Assembly (NCBI GenBank): GCA_964017145.1 | Contig: OZ024841.1 | Span: 434,001-498,000, forward strand | Reading direction: 5' to 3' | Source: Agrocybe praecox | Lineage: Eukaryota > Basidiomycota > Agaricomycetes > Agaricales > Agrocybaceae | Length of the DNA: 64,000 nt | Part shown: in pieces, positions 1 to 64,000 of the stretch | How positions within the stretch are numbered: the stretch's first letter is position 1 | How the letters are laid out: each line of letters starts with the position of its first letter | Made by a program: the position numbers and the translations under genes | The notes under the pieces: generated by a model | Database searches by the model: none | What the model saw: only the letters and a program-made list of their open reading frames with translations | Told to the model about the DNA's origin: nothing

Positions 1-556
1 GGTTTCGGAGTCGTGACACTGTCATTTGAGGGTGGAAAGGAAGGGGAAGTGATGGGCGAAACGGATCCAGAAGTCGAATGTTGCCCGTTATCGATGTGAC
101 TGGAATCTGTACAAGAAAAGAAAATAAGAAAATTGCATGCTAAGCGCTAAGTGCTAATGAGGTGCACAAAGGAAAACCGTACCATAAGTTTCTGATTGAT
201 CTCTAGGTATACCACCATCTTCAGATCCGCCCTCTTCTTCTATGACCTCTTTGATATTATCTGTCAACTTTGTACGGTCCGAAGAAGTGCCCGCGCTAGA
301 TGACGTAGAAATGGCTGCTGCAGTAGAGGCTGCACTTGAAAGAGGAGATCCAAGTTCAACGTCCAGGTTCTGCAAAGACCATGGACAAACTAGCCGCAAC
401 AGGAGCAGGACCCTTCAGTGGTGAGGTCTTCCATGTCGGTTGGCGGTTGTGTGTTGTGGAACCTATACTGCAGATAGATCTTGTCGTTGAAGTGCGTCGA
501 CTTCTGCTGGACCTTGGAATTGAAGAATTCAGATAACTGTCGTGACGGTCGGACAT
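1..556 (-). pseudogene. Ser/Pro-rich module gene, copy 1 (5' part, frameshifted)
   Basis: Counterpart of the gene starting at 62528. The protein starts MSDRHDSYLNSSIP at 556 and stays alignable through KGPAPVAASLSMVFAEP. There it carries a 7-bp insertion (GACGTTG on the coding strand, near 365) absent from the 62.5-kb copy, which shifts the frame to a stop. The original frame resumes in another phase (ELGSPLSSAA to DQSETY) up to an intron donor near 190, and the next exon begins near 117 and leaves the window at 1. Function unknown; the product would be a low-complexity, Ser-rich intracellular protein. Confidence 0.7.
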
Positions 557-1224
557 AAATGAGATAATAGATAGAGGAGGAGGAGCGTGCGGACGTCGTG
601 CAAGGTCGCTTGCAGAGCCGGTTCTTACACCCTGATGTTCACGTTGGGGTAATTACAGACACCCTCACGTGAAACAGCGTCATCGCCGGGCAGCTACCTC
701 CGTCCGATATGGCCGGGGACGCGTTCGCGCGAGGAAAATATTTTTATTTGCCATTACCCACTTTGTTACATCAAGTTCGTTTTCTCCCAAATCTCCTCGA
801 TGTTTTTGAAGCTGCATCTCGCCTATTACTTACACTGCAGCGTTCAAATGCAACAGGAAGTATAAACTGCTCCCTGCTTCCTGTTGACTTGCTCCAGACT
901 ACGACGCTTCAACACATTTTCTCGTCCGTCCTCTTCGATAATCAAGGCAAGCGCCGAATTTCTTCCAGAGCTATTATCATTCGATTGAGAAAATTTTGAA
1001 CGCATTCTTAGAACGCTTGACCTTTTTAAGAACAAACGTGAGTGCTCAAGCTGTTTTATCAATCCTTCTTTCTGCATCTCATTTCCACATCGTTTTATAG
1101 ACGATTTCATGGATTGAGTCGCAGACAATCTTACCGCCGTATAATCACACGCATACACATTGAGTCGTGGAAGAGATGAATTAGCAGCATGTACGATGAA
1201 AATAAGTAAACCAAAACAGGATGT

Positions 1225-2654
1225 CTACTCGATGTCGTCCAAATCCACGACTCCTACGAAATCCCTCTTATCCAAATCAGTGCCCAGCACGTCTCTCTCA
1301 TCAAGTTCGAAGTCGTAAGCGGAGTCCCTCTCTACCAAATCGAACATTTCTGGTTCGAATTCCCTCTCCCCCAGGTCATTATCGAAAAACTCCCGCTCCA
1401 ACAAGTCATCCTCCAACTCCCTCTTACCCTTCTTCCTGTGTACGTTGGGGTAAAATCAGCCAGTGCTGTCAAATTTATGTATGAGTGATGCATAGTTGCC
1501 CCACATAAAGTATGCATCCACAGGGGCAACTGCCCAACTGCCCAAAGTGATGCATCAAGCCCTCTGGCTGGCCTATTGTGACCATTTGTGACTATAGTCA
1601 TGTGTCTGTTATTGATGGGATCAAAATCCTTGCACATGACTTTTTGCTTGCCTCTATTTACATGTTTGGGCTCCGTTCATATGTTTATATGGCCTCAAAT
1701 ACAAACAAATAATAAATAATGATATCAGCAGGCAGGGGCAGGCCTGCTACAAAACAAACAAAGCCTTTGAGTGACATCACATCCAAACAACCTAATAAGG
1801 CAAGAGGACTTTGGGCTTTGAGATTTTATGATAAAGTCATCTTGATACCATGATAGACGGGACTAATACATGACCAAATAAGATCAAATCTATTTTTAGA
1901 ATCTATTTATTTTTAGTTTGCGTCTATTTTTAGAACAATTATGAATTTGCCAAATATGATAGAGTTATTTTTAGAACTGGTCTATTTTTAGAACCCATTA
2001 CATATTTACATGGTTTATGAAAATCTATTTTTAGAAAATTTTAACAAAAATAACTTTGGTGGCTGTGCACTAGATCACATGACTATGCTGTGGCTATGCA
2101 TCAGATCACATGACTTTCACATGACTACGCCTCTCTAGTCACTGTTGGTCACCCTGATGCATCACTTTGGGCAGTTGGGCAGTTGCCCCTGTGGATGCAT
2201 ACTTTATGTGGGGCAACTTAGGTTGGGTCATGCATACATCTGCCAGTAACAGGTGGTAAAATCCACCTCCTGAAGCCTTGGGGCCAACAAGGCCAGTCTT
2301 ATGCTTATCACAATTGATGACAGCATTGAACCCTCCGTTCCTCGAGAACGTATTCATCCATCCCTGGACGCACTTGGGGTCCTGTTCCTTTCCGAAGTAC
2401 TTGTTCCACCTCTTGGTCGTCTCTTTGAGCCTCTTCCCATCGATGATGTTGTCCTGACCATTGCCCATCTTCTTCCCCATCTTCTTGCCGGCTTTTTCGG
2501 GGAGACTCTTGGCGACTCTGCTAGCGCCGCGGAAGAGCATACCAAGGAGTTGGCGGGAATCGAGCTCGACCGCGTCGGTCGCGTCTGGGGTGGGTGCAGA
2601 GAGTGTGAGGGTTGCAGAAAGGGAAAGGAATGTGATCACGGAGAGGTTTTTCAT
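1225..2654 (-). pseudogene. Small secreted protein gene, copy 1, split by a MITE
   Basis: ATG at 2654 gives a signal peptide (MKNLSVITFLSLSATLTLSA) and then a basic region with GKKMGKKMGNG, two cysteines (PKCVQGW, INCDK) and GPKASGGGF, nearly identical to the gene at 61233. After GGGF the frame enters the 797-bp element at 1458-2254 and ends at a stop at 2139, which gives a chimeric tail. The original acidic C-terminal tail (LEREFFDNDL, EREFEPEMFD, DLDKRDF, DLDDIE, stop at 1225) survives on the far side of the insertion in an open frame. Without the insertion this copy would encode the complete acidic tail that the 61-kb copy has lost through a 2-bp deletion. Confidence 0.8.
1458..2254. mobile_element. 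Non-autonomous hAT-like element (MITE, ~797 bp)
   Basis: Flanked by a direct repeat GGTAAAATC (1449-1457 and 2255-2263) that is single at the matching site in the 61-kb copy, so it is a target duplication of 8-9 bp. The ends are long imperfect inverted repeats: GTTGCCCCACATAAAGTATG begins at 1495 and its complement lies at 2195-2214, continuing inward through TGCCCAACTGCCC and TGATGCATCA. There is no transposase. The interior has about six copies of CTATTTTTAGAA-like motifs (1889-2040). The 8-bp target duplication suggests mobilisation by a hAT-type transposase, but the family is inferred. Confidence 0.8.
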
Positions 2655-3617
2655 AGTGATGACTTCTTGTGGTTGGTATAATATGGAACAGTTTTGAGGT
2701 CGTTCGATCAGCGAGTAGCTCTTGCTCGATGTAGTGGTATGGGTGGTGGTGTCTGGCCAGCAGAATGAGGGAACCATATTCGGATCTGCATGCTTTATAT
2801 CGAAAAATCACCTGCCCGTCCGTCCGTCATGACCGAGTTCCTTATCATCTTGCACGCCGAGTAAGTATCTACGCCGCTGGTAGAGACTGGGCCCATGGGT
2901 GTTGGATCAATCATCCAGCTGCTCCGTTTGGGCTGTCCGTTGGTCAGTCCAAAACTCCAAACTGACAGGTTCGGGTTACGCGTGGATAATGTAGCATACC
3001 TGCATCCATCCATCCAGGTGTACTAATCCATATATCACGAATTTTCTGTTTGCCAGCGCCTTACACACTGACCATAAAAAGTTAGAACGTTGAATCCAAA
3101 GCTACTTCATGACATAAGATTTGCGATATTCCAGACCCGAATATCGTATGTGTGTGTATCAGTATGCTTTCTCAAAACACATTTGAGACTGGCTTGCGGC
3201 TTCCTAAATTTTATCGATTCTTATCTAATAAATTCGGAAACCAATGGCAGTGCTGCCCATAAGTTGTCACACATTACCAGCGCCAGACGAGAACGGAGGA
3301 TATGTTCGAAATTCTTCTCTTTTGTCGAAGATTAGTTGCACCAACTTTGCGTTGCCCGACTGGTATACGGTCGACGTGGGACCAAATTCTGGTACATTGA
3401 GCCAGTCCCTCAGCTTGAACTTTCTTTAATGAGTGTATTATAACGTATACCGAATGATGAACAGTAAAACATATTTCAATTTCTGTGCATTCGAGCGCCT
3501 CATACCTAGACCATTGCAACACCTACACAGCGATGTAACTGATCAAGTCCTGACGGTGTTCTGTGTATTGAAATGACCAATCCATAGAAATTTCACCAGT
3601 CTATGTTATCCACAGCT

Positions 3618-4289
3618 GGGTCCTGGGAGATCTTATAAGATAATACATCCACCTACATGTTTTAGCGCCGCCCTTAAACAAGTCGGGGATAGAGGGAAAT
3701 ACAATCCAGAGATTACTCCACTTTTACGATATGACGATAAAAAGGAAGATAAGGAAACATGAGAGGGACAAACCCTCCAACTCGAATACGCGTGAGAAAT
3801 TGTTACTCGTGGTGGAGCCAATGATATTATGTAGATTAGGTGTTATAAGGACTGCGCCGACTCTTAATAGTAAATACGTGCATAACGTAGGGTTACACAA
3901 CATTTTGTACCCATAATTAACGAGAAAACAAATAAGTGTCCTATTCATGCTATAATACTTTTCCTTCCGCCTCATGTCGTTCCTCCAATGCTCCAGTTTC
4001 TTCCGAAAGCGAATGTACACTAGTAAGTCCCAGATTAAGAGTGGAGACAGTTTCCGACCTGTTACTCAGTGTAGCAGTTACGCCATTCAGGACCGAGGGT
4101 AGAAAAGGTAAAGTCAACGGAGGCAGCATAAGATCGCGGCAAGGTAAGAATATTCGATGAATCAGGCAGGTTGGCAGTCAGTGGTACGAACATAAGGTAA
4201 TGTTCTTCTAGCGGGGAGAGCAGCCACCCGGTGTATCTCTGATTGTCAGAGGAGTCTGTTATCTTCTGGCGGACATAATGAAGAGATGT
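3618..4289. other. Intergenic, no gene seen
   Basis: This stretch separates the module M boundary from the stop codon of the NLR gene. I see no conserved coding frame or repeat. It probably holds the NLR 3' UTR next to 4290. Confidence 0.5.
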
Positions 4290-7200
4290 TCACTGTGTAG
4301 GCAAAGCCCAGGCCGGCATGGATTTATCATCCAAGCTGGAGACAATATGCTTGTCATCGCTCGAAAATGCGACTGACAAAACAGGGTCAGTATGGCCTTC
4401 CAGCACATTCAGCATCTCGCCCGTCGAGGCATCCCACACCCGCACCGATTTGTCATATGAGCCAGAGACAATACACTTGTCATCGCTCGAAAATGCGACT
4501 GACAAGACAGGATCAGTGTGGCCCTCCAGCACCTCCAGCATCTCGCCCGTCGAGGCATCCCACACCCGCACCGATTTGTCAGACGAGCCAGAGACGATAC
4601 ACTTGTCATCGCTCGAAAATGCGACTGACCTGACCCAATCAGTGTGGCCCTCCAGCACCTTCAGCATCTCGCCTGTCGAGGCATCCCACACCCGCACCGA
4701 ATTGTCATACGAGCCAGAGACGATATGCTTGTCATCGCTCGAAAATGCGACTGATGTGACATAATCAGTGTGGCCCTCCAGCACCTTCAGCATCTCGCCT
4801 ATTGAGGCATCCCACACCCACACCAATTTGTCCTCCGAGCCAGAGACGATACACTTGTCATCGCTCGAAAATGCGACTGACCTGACCCAATCAGTGTGGC
4901 CCTCCAGCACCTTCAGCATCTCACCTGTCGAGGCATCCCACACCCGCACCGATTTGTCCTCCGAGCCAGAGACGATACGCTTGTCATCGCTCGAAAATGC
5001 GACTGACATGACATAATCAGTGTGGCCCTCCAGCACCTTCAGCATCTCGCCTGTCGAGGCATCCCACACCCGCACCGAATTGTCATACGAGCCAGAGACA
5101 ATACACTTGTTATCGCTCGAAAATGCGACTGACGTGACATAACGAGTGTGGCCCTCCAGCACCTCCAGCATCTCGCCTGTTGAGGCATCCCACACCCACA
5201 CCGAATTGTCATACGAGCCAGAGAAAATACACTTGTTATCGCTCGAAAATGCGACTGACATGACATAATCAGTGTGGCCCTCCAGCACCTTCAGCATCTC
5301 GCCTGTTGAGGCATCCCACACCCGCACCGATTCGTCCTCCGAGCCAGAGACGATATGCTTGTCATCGCTCGAAAATGCGACTGACGTGACATAATCAGTG
5401 TGGCCCTCCAGCACCTTCAGCATCTCGCCTGTTGAGGCATCCCACACCCGCACCGAATTGTCATACGAGCCAGAGACAATACACTTGTTATCGCTCGAAA
5501 ATGCGACTGACGTGACAAGACCAGTGTGGCCCTCCAGCACCTTCAGCATCTCGCCTGTCGAGGCATCCCACACCCGCACCGAATTGTCATACGAGCCAGA
5601 GACAATACGCTTGTCATCGCTCGAAAATGCGACTGACGTGACATAATCAGTATGGCCCTCCAGCACCTTCAGCATCTCGCCCGTCGAGGCATCCCACACC
5701 CGCACCGATTTGTCAGACGAGCCAGAGACGATATGCTTGTCATCGCTCGAAAATGCGACTGATGTGACATAATGAGTGTGGCCCTCCAGCACCTTCAGCA
5801 TCTCGCCTGTTGAGGCATCCCACACCCGCACCGATTTGTCCTCCGAGCCAGAGACGATACACTTGTCATCGCTCGAAAATGCGACTGACAAGACAGGATC
5901 AGTGTGGCCCTCCAGCACCTTCAGCATCTCGCCTGTCGAGGCATCCCACACCCGCACCGATTTGTCCTCCGAGCCAGAGACAATACGCTTGTCATCGCTC
6001 GAAAATGCGACCGACGAAACAGGCTCAGTGTGGCCCTCCAGCACCTTCAGCATCTCGCCCGTTGAGGCATCCCACACCCGCACCAATCCGTCTTTTGAGC
6101 CAGAGACAATACACTTGTCATCACTCGAATATGCGACCGCAAATGTTGGACTTCCTGCGCTCAATGTCATTAATGGCATGTCACTTAGTAACGCATTTGC
6201 AAATGCTGGGATCCGGGGGAAGTGCATCTTCCATCCTCGATATAGCCTCAAATTCTGGGGCCATGTTGCGAGGGCAGAGATGTAGAGGTGCGGCGTTGAC
6301 AATGCTGCCCCACTCCCGCTGAAATACAGCGTGAAAGACGCAGCCTCAGCCAAGTCCTCTTTCAATGCCAAATCGTCCTGAACATCAAGGTAAGTTAATC
6401 GTGAAGTATTCAGTTAAAATGTCACTCACATCCACAACCCACTTATATGCCTTTCGCAGCATTCGTTCACACTGACCGCGTAAACCCAAGAGGTTCAATG
6501 CCTCAATCCAGAATAGTACACGAAGCTGAAGGAATTCCGACAGCGTCTCACGGAGGGCATTCGAATCGATTGATGCAACAGCCGAGAGATGGTAATCCCA
6601 GTTTCGGCAGGAATAACTCAAGACAGGAGTGATATTCTTCTTGACTGCCTCCGGAAGTGCAGGATTGTCACAATCGAGAACAAATGATGTTTCGATGTTT
6701 GCGATGTTGAATTTCAACCCGTCCATGATACGGAAGCAGTTGTCGGTGAGGAGTCGATGGTGTTTCGCTTGGTCACACCAAAATTCCTTTGCCCGGTTCT
6801 GATCGAACATGAAGTCGGTAAAAGATTTATGGTACGAGAGAACTTTATCGTTCTCAATGTAGAGCACAGCGTGAAGACTCTTGGCAACACCATCAGCAAT
6901 TTCAGTGTGGGAAAGGGTCGGGTTGGTCGGGTCGGGACGAATCAGAAGTTTAGCTACAACAGATGGTGAAGTACGCTCCGCAGTGCAGAGAAAGGTGTGC
7001 AGAATGTCGAGGTAATGCCCACTCTTGAAACGGCACCGAGCATCCAAAAGGACCTGACGATATAAGTTGTCAAGTAGTGTCTCCTCCGAATTTGCCGAGT
7101 CAGACACGAAAAGTGTCCTTAGGCGCTCTCCATACTCCACCGATGCATACCCTTCCACATACTTCACAACAGTTGCGGCATAAATAAACAAACCAGCAGT

Positions 7201-9170
7201 CTGCACTGCAATTTGTTGACAGCCTACAGAAAGCCCAAGGTTAGCATCCAGGTAGGTCATGATGTCGGCCTGGGCTTCCTCAATCGGCACCTTTTCGAGA
7301 CGATAAAACTGCTTGTCATCAAAGGACCCCAAACGGGTTTCAAGAATTGGGTCTGGTCGACTAGTAGCAAGAAACTTGAGACCGGGTAAGCGATTTTTGT
7401 GGATCGTGTCAAGTAAATCGCGCAAAAACTCTGAACCTCCCGTTCCGTCTATCTCGTCAAGCGCGTCAATGATAACTAGGAAACGGGGTGACTTTGGAGA
7501 GTCTGCGGGTTGAGCCTGCTTCCAAGGTTCGATGAGGAGACTCTCGAGTTGAGCACGAACACCGTGATGGATCGTGTCAAACTTTCCAGAAGTAAGCAAA
7601 GCGTCAGCAAATGCTTTGTACTTGAGAGCAAGTTGATATACGATGGTACGAACGATGCGGGTTGCGGATCTCGTTTCCATAATTTGGCGTGAGCAGAAGA
7701 AGTTACCTCCCAAAACGATCGTGTCGTCTGCGTCGCCAGCAAACTCGAAACGGCGGGCAATGGTGTAGGCGATGGTGGTCTTCCCAGAACCAGCCTGACC
7801 AGAGAGCCAGTAGACACTCTGACTTTCCGGTGAGGTATCGTTCGCCCATCCCACGATGTCGTTTAATATACGAACGCGTGTTCTTGGCGTACAGACTGCA
7901 CGACGCAGCAGCTGCCGTTGATCACCCTCCAGTTCATATTTATGGTCAGCGGCATGCGAAGCTTCGAGCCGCTCTAGCTGTAATTTCTGTTGGAGGAATA
8001 AGGTTGAAATGGAATGGAAAACGGCAGAATCACACACCGCGACACTGTCCTGAATTGCAAGTACAGTCTTGTGGACTCTGAGACCGGTCACAAGCTAAAC
8101 GGATGGGATGAGCAATGAAAGAGAAAAACTGACAAAAATCACAAAAAAGGCTCACCACAAGTTGCTCCCGCGCTCGATTGATGCGCTCGAAAATATCCGC
8201 AATCTTCCCCTTATCCCCCTCATGTACCGCAATCTTTCTGATAATCGACTGCTTCTTGAGTTCGATCAATTTGGTCCACTCATTTTTTAAAGTCCTACAC
8301 AGTCGTCTATTCATCATTCAACCCTGAGGAAAAAGCATGCTTACGTTTCATATAATTCCATTGCTTGCGTTTCCTCCGCCTTATCTGGGTGCCACCCAGC
8401 CAGTGCTTTCTCCACGGTATCAAGTTGATCCACTGTCGATAGGATCCGCTGGTCGACCGCGTCGATATTGCCTTTCACTTTCTGGTATCCATCATTAGTC
8501 AGGCAAAGGTGTGAAGAATAACGGCGCACATCTTTTATCTCAAGGACTATCTTTATAATACTGGGAACTAACTTGAGTGGATTCGTATCTACGACATCCG
8601 GCAGCCTCTTGAGAAGCATCTCTGTGAAACTCCATGTGACTACAGCGATATCCTTTGCAGTTGATAGAGCATGACCGGCCGAATTTTCTGGATTGGCTTG
8701 TGTCACAGAAAGATCGCCGACAGTTCCTTGAGAAGGTTTTAGGCACTAAGTATGCAACCTCGATTGGGCGATGAATATTGAGTACTCGTACCATGAGTTT
8801 GAGTAGGACTGACGAGCGCGCCGCCATCCTGAATCAGAGTGTTGTGATGATCTATGAACGCCTATCAATTTAACGAGTACCATCCACTTTGAAATCCTCG
8901 AACCTTGAGCTACTGCAGATCCAGTTAAGTTAAGCCTGAGCTTGAAGAGAATGGCTGCGATCTTAATAACTGAATAGAAATTGACGTACGATGATCTGCG
9001 TGTTGAACAGAAGATAATTCTTCGCCCCGATTCTCTTGTTTGGAGGCAGAGGGCTGGGGGGAAGTTGACCGGCTGTGAGGCCTGCTGAATGTTGTCTTCA
9101 ACCAATTTTCTGTGCGCTTGAGAAATCCCTTTGAGGGACTTTTGGGGGTCTGTGATTGTCCGTCAGTCAT
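4290..9170 (-). CDS. NACHT-WD40 STAND/NLR protein
   Basis: I resolve seven exons, all with GT-AG introns: 9170-8990, 8912-8881, 8828-8792, 8726-8345, 8294-8156, 8094-6430, 6377-4290. Phases agree throughout and give 1,507 aa. Residues 1-85 are Ser-rich and probably disordered. Residues about 95-265 are helical (TAKDIAVVTWSFTEMLLKRL onward) and resemble the membrane-active four-helix domains at the N-termini of fungal NLRs (HeLo/MLKL-like); this is inference. The NACHT NTPase has Walker A GQAGSGKTT at 356-364 and Walker B FLVIIDALDEID near 461-473. From about residue 885, fifteen WD40 repeats of 42 aa run to the C-terminus. Such proteins act in fungal non-self recognition and regulated cell death (HET-E/HET-D/NWD type). 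The ATG at 9170 is chosen because it opens the first exon that splices in phase. No lesion is visible. Confidence 0.92.
4318..6130 (-). repeat. WD40-coding tandem repeat, 126-bp unit, 15 units
   Basis: Each unit encodes about 42 aa on the pattern GHTxxVxSVAFSSDDK, IVSGSxDxSV, RVWDASTGEMLKVLE. Thirteen to fourteen internal units are nearly identical even at DNA level. Variation is concentrated at a few codons: the two residues after GHT (DP, DY, EP, HY, GL, RY, DW), the residue before S in VxS, the residue before IVSGS, and the Y/E/S and K/N/E positions in SGSxDxS. The last unit is degenerate (IVSSLDDKSMPAWALPTQ). High identity with localised variation is known for het-type WD40 arrays under concerted evolution. 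Confidence 0.95.
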
Positions 9171-9354
9171 GTCGGTGAGAGCAAGAGACAACGAAGGTTG
9201 TGCATGCTGTCACCATGAGGCCTTTCGTATCGCTGCATCGCCACAGCCTTCACTTCAATCGTGATAGCGTCAAACAGATTTTGTTCGTCCAGGAGACGCC
9301 CCCTCGGTTCACAGATACCGGAAACTACCTAGACCTTGTCTCACTCTATTTATA

Positions 9355-11583
9355 GTGCTCATTCCAAGCCCCAATGAGAACCTCCCTGCAACATCAGCCA
9401 AATCCGCATCATCACCACCCAGATCGACTTTGACGTTGACATCGGCATATACAATGCCATCCCGTCCTTCCAATTCCAAACGCCCGCTGGTCGTCCCTCT
9501 CCTCCTAGAGGCTTTTCCTGTCCCGCCTACGCCTACGACACCTGCGAGTGCTGGGCTGGGTGTCAACCCCCCACCTACAGGCCCGCCTTCCCGCCCGTTC
9601 CAGGTCCGTCTTGGATATCAGAGCACGAGCAGCTCATCCTCCTCTTCGGTGGCGGGGAGCAGGTCGAGGAGGTCGAGCAAGTATTCGACTGCTAGTAGCA
9701 GTGCTGGTGCTGGTAGAAGGAGCGGCGAGTCTGTGTTGAGTGCAAGTAGTGCGCGCGCCGCGGAGTTTTGGCAGCGCATGGAGTGCCGAAGGGGGGTATG
9801 CTAGTGTAAGGACGAGTGTTGCGTCTTTATCACCTCCTACGACGACGACGAGCCGGGAGTCACCCACGTCTAGCCCTTCTTCGAAAAGGACTGGTCCTCC
9901 AACTAGGACTTCTTTGAATGCCCGGTTCGGCGACTAGGAAGACATCTGGACAGGAGTATGACCAGGAACGCGAGGTGCATCAATATCAACATCAGCAGCT
10001 ACATGGGGGCGCGTCTGCATCTGCTTCAGGGAAGGGCTGTCCGGCGAGGGTGTATGAGTACGAAACCCTACCACCGACGACGACGCAGCGTCTGGCCCTT
10101 CGTCGTCGAGCTCGAGAAGGACTGGTCTTGCTCCTAGACCGGTGATTTCGATATCAACGGCTGCTGGACCTCCAACATCAACTTCCACTGCTTCACATTC
10201 CACTTCTACTTCGTCCGCTGCTGCCTCTGGGCATGCTGGGTGGGGCTCTGTGACTAGGAATACCTCTGGGCAGCAGGTACATACACCGCCGGAACGCGAC
10301 TACGAACTGCATCAGCATCAATATCAACAACACCAGCAACTCACCGAATGTCGATTTCTCCCATGCCGTTGTTTTCTGATGATGATGGGGGCGTAGGAGG
10401 AGGAGTACCGCCATCGCCATCGCCTGCACGACACCAACAACAGCAAAATGGATTTTCTTCGAGTTTGAACGCACGTCATCAGGAGGAAATTTTGCATGAC
10501 GCTCGGAGGGGCGAAATACAGACACGGACGCGAACGTATCATCACACACACGCAATCATGACTGCGCACGCGGAACGAGAAGGGCAGGGAGGAGAGAGGC
10601 AGCACCAGCATTATCACCAAAAGTCTCTCGCGGATCCTATTGACCCTGATACGTATCCAACGACTATGTATAGGCCATTGGATCCGTATTTGTACGCTTC
10701 TACTTCAGCCTCTACTTCCATGTCTGCGTCGGGGTATAATTCGAAATTCGCATCTCCGACATCATCCACACCCTCACCCTCAAATCATAATTCCACTACT
10801 AGACCACTGCCTGCTCTTCCACCCCGACGATGGTGGCCTATTCTTATTTTTCTGGTGATGCAGGACTACTGAACTCGCTTTCGACGATTACGCAGTTTTC
10901 GGAGGAAGGTTCGTTCTCGCCTATGACGCCTGGGTCTGCTGTATCGACGAGGTCGGCTTTGACGAACGAGGACTCTGAAACGTCCGCGACGAGGTCGCCG
11001 TCTATCAAGGATAGCAAGTTTGGAAGACGGGCAGAGCGAACGAGGAGCGAGGGGTTGAGGAGGGCTCTGAATGGGCGCTCGAGGAGTCGGGCGGCGGTTG
11101 CTGCGAAGGAGAGAGCCGTTGCCAGAGCCGGTGGTGGGTTTGCTCCCTTTGCCTGGGGGTGGTGCGAGTGGAAGTAAAGGTCCATTGATGTCGACAGTAC
11201 CGGGAGGAGGAGAGGGAGAAGAGGATGGGACGACGACGCCTACGACTCCTGTTATGCCTACTGTGCTGGATGCGAGTCCGCTTGCGAGTGTGCGTCCTCC
11301 GCTTGGGTTGGGCCTCCCGTCGGACTTGGGGGTGATTTTGGTTGCGAAGGTTGTGAAAACTGAGGTTGTGGAGGAGGAGAGGGGGGATATGACGCTGGGT
11401 GTACGCGAGGAGGATAAGGAGAGGGAAAAAAAGGAAGAGGAGAGGGAGAGAGGGAGGTGGCCTACGAAGAGTAGGGTTATTAGGAGGCCTGGGACTGGGA
11501 CAAGCATTGGGTCTGGGTCTGGGTCGGTTGATTTTCCTATCTATCCTCCTTCCGGATCCATCTATGGATCCAAAAATATCTAA
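9355..11583 (+). pseudogene. Low-complexity Ser/Pro/Gln-rich broken gene
   Basis: A coding-like stretch whose open frame changes phase about six times: 9355-9804, 9740-9937, 9918-10145, 10142-10396, 10348-10872, 10830-11177, 11071-11583. Protein-like segments include VPPTPTTPASAGLGVNPPP, SSSARAAEFWQRME, TPGSAVSTRSALTNEDSET, FGRRAERTRSEGLRRALNG and a C-terminal VREEDKEREKKEEERERG. Two stretches (near 9840-9990 and 10075-10330) look like diverged duplicates, each ending in a Gln/His run after TSGQ. Some phase changes could be introns, but few clean GT-AG pairs are evident, so a decayed gene is preferred. It converges with the TBC pseudogene. No domain recognised. Confidence 0.4.
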
Positions 11584-12066
11584 TAATAGTGAAGCCGGGG
11601 AAGAAGCACCAGGATTTGCAGTACTTACCATGAAAGCGTCTAAATTGAGAGCATGTAGACTATGTTTGTGGTTCATAAAACCAGAAAGCGAACGCATGAA
11701 CAAAATCAGAACCAACAGATGGAAACATATATCGTCGTATAAGTATGTATGTAAATATGTAAGAAAGTATATTGCATGCGTCATGGATGAATGGATGAAT
11801 AGTGATTGAAGAAATAGGAAATGATGTCCCAAGAAAGAAAAGAAAATGAAGTTTGATCCTGGCATGACGATGAAGACGAAAAAAATGTGGCAGAAAGGGT
11901 AAAATATAAAGACTATAAAGTGTATAGATACGAAAAAAAAAGGATGAAAGTGGGGATGGTAAAATAAAGATAACGACTCGCATGTAACGAAAAAAGGGGG
12001 CGGACAGCAATTGAACAAAGCAGAGGGGAAAAAACAACAAAATTAACGCCAATCTATTACTGCGAG
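11584..12066. other. Intergenic, A-rich, no gene seen
   Basis: A purine-rich spacer between two convergent broken genes; long open frames on the minus strand come from composition. Probably 3' flanking sequence of both. Confidence 0.4.
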
Positions 12067-13750
12067 TTACGACGACCGAGGTAAACCGATCAACCCAGAC
12101 GAAGCCCTGGGAGGCGTTTGGCTATGCTGCGTTTGTCTCTTCACCTGCGCCTCCATCTTGACTCTTTGCTTCTTCACATCATCATCTTTCAATTTGACAC
12201 CAAACGCAAGTGCGAGGAACTTCGCGTCCGGCGAAGAAGGCAAGAACGACCGAGGGGGGTGCGAAAGGAGAGTAAGGACGGAGGTTTCGGACGTGGACTA
12301 TAAAACATCGCGTTTACAAGTGATTACTGCGAGAGCAACGGGGATTAGGAAGGGGACACCTTAGATAAGAATTATGATCAGAGTTTCCGTTATGAGGACT
12401 CGAAGCACATACCTTCGTACAGGAAGTGATCCCACACGCGATTGACATACTCAGGTGGTAAAACGTTGACAAAGAACGTCGAGAATCTGGGTGAAGGATT
12501 CGTTCATGAGTACAAACATAGCGGCAAAACATACCAAGAATAGAAAGAGAAAAGACATACCAAGGTTGACATATAGTGCTCGGTAAAATACCCATATCAA
12601 CGAATAGTTTCTTCGCGATGGTCGTATATGAGTGTCCATGATGGACACGAAGATCCAGAACGCGTCTTCCTCAGGAGAAAGCAAGAGCAATTGACCAACA
12701 ATAAGCGTAAGTCCTGGGTAACGGAACATCAACACGATGTTATAACAAGATATATATCGGGAACATACCTTTAGAATAAACAACGTCTGGCACCATACTC
12801 AAAATATGCCTGCAGAAAACCTAGCACAGGGCCCTGGGTACCCTGCAAATGCCCTGTCCGCTCCTTATCGTCATAAAACAAAATTCTGATATCCCTCTCG
12901 GTCTCAGCCGAACTCGCAACCTTGCCCCGCTTTCCGAGCTGCCCATACACACCAGGCACACAGCGTGCCTGGCCATCCGTGAGGCCTTGAGGTGCGACCA
13001 GACGAGGTATCGGACAAACGAAGAAACACCGTCCACAACAAGTTTGCGGACCTTCTTTGACTTGCGCGCCTGGGAGGCTGGGTTAGTTTGCATCAATCCC
13101 ATCCACTTCAATTCACGTTGATGATGAGCGTCCATCGATGACGAGGCAGACAATGATTCGTTGTCTGTCGTTGGCCAGTTGGATCCTGTGCCACGCAAAA
13201 CCCTCCTCCACTGCTGCTACTTCCACTGCCGCCACGCGGCTAGGTAAGTTGAAAGTTCGCCTGCGCACCGCTAACACCACCGTCACCAGTATTGGACCTC
13301 GATACAGCTCCTGGTCCAAGCCAATTCAATGATGATGATGATGATGATGATGATGCATCTCCAAATGTCGACCTCGAAGCAGATTGTCTCAATTGCTTCG
13401 TATTGAAAGACCCAAAAGCAGGCGAAGGTGGTGCCGATGCTATTGTTGGCGAGGAAGGAGTCGTTCTCTACGTCGGAGGCAGCGATGAAACCACCAATTG
13501 TGTTGCTAGTGGGTTGCTAGGGGGTTTCATCAAAGGTGACCCTGGTGGCAGACTGACGGATAGATTCTCCGACGATCTCGAGGATGCATTTAGAGATAGA
13601 GGCGAAGGCCTAAGCGGCAACGATCCAAGGATAGGTTTCGTGGATGATGGAGATGGTATAGATGATGAAGGTACAGTCAGACTAGCAGTCGTCAGCGAAC
13701 GCTTGACGTCTCTTGAGGATATCGTTTCGCCATCTTCTCTGCTTTAGCAT
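12067..13750 (-). pseudogene. TBC-domain (Rab-GAP-like) protein pseudogene
   Basis: The TBC fold can be followed through broken frames: ELKWMGLMQ, KVRKLVVDGVSSFVRYLVW, then (after an 8-bp insertion near 12985, AGGCCTCA) PGVYGQLGKRGKV, ETERDIRILF, QGPVLGFLQAYF, a 1-bp insertion before SMVPDVVYSK, an intron, GLTLIVGQLLLLSPEEDAFW, IFVSIMDTHIRP, a deletion of roughly 35 codons, AKKLFVDMGILPSTICQP, a W-to-TGA change at the next splice, FVNVLPPEYVNRVWDHFLY, and GVPFLIPVALAVITCKR. A tail PDAKFLALAFGVKLKDDDV leads to a stop at 12067. Upstream, 13100-13745 encodes a Ser/Pro-rich region with further shifts and an in-frame TAG. TBC proteins stimulate GTP hydrolysis by Rab GTPases in vesicle traffic; this copy cannot encode a working one. 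Confidence 0.8.
13329..13355. repeat. ATG/CAT trinucleotide microsatellite
   Basis: About nine ATG/GAT units. On the minus strand it encodes a poly-Ser run (TCA codons) in the N-terminal part of the TBC pseudogene. Confidence 0.9.
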
Positions 13751-13759
13751 GGCAACACT

Positions 13760-13874
13760 AGCAAGTTCTATCAGGAAAAAATAAGTTCGTTATCAATTTA
13801 ACGGTACTGTACGATATGATACGAGCAGACGGGCCCAGGGAGGAAGGGAGGGGGAAAAAAACAAACAAACAAGA

Positions 13875-13909
<35 letters not shown>

Positions 13910-14869
13910 CAGGAAAAAGGGAACAGAAAAACGAGACTCGAGAGTGAGTACAATGGGCAGACCATCGCCGGTGCGTGCGAGTTTAGAAAAGCAGAGAGAC
14001 GAGAAAGCAAAGAAACTAGAAAGCAAGACAGAGAATGAGGAAACAAACAGTCAGGAATCAAAGGAAGGAAAACACTACCGACTATGCCCATCACATATAG
14101 AATGAGACCTGTGTTTTCATATCACACAACGCGAGAGGGAACGACCATTCGAGTTTAGTATGAGGAAAGACAAGGAAGAAAGGAACGACACCAATAAGCG
14201 AAGGGCACGAGGATCGTGGTTCAAACGTTCGAATCCGAACGGTCCGAGGAAGAAAAAAGAAAGAGAAGAGAATAGAAGAAAGATAACGGACGGACGGAAC
14301 GAAGGAGAGAAGGTGCTGCCTTGGTCGTCGTCGTTACTGTCATTATGCTCGTCATAACGCTAACGCTAGTATTGGAGGTAGGGCGGCTAACCGGAGCAAG
14401 CGTAGGCGTGTTCGTCGTCGTCGTGGTAGACTTGATAGAAGATGTTGATGACGTCGCCGCCCCTGATTCCGCCGTCGAAAGCACCCCAACAGCTGCTTCG
14501 CGTTGACCGATATCATGAGCTGTGATATGTGTTTGACGAGGGTGGAATGCACATCGCGGAAGCGGCACCGACGTCCTTTTGCTCCTTGCTCCTTGCTCCT
14601 TGCTCCTGCCACGTTCTATCGAATGGCCACCAGTCGAGGGTCGTCCATGCCATTCCCACCTCTCCTGACATCTTATATCGCGCCAGTGTGCTACCCGAGA
14701 CTTTTGAGGAGAAGTTTGTTCAAGCTGAAAATCGACGCTCAGCCAGAGGTGTCAATGATGGAGGTGATAGCGTTTAGTGCAGGTTCATCGAGATGGGGTT
14801 AAGAGCGATGTTGAAGTTGCCGCTGGCCATCCTTCGTACCATCCTTCTATTTCACCTCTGGTTCAACCG
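13760..14869. other. Spacer; possible 5' exon of the TBC pseudogene
   Basis: Contains a 29-bp poly-A run (13881-13909) and a purine-rich stretch. On the minus strand near 14510-14300 a Ser/Thr-rich open stretch (REAAVGVLSTAESG, then poly-Thr) could be the N-terminal exon of the TBC gene, but no splice link could be shown. CTCCTTG repeats a few times at 14578-14606. Confidence 0.3.
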
Positions 14870-14954
14870 CATTCGCATCCCCATCCGCCACCTGCTCCGT
14901 TCGCTTTTCTCCAACTCCTTCGACACTCGGTTGCGTCTGTGCACCCGAAGGCTG

Positions 14955-16461
14955 TTATGCATCGTATATTGTCGTGGTCGTCGTGGTACTCGAATCGTGC
15001 CAGAGCCATGGACTCCACCAGGCCGACGTGACATTATCCACACTGGAATTCGAGCTTGTCAACACGTCCGCAGCTCCCTCCTCGACCCCTTTCGAGTTCA
15101 GCTGTGAGGCTGGCACGTCGGTAGCAGCCACCTCTGCCTCTGCCGGCGCAGGAGTTTCATTGACTGCCTTGATTACAGCGAGAACTTCTTGATGTTCCTT
15201 CTCGATAGCCTCTACTCCCTCCACCGTATCTCTCCCCTCATCACCTTTCCCAGTTCGCACCACCTTCGAGCTTCCAGCACGACCCACGGAGTTTGATGGT
15301 CTCGCTGAACCAGAGGTCCATCCAACGCAGTCCCACGACGACGACGAGCTGTCGGTCCCAGTTTCGGAAGGTTCGACAAAGGTGCGGCAGTCGTTCTGGT
15401 TGTTATTTGAGAAGGCGAGGGCAAAATGGAGGGTATTACGAACTCCAATGTTTTGTCTGTAATTGAAGATAATATACGTTATTTCGAGAGACTTTGAATG
15501 AAACAAGACGCATACCTGGCTCTGCACTCAATCCAACGAAGCCCACCCGCTCAGATAATCCTTCAGCTTCAGCTCCTGCAGCTTCTGGGTGTGATTCGTG
15601 GTTGTAGTGCCTGGTGAAATGAATATCAGCAACATATAAACTACGGCCCATTAGAAGAAATGAGCAAATATAACACGCACCTTGTCCCAATATCGACTGA
15701 CTTTCCTCGCTTATGCTCGCAGCACTCGAAACTTCCTCTTTCTGTGGTGCAGGTTCTAATAAAAATGACGACGTTAAGCACCAAATCCAACGAGGAACAA
15801 AGGAATATAAAAATAAATCATACTGACTTTCACCCCATTCCAACTGATAAATGAAACGGGATCTTCGTCCGGCCCAAAAGAGGTAAAGAGAGCGTAAACC
15901 TGCTAGATGGTGGGTTCAGCGTCACAGAGTGGCCGAGAGGAGGGCCCTTCGTAGCTGACAATGTTGAACAAGCGTTAGCTGGTGGTGTATGGAGTAACGA
16001 TGGGACAGGATCGTCCACAGAGTTTACTGTTGTAGACGATTGGTTGGAATATTCGACGGCCCCTGGGGATGATGCGGCCGGCTGCGCGAGTGTCTCTTGT
16101 TGTGGTACTCTCGTTTCAGTGGGATATTGGAATGGGATCGGCGTATGTTATCTGTGAACGTCAACGTTGTACGGTCCGAAGAAGAGCTCGCGCTAGATGA
16201 CATAGAAATGGCTGCTGCAGTAGTGATTGCACATGAAAGGGGGAGATCCAAGTTCAGGTTCTGGAAATATTATGGACAAGCTAGCCGCAACAGGAGGAAA
16301 AACCCTTCAGCGGTGAGGTCAAATTCCATGTCAGTTGGCGGTCGTACTTTGTAGAAACTTCAATACTGCGAATAGATCGAGTGTGGAGTCGTTGAAGAGC
16401 GTCTACTCCTGCTGGACATTGGAATTGAGGAAGTCAGATAGGCGTCATTACGGTCGGACAT
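14955..16461 (-). pseudogene. Ser/Pro-rich module gene, copy 2
   Basis: Starts MSDRNDAYLTSSIPMSSRSR at 16461 but a small insertion in the codons for TTRSIRS leads to an early stop. Downstream exons remain readable: one with KPAPQKEEVSSAASISEES joined by GT-AG introns (15754 region), one with GAEAEGLSERVGFVGLSAEP, and a last exon with NTLHFALAFSNNNQNDC, GWTSGSARPSNSVGRAG, KAVNETPAPAEAEVAATDVP, ending at 14955. This copy therefore shows the C-terminal half missing from the 62.5-kb copy because of the window edge. No known domain; Ser-, Glu- and Pro-rich. Confidence 0.65.
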
Positions 16462-17044
16462 AAATGAGATAATAGATAGAGGAAGAGGAAAGTGCGGACA
16501 TCCTGGGTAATTACAGACACCTCACGTGAAATAACGTCATCTCCAGGCAGCCGCCTCCGTCCGATCCGATACAGCCGGGGTCGCGTTCGCGCGAGGAAAA
16601 AGAGTTCAAAATGCAACGTGCAACATATGCATAAACCACCACTTGCTGACTGACTTACTCCAGGCTACAACTCTCCAACGCATTTTCGCGTCTTTTCCGA
16701 TAATCAAGATAAGCGCCGGATTTTTTCCAGAGCCACTACTACTTGGTCATTCAATTGATAAGAAGTAACTTGGGTATTGGACGTCTTGCCAAATGTATTA
16801 AGAACGAACGTGAGTGCTTAAGCTTTAGCTTTAGGCTCTAAGTTGTTTTATTAAAGACTTTGAAATCGCAAATCTCTCTTTCTGCATCTCACTTCCTCAT
16901 CGTTTTAATCTTTATAGACTATTTCATGGATTGGGCCGCACACAATTTCGCCGCCGTATAATCACGCGTATACAACTTGAGTTGAGAAAATATGGATTAG
17001 GAGTACAAACGAACGAGGTAGGTAAGTAAACTTATACAGGATAT

Positions 17045-17642
17045 CTACTCGATGTCGTCTAAATCCACGACATCCACGAATTCCCTCTCATCCAAATCAA
17101 CTCTCTTTCATCGAGTTCAACGCCAGCTAGAGGTAAAATCCCTACCAAATCGAACATCTCTGGCTCGAACCCCCTCTCCTCAACAAGCCCAGTCTTATTT
17201 TTAGCATTATCACAATTAATATTAATAAAATCATCGAACCCTCCGTTCCTCGAGAACGTGAACGTATTCATCCATCCATCCCGGGACGTAATTCAGGTCC
17301 TGTTCCTTCCCAAGGTACTTACGTGTTCGCAATCACCCCTCAGTCAGTCGTTCTTTGAGCCTCTTCGTATGGATGACATCATGATCGTCCTGTCCATTGC
17401 CCGTCTTCTTTGCCTTCCCATCTTCTTGTCGGCGTTTTTCTCGTTCCTTTTTTGGGGAGGGGAAACTGTTCGCGACTCTACTAGCGCCGCGGAAGAGCAT
17501 ATAAGGGAGGTGGCGGCAATCGAGCTCGGAGTTTGACGGTGTCGGTTGCGTCTGGTCGCGTTTGGGGTGGGCACAGCGAGATTGAGTCATGTAGAGAGGG
17601 AAAGGAATGCGATTACGGAGAAGTTTATTTTTTCTTCTTCAT
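17045..17642 (-). pseudogene. Small secreted protein gene, copy 2 (decayed)
   Basis: ATG at 17642 is followed by an A-rich expansion in the signal-peptide region that creates a stop, while the next codons (SVIAFLSLS) match in another phase. Later blocks align in changing frames: LFRGASRVANS, KKTGNGQDDHD, NTFTFSRNGGFDDFININCD, KTGLV, then a deletion to ERGFEPEMFDLVG and ELDEREL. Several indels make it non-functional. Confidence 0.75.
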
Positions 17643-17757
17643 GGTGTTGGTTTATTCTTATGAGTGATATGATATAACATGAAACGGTTTTGAGATTGTT
17701 CGACCGGCATGTAGTTCTTGCTCGATGTAGTAGTGGTAACGGGGTGGAGGTTTCTGG

Positions 17758-17996
17758 TCCATTATGAACCTACATTAATGCCATATTATAGGGGAAGCAT
17801 CTTATTTCAACACCCATCCTCCTCGATCACTATCGGGCCTAGCGGAGTTGAATATCTTTGGGATTCCGCCGCTCATGCCGAAAACCCCCGCATCTTCTCA
17901 GATGGGATTCCCTGTCACGTCGGGCCAAAGAAGCAGTTCTGCCAGTAAATTAACGTGAGATTGATTATCCAATAATTTGGGCGGACTGGGTTTTCC
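17758..17996. mobile_element. Truncated copy of the 878-bp TIR element
   Basis: About 240 bp matching the reverse complement of 37421-37690 (shared blocks include TATTTCAACACCCATCCTCC, CTAGCGGAGTTGAATATC and TTCTCAGA). It ends with ATTATCCAATAATTTGGGCGG and GGACTGGGTTTTC, the same terminal inverted repeat as at 37421. The other end is missing. Confidence 0.75.
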
Positions 17997-18364
17997 TTTA
18001 GTTGTGGAATGTGGATGACAAATCTCTAAAAATGACTCATCGGGCCGTTTATTAGAGTCTCTCCCCTTGTGTAGGCGTCAAACTCAAGTTAGAGCGATGA
18101 CGCGTACTTTAATGCAAACATGAGAGTGTTGTACATTTCTATGAGCTAGAAACAGTGAGAGAAATCCTTTGGAAATCCTAGAAATACACGCCACGTCGCA
18201 TCTCGGAGCCTCGGAGCTTGTTGTGTTAATTCACTATCGAACTGGGTTCATAGCAACCAGGCATCAATATATTGAAATCAAAATCCAACTCCCTTTCTTT
18301 ATTTTTAAACAATTTCGCAGTACATACATAACGTATCCTACACTACAATTTGCACATATTGAAT

Positions 18365-20088
18365 CTAGTAGGCCTCATTCATCCACCAAATCGTATCATC
18401 CGGCTCATCTACAATTCTGAACTCCGAGGAATCTCCGAATTGCAACTCCGGATCGATAAAGTCATCGTCATCCTCCTCCCTAGGCATAGCTAAATAAATC
18501 AAACGAACAGTGTTAATTTCCTCGCTGTACGCATCCGCGTCGAGTCGGGTCACGAAATCCGCGGGGAAGTCTAATCTCCTTAGCTTTGGAAAGGACTTTA
18601 GGGCCCGGAGGAAGCTCGTCTATTTCGGGGTACACATAATGTTATGAGAAATTGGAAGAACGGGTTCATTTAGATGGGTAGGGCATTACCTGAGCTAACC
18701 TGGCCTCTGACTCACCATCTGGGTTTAGCTTGAGTTCAGAGACACAATATGGATTGGGTCCGTCCTCCGGCAACTGTATTGGTTTCAGTGGCAGTACAAA
18801 CACATTCCGAAATAATCCGTGAGATGGAAGGTTGAACAGCAAAGAAAAAAAAGAACATACCCTATGCCTGACGCCGGAAGGATAATCCCAATATGAGGAG
18901 GCTTGCTCGAGGAAGGAGAGATGCTCAAGTAAAGGAGATGTTTTTGATACTACCTCTTCAAGAAGCCTTACAACGAATTTATAATGTTTTAATTTCCACG
19001 GCGAGAATCGACGAAGGCGCGGAAGTCCGTGAATACGCTCTATCACTTCTTTGAAAATTGAACGAAATCGGGACTGCGTCATGGCCTCGTCCTCCCATTC
19101 CTGAACACCATCCATAATCGCATGTTTATTGTTGATTGCAAGTGACGTCAAATTGGGAAGGCATGCGCATACATGAGATAGGTCTCTGATGATCAATAAG
19201 CTGGCGGATAACGACATGAGATTTGGAAGGATGTCCTTGGGTGTTCCATCATGAATGTCCAAACCGTAGCTTGACGCAATCGAACAGGTCCTGATGGATG
19301 GATGAGCATCAAGGAAGTCTACGAGTGGCCTGGCTGTCTGTGATGGTGATCTATAAATCGAAAATTTGAACGTGTCCAGTTTAGGGAACCTCAGGGTTGG
19401 TAAGATATCGAGGATATACTGAGCATGGACAGTGGAGTATAAATGTAACTTTGTTATGGCGCTTGGATTTCGTAGAACACCAACAGTTAGTATTTGAACT
19501 TATATATCAGGATATGGGTGTCAATGTGACAAAGAAGTTGGATATAAATAATTACTCACTCGGCATAAATGAATACTGAACAAATACATCTTTTAGCATC
19601 AAAGGTATTGCAGTTTTTAACAACGCCGGGTTTTCAACCAGCAAGTTCTCTTGACCAAGTCTGTGTCCGCCGAGTAATCTGATCTTTACTAGATGGGATG
19701 CAGCTGCATAGATATCCCGTAAAATCAACTGCGTCAAATATGATGGATAGTAGTAAAGTCCCCTGATTGATAAAAATCGAACGTTATGCATTCCTTCCAA
19801 ATGTGAACTGGCAGTCGACCAAAATGCTAGGATTTCTTCTGTTGGTTTAATGTCGCCGCCGTGGATATATAGGTCCCTGATACATGATTTGACCTGCTTA
19901 TTCATAGAAAGCATACGAAGGGTGTCGCGATTCGCATGTGTGGAATATTTGAGTTCTAGTTTTTTGTACAAAATTGGCCGGGCCACTGCTAGCCATTGTG
20001 ACGATACCAGGCACAGGGAGGCAACATCGCGCTGCAAGGAAATTGTTGACGCAATATATGAGCCGACCTCGAGAGGAATGTTCTCCAT
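18365..20088 (-). CDS. F-box protein with leucine-rich C-terminal part
   Basis: Four exons with GT-AG introns: 20088-19556, 19461-18861, 18773-18690, 18619-18365, giving 490 aa in phase. The first intron (19462-19555) has a perfect TACTAAC branch site. The second (18774-18860) is 87 bp and open, so retention would add 29 aa in frame. The N-terminus (IPLEVGSYIASTISLQRDVA, SLCLVSSQWLAVARPILYKK, residues 3-43) is an F-box, which binds Skp1 in SCF ubiquitin ligases. The rest has Leu-rich strand/helix units (LPNLTSLAINN, FPKLRRLDFP) typical of large basidiomycete F-box families, and an acidic C-terminus (EEDDDDFIDPE). No lesions are visible. The substrate is unknown. Confidence 0.85.
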
Positions 20089-20990
20089 AATCGCTCCCGT
20101 TCAAGTCTCGACAAGTATGGGTGAGAGGGGATAGGTTGCAGCGAACAGAAAAATCGAAAGCCTTTATATAATCTAATCATAGATAAAGATAATCAATAAT
20201 CAGTATCGATAAGGTCGTACATTGCAACCACATGACGCTCGTTACGAGACCTAAAGAAGGACTCGTCTTAACCTGACAAAAAAACACCCTTATTACCCGG
20301 TGACATGTACAATCGGTTGACACCGCCGGACTATGACTTATATATTTAGAACGTAGTATGGTGATATTGGACGCAGTTTCTCGGCATCGTTATAAGTCAT
20401 CCGACGGTTGTATTACGCGAAATGCGTTGTTAATGGGTCGTACGAGGTCTCGTCTCCGCCAGCTCCACTTGGCACATAACCAACAAGTGTTATATTTGCA
20501 CGCAGTAATTTTTCTCTAAATTGTCAGCCTTTAAATCTCATTGAATAGTGCGTAGTTAGCATTTGAGAAAAAATATGGGTAATAGTCACTTGAAAGACCG
20601 ACTTGACAGCAGTCAGCATGCGTCTTTGCTCATAAGTAGCTATCCACATGCAGGGCGTCGGATTGAAGGATGAGTTCCGCGGAACATAATTAGTTAGCTA
20701 TCATGTTTTGAAAGAATTGGATAATTTCAAACCAGTATATAGCGCAATAAATATATAAGTTGTTACTGATCTTCTCGTCCGTCGTATGGACGGTCGGCCT
20801 GATGGTTGGTGTAAGTCAAATACATTAGAAATTAGCAGAAGAGCATATTACTTGGTTCCGGCACGTGTAGGATTTCATCTGTATAACTATATGTTCTTCG
20901 ACCCAAAGGTCAAAATGTGTAAACGGAAAGTATATTTTCTGAGAGCAGGTATCGAGCTTACAAGTTCTACTGCGAGAATTTTGTGAATCA
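20089..20990. other. Intergenic, no gene seen
   Basis: Upstream flank of the F-box gene. No conserved frame, inverted repeat or RNA gene recognised. Confidence 0.4.
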
Positions 20991-20999
20991 CTGCCACGC

Positions 21000-23075
21000 T
21001 GCCTGACTGACACCGTCAACTTGCCGTCAACTGTCATCTTGCCAGTTCCACCACCGACGACTTTGATTCATGTCCTATTCTATTTGATCCTTCTACTCTC
21101 GCGTTTTGACCATGGCCCGCAGCATAGGCAGTGGGACACCTTCACTTGTTATCATGCTCGCATTTCATTCATACCGGACGTCAATGCACATCGTATCATT
21201 CGTCCCAAATCAACGTTGAGAGTGACACTCGTTAGGGAGGGTGTGTATAAAGGGGGAGAATATGCGAATGTTGTTGAGATGTAGTTAGGAAGAAGTGATT
21301 AGGGATGTCTCTGTCAGCAGCTGCTCTACTTTGAAGGATAGCACATGCCTACCAAGGTTTGTAGTGTGTTGATTTCGCCGTTTCATGCAGTACTGACCCT
21401 TTCTTGTCCTGATCAGCTTAGTGACAAGCAATTGACTGTATCCGCTCTCAGATCGCTTGCGTACGAATCGCAGAACCGGGAGGATCTGCGGCGTACACCA
21501 CCAGCACACCGAGTATGGAATTGGCTTTGGAGATTCTGGGCTGGACCCACGACAACATTCCAACTTCCCTAACTTCGCTGTGCAGATAGGCCTTCCTGCT
21601 TCTTCAGCGTCCTCTTCTCTGCTACAGGTCACTTTCACGGCACCCTTTGGTATGGATGTTGGACCCCACAATCTTCATCATCACCACGCAGCGTATCATC
21701 ACCGGTCAGCATCCGTTCCTCTCCCTAACGAACTGTTCACGTTCACCGGCACCATTCATGTCCTGGAAAACCTCACCCACGGAGCTGGAATCACATTACA
21801 ATGATTCGCCACCCCCCATTGGATCGTCGAATACTTTCAGCCATCAACATGGGCGGCATCAGTTCGATCAGGCGCTGAATGAGGCGAACGATGCATTCAA
21901 GTACTTTACAATTCATTTCCCTTTCCCAGGACACTGCTTCCACATCGTCGTCGGCCAACGAGAACCAAGGGAAACCTTAGCCATCCCTATCCAGAACGGC
22001 AGCCTCCACGACGTCACTACCCCAACGCACCGAACCCCAGCTCTCATCCACCCCGGAGCCTCCCTCGTCATATCGTCGACTTTCTTTCACAATCACGTCA
22101 ACAACACTGATGACCCGACGTCGGACATAAACATCATTCATATGTTCCCTGGATATGGATCCCAGAACTACCCAGAGCCGTTACCGGGGCCAATGCGGTC
22201 TTTCTTATGGGTGGTTTTCGTAGGAGAAAGTAGTGCCGCTGGTGAGAATGGCGGTGGTGTGCGCTGAACGAGCGGGGGATACTGTCGTCGCTGTCGTCTA
22301 CATCAACTGTTGTGGATGCTGGATCCGGTCGATCCTGCGACACCGTTGAACGCCATTCATCATCGGATTTAGCCTACACACCAACTCGTACTCTCCTTCA
22401 CAATAGCATCACTCACACCCTCATTTTCATTCGCGCTCGCATTCGGGCATTGACGCAGCCCTCGGCGGCGTCACCTTCCCATATTCCACTTCCTCAGTAT
22501 CATCGTCAGTATTGGCCGTCGAATTGCCTACACCTTCCTCTTTCGGGTTTCGACGATGCCAGCGATGCCTTTGCCATTCTCAGTAGCGGCGTCGATCCGA
22601 CTTCAACGTACGATATATCCATGTATGTGCAGTACGCCCTCCATATGCAGCAGTTCGTAGACATCGACGGTTCTCTTGATGCTGCTTCTGGTGCTGAGCA
22701 TTCCGTGGGCCCTACCAGGATGAACAACAACAATAACAGTGACATGGGCGGTAGTGATAACGGCGGCGTGGATTCCTACCCGTCGCCGTTTGGATCACCG
22801 TATGGTCTGCATTATCAACTGCACCAGAATCTGCATGTGGGCATGCCTGGTCCGACGATGTTGATATTGGTTCTTTGGGCGTCGATGTCAATGCGATGTA
22901 TCCGCATGCAAACAATGAACACGGTGCTGATCCCGTTGCGCAAGAGCAGCCTGTCGAAGAGTACTGGGACTTAGATGTGGATGCATCGAAGGTCCAGCAG
23001 CAGCAGCAACAAGGACAGACGGGCATCAGGGTACACATGGGCGAGGGTGGAGGGTACTACGATGTGTCTGCCTAG
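21000..23075 (+). pseudogene. Module N copy 1: broken His/Gln/Asn-rich gene
   Basis: Paired with 34400-36870 in the same orientation. Shared blocks include ACTTGTTATCATGCTCGCAT-like sequence near 21150, NLHHHHAAYH then SVPLPNE, FDQALNEANDAF, an Asn run after a Met (MNNNNNSDMGG), SYPSPFGSPYG, HLHVGMP-like sequence and a C-terminal GADPVAQEQPVEEYWDLDVD followed by a Gln run. Several frame changes separate these segments. The composition resembles a fungal transcription-factor activation region, but no DNA-binding domain can be seen, so no function is assigned. Confidence 0.5.
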
Positions 23076-23289
23076 CCATTTATTCATCCATGCGGGTAGA
23101 GTTTTCTCGCTTTCGTGGTTGTTTTACTTGAATAGATATTCTGCATATGTCTTTCCCCCATTCTTGTTTTACGTATGTATCAAAAATTTCTCTATTTATT
23201 TTATTTTCTTGTCCAATTGTCCTCGTCCCTTTTTCCATTGTTCCGGCATCAGATCTGTGTATCCTGATTTTACTGGAATTCAATATAAC

Positions 23290-23500
23290 TCTAGGTCAAT
23301 GTTTTCAACCTAAACTCCCTTATCTTCCTATATTCTAAGGGGAGAATGTCCTCAAAGTTTAGGCCTGTGGCAGCCAACTCTTCTCTGTAAAGTCTATCCC
23401 AATCCTCAACTGTCCAGTATCGCCGTATTCTTTCGACAAGAGGATGTTTTTCCTCTTCTGCCAACTCTCCAGTTTCTTTCTCCTTTTTTCAGCATGAATT
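23290..23500 (-). other. Short coding-like remnant
   Basis: On the minus strand a frame reads KETGELAEEEKHPLVERIRR, YWTVEDWDRLYREELAATGL, NFEDILPLEYRKIREFRL and then a stop near 23311. The amino-acid pattern looks like real protein, but there is no start codon nearby and no family is recognised. It may be a fragment of an older gene or element. Confidence 0.3.
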
Positions 23501-25579
23501 CATTTCCCACTATAATAGGAAGTCAACAATACCCAATGTTTTCGAAGATTCCACTATATTGGATGGCTCTTCCTTGTCCTTCTTTGTGAATTTTCCTTGA
23601 TGTTCCCATGCAGGAGTCAAAAATTGTTCAATTTTTACAGATATTCAACCGACCTTTTTTCTTGGGTCTGTAATCTTCATCGTTGTCATTTTTTCCTAGA
23701 GCCAATAGACTGAGCCGCATCATTACTAGAACATATTTCTATATGTTTACCTGTTCTTTTTTTTTGCCCCACCCCGCTCCATTTAGCAGCCGACAAAATC
23801 GAATGAAGAAAGAAGTCGAAAGACCAAAGTTGAAGGAACGATTACGTTGAATGAACGAGAAAGTTGAAAGAATGATAAATGCGACGCAGCGACGAATCCC
23901 ATCAATTTGAGACCCCGCTGGGAAACTACAACTATACAGTTTTGGTTTCGACAGTTTATTTTGCCAAATATAGAAGTATGCGCTTTGGAAAAAGGTAAAG
24001 GACACATATCCCAACCATATCCGTGACATTATTGGTAGAAAATATATGTCAAGCATTAGGATAACCCCGAGAAATTGTAGAGAGAAACGTTTAATGCTTT
24101 TGAGAAGAATAATCTTGAGATACATACGCTCCGATTTCGAGGGGTATAGTGTCCGTCGAGCGAGTGTGTGTAGAAATACCGCGGTGGAAAAGCACCAGTT
24201 TGAAAGCTTGATAGATTATCGATTATTTATAAGAATTAAACGTAAATGTTAAGCCGCTAAGAGAGAGGGTAGAGGGAAAGGGAGGGGAAAACAGCGGTGG
24301 CAGAATGGGTTATGCGAAGAAGGATTGGTTAGGGCAACACATACATAACCTCCAATATCTCAAGAAGTAAATCCATCATCATTATGCATCATCGTCCTAT
24401 GCGCGTTCGTGCGTTCGTGCATGCGTGTGCAAGTCATAGCCAGCCATATTCGTGCCGCACGAACAACCAGAAAGCGCATATCGCGGAGCGGACGACGCAT
24501 ACAAGCGAGAGATGCCGATGGAGAGACAGACCATCCTCACACGTGCGATATTACAGTAGCGGTACGAGAGAAAAGGGGATGAATCGGAAGAAACCAACAC
24601 ACACAAAGAAAACCCGTGCTGTGCACATTGCATTGCATTGCATCACATCGGACATACAGCAAAACAAGTAACTGTCACAATACGACATGGAAGGGAACGA
24701 CATCCGACCATTCAATTTATGAAGCGAAAAGACGAGAAGGAAAGGAATGAAAAAAAAACCAACAAAAATCAACGATACGGGAAGGAAGGAAAAGGTGAAA
24801 CAGAGAGCCCAGACTATGTGTATCGTACATAGAGAAAGATGCAATATCCATGCAAACAACGGAGAGCACACGGAGGGTCGAAGGAAGAGAAAGAGAAGGC
24901 GGCGGCAGCAGTGGATGCCATAAAGATATGAAGAGGACGATACAAAATAGGCGCAGGCGCAGGAGGACGTAACCTCGAATAGGTCGGTACGAAAATTCAT
25001 GTGAACAAGAGACGGAAGATGAGACAAAAGCGCTGGACAGAGAATGGAACGCGGGTGGGAGCGAGCGTGTGTAACCATCGAATACACGGGTGGGCACATG
25101 AGCCAGGGACGGCGACGGGCAGACGAGGCGGAAAGATGAGAGAAAAGGACGGGAAAAGAAGGAGACACAAAGAAAAAGAAACAAGAAAGCAGAACCAAGG
25201 AGAGACGGAATGAAGAAGAGTGAGAAAAGGAAAAGGGAACAGCAGACGAGAGCAAGGAGGATAGGGTTGTGTAAGTCGGAGGACGCGGGTAAGGATAGTC
25301 GGATAACGAAAACAGGTGTGCGATAGGATAGGATAACCTGATGTTGACCAAGTTCCAGGCCAGGGTGGGTTCACAACAGGAAGGAAGGAACACCCATCCA
25401 GAAATCTGCGTCAACCAAGTCGCCTATTCCAATATTCGGAAGAAGGATTACGGTAGGTTTGTAGGCGCGTCCTAAGTATCCCATCGTATTCGACACGGTC
25501 CACCTGGCAGGGAATCACCAGAGTCATCTTAGGTCCATGAAGCTGAACGACGCAAGGTGGATTTGTGTCCGTGACGTGG
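23501..25579. other. Gene-poor spacer, strongly purine-rich on + strand
   Basis: From about 24240 to 25340 the + strand is dominated by GA/GGAA runs, so long minus-strand frames (for example the one ending at 24551) reflect composition only. Short matches to 14100-14190 (GGGAACGAC, then GAAAGACAAGGAAG-like) suggest an old duplication of the flank of module M. No gene supported. Confidence 0.4.
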
Positions 25580-27029
25580 TTCACCCGCATTCGCATCCGT
25601 ATTTCCATCCGCCACCAGCTCCGTTCGCTTCTCTCCAACTTCTTCGGGACTCGGTCGCGTATGGGTGTCCAAAGACTATTGCCCATCGTGTATTGTTGTG
25701 ATCGTCGTGGTATTTGAATAATACCAAATCCATGGACTCAACCACACCGAATTTGAGCTCGTTAATACGCCGCCATTCGGTTCCTGGACTACTTCCAAAT
25801 TCGTCTGGACACCCTACGCTTCCCTCGAAGCAGGTGCATCAGGCACACCATGCTCCGATCCCTCCTCTGGAAAAACCACCTCAACGGCAGGAAGAACATC
25901 CTGAACTTCTCGATGCTCCTTCTCCACAGCTCCTGCCCTCTCCACCAAATCTCTTCCCTCATCACCTTGCCCAGTCTCCACCACCTTCGAGCCACCTGCA
26001 CGACCGAGAAGGCTGAAGGTCCCGCTGAACCAGACGTCGATCCGACAAAATCCCATCACGACGCATGAAGACGTAGTGTTGATCTCGATTTCAAGGGTTG
26101 GTTGCGGTAGACGAAGACGTAGCAGACGTTGTCGTTTGAGAAGGCGAGCATGAAATAGGGAGTACTACAAATGAAGATAATTTGTCTGAAATTAAAGATA
26201 ATATACGTTATTCTGAGAGTTTTCGATTGAAACATTAGGATGCTTACCTGGCGCCGCACTCAAGCCAACAAAGTCCACCCGCTCAGATGATCCTTCAGCT
26301 CCTGCAGCTGTTGGGGGCGATGTCAGTAATGCATAAACCACAAGTCATTAGAGAAAATGAAGAAATACAACTCGTACCTTGTTCCGATATCGAACAACTT
26401 TCCTCGTTCATGTTCGCAGCACTCAAAACTTCCTCTTTCCATTGTGCACATTCCACTTCAGGTGTAACTAAGGCTGCAAAAAAAAAAAAAACAAAAAAAC
26501 AAAGAAAAGAACGACGTTAAGCACCAAATCCGACGAGGAACAAAGGAGTATGAAAATGAATCATACTAACTTTCACCGCCCATTCAAACCGACAAAGGTA
26601 ACGGGATCTTCGTCCGTTCTAAATAGGTAGAAAGAGCATAAACCGGCTCGACGATGGGTTCAGCGCTATAGGATGGCTGAGAAGGGGGCTCTTCGTAGCT
26701 GACGACGTTGAACCGGCGGTGTATGGCGCAACGATGGAGCAGAATCATCCACAGAGCTTATAGTACTCTCGAGGACGTTTGGTTAGAATAGTCGGCAGCT
26801 ACCGTGGATGATGCGGGTTGCTGCGCGAGTGTCTCTTGTTGTGGCGTTCTCGTTTCGATGGGAGATTGGGATAGGAATCGGATCGGTGCATATTATCTGT
26901 CAACGTAAACCCTGTACGGTCTGAAGGAGTGCCCGCGCAAGATGACGTAGAAATAACTGCTGCAGCAGTGGCTGCACTTGAAAGGGGAGCTCCAAGTTCA
27001 CGTTCAGGCCTGCCGCCTCAGGCCTCAGG

Positions 27030-28503
27030 CCCAGTGAAAACGCGGTCTAGTCAAATTGAGCCGAATATAGAGCAGTACAACTAATTATATTTGGTTCGAC
27101 GTTTGGCGCAATTCTAGATCCCGCTACATCCAAAATCGAGTCGTATTCAGCCAAATGTAACGAAATATAAGTGTATAATAAGTATATAATGTAGGCATAT
27201 ATAAACAGGTATAGCTGTGAACATATTCATGACCTCGAGCCACATCGATTGACTTATAAACAAGTTGTCGAACCACCTCTAAGGAAAAACCGAGTCAACA
27301 GAAGACATCTTGCAGAGTGCGAGACAGGATTGAGACGGAATTAAAATGGGAAGAGGGGCGAACAATGGTCAAGGTAGATTAACGGGATAAAGAGAATTCT
27401 AGAGAATATGAGGAGTAAAAGGTATGTTTTATAATGTCAAATTGCTCAGACACTCACCCGAGAATAATATCGAAGCAAAACGTCCAGAAATTTGGAAAGT
27501 TCCGGCTGCATTAGTATAGGCAAAATTTGAACCTAAAAAATCAGTTCATTATACAGTAAATAAAGCGAACGAGTACCCAGACATGGGAATGGCAGGCGTA
27601 GCATTGATAGCACGTACTTTGACATGAGTTGTGGGCATAAATCCCGATGTATTAAGAGGTCAGGGCGACATGGAGCGCGCTAACAAGAGAGGCAGCGTAT
27701 CTGAGGTAGTGAAGTTATCGTGCTATCACAACGATGGAAACGGGAACACTCAAGGAATACCTTCAGTGGCTTGGTTTCGACTTCTTTTTCATTGAAAAAT
27801 GGGAGTCAAGAGGCCTTGTTGACGAGTGAAATACACTTTAAAAAGTATAATTAGTACGTATAGTTATAAATTCTGTAACGTTTACCGAAAATTCGCGTCA
27901 TCTATGGGAAAAATACGGAACGATGGCGCATATATGCGCATATATCACGTCAAAATGGACTTTTTAAAACGTAAGAGTGTAAAAGCTCACCTTTTCTCAG
28001 CCATATTAACAGTATTGGTGTGCCAAAAGTGTCTTTTTGTCAATGTACGCTCCGGTTGCATTGACACACAAACATAGGGGCTGTCGGATTCAAAGCATTA
28101 AAGATTCAAAGGAAACACCATACTTTGACAGAAATATGCTTGTTAACGGTGCTTTGGTGTTTTCATGGGAGGAAGTGTGACGAGGAAGGAAGTATTGAGC
28201 GGGCACAAAATGGGGCAGATGGGGGAAAGAAGGTAAGATGGGCCATCTGCTTCTTCGTTGGCTTGAACGCGACACGGCCATCATGTGATTCTCCGCTGGA
28301 AGGAATTGACTTGGGGTTGTTATAACTTTATATGTCAATGGCAGGGCTAAATCGATGTCACTCGACCTGTCTGTACTCGGATGGAGCAATCCAAGAACCA
28401 AAACCGAAGCATAGAAAAATCCGTTCGATTTGGATAGATCACGCATCATATGTTATATATAGCTCAATATCGTTTGATTTGGAAAAAATGCGTTTTCACT
28501 GGG
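27030..28503. mobile_element. TIR element A (1,474 bp), non-autonomous
   Basis: Starts CCCAGTGAAAACGCGG and ends CGTTTTCACTGGG, an inverted repeat, and is bordered by CCTCAGG on both sides (27023-27029, also 27016-27022; 28504-28510). It shares long stretches with element B: GCGGTCTAGTCAAATTGAGC, TTGGTTCGACGTTTGGCGCA, CTCGAGCCACATCGATTG and GCGCATATATGCGCATATAT. No transposase is recognisable; a 119-aa minus-strand frame (28449-28090) is of unknown meaning. The superfamily is not determined; CCTCAGG may be a 7-bp target duplication or part of the terminal repeat. Confidence 0.75.
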
Positions 28504-28510
28504 CCTCAGG

Positions 28511-29856
28511 CCCGGTGAAAATGCGGTCTAGTCAAATTGAGCCAAATATAGAGCAATACAACCAATTGTATTTGGTTCGACGTTTGGCGCAATTCTCGAT
28601 CTCGCTACATCCAAAATCGAGCCGTATTGAACCAGGTATATCAAAGTACAATCATATAATAAGTATAAAATGTAGGTGTATATAGCCATATATAGTTATG
28701 AACGTATCCACGGCCTCGAGCCACATCGATTGGCTTAGAAACAAGTCGTCGAACTGATATGGCGAAATCGAATGAGAGGAAGATATCGCACAGTACAAGG
28801 CCAAACCGGTACGCCAATGGAGTTGAAAGAATAATATGAAGTCCGGAACGTGAATTGAGGTAAACCAAGCGTCATAGAACCGATCCTAGAAAGTATATGG
28901 GGCTTATAAGTTATTTTATATAGAATGCAGTTTCTCAGAGCGTTACCCAACAGTTCGACTCAGAGGAGATTTGCAGCCGCTATGCAATTTTTCTCGCTTC
29001 AACCTAAAAACTGGTAAAGTAAACGAAATAGCGTACATAGAGTGAAGTAAACAGGTACCTTGGGCATTACACTTGCCATAATACCTGCAGTCGTTAATCT
29101 GCAGACTTCATTTATATGCACGTCATTGACGAAAAGCTTCTGGAAAAATATAATCAGTAATTGACAGCATTTATGCGTAAAATGTGTAATGTTTGCCATA
29201 TTCACGTCATATGCGCCGAATATACCATAAAGCGGCGCATATATGCGCATATATTCAGTCAAACTGTTCTTTTCACGTGTAAAAGTACATAGACTCACCT
29301 TTCTCAATGTTTTTTACTCTGTCATGCGTGCCGAAGGCATCCAACGCGGTCTTTGTACGTTGTACCCCGTGTTTTTGGAATGAACAGGGGTTTATGTACG
29401 AAACCATCAAACAAACCCCATAAATGCACCTGTCAACAGTGCTATAGTGTTTTATGGGAGGGAACAGGATAAGAGAAGGCATGAAGCGGTGGACACAAGC
29501 TAGAATAGGTCATTACAGTGATAGTGATGGAGAGAAGGCAAGAGCGGTTTTCCACTTCGCTGTTGGTCTGATTCAAGAAACGACGCGGCCATCATGTGAC
29601 TCTGCGGAATCAAAGCAAGCCAAATTATTTAACTTGGGGGGGAAAGTGGATAGGTTACTGGCCGGTAATTTTATATGTGAATAGCCCGTGGAAATCGATG
29701 TCGCTCGACCTGTCTGGAATTTGATATAGCAAGCACAGGACCAAAAGCTAAGCAGAACAAAACAGGTTCGATTTGGATAGATCACCTTAGATCACGCAAG
29801 TCACTTTATATATAGATCTATTTCGTTCGATCTGAAAAAAACACGTTTTCACTGGG
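28511..29856. mobile_element. TIR element B (1,346 bp), tandem relative of A
   Basis: Begins CCCGGTGAAAATGCGG and ends ACGTTTTCACTGGG followed by CCTCAGG (29857-29863), after which module M sequence resumes with ATGGACAAACTAGC. It is in the same direction as A and separated from it only by one CCTCAGG. About 130 bp shorter than A, with many substitutions, so the pair is not a very recent duplication. Confidence 0.75.
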
Positions 29857-30641
29857 CCTCAGGATGGACAAACTAGCCGCAACAGGGGCAGAACCGTCTT
29901 GCAGCGGTGAGATCAAATTCCATGTCGGTTGGCGGTTGTATGTCGTGGAACTTATATTATGAATAGATCATCGTGTCGTTGAGAAACGTCGACTTCTGTT
30001 CAGATAAACGTCATGATGGTCGGATAAAAATGAGACAATAGAGGGAGCGTCGTGGCCTCGTGCAAGTTGCAAGCGACCGTACAAGATCTACTACCTGCAC
30101 CCTAGACATCCCTCACGTGAAACAACGTCATCGCCGGGCAATGGCCGCCGGCCGGGGACGCGTTCGTGCGAGGAAAATATTTTATTCGCCATTACCCACT
30201 ACTACTTGTACTATGTCTTCGTTTTCTCTCAAATCCCCTCGATGTTTTTGAAGCTGCATCTCACATATTACTTACGCTGCAGTGTTAAAATGCAACGGGA
30301 AGCATAACCGCTGCCTGTTCACTTGTTCCAGGCTACAACGCTCCAACATATTTTCTCGTCCTCTTCGACAAGCGCCTGATTTTTTTCAGAGCTATTATCA
30401 TTCGATCGAGAAAACGTGGAATGTATTCTTAGACTGCTTGACATGTTAAGGACTAACGTGAGTGCTCAAGTCGTTTTATCGACCCTTTCTGCATCTCACC
30501 TCCACATCATTTTATAGACAGTTTCATGGACTGAGTCGCAGACAATCTTACCGCCGGATGGTCACACGTATACAACTTGAGTTGTGGAAGAGATGAATTA
30601 AGAGCATGTACGAAGGAGGTAAGTAAGCTAATACAAGATGT

Positions 30642-31080
30642 CTACTCGACGTCGTCCAAATCCATAACGTGTACTACGAACTCCCTCTCATCCAAATTAG
30701 CGCCCAGAACGCCTCTCACCGAGTTCAAAGCAGGAGGTAAAGTCCCTCTCTATCAAATCGAACATTTCCGGCTCGAATTCACTCTCCTCCAGCTAGTCAT
30801 CAACAAACTCCCGCTCCGATAAGTCATCCTCCACCAACTCCCTCTTCTTACTCGTCTTCCAGTGTACGTTAGGGTAAAATCCACCTCCTGAAGCTTTCCG
30901 CCGTGGGGAAAACAAGCGCAATCTTGTGTTTATTACAATTAATGACAGCATCTAACCCATTTCCCATCTTCTTCCCCTTTCCAGTCTTCTTGTCGGCTTT
31001 TTCCTTTTTTCGGGGAGACTCTTCGCGACTCTCTTCTAGAGCAGCGGAAGAGCATACCAAGGAGTTGGGGGAGTCGAGAA
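30642..31080 (-). pseudogene. Small secreted protein gene, copy 3 (decayed)
   Basis: Blocks matching the 61-kb gene occur in shifted frames: MLFRCSRRESRRVSPKK, then a deletion of about 180 bp that removes the first Cys region, then INCNKHKIALV and an altered acidic tail up to the stop near 30642. The signal-peptide end is replaced by unrelated sequence at about 31080. Confidence 0.7.
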
Positions 31081-31599
31081 CTGCTCCATTTGGGTTGTCC
31101 GTTGGTCAGTCTATCATCCATGTGCGGGTGCCTTCCGTGACATACGATTTTCGTTGCTCCAGATCCGAATATCGTGAATTGTGTATCATTTACGGTTTTT
31201 CTCAAAAGCAGGTTTGAGACTGGCTTGCGGCTTTCTAAATTCTATCAATGCTTATCTGATAAATTCGGAAACTAATGGCAGTGCCGCCCAGTTGTCACAC
31301 ATTACCAGTGCCAGACGATAACGGAGGATATTTATTCTCTTTTGTGTAGAATGTGTTGCAGCAACTTTGTGTCGCTCGACTGGTATACGTTCTACCGTCG
31401 ACGTGGGACCAAGTTCTGGTACAGTGAGTCAGTCCCTCAGCCCAGAATTTCTTCAACAAGTGTATATTGAACGATGTGAACAGTAAAACATATTCCAATT
31501 TATGTGCGTTCGGGCGTCTAATCTCGACCATTACAACGCTTACTCAGTGCGCTGCAGTGAGTACTTGTGTTCTCCTTCATTTATTTGGGACGGACTAAT

Positions 31600-32270
31600 T
31601 TACTTACCAAAACATAAGAGTTACTACTTATCGTCGACAAGATCCAAAAAGATTTTTTGTTCCACGGCAGAGAGTGGGTGACTCGAAGAAGATCACTCAG
31701 CTCTGCGCCTCACTTTCCATATCATTGTATCAGCTGGAAAGTAAGTTTCAACAGGACGTATACACATTCTGCTCATTCTGCGTGATATTTATCATAAATC
31801 TTTGTGTGTAGAGGAGCTGATGGATCTATCGAAGTTCAGCTGGAAAATATAAATAGGCGTTGCCTCCGGATGCAATTGCAGTGAGAGCGTCAAATGTAGA
31901 TCAATTATTCATGAGGATCAAGGTTTAACGTTGGTGGGGTCAGTTAGGGAGGAGATAAGTACAAATCGGAGTAGTGAATAGGCGTGAAAACTTGAGCGGC
32001 GCCAAGCAGAGTAGATCGGACCCAGCCTCATCATGCCAGCTGTTCACCGTACTTGTCAATAAAACAGTGCTGCTAGTATTTACTTAGAAGACGTATTGTG
32101 TCACTTATATTGACAGCATAAACGCCGCAGCTGCTGCATTATTCTATATGTCAGCCCTTCTGCGCAGTCAGCCTATGGCACGCCAATAAATGGCTACTCC
32201 GTATGCTCACTACCTGAATGGCAAATGCGGCCGTTGTACATCATATACACAGTTATTTCAGCGGCATGAA
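31600..32270. other. Intergenic upstream of the small barrel protein gene
   Basis: No gene or repeat recognised; the 3' end of this region is the likely promoter of the gene at 32378. Confidence 0.4.
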
Positions 32271-32273
32271 GCG

Positions 32274-32280
32274 TATATAA
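32274..32280 (+). promoter_or_regulatory. TATA-like box
   Basis: TATATAA lies 98 bp before the ATG at 32378, a reasonable distance for a core promoter with a 5' leader of about 60-70 nt. Confidence 0.45.
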
Positions 32281-32377
32281 CACAGACAAGAACGTTCAAC
32301 TGAAAATAACATCCAATACCATACACATTCAGCACTCAACTTTCTTCAAACCTTTCTCTCTCGATATTTTAATCACC

Positions 32378-32881
32378 ATGCCTGTCACTCAATTTGGCGC
32401 CTGCAAGATCAAAGAGCACCTTACCTTCCAATCAGAGGAGATTCAAACCTACCTGCGTCTTCTTTCTGCGCAACAGGAACCAGCATCCGGCCACCCTCTC
32501 ATGATTTACACCGACGACCGTGACCCTGCTCTCTTCTACTTGCTCTCCGGATGGGATAGCGCTGCCGCCCAGAAGGACTGGGCCCTCAAAGAAGCCAACA
32601 CATTGCTTCTCACCCGCGGGCTGGAGTTGGTCACTGTCGAACTAGGTGTCTGCATCGGCTTGGATATCTCGGATATTCCTGATGCTACTGGCACGCTGTC
32701 CTATACGAAGGTTGAGGGGAAACCATTGGAGGTTCAGAGAGCTCCTGGACAGTTGTGGGTCGGCCATGGTCCTGATTTGGAGAATCCGGGATCAATTTAC
32801 CAGTTTGCCGCCTTCGATGCGCTCAAGAGGGTAGCCGCCATCCCTGACGAGTACGCTCTCATGGATCGTGTTCGCCTTTAA
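32378..32881 (+). CDS. Small ABM-like (dimeric alpha-beta barrel) protein
   Basis: An uninterrupted 167-aa frame with a good start context (ATCACCATGCC), a TATA box upstream, high GC3 and no lesions: the cleanest single-exon gene in the left contig. The first half (LTFQSEEIQTYLRLLSAQQE, PLMIYTDDRDPALFYLLSGW, DSAAAQKDWA) follows the strand-helix-strand pattern of the antibiotic-biosynthesis-monooxygenase/EthD-type ferredoxin-like fold, with LLSGWDS as the usual core strand. No catalytic residues can be assigned, and the fold call is inference. There is no signal peptide, so it is probably cytosolic. Confidence 0.75.
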   Translation: MPVTQFGACKIKEHLTFQSEEIQTYLRLLSAQQEPASGHPLMIYTDDRDPALFYLLSGWDSAAAQKDWALKEANTLLLTRGLELVTVELGVCIGLDISDIPDATGTLSYTKVEGKPLEVQRAPGQLWVGHGPDLENPGSIYQFAAFDALKRVAAIPDEYALMDRVRL

Positions 32882-33417
32882 GTGACATGGGACCAATGGG
32901 TATGATTTCTCAACTATGTCTCTTGTTTACAATATTGACATTTAGTTACTCTACTTAATAGGTAGCACGGACCTAGTAGGGGGCATCAATAGTATATACG
33001 TGAATATTGTTCAAAGGACTCAATGAGGAGACACACATTATGCAGTATTTACACATTAAACCTAGATATATTGCGCAGACCATGTACGAATGTAGTAATT
33101 TTCATCGCTATCATCGTCTTATCCACACAATTCAGAAATAATATAACTACTACCGCTGCTCTAACCGTCGTGTAATCTTAGGCAAGCTAAAGTTTGGAAG
33201 AAACAAAACAGAATTACCTTTCACAGCTCAATCATGCGATGCCAGCAACGATGCAGATACTTGCTGGTTAGCTGCTTGCGTCGTCACGCCAGCCTCGGGT
33301 GCTGGCCTAGTGGTAGGAGTGGGGGTTGAGAGTGGGGATGGCGAGCCACCACACATTTGGACGCGACAGGCATTACGCGACAGTCTCGGCGATACCTAAG
33401 AAGGTCCAGTAAAAGTA

Positions 33418-33864
33418 TTGGCTGGATTCCCTAGCCATGTAAGCCTACAAAGAAACAGTGACCTGTTTCTTGAAAGCAGCAAGCGGATACTGTCCTGGAT
33501 CCACCGACGACGAGGCGACAGCGACATTCCGAAAAACATGGACATAACGCGATCGACTCACCAAATAAGCCTGGCGGTTTTACTGATACTTAAATCAACC
33601 AACCGCTTTTCTTTGCTCCCCTTCGTCCACGGGAGTCGTTTTGCACGAGTCGGCGGCGAACCATCCTCGAGATATCTTCGACTATCCCGAGTCCCGGCGG
33701 TACCAAACGACATCCGTCTGAGTATTCCCAGCTCTTTTACCTTCGACAAATATACAGCACTACTTCCCATTCCCTCGATGTTCAGCGTATTACGCCGTTA
33801 TCGTCTGCATGGTTTGCGTCCCGGCGCAACTAGGAACTTCGAGCGTTTTCAACAACTAGTGTGA
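33418..33864 (+). CDS. Hypothetical ORF, doubtful
   Basis: An open 148-aa frame starting MAGFPSHVSLQRNSD, with no recognised domain, no clear promoter and an open frame on the other strand too (33770-33558). It lies in a 1.5-kb stretch (32882-34379) in which nothing else is recognised. It may be a chance frame. Confidence 0.25.
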   Translation: MAGFPSHVSLQRNSDLFLESSKRILSWIHRRRGDSDIPKNMDITRSTHQISLAVLLILKSTNRFSLLPFVHGSRFARVGGEPSSRYLRLSRVPAVPNDIRLSIPSSFTFDKYTALLPIPSMFSVLRRYRLHGLRPGATRNFERFQQLV

Positions 33865-34399
33865 CGCAGTAAGTTATCCATCCGCTTCCTCGCAATGCGA
33901 GATATATCCCGACAAAGAACTTGATCTGTAACTGTACGTACGGTGAATTTCCTCTAACGATTTAAACTGATCCTTGTTTCGTTAGTTTCGTTAGTAAAAT
34001 CACTGGCGGACGTTGATTTGAATTTTTGGTCAGCGTTGAAGGTACACAATCTCAATTTAGTAGCTGCTTACCGTGTTCGATGGGTCATGTTGCTCGTGAA
34101 ATACTAGGCATAAATATCCATGATTGAGCTCAACGTTCAGGCCTAGAACATGGGCTTTACACCCAAGTGTGTGCCTGTCGTGCCGGGTCAAGTTCAGATG
34201 AGCCTGACGCCTGCTGAAGCCATCCAGTATGGCTCGTACTGAAGTAGCTTGGTTCGGATACGCGTCGAACAGCCTCGCAAGGTGGCAGTAGCGGTCAAGG
34301 TTGAAGAAATAATGTTATTCGGCTATGCGCGTCGCGCTGACAGGAACTGTCTGCTATCTAATCTAATCTGACCGGGCCAGATTGCACTGCCACAACTGC

Positions 34400-36870
34400 T
34401 TGACTGACACCGTCGTTGCCAACATCGACGGCTTTGATTCATCTCGTCATGCATTCGTGTCCCAATTTCGACTCTAGAGTTTCAATCATGTCCCGCAGCA
34501 GAGGCAGTAGGCCGCCTTCACTTGTTGTCATGCTCGCATTCCATTCGTACTGGACGGCAATGCATACTGTATCATTCGTCCCAAATCGATGTTGAGAGTG
34601 ACATTCGGTAGGGAGGGTGTGCGTAAGGGGGGGAAATGTGCGGATGACGTTGGGATGAAGTTGGGAAGCGGTCGTCAGCAGCTCCTCAACTTTGAAGGAA
34701 AGCACTTACTTGCCAAGGTTCGCCATACCTTAATTTCGTCGTTTCGGACGGTATTTGACCCTTCATTCAATATCAGTTACCCGCAACTCCATCAAAAACC
34801 ATTGGAGGGTGTATGCTCTCGGCTCGCCTGAGTACGAATAAGCCACAGCAAACGCCAGTGGAGCTGCAGCGCTGTGATAATCGATAACAGGTGGCCTTTC
34901 ACAGTTTCTTCTGGAAGGGAGGAAAGGAGAGGAGTCGGTTCTTGCAGTTTGTGACTTCAAGTATAAGCGGGCGAGCATTGGTGATCAATCGATCACAGCG
35001 AGTACATTCCGTATGAAATTGACCTTGGAAGTTCTGGCCTGGACGAATGACAAGACTTCAAGTTGCCTCACTTCGCTGCATGCCCCTTCCTGCTTCATCA
35101 ATGTCCTCTCCTCGGCCAGAGGTCCCTTTCACGGCACCCATTAAATATGGACGTTGGACCCGGGCCAGAATCTGCATCATCATCACGCAGCGTATCATCG
35201 TCGGTCGCCATCAGTTCCTCTTCCTAACGAATGGTTCGCATCCTCCAACCAATGTCGAGGGGAACCTACTGAATTAGAATCATGGAGCTGGAATCCCCTT
35301 ACCTTCAATACCACCGTTCGGATCTTCAAGTACTCAACCATTGCGATGAATGGCATCGATTCGATCAGACGCTGGATGTCGAGGACAAAGTGTTGGAGCA
35401 GTTTGCGAAACCTTGCTTCTGCATCAGCGGCAACAGCGACAGCGACGGCGACCCCGCGAACGAGAATCTTCAGCATCAGCATCAACACCAGCTTCAGATT
35501 CAGAATGATAGCCTTCACCACTCCAACGCACCGAACAGAAACTTCCCTTTCCTACTATTTCCCCCCAGCATCAATTCCCCGTTTGTCGTCAACTTTCTTC
35601 AATAACCACGTTAACAACAACTCGACAACGACGAATGGTATGAACACCACTCCTAGGAGATCGTATGACCATCGTCGCGCGTCATCTGCACAACCCATTC
35701 TGAGACGATCATGGACAATGAATGAACCATTCAGTGGATATGGCTTCTAGGATCTAATGGGATGATGAACGAGACCCGGAGCCGTTACCGGGGGTTCATG
35801 CGAAGTTTTTTTGCCAGTAATTTTTCGTTGACAAGTCCTAGTGTTGCTGGTGGGAGTGGTGTTGGAGGAGGAGGGTCGGTTGGGCTGGGTTCTGCCCTGG
35901 ACGAGCGGTGGCTTCCATTGTTGTTGTCGTCTGCGTCGAGTGGTTGGTGCGAATTTGGACTCGGTCGATCCTGCGACACCTTTAAACACTTCATCCTCGG
36001 GTTCAGCCTCTACAGCATTCACATTCGCACTCAAACTCCATTCCCATTTTCATTCGCACACCCATTCTCATTCGCACACTCTCATGCATTGGTACAGCTC
36101 TCGCAGGCGTTAATTTCTCGAACAGCGCGTCTGCAATATACTTCACTTCTTCGGTATCAAAGTCAGCATTCCCTTGGTCATTAGCAATCGAGTCTTCTGC
36201 GCTTTCCTCTTTCTACGATGCCGGTGATGCTCTTGCCCATCCCAGTGGCGGCATCGATCCGAATTCAACGTACGATATGGGCACATATGTACAATACGCC
36301 CAACAGCAGCAGCAGTCCAATGAACTCGTAGGCATGTACAGTCCTGCTGGTACGGCTTTTGACTCTGAGAACCCCATGGGCGCCACCGGGATGAACAACA
36401 ACAACAACAGTGTCATGGGCAGTGGTGATAACGGCTGTCTGGATTCCTACCCGTCGCCGTTCGGATTGCCGTTCGAATCTGCCTTATCAGCAGCAGCAGC
36501 AGCACCTGCACGTAGGCATGCCCACATCTGCGGCGGACGTTGATGGTGGTGCTTCGGACGTTGATGATAGCGCGATGTACCAGCACGTGAGTGACATGTA
36601 TGGTGCTGATCCTGCTGGGCAAGAGCAGCATGTCAAGGATTACTTTGAGTTCGATATGGGTGCGCCGAAGATCCAGCAGCACCAGGCACAGATGGGGATG
36701 GGTGTCGGTGGAGGGCACTACAACGGGGTTTCCGCCTGGCCTTTGAATTTGTTGACTTCAGTAGTGTTTTCTCGCTTTCGTCGTCACTTTCCGATTAGAT
36801 ACTCTGCGTACGTCTGTTCCTCGTTCCTGTTTTTTCTGTCTAACGTTTCTATAATTTTTCTAGTGATGGA
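34400..36870 (+). pseudogene. Module N copy 2: broken His/Gln/Asn-rich gene
   Basis: Second copy of the 21.0-23.1-kb module. Readable blocks are NLHHHHAAYHRRSPSVPLPN, EWHRFDQTLDVEDKVLEQF, DPANENLQHQHQHQLQ, TGMNNNNNSVMGSGDN, SYPSPFGLPF, QQHLHVGMPTSAADV, MYGADPAGQEQHVKDYFEFD and a Gln-containing tail. They are separated by frame changes. The gene is more complete in its centre than copy 1 but still interrupted. The 36871-37411 stretch after it has no gene. Confidence 0.5.
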
Positions 36871-37420
36871 TCTTTGACAGTTGACTCTTGGGTACGGACC
36901 TGCCGGCGTTGGAAATGTGTCAAAGCTCGTTCGTTCGTTTTTGTAATTTTGTTTTTTTGTGAATTCTGTGTTTACCTCGTTAGTATGACTATGATGCTCA
37001 TTAAATTTTAAGTCGCAATGTGTATCGATGGCTGCTGCGGCGGCGAGCGCAACTGTTTTCAACTCTTATGTTGTTGTAACTTGTAACTTGTCATGGTTGC
37101 AGTGCTGAGTTGTAGTTTGTCTTTCTTCATATGTAATACATGAATTGGAACATATTTGTTTGCAATAACATCTGAAATGTGAACTCTAAACAAGTTTTTG
37201 TCATGACTGAGTTGTGTTATCTGCCAGTCATCCTTGAAACTGCACTCAAAGCAAAATATTGTTGGCCATTATATTTTGCTGTGCATGTGGTGTGAGATGA
37301 TTCTGATGGCTTGTTTCTGAATTGTGCACTGCAAGTGCATTACATAATTCTTATATCATCCACAATATTTAAGCTGAGATTGATTTGTAATCTGTAACAC
37401 CCTTTCTTGAACTCAAACCA

Positions 37421-38298
37421 GAAAACCCAGTCCACCCAAACTATTGGATAAGCAATCCCACGTTAATTTCCTGACAGAACCGCTTCTTTGGCACGATGTG
37501 ACAGGGAATCCTGTCTGAGAAGATGCAGCGTTTTTTGGCATGAGAGGCAGAATCACACAGATATTCAACTCCGCTAGGCCAGATAGCCTTGCCGATTGAG
37601 CGACTGAGTCCTGATCTAGGAGGATGGGTGTTGAAATAACACGCTTTCCTTATAATACAGCATTGCTGTAGGTTTATAATGTCATACTTACTGTAAAAAA
37701 ATACTTCCACTTGGATTTCAGCAACAATACATCAGTTGCGACTCAAAAAAAGCGGAAAGGCGCATCCGCCGTCACAACGTCAAACGGCAGTAAAAATAAG
37801 ACGTGTTAGAGCAGTGGTTGCAATCATTGCAACTTATAAGTCTCGTGCATCTTAGTGGCACAGTGTTCGGTTCTTGATCAAGTCTTTTTTTTTAGTCCAA
37901 CCCAAGCACTGAGTTTTTCCCAATGCAACGTTGACTTGGCTTGAATTTGGCTTAAATTCAGTGTACAACCTATTATGTGGCAGTTAATAATAAGTCAAGC
38001 ACCCCACAGAGGTCTGTTATCATTCAGAAAAGAAAACATATATTATAGCATAGCTTTTAATCGTATTTAATATATGTACCCCCGGGGCCCATATGCTGTG
38101 AAGGGACTTCGACAAAATGAAAGTTCTGCAATCTCAGGCCGCCTCGGCAGGCAAACCTTCTTAATTTCCCTCAAACTATCTTTGACAGCTTCTTTGACAG
38201 CTTCTAGAAAATTTTGACAGTCTATGCCAATCGGCATGGCAGATCAGCTGTCAAAACATGGGAATGCTTATCCAATAGTTTGGGCGGACTGGCCATCC
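37421..38298. mobile_element. Non-autonomous TIR element, 878 bp, with target duplication
   Basis: Direct repeat CTCAAACCA (37412-37420 and 38299-38307) borders an element with inverted termini: CCAGTCCACCCAAACTATTG continuing GATAAGCAATCCCA on the left, and the complement of CCAGTCCGCCCAAACTATTG continuing GATAAGCATTCCCA on the right. A second, truncated member lies at 17758-17996 and confirms that GAAAACCCAGTCC is the true end. No transposase inside; the interior is AT-rich with a duplicated CTTCTTTGACAG. The 8-9 bp duplication fits a hAT or KDZ-type transposase. Confidence 0.85.
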
Positions 38299-38632
38299 CT
38301 CAAACCACCACCATCTTCATCTTTGCTAAAAATAGCATTTCTTTTGGCCTATCTATTATGGCAGGTAAGTCCTTTTGTTTGTATAATATGCTAATTTTTA
38401 ACTGATTTTCTGTAGTAACAATTTGCTCAAATCTCCGCCTTAAACTTGCCTTAAATGCAAAAGAGCTAAAACCAATTCTGATTGTCTATTGTGAGTTAAT
38501 TGATTATTATTAAAATATACTGTAAAGAGTTTAAAATTTTATCTGCCCAGATTTGGATTCAGATGTAGGTGGCAGATGGTAGTTTAATTTCTAAACATTT
38601 TTATTTACTCATTTCTATTTATTTCTATCTAG

Positions 38633-39352
38633 ACACAGTTCAGGCTCACATCAAGGGACCCATCCACTGCTGGATCCCAAAGTTCTATGCAGAATCCCAG
38701 TAAGTTTATTTTTTACAGAATTCTATAAATGTCTTACTAATATATATTTTCTATATAGAATGGAAGAGAAACCCTTCTGGTTCCATTCCCCTCTCAGATT
38801 CCAAGAAGTCTAAGGCAACCTCTATCTCAGAACCCAATCTTTAGGAGGTACTTAATGCCTCCCTACAGAACAATGCTGTTGATGGTAAGTTATTCTTTCT
38901 ACTTAGAATTCTATCAATGATATTAGTGTCTTCTAGATTTGAACTTGCATACTTCTATTGTGCAATCTCTTGTTACTACTCCTCTTGCCACCCCCTCTGA
39001 GGCTGAATCTGAGCCCCCTGTGCAGCCCAAAGGCAAGGCCAAATCCACTGGTTTCAACAAAAAGGCAATCAAATCTGCCAGCTATGTTCTTGTTTCTGAA
39101 GAAGATTTTGATGTCATCATTCACATCTCTATTGCCAAATTGAAGGTGATTCTTCCCACCAAATCTCTACCTGCCATACCCTTGCCTTCCACACCATTCA
39201 TTCCAAATGCTGCCTTCCCAACTGTTGCCACAGTGCTGGTCAAGAATTTCCAGCAGAAGGTCATGTTGAAGTTGGATAGGATTGAACTGGAAGTAAAGTC
39301 TATGAGGAAGTTGTTGGAAGGGATAGAGTCTGAGTCTGAGGAGGATGAGTAA
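38633..39352 (+). pseudogene. Hypothetical multi-exon gene with in-frame stop
   Basis: Exons 38633-38699, 38759-38884 and 38937-39352, joined by GT-AG introns of 59 and 52 bp, read in one phase: TQFRLTSRDPSTAGSQSSMQ, NPKWKRNPSGSIPLSDSKKS, then TAG at 38842-38844, EVLNASLQNNAVDDLNLHTS, KGKAKSTGFNKKAIKSASYV, LVSEEDFDVIIHISIAKLKV and an acidic C-terminus SESEEDE. Further exons probably lie upstream (a GTAAGT donor follows ATGGCAG near 38363). The stop may be a real lesion. Family not recognised. Confidence 0.45.
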
Positions 39353-40719
39353 GTCTCTTTATTTCTGTCCTCCTTCTTGCTGGTAGCCCTTGGACATTTA
39401 TTTTTACTTTTCATATATGATATATCTGTGTCTCTGTCTTTCAAATACAAGTCCTCAATATATGCTGTTTCTCCCCCTTTGATGCTTTATAAAATGATTA
39501 GTTCTTGAAAATGATTTCTAAGTATTTCTACTTGTTTAAAATATTCTATATAAGGAAAATCTGAAATAATCCTTTCTTCAGAATTTTACAAAGTCAAATC
39601 TCTTGGTGAAAAATTATTCTAGATCTGTGTGTAAAATTTTGTCATTTTTGAATATCCATCAAAGTTAATTATGCCATATGGATTTACTCTAATAGATTCC
39701 ACAAGAGTGTGTTTAAATTCTAACTTATCTAATTGGAATATTCTTTGATTTATTGCTTAAATTTGGTGTAAAATTCACAAGTCCAACATGATGAAATATA
39801 TATTCTATTAAATTCTACAAATAAACTGCAAAATGATACAAGTTACTTCCATATACTTCTACAGCAAATTTCTACTAAGTTCTTTATCTATTTCAATAAT
39901 ACATCTCCATACAATTCTACAATCCTCTTCTAAATTACTCTACAAATAGTTGCTATATAGTTCTACAAATCATTTCTACATAGTTTCAAGACTGAGGCAT
40001 ACTTCATTGTCTTGACTTGTTTTTTCTATGTAGAATTTCTTTTCACTTGCTTATTGTATAAAATGTTCAAACCCAACTATATTTGCTTTATGTTCATTCA
40101 AAACCAAAGTCATACAAATAAATAAAATGTAATGGTGCAATCACTTGTTAACTTTCTTATATAAGCACCAAAGTACAAGTTTGAGTCTGTTATAAAATTT
40201 ATCTAGCCTATCAACACAAGTTAACCATTAATCAAAGGTGTCTTGAGATATATCAAATGTCAACTCTGGATATGCTGCAGTTGCTTGCTTCCATATTTCT
40301 GGTATGTGACGAATGAACCAGATGATGTGAATAACATAATCTTCAAAAAGAAAAAGGCTATTTCCTCTGTACCCAACGGTAAAATCTGGATGATGGGATA
40401 GTCAATGTTCATTGTACTTTAGAAATTGACATTTGTAGAAATATTGAAAGCATATGGGGAAAACAATTTTCTTCATCAAGTCTTGCCAGCCAAGCAGATA
40501 TAGAACCCAGCGGATTTTGGATTTATTTTAGCAATTCTTAAACACATTGCTATGCTTATTGAGAATGCCATTGCATTTTGCCCAGCAGATAACACACTTT
40601 TCTTGAAGCATGCTAGCGACACAGTTCAACAAGTTCAATTTTTGTGTCTTGGCATTGAGTTGTTGTTAATAATATGAGATACCCCTAAGTACACCAAATC
40701 CAGGTTTATTTCTTGGTGT
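39353..40719. other. AT-rich gene-free stretch
   Basis: Low-GC DNA with many short variants of TTCTACA and TATAGTTCTAC (39840-40000), as in decayed repeats. No coding frame supported. Confidence 0.45.
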
Positions 40720-41329
40720 GGTGTCATGCGTCATAATTGATTAAACATGAATGAACCTGAAATTGCATAAGAGATTAATTGTTTATTTTTAAATTTCAAT
40801 ATCTCCTTTTTTGTATTTATCTATTTTAATGTACCATCACAACTCTATCGCAACAAATAAGGCACCAATTCTTCCCAATTGTCCTCTTCTATTTTGCCAT
40901 TTACTCTGATTTAAAGTGGGATATGTTCACTTTGAATCCCTTTCTTTAACTCACTCTCAAATCTTGTCCAGGACAAAGGATCTGTCAAAGTACGAACCCA
41001 TATGTAGCACCCCCCTATTTTATATTTACATTTATTTACATTTTTTCTTTTTTCTTTCTCATTTGCATACTTGCACACCTCAGTCATTTACCACATATTG
41101 AACATACTGAGGTATGCAGCTTCATCATTATCTCATACCATAATTACCAAATAATTACTTATATATTTTATAGTCAGATTTTGACAGGTAATACATACAG
41201 TCGTTTACCACATATTAAACATGCTGAGTCAGATTTCAACACATTATGGGCTCTGTGTACTAACCCTGCACCGAACTGATTCAACACAAATTACCCAAGT
41301 ATTTGATTCACAATAAAACCCTACTAAAA

Positions 41330-42300
41330 GATGTCCACATCAGCGACTATCAGCCCTATCAATTTACTGGACAAGGATAAACTCTGTGGACACAAAAACT
41401 ATGGACATTGGCATATCCTCATAGAAGCACACAGAAAACTCAAGGCTTTGCATAAATACTAGAACCACAAAATCACTGTCCCTGATGACATTGAGGAGGA
41501 AGATGATGAAGTAGAAAATTACCTTGATGCAGAAGGGGGTGACAACAGCAAAATCATGCCAAATCCCAAGGGAAGCATCAGGAGAAATACTTTTTGCCCT
41601 GGACTGCCCTGACTGCCCTGGACTGCCCTGGGACACCCTGGGATGCCCTAGGGCAATCCAGGGCAGTCAGGGCAAAAAGTATTTTTCCTGATGCAAGGCC
41701 AATGCCAATCAAACCAAAGCCATCAACGGTTGTGGACAAACCCACCCCACTCCACTCAACCACACTGAATGCTCTTGAGTATGAACTACACAAGAGTGTG
41801 ACATTGTTATCCATATTGATCAATGTCATGGACATTTATGGATGTGGCATTGATCCCAACAAAAGGTCTCATTAGGCCTGGGCAAGCCTTGAGGCCCAAT
41901 ATGGAAGAACAAGTGACTGGGCAAGGAATATGTGAGAAGAAGCACTCGCAAATTGCAAATTGGCGGAAGGGGATAAGGTCACCGGCGAGGATGGGCACAT
42001 AGAGAGGATGTGGAAATTGTGTCAGTGGGTGAATGAAGCAGGAGCCAGGATTGGAGACTCATATTTCACCACCAAACTCTTTGACTCCTTTCCTGAATCA
42101 TGGGACCCAGTCATCACACTGATGTACAGTGAAACTGACCTCAGCAAGGTCATAATGAACCTCACCACACACGCTGAGCACTTCGCTATACGTGAAGGGA
42201 AAGTAAAGAAACACCCTTTGAAGGTACTATGATACATGAACCCTCAGAAACTACCCAACAAGAGTGATACATCCACACCAAAAGTTGGCCAGTTCCAGCA
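41330..42300 (+). pseudogene. Gag-like remnant (Copia/UBN2 type)
   Basis: Readable in broken frames: LLDKDKLCGHKNYGHWHILI, HSTTLNALEYELHKSVTLLS, WASLEAQYG, EGDKVTGEDGHIERMWKLCQ, TTKLFDSFPESWDPVITLMY and KVIMNLTTHAEHF. The spacing matches Copia gag proteins (W at the start, WxSLxxxYG, then a helix with SFPESW). Stops and a hairpin insertion (41578-41692) show it is dead. Confidence 0.6.
41578..41692. mobile_element. ~115-bp foldback (MITE-like) insertion
   Basis: Near-perfect inverted repeat: GCATCAGGAGAAATACTTTT (41576 onward) with TGCCCTG repeats, and the complement of GCATCAGGAAAAATACTTTT at the right end. The middle is CAGGGCAGTC/GACTGCCCTG repeats. It interrupts the gag remnant. No clear target duplication. 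Confidence 0.7.
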
Positions 42301-42671
42301 GTGATATATTACCATGCTGCAAGTGAAGAGCAGCTGCCTTTGGTAAACATTGCCGTATTTTAAGGTTTGGACAGTAATTAGGGACTGCAGGTGTAGTGGT
42401 TATGTTTTTCGTTATGATATGTCAGATATATGTTTTAAATATATTTTATGCTTTTTTGGTACCCTTTGCGCACCTAAAAAGGGACAGGATGGGATGGATT
42501 AAAAATATACAACCAGTGTCATGCTTCATAATTGATTGAACATGAACGAACCTGAAATTGCATAAGAGATCAATTGTTTATTTTTAAATTTCAATATTTT
42601 CATTTTTGTACTTCTTCATTTTAATTTACCATCAAAACTCTATCACAACAAATAAGGCACCAATTCTTCCA

Positions 42672-44301
42672 AAAATCTATTCATTCCAGGCCCAAGTCAT
42701 AAAACTGTCACCATGATCCACAGCAACTCATTCTTTCCTCTCAACGTTCATCATCTTATGCGTTCATCTTTGAAAATGTCTTCCCCTTCCATCCAATTAG
42801 GGACTAGCATGGTAAACTGTGGTAAAATCAATAAAATCAAAATTTCTCATTCGCATTTTGTTCTAATTTCATAAGATTTGAGAAATAGGTAGAACATCTG
42901 TATATCTATTACCACTGCGAGTTTCAAAAAATGAGATCAAGAAATGGTTGTGTAACCTCAAACAGTAAAATATGAACCGTGGTTTTTTACCATATGTTAT
43001 TAATTCAATATTGCCACATTCTCACTTCCAATTTCTAATTTACTTGCACAAAAAATGAATCCTCAAAAACCAGAACATCTTGTCTACAAGATACATCAGA
43101 AATTATAACAAAAAGTGCAAATTTGTGCTTGAAAGGAGGTTTCTGCTAGGCGGAGTCAAAAATTGGAGTTTTCCATGCTAGTCCCTATGTCCAATCCTTT
43201 GTTCAACAGTCCAAGGATGTCGCCAATTCTTCCGGACCTTGAAAATTCAATAAAGTGTCAATATATCCATTTATTCAAATTGCCGGAGTTTTTGATGCAA
43301 GTGAAAATTGCGAAAATTGGCTAGCAACACATTACACACAGGATCATATTTTTCAAGAAGGAGACACCGTCAGTTTCACATACAGAATTCATTCAGACAA
43401 CACATCAAAAATCATTCACCTTGAGGAAATTGTGCATTATGAAAAGGAATTATAGTTTTCGCAGTAATGACCACCAAGAAATTGGCACTGGCATTATTCA
43501 CAAGACCCCGTATTGCTATCCAATGATCACAAGTGTCCCTCAGCATCATGCAAAAGATAAGATATGCCTACGCTTACATCACATGATGGCACAGCATATT
43601 CACCACTTATTTAAATTCATCGCATCCCATCTACTCCATCAAAAGACTTTGATGACATTATGCAAAGTCTAGGCCATCAAGAGGCTGTGCAACCATCATT
43701 CCAAACACATGATTCGATGTCATATGCCTATCACAAGTCACCATGAGTCACAGGAACTGATGCATCAACAACGAGGCTATGCTAAGATTGCATCTGCCAA
43801 ATATAGCAATCTATCAGCTGGAAATAGCTCGATTCCTTCCATTCGTCGATTTCACTAATTGTCAAATCAACTATGATCGATTTATCATTCAAGAAGACGT
43901 GCTTGGTCATTCTTTGCTGCACATTAGTCAGCTTTTTTTATTTATTACTCATTCTTATTCATTTCTTACTCATTTCATTGATGGATGGATAGTTTTCTCC
44001 CTTTCCATTATTTCAACCCATTTCTTTGTCATTCCTGACTCACTCACTCAGTCAGCTTATTCATTCAACCCCTTATTCTTTGTAATTCATTTCAACCTTA
44101 CTTGTCATTGATTATTCATGCCTTGCAGGATTTGTAGTATAAAAGCTAGTTAGATCCTGTAAAGTAGAGACAAGAAGTACACCCCCCATCATAGGACAAT
44201 TGTACCGATTCAAGCAGCTATTTTTCAGTTCAGTATTTGTTCAGTCAATTCTCAGTCTCAGCAGTCAATTCTATAGCTCGGAAAATGTTCCAAGCTTCGA
44301 T
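42672..44301. other. Unassigned stretch, possible nested insertion
   Basis: Sits between two halves of what looks like one LTR. It contains a 66-aa frame of unknown meaning (43255-43455) and, near its end, a promoter-like GTATAAAAGC (44139). No transposase or polymerase recognised. Confidence 0.35.
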
Positions 44302-44405
44302 TATTCTCTTCTTTTTCGACGTTTACTCTGATTTCAAAGTGGAATACGTTCACTTTGAATTCTACTCCCTTATTCAATCTCAAACTTTTGTCTAGGACAA
44401 AAGCT
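44302..44405 (+). repeat. LTR-like fragment
   Basis: Matches 40889-40990: TTTACTCTGATTTCAAAGTGG-type block, GTTCACTTTGAATTC, and GTCTAGGACAAAAG. It is probably the remainder of the 3' LTR whose beginning is at 42513. Confidence 0.5.
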
Positions 44406-45828
44406 CATCACAAACCTTTAACCCTATTCGATCTTTACACCAACAAACCATTCCTAGGAACAAAGTAACTTTATTCCCACCCCTGAACTCACAGGGAGAG
44501 AGTCATCTTATCTAGGTCTAGCCCACTCTTTCTCTGGATTTTGTTGTTGGTTGTGTTTTGTGTGGTTGGCAAAGCATAAATCACCGACAGAAAAATAGTC
44601 TTTCAATGTGACAACGGCAACAACATGCCAACGACAACATGCCAACGACAATATGACACGATGATGACACGACAACGACACGCCAGGTGAACAAACCAAT
44701 GAACACGAGGGGACCGGGTTGGGGGCAAGGGCGTGACGTGGCATGATGGGGAGGGGTTATAGGACAATGAAGGGGGTACAATATGGGAATGGGTACTACA
44801 AGGTAAATACCCCATCGACACCGTCTCCTAGCTCACTGCTGCTGTCCACAGATTGCCCTCCTTTATCCCCCCTATCCTCCACCCTTCTCTCATCTCATCC
44901 CTTTCCCTCCAATTAAATAATTATATATGTATATAAAATTATGTATGTTATAAATCAAATTGACCTAAATTGAATTAAATTGCTTTTTCATTTTTTTTTT
45001 GTGTGAATCTCAGGTTTTTGGTGAATGTTATTTTTTTTAAACATAAGTGACCTTGTATAAAAAGTGCAAATAGCAAGTTTCCACTAAGTTTGACAGAATT
45101 CTGGATGGAGTCCAGTGGAGTCCAGCACAAAAAATATGCTAATCCACTGGACTCCACCAGGAATCAGTGTGGGAGTGTAAAGTATTGTAAAATATCTTCC
45201 AATTCTGGAGGAATACTCTCGAAAATGCATAAAAACACATTTATTCAAATCTAAAATAATACATGTATTTTATATACTACTTAAAGCTAAGGAAAAGCAT
45301 AGGAGGATGTAGAGGGAAAGGGTAAGAAAATAAGAGAAGAGATAGATGGAAGGGGCAGAGAAGACAGAAGGAACAGAGAGGGGAAAGGTGAAGCAAGAGC
45401 AAGAGCAAGAGTAAGAGCAAGAGCAAGAGGAGGGTGGCAGACAGGGTCACTTTTGCTCGCTCATCATTGTTGTTGTTGTTTGTGTGTGCTCACCCTCCCC
45501 CTTGGGCTTTCACGTGCTCACCTTCTCCCTTCGCATTTTTGCCATTCCCCTCCTCTTTGCTTACAAACCTCATCTTCGTCAGCCATAACATTGCAGGTGC
45601 ACTGCCCACATCCCTACAAAGCGGAAAGGAGAGGGGCATGAGGTGGGGTAGCTTGCTGCTGGTTGAGCTGATAAGAGGAGGTGATATGGATTGGGCGGCC
45701 GTTGTGGTGGTGGCTGGTCTCAGTCGCTGTCATCTGTTGTGCTTGGGCTATTGTCTGTCATCTGTCGTGCTGGCGTTAGCCGTTATCTTTGCACTAGCAG
45801 TTGCACTCACCGTGGTTGTTGTCTGTTG
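44406..45828. other. Low-complexity gene-free stretch
   Basis: Includes CAACGACA-rich DNA (44600-44690), a perfect-arm hairpin (45113-45154: TGGAGTCCAGTGGA and its complement) and AGCAAG hexamers (45391-45427). Frames here follow composition; no gene supported. Confidence 0.45.
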
Positions 45829-45967
45829 TCCTTGTCCTTGCCCTTGTCCTTGTCCTTGCCCTTGCCCTTGCCCTTGCCCTTGCCCTTGCCCTTGCCCTTG
45901 CCCTTGCCCTTGCCCTTGCCCTTGCCCTTGCCCTTGCCCTTGCCCTTGCCCTTGCCCTTGCCCTTGC
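45829..45967. repeat. CCCTTG hexamer minisatellite
   Basis: About 23 units, the first few with T for C (TCCTTG), ending 85 bp before the assembly gap. It differs from the telomeric CCCTAA unit at the last two bases. Frames through it (Cys-Pro, Leu-Ala, Lys-Gly runs) are artefacts of the repeat. Confidence 0.95.
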
Positions 45968-46052
45968 TGTCATTGTCACCATAGCTGTTGTCTAGCATGC
46001 TTTATGTTTGTGCGCTCATCGTTTGTGCTTGCATTTGTTTATCGTTAGGTGT

Positions 46053-46252
46053 NNNNNNNNNNNNNNNNNNNNNNNNNNNNNNNNNNNNNNNNNNNNNNNN
46101 NNNNNNNNNNNNNNNNNNNNNNNNNNNNNNNNNNNNNNNNNNNNNNNNNNNNNNNNNNNNNNNNNNNNNNNNNNNNNNNNNNNNNNNNNNNNNNNNNNNN
46201 NNNNNNNNNNNNNNNNNNNNNNNNNNNNNNNNNNNNNNNNNNNNNNNNNNNN
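46053..46252. other. Assembly gap, 200 N
   Basis: Exactly 200 unknown bases, a typical placeholder. Telomeric repeats begin on the very next base, so the join between the two contigs is doubtful. Confidence 0.98.
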
Positions 46253-46354
46253 AACCCTAACCCTAACCCTAACCCTAACCCTAACCCTAACCCTAACCCT
46301 AACCCTAACCCTAACCCTAACCCTAACCCTAACCCTAACCCCTAACCCTAACCC
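46253..46354 (+). repeat. Telomeric repeat array (CCCTAA)n
   Basis: About 17 units of the C-strand telomeric repeat with one extra C near 46341. In this orientation the chromosome end lies to the left and the chromosome body to the right. It abuts the truncated PLE with only AA of ambiguity. Confidence 0.97.
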
Positions 46355-46582
46355 AAGGCGGCCTACCTCGATTCGATCAAGAGGCTAACATCCTCTCCAC
46401 GCTATCAGAAGCAAGCACAACGTTCCATCAAGAAGGGACGTCAACACGCCGATCGCACCGAGGCCGCTCGGGAAGCTCAACGTGGCGCCAACATCAAGGC
46501 CACCAACGAGCGCTTCAAGGCCCCCAACAAGAAAGCTCGCAAGGGCAAGGGCAAAGGCAGAGGCAACCAAGGGAAGAAGTGA
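46355..46582 (+). pseudogene. PLE unit 1 ORF1, C-terminal fragment
   Basis: Open from AAYLDSIKRLTSSPRYQKQA through a very basic tail (NKKARKGKGKGRGNQGKK) to the stop at 46582. The N-terminal three quarters is missing because the unit is truncated. The last bases overlap the RT frame as in unit 2. Confidence 0.8.
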
Positions 46583-49056
46583 GTGCTCCGACATCGTATT
46601 CGTCGGCACTTCTTCCCTCGTCGGTCATTTCGGGGGGTACGTTAACGCGTACCCCCATTATATTCCGGTATGACCTCCCGTTCACTTATCCAGATTGGTT
46701 ACTGACTATACCATTCCCCCTCGCTGTCAATTATATACTTTTAAATACGCCTGTTAATGTACTACTCGCACTCCAATTTAAAAGCATTATTCATCTCAGT
46801 CCTGGTGTGAACATCCCGAAAAATATCGAATATCAGCTAAGTATGGGCATGAGGTTTATGTTTACCTCACGCCGCGACGAATCATTAATTCTGAAAGCCG
46901 CGAAAGACTTTGAACGACGTTTATCATGGCGTCTCCACTTTGCCTTCATTGGAGTGGAAAACAACACTGATTATGATCCAGATTTCGAACCGCTTAACGC
47001 GTTACCTAAAACAAGTAAGCCATCGAAGTTACCCAAATATATTGGTAACGGTTTCGCAAGAGGTCGAGCGTACGTTCAACGTACCTACATACCCAGCGAA
47101 TCAGAAGACAGGAGAGAATTTAAAGCGTTTACACCTGATCTTGCCGAAATCAAAGAGTTCCTGCTAAATAATAAATACGTAGTTACAGGAACCGACAAAA
47201 ATCTTGGAATTGCGGTCTCAGAACGCGAGTGGATCATAACCAAGTGCCAAGAATTATTAGACGATACAAGTAACTATACTGAATTATCATATGGTTTTCA
47301 ACCCACAAAGTATGGCCCACACCGTACCGTGTCTTTAATCCTTCGGTCCCAAAACGAACTAACTTTGCAGCTCGCTGATATGGCCGCTGCAGTACCTAAG
47401 TATGAAATGCAGGTGCCGGACTTCTTGCGGTCGTCAATGACGCCTCACGTCCAAAATGACGATGGTCTCCCTAAACGATTAGATGGTGAGATACAGTTCA
47501 CGGCACGACACAAATTGCCATTATTTTATGGTATACCTAAAATTCATAAGGTCCCTACCAAAATGCGTCCTATTATACCGTGTCATTCTGCTGTAATCAA
47601 CACTGCAGCTAAGTTAGTTTCAAAAATTCTTAAACCGTTAATTCAAACGGCGCCAACTATCATTCATGGTAGCAAGGACTTGGCGATAAAATTAAGTAAA
47701 CTACAATTAGATCCTAGTCGAAAGTACTTCATTGTTACTGGAGACGTCGTAGCCTTTTATCCTAATATAGAGATAGAGACTTGCCTCAAAAAGATAACAG
47801 AGTTATTTAATCTGTATTACTTTGGCGATAAAATTAACGCCGGCGAAGAGTTGTCAGACGAAGACGAGGCGTTTGCCACTTTGTTTGACGCCGCTTTACG
47901 ACTGGGAAACACTAATTTAATTACACAATTTCAAAAAAAGTATTACCTTCAGACGCGTGGACTAGCTATGGGTGTAGCATCGTCCCCGGACTTAGCCAAC
48001 CTTTTTGGCTATGCATATGAAGTAGAAAGTAAAATAATGAATAATAAAGACGTCCCGTTCTACGGGCGTTATATTGATGATTGTCTGGCAATAGTATACG
48101 CCGATACACTTGAACGCGCCGTTCAAATTGTCTCGTGCGTCCAGATACACACCTGTGTAATAGAATGGGATGCGTCGCCTACTCATGCTCCGTTTCTGGA
48201 CATGTTCCTTTATGTTGATGATAATAGAAAATTAGAACATAAACCATACCGCAAGCTTCGCAACCACCAAGAAAGAGTTCCTTTCGCTAGCCACCACCCT
48301 TACGACGTCAAACGTGGTACGTTCTGGGGTGAAATGGCTCGTTTAGCCGTGCTAAGTAGTAAATTTAGCGACTACCGAGATGCTTTACATTCCTTAGCAG
48401 GTCTGTACATCGCACGCGGCTATCCGCAGGATATGATATATGGCTGGCTTAAGTCTGACATTTCAAAACGATGGGATAATCGCTTAAGCGTTAACTCTCA
48501 ACATCGCGATAACGACGCGGGCGTTTTGGTACTTAAAGGCAGCTTTAATACAGCATGGAACTATTTCAACGCAAAAGGATATATCAATACTATCTTCGAT
48601 TATTGGCGCGAATACCTCAATAGAGGTCAGCGTGATGGCGCGTTAACCCTGGAAACAGGTCATTACCGCTACGAGAATCATATCGATCATTGGCCTAAAC
48701 AGTACACTGACATGTATTCGGAGGTTAACACTTCCTTATATGTGCGGCCAGGCTGGCAGACCCTTGTCCCGGATGTTACTAAAACCGATATATTGAATCG
48801 TCGACTGATCGTATCGCGAAAGCGTACACGAAACCTGTTCGACTTAACAAGCTCTTGGAAACAAGAAGTATTGAATGTTTACGAGAGAGAATTGGCGGAT
48901 CATCCACCAATTGCCGTCCTTCCGTTCGGCTTTGCAGAAGCTCCAAACGAACCCGGCCGGGTTCGCGATGAACCTGCTGAAGCCGGCGATCTGGAATGGC
49001 GCCCAAGACTGGAAGATACTCTCTTCGCCAACCTAGGTGGCGGATATGGCAGATAA
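46579..49056 (+). CDS. PLE reverse transcriptase, unit 1 (lacks its upstream ORF1)
   Basis: Open 825-codon frame almost identical to unit 2 (about a dozen amino-acid differences). All RT motifs are intact: DKNLGIAV, YGIPKIHK with RPIIPCHSA, GDVVAFYPNI (motif A), AMGVASSPDLANLFG (motif B), YIDD (motif C) and the thumb region. No GIY-YIG endonuclease follows. It has no proper start: the frame opens at the GTG overlapping the ORF1 stop, and the first Met lies well inside the conserved region. Without the upstream ORF1 and promoter this unit is probably not expressed alone. Confidence 0.9.
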   Translation: MSAPTSYSSALLPSSVISGGTLTRTPIIFRYDLPFTYPDWLLTIPFPLAVNYILLNTPVNVLLALQFKSIIHLSPGVNIPKNIEYQLSMGMRFMFTSRRDESLILKAAKDFERRLSWRLHFAFIGVENNTDYDPDFEPLNALPKTSKPSKLPKYIGNGFARGRAYVQRTYIPSESEDRREFKAFTPDLAEIKEFLLNNKYVVTGTDKNLGIAVSEREWIITKCQELLDDTSNYTELSYGFQPTKYGPHRTVSLILRSQNELTLQLADMAAAVPKYEMQVPDFLRSSMTPHVQNDDGLPKRLDGEIQFTARHKLPLFYGIPKIHKVPTKMRPIIPCHSAVINTAAKLVSKILKPLIQTAPTIIHGSKDLAIKLSKLQLDPSRKYFIVTGDVVAFYPNIEIETCLKKITELFNLYYFGDKINAGEELSDEDEAFATLFDAALRLGNTNLITQFQKKYYLQTRGLAMGVASSPDLANLFGYAYEVESKIMNNKDVPFYGRYIDDCLAIVYADTLERAVQIVSCVQIHTCVIEWDASPTHAPFLDMFLYVDDNRKLEHKPYRKLRNHQERVPFASHHPYDVKRGTFWGEMARLAVLSSKFSDYRDALHSLAGLYIARGYPQDMIYGWLKSDISKRWDNRLSVNSQHRDNDAGVLVLKGSFNTAWNYFNAKGYINTIFDYWREYLNRGQRDGALTLETGHYRYENHIDHWPKQYTDMYSEVNTSLYVRPGWQTLVPDVTKTDILNRRLIVSRKRTRNLFDLTSSWKQEVLNVYERELADHPPIAVLPFGFAEAPNEPGRVRDEPAEAGDLEWRPRLEDTLFANLGGGYGR

Positions 49057-50348
49057 TAAAAACTGTACTACTAGATACGACTGATTCCCCGATCCCGTAA
49101 GAACTCGGAAGGCGTCGGCGGTGGTCGAACGTGTGGTATAATAAAACTGTAGAACGACTTCAGATTGATTCGGATCGATCTCGAGTACGCGCGACGTGTC
49201 TAAATTGTTCGGTATTCATGCCTTTCGATATTCACCCATTGCATAGACTATGTAGCTGCTTGGTAGCCGATTTAATTGGCCAAAGACAACCAACGGCATA
49301 GACTAGTAACGCTTGTGCCCAAGCAAACCACTCAAAGGCCATGCCTTGTGTCGGGGAAGGATTGCAGTTAATCGCGAGATAATGCGAGATGCTACCTGAC
49401 CTTGTGCGGAACCTGCGACAGATAGTAGGTATAAGCTTGACTCGATACGTCGGGTCTCGGTGGTCCCTTTGCCCAAGCCTTGAACGAACGTTAGCCCTTA
49501 CTTCGGTTCGGGTAGTTAGTTGCTTTTAGCCGCAACAAACACTTGATTGATGCACGCATCTCGTCGTCGAGTCTAACATCATCCTAGTAACGCCCTTTGC
49601 GTTTAATAAATTAATAAAACCCTAAGTTATTTAATTATATAACAAAGGACTTGCGTAATTGACTGGTTATCTTTATTGATTATAGCCTTAGCAAATCCAG
49701 TCTGAACATAACAAGTTCGCTTTAGAGAATACTAATCTACCGGTAAAACGCTTACCTAACTCTAACTCTAACGTACGTCGATTCCTTAAAACGGAAATAC
49801 AGTAGCTAACTACTTAACGAACGGTTCGGTAGCCTAACCTCTAACCCGAACCTAACCTAAGCGTAGGTATAATAATAGCCCTGAGTTGGCGCTATATTGC
49901 AGATTACATAAGCGCGTAACAAGCGCCCATCATCACGTGATCTCTTACCTTCCGCATTTGGCCACTACGCTAAGTATTTATATCCATCGATCTACTTTGG
50001 TCGTTGTCGCTGGAACTGACAGCTTACTGATACTGCGGTGTTTCGCTGATTGATATCGTGCTTCTCGCCGATTATTGGTCAGCGATCCCGCGGGATGTAA
50101 GGCTTCACAGCTACTAATTGTTATAGAACATCGTAATCAGACTTACCAATGAGATCGGTAAGCGCGATGGTTAACAGATCTAACCGATCTAGCTATAGAG
50201 AAATATAGGACCTGAAGAGCTATAAAAGCGAAAAGGTCGTGCAGTAGAATTCCCTACTACACCTTTGTCCTTTCTCACTCAGCACCTTCGTTCGGCCTAC
50301 GGCCTCACTTCGGCGCTTCGTTCGAACAGCCCCATCCTATTCACCATT
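49057..50348 (+). other. PLE unit 1 3' region / unit 2 leader (pLTR-like)
   Basis: About 1.27 kb of non-coding DNA matching 54105-55371. Because the units are head-to-tail, it serves as the 3' region of unit 1 and the leader of unit 2, the arrangement called pseudo-LTR in PLEs. It holds a hammerhead-like motif (50207-50271) and ends with TTCGTTCGG-type repeats before the ORF1 start at 50349. Confidence 0.85.
50207..50271 (+). ncRNA. Hammerhead ribozyme, PLE unit 1
   Basis: All core elements can be read. Stem I: AGGAC (50207-50211) pairs with GUCCU (50267-50271). The core CUGAAGA (50212-50218) fits CUGANGA. Stem II: GCU-AUAAA-AGC (50219-50229). GAA (50230-50232). Stem III: AAGGU then GU and AGUAG pair with CUACU, AC, ACCUU across loop AAUUCC, with a 1-nt and a 2-nt bulge. 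Cleavage is predicted after U50266. Hammerheads are known in PLEs of many eukaryotes. The cleavage triplet UUU is weaker than the usual GUC, and stem II is only 3 bp. Confidence 0.82.
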
Positions 50349-51630
50349 ATGTCTTCAAACCCTCGTCGTAACATCACCCCGGCCCTTGGGCCTCTCCTCT
50401 CCGCTGTCACCACCGCTCCCAGCAAAGAGTCCAACATCGACCATCGTCATCTGACGATTGCCCAAGCAGGGACCTTTGACCAGGTCATGGCGCTGGTGCC
50501 CATCCAGTACCAACCTGCCCTCCGCCCTTGGTTGACTTCGGTCAATCATCGTGCGGAACAACGCTCGTCGTTGAGGGCCCTTCTGTCCAAGTGGCAGAAG
50601 ATGTATGACGCCACCCCGCGTCAATTCCCACCTAGCGTGGCCGTTAAGGTCTCGGAAGTACAGTTCTCTAAGGAGTTCTCGGAAACCGATGAAGCGTTCG
50701 CCATCCGCACCTCCCTTCAAAAGGGTGTGGACGACTTTCGCTCCGTTCGCTTCCTCGAAGCAAAGAATGCCAAGCAATTGGACTTCAAAAAGGTGGACGA
50801 TGAACTCAACCCCCTCACTCTCTTTAACGAAGGCTGGAATCTTGTTCGCCCTAAAGTGAACGAGATGATAGCCGGCGCTAAAACTCTCCTCTTCACCGGC
50901 GCTGCCGATGGAGACATTAGGGACGCGGCTGGCAAGCTGCTCCCAGGCGTCTCTCTGTTCGATGACAGGGACGAGGAGATGGAGGACGGGGAATCCCGAC
51001 CTATTGGTTATCGCACCTCGGGTGCAGTTCTTATGATCGCGGCGGATCTCCGCCAAGACCTCCTTCCTTACGCTCTGCGACTTATCCAGATCGTCGAATC
51101 CAGCGCCTATCAGGCTCAACTCAAGCTGGATGCCAAGAAGGAGATCAAGCGATCCGCCGACGTAGAAGCAGCTGACGCGGTTCCCAATACCGCATCGATC
51201 CAGTCAATGATCGACAAGGCAGTCGCTGCCAAACTCGGAAAGGCTAACTCGGTGAGTAACGCCTTTTATTTTCGCCTTCAAACCTCTCACCACCCTTTAA
51301 CAGTCCAACGCCAAGGCGGGCTCTTCCAAGGGTCCCAAACCGAAGGTGATTTCAAACTTCACGGAGGCCGCCGACCATCTCGCCATTTTGGACAAGATGC
51401 GCAAGGCGGCCTACCTCGATTCGATCAAGAGGCTAACATCCTCTCCACGCTTTCAGAAGCAGGCTCAACGTTCCATCAAGAAGGGACGCCAACACGCCGA
51501 TCGCACCGAGGCCGCTCGGGAAGCTCAACGTGGCGCCAACATCAAGGCCACCAACGAGCGCTTCAAAGCCCCCAACAAGAAAGCTCGCAAGGGCAAGGGC
51601 AAGGGCAGAGGCAACCAAGGGAAGAAGTGA
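50349..51630 (+). CDS. PLE ORF1 protein (spliced form)
   Basis: Start ATG at 50349 (MSSNPRRNITPALGPLLSAV), 83 nt after the predicted ribozyme cut. Exon 1 is 50349-51251; the 52-bp intron 51252-51303 begins GTGAGT and ends TTAACAG; exon 2 is 51304-51630. The 409-aa product ends with a Lys/Arg-rich tail (KKARKGKGKGRGNQGKK), likely to bind nucleic acid. Unit 1 keeps the same exon-2 frame open, which supports it as real. If the intron is not removed, the frame instead runs on into the RT. Role probably RNA packaging; inferred from position and charge. Confidence 0.75.
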
Positions 51631-54104
51631 GTGCTCCGACATCGTATTCGTCGGCACTTCTTCCCTCGTCGGTCATCTCGGGGGGTACGCTAACGCGTGC
51701 CCCCATTATATTCCGGTATGACCTCCCGTTCACTTATCCAGATTGGTTACTGACTATACCTTTCCCCCTCGCTGTTAATTATATACTTTTAAATACGCCT
51801 GTTAATGTACTACTTGCACTCCAATTTAAAAGCATTATTCATCTCAGCCCCGGTGTGAACATCCCGAAAAATATAGAATATCAGTTAAGTATGGGCATGA
51901 GGTTTATGTTTACCTCACGCCGCGACGAATCATTAATTTTGAAAGCCGCGAAAGACTTTGAACGACGCTTATCATGGCGTCTCCACTTTGCCTTTATTGG
52001 AGTGGATAATAACACTGACTATGATCCAGATTTCGAACCGCTTAACGCGTTACCCAAAACAAATAAGCCGTCGAAGTTACCCAAATATATTGGTAACGGT
52101 TTCGCAAGAGGTCGAGCGTACGTTCAACGTACCTACATACCCAGCGAATCAGAAGACAGGAGAGAATTTAAAGCGTTTACACCTGATCTTGCCGAAATCA
52201 AAGAGTTCCTGCTAAGTAATAAATACGTAGTTACAGGAACCGACAAAAATCTTGGAATTGCGGTCTCAGAACGCGAGTGGATCATAACCAAGTGCCAAGA
52301 ATTATTAGACGATACAAGTAACTATACTGAATTATCATATGGTTTTCAACCCACAAAGTACGGCCCACACCGTACTGTGTCTTTAATCCTTCGGTCCCAA
52401 AACGAACTAACTTTGCAGCTTGCTGATATGGCCGCTGCAGTACCTAAGTATGAAATGCAGGTGCCGGACTTCTTGCGGTCGTCAATGACGCCTCACGTCC
52501 AAAATGACGATGGTCTCCCCAAACGATTAGACGGTGAGATACAGTTCACGGCACGACACAAATTGCCATTATTTTATGGTATACCTAAAATTCACAAGGT
52601 CCCTACCAAAATGCGTCCTATTATACCGTGTCACTCTGCTGTAATCAACACTGCAGCTAAGTTAGTTTCCAAAATTCTTAAACCGCTCATTCAAACGGCG
52701 CCAACTATCATTCATGGTAGCAAGGACTTGGCGATAAAATTAAGTAAACTACAATTAGATCCTAGTCGAAAGTACTTCATTGTTACTGGAGACGTCGTAG
52801 CTTTTTATCCTAATATAGAGATAGAGACTTGCCTCAAAAAGATAACAGAGTTATTTAATCTGTATTACTTTGGCGATAAAATAAACGCCGGCGAAGAGTT
52901 ATCAGACGATGACGAGGCATTTGCCTCATTGTTTGATGCCGCTTTACGACTAGGAAATACTAATTTGATTACACAATTTCAAAAAAAGTATTACCTTCAG
53001 ACGCGTGGACTAGCTATGGGTGTAGCATCGTCCCCGGACTTAGCCAACCTTTTTGGCTATGCATATGAAGTAGAAAGTAAAATAATGAATAATAAAGACG
53101 TCCCGTTTTACGGGCGTTATATTGATGATTGTCTGGCAATTGTATATGCCGACACAATTGAACGCGCCGTTCAAATTGTCTCGTGCGTCCAGATACACAC
53201 CTGTGTAATAGAATGGGATGCGTCGCCCACACATGCTCCGTTTCTGGACATGTTTCTTTATGTTGATGATAATAAAAAATTAGAACATAAACCATACCGC
53301 AAGCTTCGCAACCATCAAGAAAGAGTTCCTTTCGCTAGCCACCACCCTTACGACGTCAAACGTGGTACGTTCTGGGGTGAGATGGCTCGTCTAGCCGTGC
53401 TAAGTAGTAAATTTAGCGACTACCGAGATGCTTTACACTCCTTAGCCGGATTGTACATCGCACGCGGCTATCCGCAGGATATGATATATGGCTGGCTTAA
53501 GTCTGACATTTCAAAACGATGGGATAATCGCTTAAGCGTTAACTCTCAACATCGCGATAACGACGCGGGCGTTTTGGTACTTAAAGGCAGCTTTAATACA
53601 GCTTGGAACTATTTCAACGCAAAAGGATATATCAACACTATCTTTGAATATTGGCGCGAATACCTCAATCGAGGTCAGCGTGATGGCGCATTGACCCTGG
53701 AAACAGGCCTCTTTCGCTACGAGAATCATATAGATCATTGGCCTAAACAGTACACTGACATGTATTCGGAGGTTAACACTTCCTTATATGTGCGGCCAGG
53801 CTGGCAGACCCTTGTCCCTGATGTTACTAAAACTGATATTCTTAACCGTCGACTAATCGTATCGCGAAAGCGTACACGAAACCTGTTCGACCTAACAAGT
53901 TCTTGGAAACAAGAAGTGTTGAATGTTTACGAGAGAGAATTGGCGGATCATCCACCGATTGCCGTCCTTCCGTTCGGCTTTGCAGAAGCTCCAAACGAAC
54001 CCGGCCGGGTTCGCGATGAACCTGCTGAAGCTGGCGATCTGGAATGGCGCCCAAGACTGGAAGATACTCTCTTCGCCAACCTAGGTGGCGGATATGGCAG
54101 ATAA
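51627..54104 (+). CDS. PLE reverse transcriptase, unit 2 (EN-less)
   Basis: RT region of a frame that is open without break from 50349 to 54104 (1,251 aa) when the ORF1 intron is kept. The conserved PLE N-terminal block includes SPGVNIPKNIEYQLSMGMRF. RT core: TGTDKNLGIAV, LPLFYGIPKIHK, VPTKMRPIIPCHSA, GDVVAFYPNIEIE (catalytic Asp), RGLAMGVASSPDLANLFGYA, YGRYIDDCLAIV (two catalytic Asp), EWDASPTHAPFLDMFLYV, then a thumb with HHPYDVKRGTFWGEMARLA. The C-terminus (FANLGGGYGR) has no GIY-YIG domain, as in telomere-associated PLEs. It has no ATG of its own before the conserved block, so expression needs intron retention or a -1 shift from ORF1. Confidence 0.93.
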   Translation: MSAPTSYSSALLPSSVISGGTLTRAPIIFRYDLPFTYPDWLLTIPFPLAVNYILLNTPVNVLLALQFKSIIHLSPGVNIPKNIEYQLSMGMRFMFTSRRDESLILKAAKDFERRLSWRLHFAFIGVDNNTDYDPDFEPLNALPKTNKPSKLPKYIGNGFARGRAYVQRTYIPSESEDRREFKAFTPDLAEIKEFLLSNKYVVTGTDKNLGIAVSEREWIITKCQELLDDTSNYTELSYGFQPTKYGPHRTVSLILRSQNELTLQLADMAAAVPKYEMQVPDFLRSSMTPHVQNDDGLPKRLDGEIQFTARHKLPLFYGIPKIHKVPTKMRPIIPCHSAVINTAAKLVSKILKPLIQTAPTIIHGSKDLAIKLSKLQLDPSRKYFIVTGDVVAFYPNIEIETCLKKITELFNLYYFGDKINAGEELSDDDEAFASLFDAALRLGNTNLITQFQKKYYLQTRGLAMGVASSPDLANLFGYAYEVESKIMNNKDVPFYGRYIDDCLAIVYADTIERAVQIVSCVQIHTCVIEWDASPTHAPFLDMFLYVDDNKKLEHKPYRKLRNHQERVPFASHHPYDVKRGTFWGEMARLAVLSSKFSDYRDALHSLAGLYIARGYPQDMIYGWLKSDISKRWDNRLSVNSQHRDNDAGVLVLKGSFNTAWNYFNAKGYINTIFEYWREYLNRGQRDGALTLETGLFRYENHIDHWPKQYTDMYSEVNTSLYVRPGWQTLVPDVTKTDILNRRLIVSRKRTRNLFDLTSSWKQEVLNVYERELADHPPIAVLPFGFAEAPNEPGRVRDEPAEAGDLEWRPRLEDTLFANLGGGYGR

Positions 54105-55371
54105 TAAAAACTGTGCTACTAGATACGACTGATTCCCCGATCCCGTAAGAACTCGGAAGGCGTCGGCGGTGGTCGAACGTGTGGTGTAATAAAACTGTAG
54201 AACGACTTCAGATTGATTCGGATCGATCTCGAGTACGCGCGACGTGTCTAAATTGTTCGGTATTCATGCCTTACGATATTCACCCATTGCATAGACTATG
54301 TAGCTGCTTGGTAGCCGACTTAATTGGCTAAAGACAACCAACGGCATAGACTAGTAGCGCCCGTGCCCAAGCAAACCACTCAAAGGCCATGCCCTGTCGG
54401 GGAAGGATTACGGTTAATCGCGAGATAATGCGAGACGTTACCTGACTTGTGCAGAACCCGCGGCAGATAGCAGGTATAAGCTTGGCTGGTTACAGACCGG
54501 CCTCGGTGGTCCCTTTGCCCAACGCCTCGTTCGAACGTTAGCCCTTACTTCGGTTCGGGTAGTTAGTTGCTTTTAGCCGCAACAAACACTTGATTGATGC
54601 ACGCATCTCGTCGTCGAGTCTAACATATCCCAGTAACGCCCTTTGCGTTTAACAAATAAACCCCTAAGTTATTTAATTATATAACAATAGGACTTTCGTA
54701 ATTGACTGGTTATCTTTATTGATTATAGCCTTAGCAAATCCAGTCTGAACATAACAAGTTCGCTTTAGAGAATACTAATCTATCGGAAAAACGCTTTCCT
54801 AACTCTAACTCTAACGTAAGTCGATTCCTTAATCGGAAATACAGTAGCTAACTACTTATCGAACGGTTCGGTAGCCTAACCTCTAACCCGAACCTAACCT
54901 AAGCATAGGTATAATAATAGCGTCGAGCTGGCGCTATAATGTGGATTACATAAGCGCGTAACAAGCGCCCATCATCACGTGATCCCTTACCTTCCGCATT
55001 AGGCCACTACGCTAAGTATTTATATCCATCGATCTACTTTGGTCGTTGTCGCTGGAACTGACAGCTTACTGATACTGCGGCGTTTCGCTGACTGATTGTT
55101 GTGCTTCTGGCCGCGATTCGTCAGCGATCCCGCGGGATGTAAGACTTCACAGCTACTAATTGTTATAGAACATCGTAATCAGACTTACCAATGAGATCGG
55201 TAAGCGCGATGGTTAACAGATCTAACCGATCTAGCTATCGAGAAAATATAGGACCTGAAGAGCTATAAAAGCGAAAAGGTCGTGCAGTAGAATTCCCTAC
55301 TACACCTTTGTCCTTTCTCACTCAGCACCTTCGTTCGGCCTACGGCCTCACTTCGGCGCTTCGTTCGAACA
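54105..55371 (+). other. PLE unit 2 3' region
   Basis: Non-coding, matching 49057-50328 with few substitutions and small indels. It contains the second hammerhead and ends in two CTTCGTTCG copies around GGCCTACGGCC, 62 nt past the predicted cleavage site, directly before the telomeric repeats. Confidence 0.85.
55250..55314 (+). ncRNA. Hammerhead ribozyme, PLE unit 2
   Basis: Same sequence and fold as at 50207-50271: AGGAC/GUCCU stem I, CUGAAGA (55255-55261), GCU-AUAAA-AGC stem II, GAA, bulged stem III, cleavage after U55309. It is exactly 5,043 nt after the first, one unit length, and none of its paired or core bases differs, although neighbouring non-coding positions do. Confidence 0.82.
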
Positions 55372-55387
55372 ACCCTAACCCTAACCC
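55371..55387 (+). repeat. Short telomeric tract at the PLE 3' junction
   Basis: AACCCTAACCCTAACCC joins the PLE 3' end to non-element DNA (AAAGCGGCTGC). It is the expected scar of an element primed from the 3' end of a G-rich telomere overhang, and marks an earlier chromosome end. Confidence 0.9.
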
Positions 55388-56585
55388 AAAGCGGCTGCTA
55401 GTCCTATGCATGGGCCTAGGCAACGACCCCATCAATCCGCTCGCGGTATTCGAGTTATAGCCAGATGAGGACGACGACGAAGGTCCAGCAGCACCAATAA
55501 CAACTGTATTATACGATCAGCAGAGGCCTGGTCTGCCTTGTGGTGGTGGTAATGTGGATTTCGGCGTCGTCGTTTTATCGTTATTATGTGTCCTTTTGAG
55601 CGAAATAGTCGTTGGAGTTCACATGTTGACGTGTATGTGTGTGTAGATGAGAAAGAAGAGAGAGCGAGGCGACGGGCTGACGTACGACATGTCTATGTCA
55701 TATATTTTTGGTTTGGTAGAAGTCGATAGACATTGATAGGTGGGCGTTTTTTCTTCTTCGTTAGTTTGTGCTTGGTTCGCGGTTGGTCTAGATACGAAAG
55801 AAATCATCAGTAAGATAAAAATAAAATGACGTCGAGGCCTGAAAAAATCAAAGAAAGGAAGAACGTATAGAACACGGTTTTGGTCAAGAAACGAAGGATA
55901 TCGACCATGCACATCAATGCCTATGACGACAGCGGACGTCGATCCATATGATATACATAGGCATGCATCGCTTCTCAGGGAAGCAAGGCATTATTGACAA
56001 CGAGGTAAGAGAGTTGTTTGTTGGATGATTGATGATAGGGATAGGGATAGGGATAAGAATGAATCAAAGGGCAACACAACAAGAAGTGAGATGCGACGAG
56101 CGAAGAGGTAACGAAAGAAGAGGGATAAGAAAAGGAAGGAGCGTTGAAATGGGTAGTGCAGGCGGTGTTCAGGATATGGCACGATATGATGCGAATTTGA
56201 AAAATGAATCTTGCAGCTACGTTCGTTCGACTCGGGAAAATTGGTATAAGGAGAGGACGAAACAAAACAAAACAAAACGAACAGAATAAGATAGAATAGA
56301 AATAAAAAGATAAGATAATCGGCGTGGAAGGAAGTAAAACGAACAGAATTAAAAGAGAAAGAGAAAGAAATCAGACCAACATACCCTGTAAACCTCTTTG
56401 TTCGTTTATTGACGATAAATAGATATCTATTCGTTCCTAGTCGTCCGTCACTGCAAAGAATTTTATGTGAGCTGAAGAAGTGTGAGTAGAATTAAGAGAA
56501 TAATGATTTGACCACAAAAACGTACCCAGATAATAACCCTCTACGTTTGTCCTTAACACAGTACGTCTGTGAAGCGCGTCAATGC
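55388..56585. other. Subtelomeric DNA, no gene recognised
   Basis: The start has a short protein-like stretch (LCMGLGNDPINPLAVFEL then a stop near 55459), perhaps the end of a gene broken by telomere loss. From about 55640 the sequence is purine-rich, with long minus-strand frames due to composition. Confidence 0.4.
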
Positions 56586-56593
56586 AACGCAAC

Positions 56594-56976
56594 TAGTGAT
56601 GGGCATGGGTGACCCATGGCCAAATTTTAGGTCACCCACACCCATACCCATAGAAACCCACACCCACACCTGTGGGTATGGGTATCCCACATGTACAGGG
56701 GTGGGTCTCTATGTGTCCCATGGGTCAAAAATCCTGTGTGGGTGTGTCTTATGGGTCAAGAATTATATTATCAAAAAACAAACATATGGATTGCATTAAC
56801 TGATATTTGAAAATGGAAATTCCCACACACTATCCATACTGTACTATGATACTGCCATCAAACCCACTCCCATGGGTGTGGGTATTTCATGGGTGAAAAT
56901 TTATTCACCCACACCCACACCCACCACACCCATACCCACACACCCATGTGGGTATTAAAACCCATGAACATCACTA
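56594..56976. mobile_element. hAT-type MITE, 383 bp, perfect 8-bp target duplication
   Basis: Flanked by AACGCAAC (56586-56593 and 56977-56984). Ends are TAGTGATGGGCATGGGT and the complement of TAGTGATGTTCATGGGT. The interior consists of CACCCA/TGGGTG motifs (ACCCACACCCA, TGGGTATGGG). The 8-bp duplication and TAGTGATG ends are typical of hAT elements. Confidence 0.92.
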
Positions 56977-56984
56977 AACGCAAC

Positions 56985-58645
56985 GCTATTTGAGTGCCGG
57001 CACTTACTTTGTCGGTGCGTATTGGACTCCATCCTCTGTGGAAGCATGCCTGACTCCGATAAAGAGTGTGTCTGGCAGAATTCTTGGGTTATGAACGAAA
57101 CGATAATGGACGGGCAACAAGAGGATGCGGAAAATTGAACGGATGTCATGTCCTTCCCGGATCCCGGTCCTCAGTTCGATAATGTGTTCTATAATGTGCA
57201 GTCCCTGTGGTAAATATAAAAGCCTGCGCGAGATAAGTTCGACCGCTCGAATCGTAAAGCACCACGTACAAGTAGTGAATTCAAAGGACGCTTGATGACT
57301 CCGAGCCCTGCCTGGTGGTACATCATCCGCTCGCTTCCATGTTTCTAAGGGAAGGTTGAGAAGTGCGGGGTGTTGGCTCTATTGAGCCAGGTCAGTACTG
57401 CCTGCCTTCTGCGAAACAAAAAGAGATTTACTTGGTAATTACTTGGAAAAAAATTTGAACAAGCCCTGCTCACTGTCGTGGACGACTTGCACACTGTGTA
57501 GTCGAGACTAGACACCGCATGCGGATGGAATCATGTGAGTAGTTTATCTTATCTTATCTCGCCGCTTCCTTCGAAATACCATTTATTGTTTAATAAATAA
57601 TGGACAATCAACAACAGGGCGCGGCGTTTCATCAAGGGATGAATCCCATTCTTTACTGCTCAACGAAGATTATCGCACTATGAACAAATATTAGCGGTTT
57701 ATTGATGCGGTATTGTATACCTAGACACTCGCTGATACACTAGCGTTGAAGCAGGTTGAAGCAAACTGGCTCGCGAAATTTTTGTGTAGTTCATCCGTTC
57801 TCAAATAAATAATTTGATGTGTTCCTAATCTGCGCATCTGAAATTTCGCTACGCCCCTATTTGGAGTCTCATCGATCTCATCGATCTCGCGTGGCCGAAT
57901 TGAGAATTTGCTTGATTTTTCCTGGCAGGTATATAATACATAGTGGACATTGCGGCGCCTGCAACTTGGTGAGGGTGGCCCAATTATATTCACTCGGTTC
58001 TCGGGTTGTTCTCGCGCTCAAATTTCAATAAAAAAACAAATTGCGTTCAACTGTTTCAAACCTTTTAATTGGCTCTCATACCGTATAACGTCAATAAACT
58101 CCTCTCACGCGTCCCAAGCATAAGCGTTTGACGTTCTATATTGTGTCACTTTTATGGTTTTTGTAAATTGGCCATTTTCAACGGCGGGCCGCATCGATGG
58201 ACTAAGTAGCGTTAAATTCTCTTGTAGGGTGCTTGTTTGAACTTTCTGTCGCTTGTTGAAGTCATTCAGAGACGAAATTCAAGCAGGAGATATGAGGGAA
58301 GAATCAGATAATTAAATGTCAGGATTTCACTTGGATTTCATTAAGAGTTCGGAATGTTTCACGTGAGTCCGTTAAATATGTTGGCTAAAGAAATGACGGT
58401 TACGCTAAATACGTTCGCTAAAGCTGACTAAAGACAGTGGTGATCTCAAAAGATCTTAAAGTGAAATCCAAGCCAAATATCGGAGGCAATATCACGTGGA
58501 GTATGTAGGCTAAAGCCGGGTTTACGCTGAAACTGTTCGCTAAAGGCGTATGCTAAATGCGTTAAGTATATATCTTGGCTAAATAGTCACAGAACAGCAA
58601 ACCGTCTGGAACGTGACCAGAAACGTCGCAAGTGAACAAGAAGAT
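56985..58645. other. Intergenic, no gene seen
   Basis: Moderately AT-rich. Near 58380-58590 the words CGCTAAA/GGCTAAA recur about eight times just before the hAT gene. No other structure recognised. Confidence 0.4.
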
Positions 58646-60022
58646 ATGGCATCAAAAGAGGATGAACCAGAAGATCCACAAATTTCGCTAACTATTAGTA
58701 TGTCAGCAATCGGTCGGGTACGTTAATTAGTTTGCTTATTGTTGTTGGTCAACCATTCTAAGTTCATATTCATCCTTAGCTTCGCAAGATTGTTCGCGCT
58801 GTGCGCTCTAGTCCACAGCGCAGACAGTCATGGTTACGCACCGTTGGACTGACCCATCCAACTACAAGCTCAAATGGAACTCCTCATATTCCATTGATGT
58901 TGATTCTCGATGTCCGAACACGATGGTCGTCGACCCATGCTATGCTAGGTATGTGGCTTGTATTACTCTTATTAAGCTGTATTGTTCTAATATCCTTTCT
59001 TCACAGAGCGTGCTCTTCTATACGAAACTTCCATCAAGCATTTCGTTGCAGCAAATCACGACTATCTTCGCGACTTTTATCTCAGCGACGATGATTGGAA
59101 GAACATACGGTTACTTACCAGCTGGCTAGAGCTCTTTCGGGCCGCCACAACGCAGATGTCATCGACATCGGTCCCTATGATTTCAACAACACATGCTGTT
59201 TTTCGTGGGCTGCAAGATAAGCTCAAAAGCATTCTTCGAGAACTTCCAAATGGTGTTTCACCCAAAATCAAGACAGGCCTGGTGAATGCGCATCGCAAGC
59301 TTAGTGATTATTTCACTAAGTTTGATGAGTCCCCATATTATACATGGGCGGCGAGTACGTCCTTTCATAATCATCTGTTAGCGTTATTAACTTGCAAATA
59401 TTTTTTTCTTTTAGTTCTTGATCCTCGTATCACTTACGACGAACTTTATCACGACTATGTGGATGACGAGGACCTACGTAATGGACTAATTGAATCGAAG
59501 GATCGACTCCGCACATATCTTAATGAACATTATGCCAGCCCACCTGTACCTGGTCACCGTCTTTCATCAACGCCATCGACATCGGCCATTCCCACAGCAT
59601 CAACAAGCTCTCGCAATACGCTTCCATCAACTTCTTTCGACTTTACTGCTCGTTTTCGGCATGCAGCACCACTCCAGCAGCTAAATGAACTGGATGAATA
59701 CTTGCGCCTTCCTCCACAAGATTTCTACTCCTGTGATCCCATACAATGGTGGCATTCGCAGCGCCACCGCTTCCCTCAACTCTATCGTATGGCTCGTGAC
59801 ATATTGTCTATTCCAGGTATTTGTTTGATGTTAATCTTTTTGTTGTCAATTGAAGACTAACTACTCATTGTAGGGTCTGCTGTTGCCGTGGAAAGGCTAT
59901 TCTCTGGCGGCCGCGACACAATTTCTCTTCGACGCGCGAGCTTAAAGCCTTCAACCATCCGTATCCTCATGATCCTTAAGCACCATATCCGTCATCGTGA
60001 AGGTAAACTTAGTAGGCTTTGA
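58646..60022 (+). CDS. hAT transposase, 5'-truncated C-terminal part
   Basis: Five exons with GT-AG introns, all in phase: 58646-58717, 58780-58948, 59007-59354, 59415-59816, 59874-60022, giving 379 aa. Conserved blocks: LRKIVRAVRSSPQRRQSW, LILDVRTRWSSTHAML, ERALLYETSIKHF, LSDDDWKNIRLLTSWLELFR, LDPRITYDELYHDYVDDEDL, and the hAT dimerisation domain (DPIQWWHSQRHRFPQLYRMA, AVAVERLFSGGRDTISLRRA, ILMILKHHIR). Full hAT transposases are about 600-800 aa; the BED zinc finger and the first catalytic part are missing, so the ATG is probably fortuitous. The absence of stops in the remaining exons is notable. Confidence 0.82.
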
Positions 60023-60119
60023 ATATTTTAGCTACATATATATTCTACCTTCGTTACCACATATATTTCTATGTTAAATCCATGTAAAAGCGTTATTTTT
60101 CTTTCTTCAAAAACACCCG

Positions 60120-60267
60120 TCATCCCGTTAACGGCCGTATAACATATGTACCCGACCCGGCCAGCCTTCTTTTTGCCAGGGAGACGGCCGTGCATTTACG
60201 GTACGTCTACCGTCTGGATACCGTCAAGTCACGGCCGTACCCGTGCACGGGTCGGGTGGCAGCCCTA
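60120..60267. mobile_element. Right terminal region of the hAT element
   Basis: GC-rich 148 bp with ACGGCCGT repeats and the end GGGTCGGGTGGCAGCCCTA (60249-60267), whose complement TAGGGCTGCCACCCGACCC has the form of a hAT terminus. Homology of module M starts on the next base (60268), so the element inserted at, or defines, the module boundary. The matching left end was not found. Confidence 0.6.
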
Positions 60268-61082
60268 CCAGCTGTGGATAACATAGACTGGTGAAATTTC
60301 TATGAATTGGTCATTTCAATATACAGAACTCCGTCAGGACTTGATCACAGTTACATTGCTGTGTAGGTGTTGCAATGTTTTAGGTATGAGGCGCCCGAAT
60401 GCATAGAAATTGAAATATGTTTTACTGTTCGCATCATTCGGTATACACTCGTTGAAGAAAGTTCAAGCTGAGGACTGGCTCACTGTACCAGAATTTGGTC
60501 CCACGTCGACCGTATACCGGTCGGGCAACGCAAAGTTGGTGCAACTCATCTTTGACAAAAGAGAAGAATTTCGAACATATCCTCCGTTCTCGTCTGGCAC
60601 TGGTAATGTGGGACGAATGGACAGCACTGCCATTGGTTTCCGAATTTATCCCATAAGAAACGCTAGAATTTAGGAAGCCGCAAGCCAGTCTCAAACGTGT
60701 TTTGAGAAACCATACTGATACACACACATACGATATTCGGGCCTGGAACATCGCAAATCTTGTATCATGAAGCAGTTTTGAATCCCAAGTTCTAACTTTT
60801 TACGGTCCATGTGTAAGGCGCCGGCATACAGAAAACTCGTGATACTTACATGGATTAGTACACCTGGATGGATGGATGCAGATATGCTACATTATCCACG
60901 CGTAACCCGAACCTGTCGATTTGGAGGTTTGGACTGACCAACAGACAGCTCAAACGGAGCAGTTGGATGATTGATCCAACATGGGCCCGGTCTCCACCAG
61001 CGGCGCAGATACTTACTCGGCGTGCAAGGTGATAAGGAACTCGGTCATGACTCATGACGGACGGACGGGCATGCAAATTTTC

Positions 61083-61089
61083 AATATAA
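61083..61089 (+). promoter_or_regulatory. TATA-like box of the secreted protein gene
   Basis: AATATAAA lies about 145 bp before the ATG at 61233. The same word (read on the other strand as TTTATAT) is conserved upstream of copy 1 near 2797. Confidence 0.4.
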
Positions 61090-61232
61090 AGCATGCAGAT
61101 CCGAATATGATTCCCTCATTCTGCTGGCCAGACACCACCACCCATACCACTACATCGAGCAAGAACTACTCGCAGGTCGAACAACTTCAAAACCGTTCCA
61201 TATTATACCACCCATTAGAACAAATCATCACC

Positions 61233-61802
61233 ATGAAGAACCTCTCCGTAATCGCATTCCTTTCCCTTTCTGCAACCCTCACTCTCGCTGCACCCACCCC
61301 AGACGTGACCGACGCCGTCGAGCTCGATTCCCGCCAACTCCTTGGTATGCTCTTCCGCGGCGCTAGTAGAGTCGGGAAGAGTCTCCCCGAAAAAGCCGGC
61401 AAGAAGATGGGGAAGAAGATGGGCAATGGGCAGGACAATGTCATCGATGGGAAGAGGCTCAAAGAGACGACCGAGAGGTGGAACAAGTACCTCGGGAAGG
61501 AGCAGGACCCCAAGTGCGTCCAGGGGTGGATGAATACGTTCTCGAGGAACGGAGGGTTCAATGCCGTCATTAATTGTGATAAGCACAAGACTGGGCTTGT
61601 TGGCCCCAAGGCCTCAGGAGGCGGATTTTACCCCAACGTACACAGGAAGAAGGGTAAGAGGGAGTTAGAGGATGACTTGTTTGAGCGGGAGTTTGTCGAT
61701 AACGACCTGGAGGAGAGGGAATTCGAATCCGAAATGTTCGATTTGGTAGAGAGAGACCTCGCCTCCGACTTCGAACTTGATGAGAGACGTGCTGGACGCT
61801 GA
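61233..61802 (+). CDS. Small secreted protein (189 aa), candidate effector-like
   Basis: MKNLSVIAFLSLSATLTLAA is a clear signal peptide, probably cut before PTPD. Then DSRQLLGMLFRGASRVGKSL, a Lys-rich GKKMGKKMGNGQ, a Trp/Tyr-containing segment (ETTERWNKYLGKEQ) and two cysteines (PKCVQGW and INCDK). A Kex2-like KKGKR is followed by an acidic tail of repeated (D/E)xERE(F/L) units. The tail ends early, DERRAGR-stop, because a 2-bp deletion in a GA run near 61790 changes the frame; copy 1 shows the longer tail to DLDDIE, and those codons persist here to 61853. ATG chosen because it starts the signal peptide and is conserved. Family unknown; role (effector, adhesin or other) cannot be told. Confidence 0.82.
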   Translation: MKNLSVIAFLSLSATLTLAAPTPDVTDAVELDSRQLLGMLFRGASRVGKSLPEKAGKKMGKKMGNGQDNVIDGKRLKETTERWNKYLGKEQDPKCVQGWMNTFSRNGGFNAVINCDKHKTGLVGPKASGGGFYPNVHRKKGKRELEDDLFEREFVDNDLEEREFESEMFDLVERDLASDFELDERRAGR

Positions 61803-62527
61803 TTTGGATGAGAGGGATTTCGTAGAAGTTATGGATTTAGACGACATCGAGTAGACATCCTGTATCAGTTTACTTACTTTCATCGTACATGTTCCTAATT
61901 CATCTTTTCCACGACTCAAGTTGTGTGTGTGCGATCATACGGCGGTAAGATTATCCGCGACTCAATCCATGAAATCGTCTATTAAACACTGTGGACATGA
62001 GATGCAGAAAGAAAGATTCGCAAATTCAACGTCCTTGATAAAACGACTTCAAGAAGACTCACATTCGTGGTTAACATGTCAAGCCGTCTAAGACCCAAGA
62101 TAAATGCATAAATTTAATTTTTCTCGATCGAATGATAGTGGCTCTAGAAGAAATCTGACACTTGTCTTTATTATCGAAGAAGACGAAAAAATCCGCTGGA
62201 GCTTTGTCGCATGGAGAAAGTCAGCAGGCAGTGGTATATGCTTCCTGCTACATTTTAGCGCTGCATTAAGCGAGATGCAGCTCCAAAAACATTGAGGGGA
62301 TTTGAGGGAAACGAAGTAGTAGTGGGTAATGGCGAATAAAAGTATTTTCCTCGCGTTCACGCGTCCCCGGCCATATCGGACGGAGGCGGCTGCCCGACGA
62401 TGACGTTGGTTCACGTGAGGGTGTCTGTAATTACCCCAACGTGAACATCAGGGTGCAAGAACCGGCTCTTGCAAGCGACCTTGCACGACGTCCGCACGCT
62501 CCTCCTCCTCTATCTATTATCTCATTT

Positions 62528-64000
62528 ATGTCAGATCGTCACGACAGTTATCTGAATTCTTCAATTCCAACGTCCAGTAGAAGCCGACGCTCTTCAACCA
62601 CACGGTCTATTCGCAGTATAAGTTCCACTACATACAACCGCCAACCGACATGGAAGACCTCACCACTGAAGGGTCCTGCTCCTGTTGCGGCTAGTTTATC
62701 CATGGTGTTTGCAGAACCTGAGCTTGGATCTCCCCTCTCAAGTGCAGCCACTACTGCAGCAGCCATTTCTACGTCATCTAGCACGGGCACTTCTCTGGAC
62801 CGTACAAAGTTGACAGATAATATCAAAGAGGTCATAGAAGAAGAGGGTGGATCTGAAGATGGTGGTACGCCTAGAGATCAATCGGAAACCTACGGTACGA
62901 TTTTCCATTGTGCACCTCATTAGCATGCGATTTTCTTATTTTCTTTTCCTGTACAGATTCCAGTCACATCGATAACGGGCAACAATCGACTTCTGGATTT
63001 GTTTCGCCCATTACTTTCCCTTCCTTTCCACCCTCAAACGACAGTGTTACGACTCAGAGTGCTCTAACTCCATCACATTCACCGAGACCCAAAACTAGGA
63101 AGGACTCTTGGTATTCCACGTTGACGCGCTCGAAGGGGAAGACGGCTATGCATACTAGTCCGCATGCTTCAAGCAGCAAATTCGTTGGCGAAGCAAACTC
63201 CCCGCTTCCCGAATCTTCTCCTATTTTACCACCACCACCTCTGTTCGAACCTCCAGCACATGTGCCCACCTTGAAAGTCGAAGCCCCAACTCCGCAGGTC
63301 GAGCATTCATCGGTATTTGATGCCCTGCCATCTCCCTCCACTATCGCTGCTATTCCTATCGAAATCCTTTCGCCTATTCCAACTAAACGCACCGCTCCTC
63401 TGTCGATATCAGGCATTGGGATCAACTTTGGGAGCCCACAGCGTCAGGATAGTAGTCCACAGAGTCCAGGAAAGCGATCCTGGTTCGCTTCACCCCCTAC
63501 ACCTACACCTTCTCCTCCTAAACTCATCCCATCAACACCTCCGCCAAGTTATCCTATCAAAATCTTCGAATCCTCTCCACCGATCCTCTCCCAATCTCCC
63601 ACCGAAACGAGAACGCCACAACAAGAGATACTCGCGCAGCAGGCGGCATCATCCGCAGTAGCTGCCGACTATTCCAGCCAATCATCCACGACAGTAAGCT
63701 CTGTGGATGATTCTGTTCCATCGCTACCACATACACCGCCGGTTAACGCTCGTTCAACGTCGGCTACGAAGAGCCCTCCTCTTAGCCACTCTGTAGCGCT
63801 AAACCCATCGTCGAGCAGATTTACACTCTCTTTACCTCTTTTGGGACGGACGAAGGTCCCGTTACCTTTGTCAGTTGGAATGGGCGGTGAAAGTGAGTAT
63901 GATTCATCTTTATACTCCTTTGTTCCTCGTCAGATTTGGTACTTATCGTCGTCCTTTATTTCTCTGCAGCTTTGATACTAGAACCTGTACCACAAAAAGA
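62528..64000 (+). CDS. Ser/Pro-rich protein, partial (runs off window)
   Basis: Exon 1 62528-62894 (MSDRHDSYLNSSIPTSSRSR), intron 62895-62956, exon 2 62957-63892, intron 63893-63981, exon 3 from 63982 off the edge. The start is set by conservation with copy 1 (556) and copy 2 (16461). The product is disordered in character: SRSRRSSTTRS N-terminus, TDNIKEVIEEEGGSEDG, then long Pro/Ser stretches (SPILPPPPLFEPP, FASPPTPTPSPPKLIPST) and RFTLSLPLLGRTKVPLP. No signal peptide or known domain. Copy 2 indicates at least three more exons. The only copy of four without a visible lesion in the part seen. Confidence 0.7.

What the first reader, a model, noticed from the sequence alone, without database searches (positions are those of the whole stretch)
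46253..55387. Head-to-tail Coprina-type PLEs capped by telomeric repeats on the left and scarred by telomeric repeats on the right
Seen: CCCTAA array (46253-46354), 5'-truncated PLE, complete PLE, then AACCCTAACCCTAACCC at the exact 3' end. Known: EN-lacking PLEs (Athena, Coprina) attach to G-rich telomere overhangs with the 3' end toward the chromosome body and 5' ends capped by new telomere repeats. The window shows both junctions of such an event. The two units meet without telomeric repeats between them, so they probably arrived as one multimer or by template jumping rather than as two separate end additions.
Basis: partly seen in the sequence, partly recalled or inferred. Interest (0 to 1): 0.9.

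Follow-up and report, generated by a model that had tools for sequence, protein, structure and literature searches.

The report
Telomerase-like retroelements capping chromosome ends
This stretch is most likely a natural chromosome end, scaffolded by mistake into the middle of a longer sequence, where two copies of a telomerase-like retroelement were added one after the other onto a broken, telomere-healed chromosome: a known kind of element with an unusually full record of how it grows.

Summary
In detail: (AACCCT)n array 46253-46354, 5'-truncated PLE 46355-50327, second PLE 50328-55370, AACCCTAACCCTAACCC 55371-55387. RT places of this family point 5'-outward in 38 of 38 cases on 18 arms; 17 of 19 telomere arrays examined sit on it. 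With 11 copies of one fixed internal seam set aside, 40 of 48 3' ends carry at least 5 nt of telomere repeat in one register. The RT model's best structural matches are telomerases; no GIY-YIG nuclease was found; the genome keeps a TERT gene. Homology to an uninterrupted paralogue stops exactly at the right seam: a chromosome broke, was healed with telomere repeat, and then received PLEs. Not supported: arrival as one multimer. Unit 1 differs from its neighbour at 144 of 3965 sites, but from copies on two other chromosomes at 2 of 3965 and 1 of 2560. Unit 2 lacks its own ~0.5 kb 5' repeat. The kind is known (Athena/Coprina PLEs); what this genome adds is the seam record, homogeneous arrays at two ends, and a telomere-like tract where 5' ends cluster.

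The parts
46053..46252 (.). 200-N scaffold gap directly outside the telomere array (contig end)
   Evidence: same 200 N then telomere then PLE at C3 (gap 208280-208479) and C12 (gap 60399-60598)
46253..46354 (+). (AACCCT)n telomere array capping the 5' end of unit 1
46355..50327 (+). PLE unit 1, 5'-truncated (begins at about position 1075 of unit 2); RT region 46801-49053
   Evidence: twin copies on C1 and C7; RVT_1 3.5e-5, under Pfam's cut-off
50324..50333 (+). seam of unit 1 on unit 2: GAAC-A-GCCCC, no hexamer repeat
50328..55370 (+). PLE unit 2, full ORF, without its own 5' copy of the terminal repeat
50349..54104 (+). single open frame (ATG to stop, 1251 aa) through ORF1, intron and RT when unspliced
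   Evidence: open in 11 of 11 copies that hold the start; eight relatives aligned
51252..51303 (+). retained 52-nt intron-like stretch, GTGAGT...CAG
   Evidence: present in 17 of 17 copies that hold this place
51304..51630 (+). ORF1 second exon in frame +1 with basic C-terminus, TGA 51628-51630
   Evidence: 14 of 20 variable columns at the third position of this frame
51849..54101 (+). telomerase-like RT region (751 aa); no GIY-YIG nuclease found
54875..55370 (+). terminal repeat R (pLTR); in canonical copies all or part of it also stands upstream of the ORF
   Evidence: 0.091 variable columns per base against 0.239 in the rest of the 3' UTR
54875..54905 (+). telomere-like tract at the start of R, where 5' ends of other copies cluster
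55255..55281 (+). hammerhead-like core CTGAAGA-stem-GAAA followed by GGTC (also 50212-50238 in unit 1); not matched by Rfam
55371..55387 (+). telomeric seam AACCCTAACCCTAACCC at the 3' end of unit 2
55384..57204 (.). flank homologous in three pieces (about 95-97%) to C2:4653721-4655078; homology stops exactly at the seam (broken duplicate)

Best explanation
Window 46253 onward is a natural left chromosome end; the sequence left of the N gap was scaffolded onto it in error. A chromosome broke inside a duplicated gene-like sequence and telomere repeat was added at the break, using the ACCC already there. A PLE RNA whose 3' tail pairs with the G-rich overhang (GAAC-AACCC register) was then copied by its own telomerase-like RT, with the overhang as primer, giving unit 2. 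Later a second RNA, from another sublineage, was copied in the same way onto the outer edge of unit 2, giving unit 1, and telomerase capped it. Shown by sequence: order, polarity, seams, broken flank, separate ancestry of the two units, presence of a TERT gene. Inferred: erroneous scaffolding, priming on the overhang, tail pairing, order of events.
For: 200-N gap then telomere in three scaffolds, one of which (C12) carries three telomere arrays. Polarity 38 of 38 on 18 arms, 28 of 38 within 25 kb of the end (places; for C2, C3 and C12 the distance was taken from the internal array). 17 of 19 telomere arrays examined sit on this PLE. Telomeric 3' seams in one register: 40 of 48 with at least 5 nt, 34 of 48 with at least 8 nt, 11 fixed internal seams set aside. 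5' edges share bases with the adjoining telomere repeat: 18 of 36 junctions at least 3 nt, against 5.9% expected (rough control). Paralogue without the seam. Separate ancestry. Telomerase-like fold. TERT gene.
Against: No reads, no related strain and no RNA were at hand. The left boundary is an assembly edge. 2 of 19 telomere arrays (C10 left, C2 right) show no PLE in the adjoining roughly 400 bp. 8 of 48 seams carry fewer than 5 nt of exact repeat. 10 of 38 RT places lie 30-222 kb from the end. The 48 seams and 36 junctions include copies repeated inside the C1 and C5 arrays, so they are not all independent. The paralogue's upstream part is absent from the window, but the rest of the genome left of the gap was not searched with it.
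Confidence: 0.85

Rival explanations
1. The two units arrived together as one multimeric RNA or by template jumping.
For: No hexamer repeat between the units; PLE partial tandems are in print (PMC3846280 passages).
Against: 144 of 3965 differences between the units, against 2 of 3965 and 1 of 2560 to copies on C1 and C7, which stand on other DNA. No second locus with this unlike pair was seen in the 23 stretches.
Confidence: 0.08
2. The scaffold is right and the PLE pair with its telomere tracts lies inside a chromosome, in or beside an interstitial telomere tract.
For: The assembly places 480 kb to the left.
Against: The array begins exactly at a 200-N gap, as in two other scaffolds; C12 then has three arrays; the DNA that lies beyond the seam in the paralogue is absent from the window.
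Confidence: 0.07
3. Copies spread between ends by recombination or break-induced replication rather than by reverse transcription.
For: C1 left holds three units with period 5545 and C5 right an A-B-A-B order with period 11130, about 100% identical between periods; these arrays may well have grown at the DNA level.
Against: Near-identical copies on different arms have different 3' flanks and different 5' truncation points, with telomeric seams, which exchange alone does not give.
Confidence: 0.12

Closest known systems
Endonuclease-deficient telomere-associated PLEs (Athena, Coprina; Gladyshev and Arkhipova 2007, not held, recalled and seen only as cited in PMC12477314)
   Same: Telomerase-like RT, no GIY-YIG, 5' end outward and capped by telomere repeat, telomeric stretches at the 3' end (recalled); reported in bdelloids, basidiomycetes and others.
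   Different: Here full units stand in tandem at two ends, a fixed internal seam recurs, and 59 3' ends were read in one genome; whether this is new for Coprina could not be checked in the original paper.
Terminons of bdelloid rotifers (Arkhipova 2017, not held; passage in PMC12477314)
   Same: Attachment to G-rich overhangs through C-rich repeats at the RNA 3' end next to a hammerhead motif; chains of units.
   Different: Terminon units can exceed 40 kb and capture host genes between units; this unit is about 5 to 5.5 kb.
Penelope-like elements at Agaricus bisporus telomeres (PMC7473861 passages)
   Same: PLEs linked to telomeres in a mushroom.
   Different: No seam analysis in the passages seen.
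MoTeR (Pyricularia) and FoTeR (Fusarium) telomeric retrotransposons (PMC8381367 passages; PMC12857005 passages and section 19)
   Same: FoTeR 3' ends are followed by several TAACCC repeats with a short telomeric motif at the 5' end; MoTeRs insert in telomere repeats, with truncated copies and arrays.
   Different: FoTeRs are called non-LTR retrotransposons (abstract in the listing); MoTeRs likewise by recall; neither is a PLE.

Membership tests
Endonuclease-lacking telomere-associated PLE (Athena/Coprina type; features recalled) | RT related to telomerase | tested here: met
Endonuclease-lacking telomere-associated PLE (Athena/Coprina type; features recalled) | No GIY-YIG endonuclease domain | tested here: met
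   No such Pfam match up to E 0.5 in 4 window translations nor up to 0.1 in 4 relatives. Pfam is weak here: it sees the RT in only 2 of 4 and 1 of 4 of these; model residues 673-751 are low-confidence
Endonuclease-lacking telomere-associated PLE (Athena/Coprina type; features recalled) | Located at chromosome ends with the 5' end outward | tested here: met
   38 of 38 placed RT loci; the 39th is on the small contig C27
Endonuclease-lacking telomere-associated PLE (Athena/Coprina type; features recalled) | 5' ends capped by host telomere repeats | tested here: met
   17 of 19 arrays examined
Endonuclease-lacking telomere-associated PLE (Athena/Coprina type; features recalled) | Telomeric stretches at or near the 3' end | tested here: met
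   40 of 48 ends with at least 5 nt
Endonuclease-lacking telomere-associated PLE (Athena/Coprina type; features recalled) | Falls in the named Coprina clade of a PLE tree | not testable with these tools
   No named Coprina or Athena sequence was at hand; the 120 listed of 548 homologues carry no element name
PLE in general | Pseudo-LTRs and partial tandems | tested here: met
   R repeat before and after the ORF in canonical copies; tandems
PLE in general | Retained introns | tested here: met
   17 of 17 copies that hold the place; splicing itself not shown
PLE in general | Hammerhead ribozyme | tested here: inconclusive
   Core-like motif by pattern and eye; no Rfam hammerhead match up to E 5

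The most novel reading that the evidence does not exclude
The element renews its own landing site: its repeat begins with a telomere-like tract, so a fully copied cDNA ends in GGTTAGG-like DNA with which the 3' tail of the next RNA can pair. Chains could then grow at chromosome ends without telomerase, a reserve telomere system made of telomerase's retroelement relative, in a genome that still has TERT.
Probability: 0.3. Interest if true: 0.8.

Novelty: new member of a known kind. Interest (0 to 1): 0.55.

Why it matters
One genome holds dozens of readable seams of a telomerase relative at work on chromosome ends beside telomerase itself. That makes it possible to test how end-primed reverse transcription chooses its primer, whether PLE stacks can stand in for telomerase, and how broken ends are healed. 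It also shows that telomere arrays beside 200-N gaps probably mark real ends and expose scaffolding errors.

Tried and rejected
Rfam: none of 7 weak matches up to E 5 was a hammerhead, so the motif stays a by-eye lead. PDB by sequence: 0 matches up to E 0.1, so a structure was predicted instead. Searching the left flank (40000-46050) for another copy gave mainly a 1.4-kb repeat found at many places. Host: no call named the species; 'fungus' is a guess from genome size, TTAGGG repeats, a NACHT-WD40 gene and similar literature. A transcription start near 54875 was considered as the cause of the clustered 5' ends (11 of 54 junction rows lie at unit positions 4548-4566; 9 if repeats inside the C1 and C5 arrays are counted once); pairing of telomere repeat with the tract explains it as well and the two are not separated. 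The tract is not beyond chance as a sequence: best 24-mer score 17 (also reached at position 4472), against a mean maximum of 15.2 and a highest of 18 in 50 mononucleotide shuffles. The overlap control is rough: body compared with unit 2 only, longest repeat run chosen, array duplicates kept, and the 54 rows include a few partial or other-family matches that were not among the 36 with a telomeric run.
Full report
What is there. The array, the two head-to-tail units and the 17-nt telomeric seam are in the sequence as described. The window is G000:C2:434001-498000 of a 59.17 Mb genome in 347 contigs. The same order, 200 N, telomere array, PLE with its 5' end toward the array, occurs on C3 (gap 208280-208479) and C12 (gap 60399-60598); C12 also has arrays at its own start and end. 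I read all three as chromosome ends onto which other contigs were scaffolded; reads are needed to prove it.

Genome-wide. A relative's protein (P0002) finds 39 RT places, 39 of 48 first-look candidates being scored. On chromosomes 38 of 38 point 5' outward, judged by scaffold half, over 18 arms; 28 of 38 lie within 25 kb of the end and the farthest 222 kb (distances on C2 left, C3 and one C12 copy were taken from the internal array). Of 19 telomere arrays that I looked at, 17 rest on this PLE; C10 left and C2 right do not within about 400 bp. Two further contig ends (C5 left, C3 right) stop inside PLE sequence, by eye. The nucleotide search with unit 2 gave 28 pieces with 14 of 39 candidates scored, so copy numbers are lower bounds.

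Seams. 59 3' ends were read in the 23 stretches assembled. Eleven are one fixed internal seam, GAAC-AACCCTAATCAACGC-GCCCC, linking a terminal repeat of at most about 500 nt to the body; it recurs on C1, C5, C6, C8, C11 and C13, so I take it as part of the element. Of the other 48, 40 continue with at least 5 nt and 34 with at least 8 nt of AACCCTAACCC in one register; the window's inner 3' end has 17. Some of the 48 are repeats inside the C1 and C5 arrays. Several of the 8 short ones resemble AACCCTAA with a mismatch (AAACCTAAG, AATCCTAAT, AACTCTAAC, AACCTTAAG), as if the RNA tail paired with near-telomeric ends; the window's own (A-GCCCC) and one on C12 (A-GCCCT) are further off. On the 5' side, 36 of 54 junction rows touch a telomeric run; 18 of these 36 share at least 3 nt with it against 5.9% expected, and 12 of 36 at least 5 nt against 0.6% (rough control). 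Fixed register at 3' ends and shared bases at 5' ends both fit template pairing as in telomerase; that is inference.

The right flank. Window 55384 onward is about 95-97% identical in three pieces to C2:4653721-4655078. There the sequence runs on upstream without any repeat (..GATGCAGACCCAAAGCAGC..), while the window has ..CTAACCCTAACCCAAAGCGGC. The upstream part of that paralogue is also homologous to C1 around 4448514 and has no match in the window. So the window's chromosome was cut exactly there and capped with telomere repeat sharing ACCC; the PLE pair stands on that healed end. I did not search the rest of the genome with the upstream part.

One event or two. Among 32 units of at least 1.9 kb, unit 1 is nearest to C7L (1 of 2560) and C1L (2 of 3965) and 3.6% from unit 2 (144 of 3965); unit 2 has no relative nearer than 3.6%. 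The twins of unit 1 begin at other truncation points (positions 561 and 2480) and end on telomeric seams with other DNA. Unit 1 therefore most likely arrived on its own, and the single-multimer reading is not supported.

Arrays. C1 left carries three units with period 5545: 0 of 5040 bases differ between two of them and 2 to the third. C5 right shows two alternating unit types with period 11130, at least 99.6% identical in every block compared. Such homogeneity suggests growth at the DNA level or a very recent burst; assembly error cannot be excluded. Copies of one sublineage on different arms differ by 0-6 of 5040 bases in the nearest pairs listed; most of them have frames without stops.

Two products. 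A 52-nt GTGAGT..CAG stretch at 51252-51303 is present in 17 of 17 copies that hold the place. Spliced, the frame leads to a basic ORF1 end (TGA 51628-51630); unspliced, it leads into the RT. Variable columns fall at third codon positions in exon 1 (80 of 108), in exon 2 in the spliced frame (14 of 20), in the RT (204 of 287), and in the intron in the unspliced frame (6 of 6). The eight relatives aligned also keep one long frame. This suggests that splicing chooses between ORF1 alone and an ORF1-RT fusion; untested.

What is known. I could not read Gladyshev and Arkhipova 2007, Arkhipova 2017 or Cervera 2014; their content is recalled or seen through passages of PMC12477314. The kind, endonuclease-lacking PLEs on telomeres of basidiomycetes and others, is known, and PLEs at Agaricus telomeres are mentioned in PMC7473861 (passages). 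PMC11167929 (section 3 part 1 and passages) reports reverse transcription starting inside the RNA for an endonuclease-bearing PLE; the constant GAAC end here suggests a fixed start too. PMC3846280 (passages), PMC10817607 (passages) and PMC4700185 (one passage) gave background only. A whole-word search for Coprina lists three papers, one of them on mobile elements. No paper on this element was seen in the listings (12 of 50 listed in the last). I file it as a new member of a known kind.

Most novel reading kept open. The repeat starts with CCTAACCTCTAACCCGAACCTAACC, and 11 of 54 junction rows begin at unit positions 4548-4566, 9 if array repeats are counted once. If the RNA starts there, each full copy ends in telomere-like DNA and prepares the end for the next. 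The tract's likeness to telomere repeat is not beyond shuffled maxima, so this rests on the clustering and on the seams.

Noticed in passing
window 50349-54104: Retained 52-nt intron whose splicing would switch between a short basic ORF1 and an ORF1-RT fusion of 1251 aa; codon-position patterns support both frames.
   Followed up: partly
window 4290-8091 (-): Adjoining frames with NPHP3_N/NACHT and a long run of near-identical WD40 repeats (126-bp units, 14.4 copies), like a fungal NLR gene.
   Followed up: no
L028 (C9, inner side of the piece at 3556953): A different element with a clearer hammerhead-like core (CTGATGAG-CC-GG-CGAAA) and a similar 3' end stands next to this PLE.
   Followed up: no
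L068 (C4 right end) and L071 (C254 end): Solo terminal repeats starting at unit position 4548 sit directly under the telomere, like short non-autonomous copies.
   Followed up: partly
C12 scaffold (L019, L047, L069, L070): Three telomere arrays on one scaffold, one beside a 200-N gap: probably a scaffolding error.
   Followed up: partly
window 45826-45967: (TTGCCC)n array of 23.7 copies just left of the N gap; relation to telomere repeat unclear.
   Followed up: no
L022, L023, L024 (C9, C4, C27): Three copies share the same 5' boundary (position 2725) and the same upstream poly-A flank, so this buried end seems duplicated with its flank.
   Followed up: no
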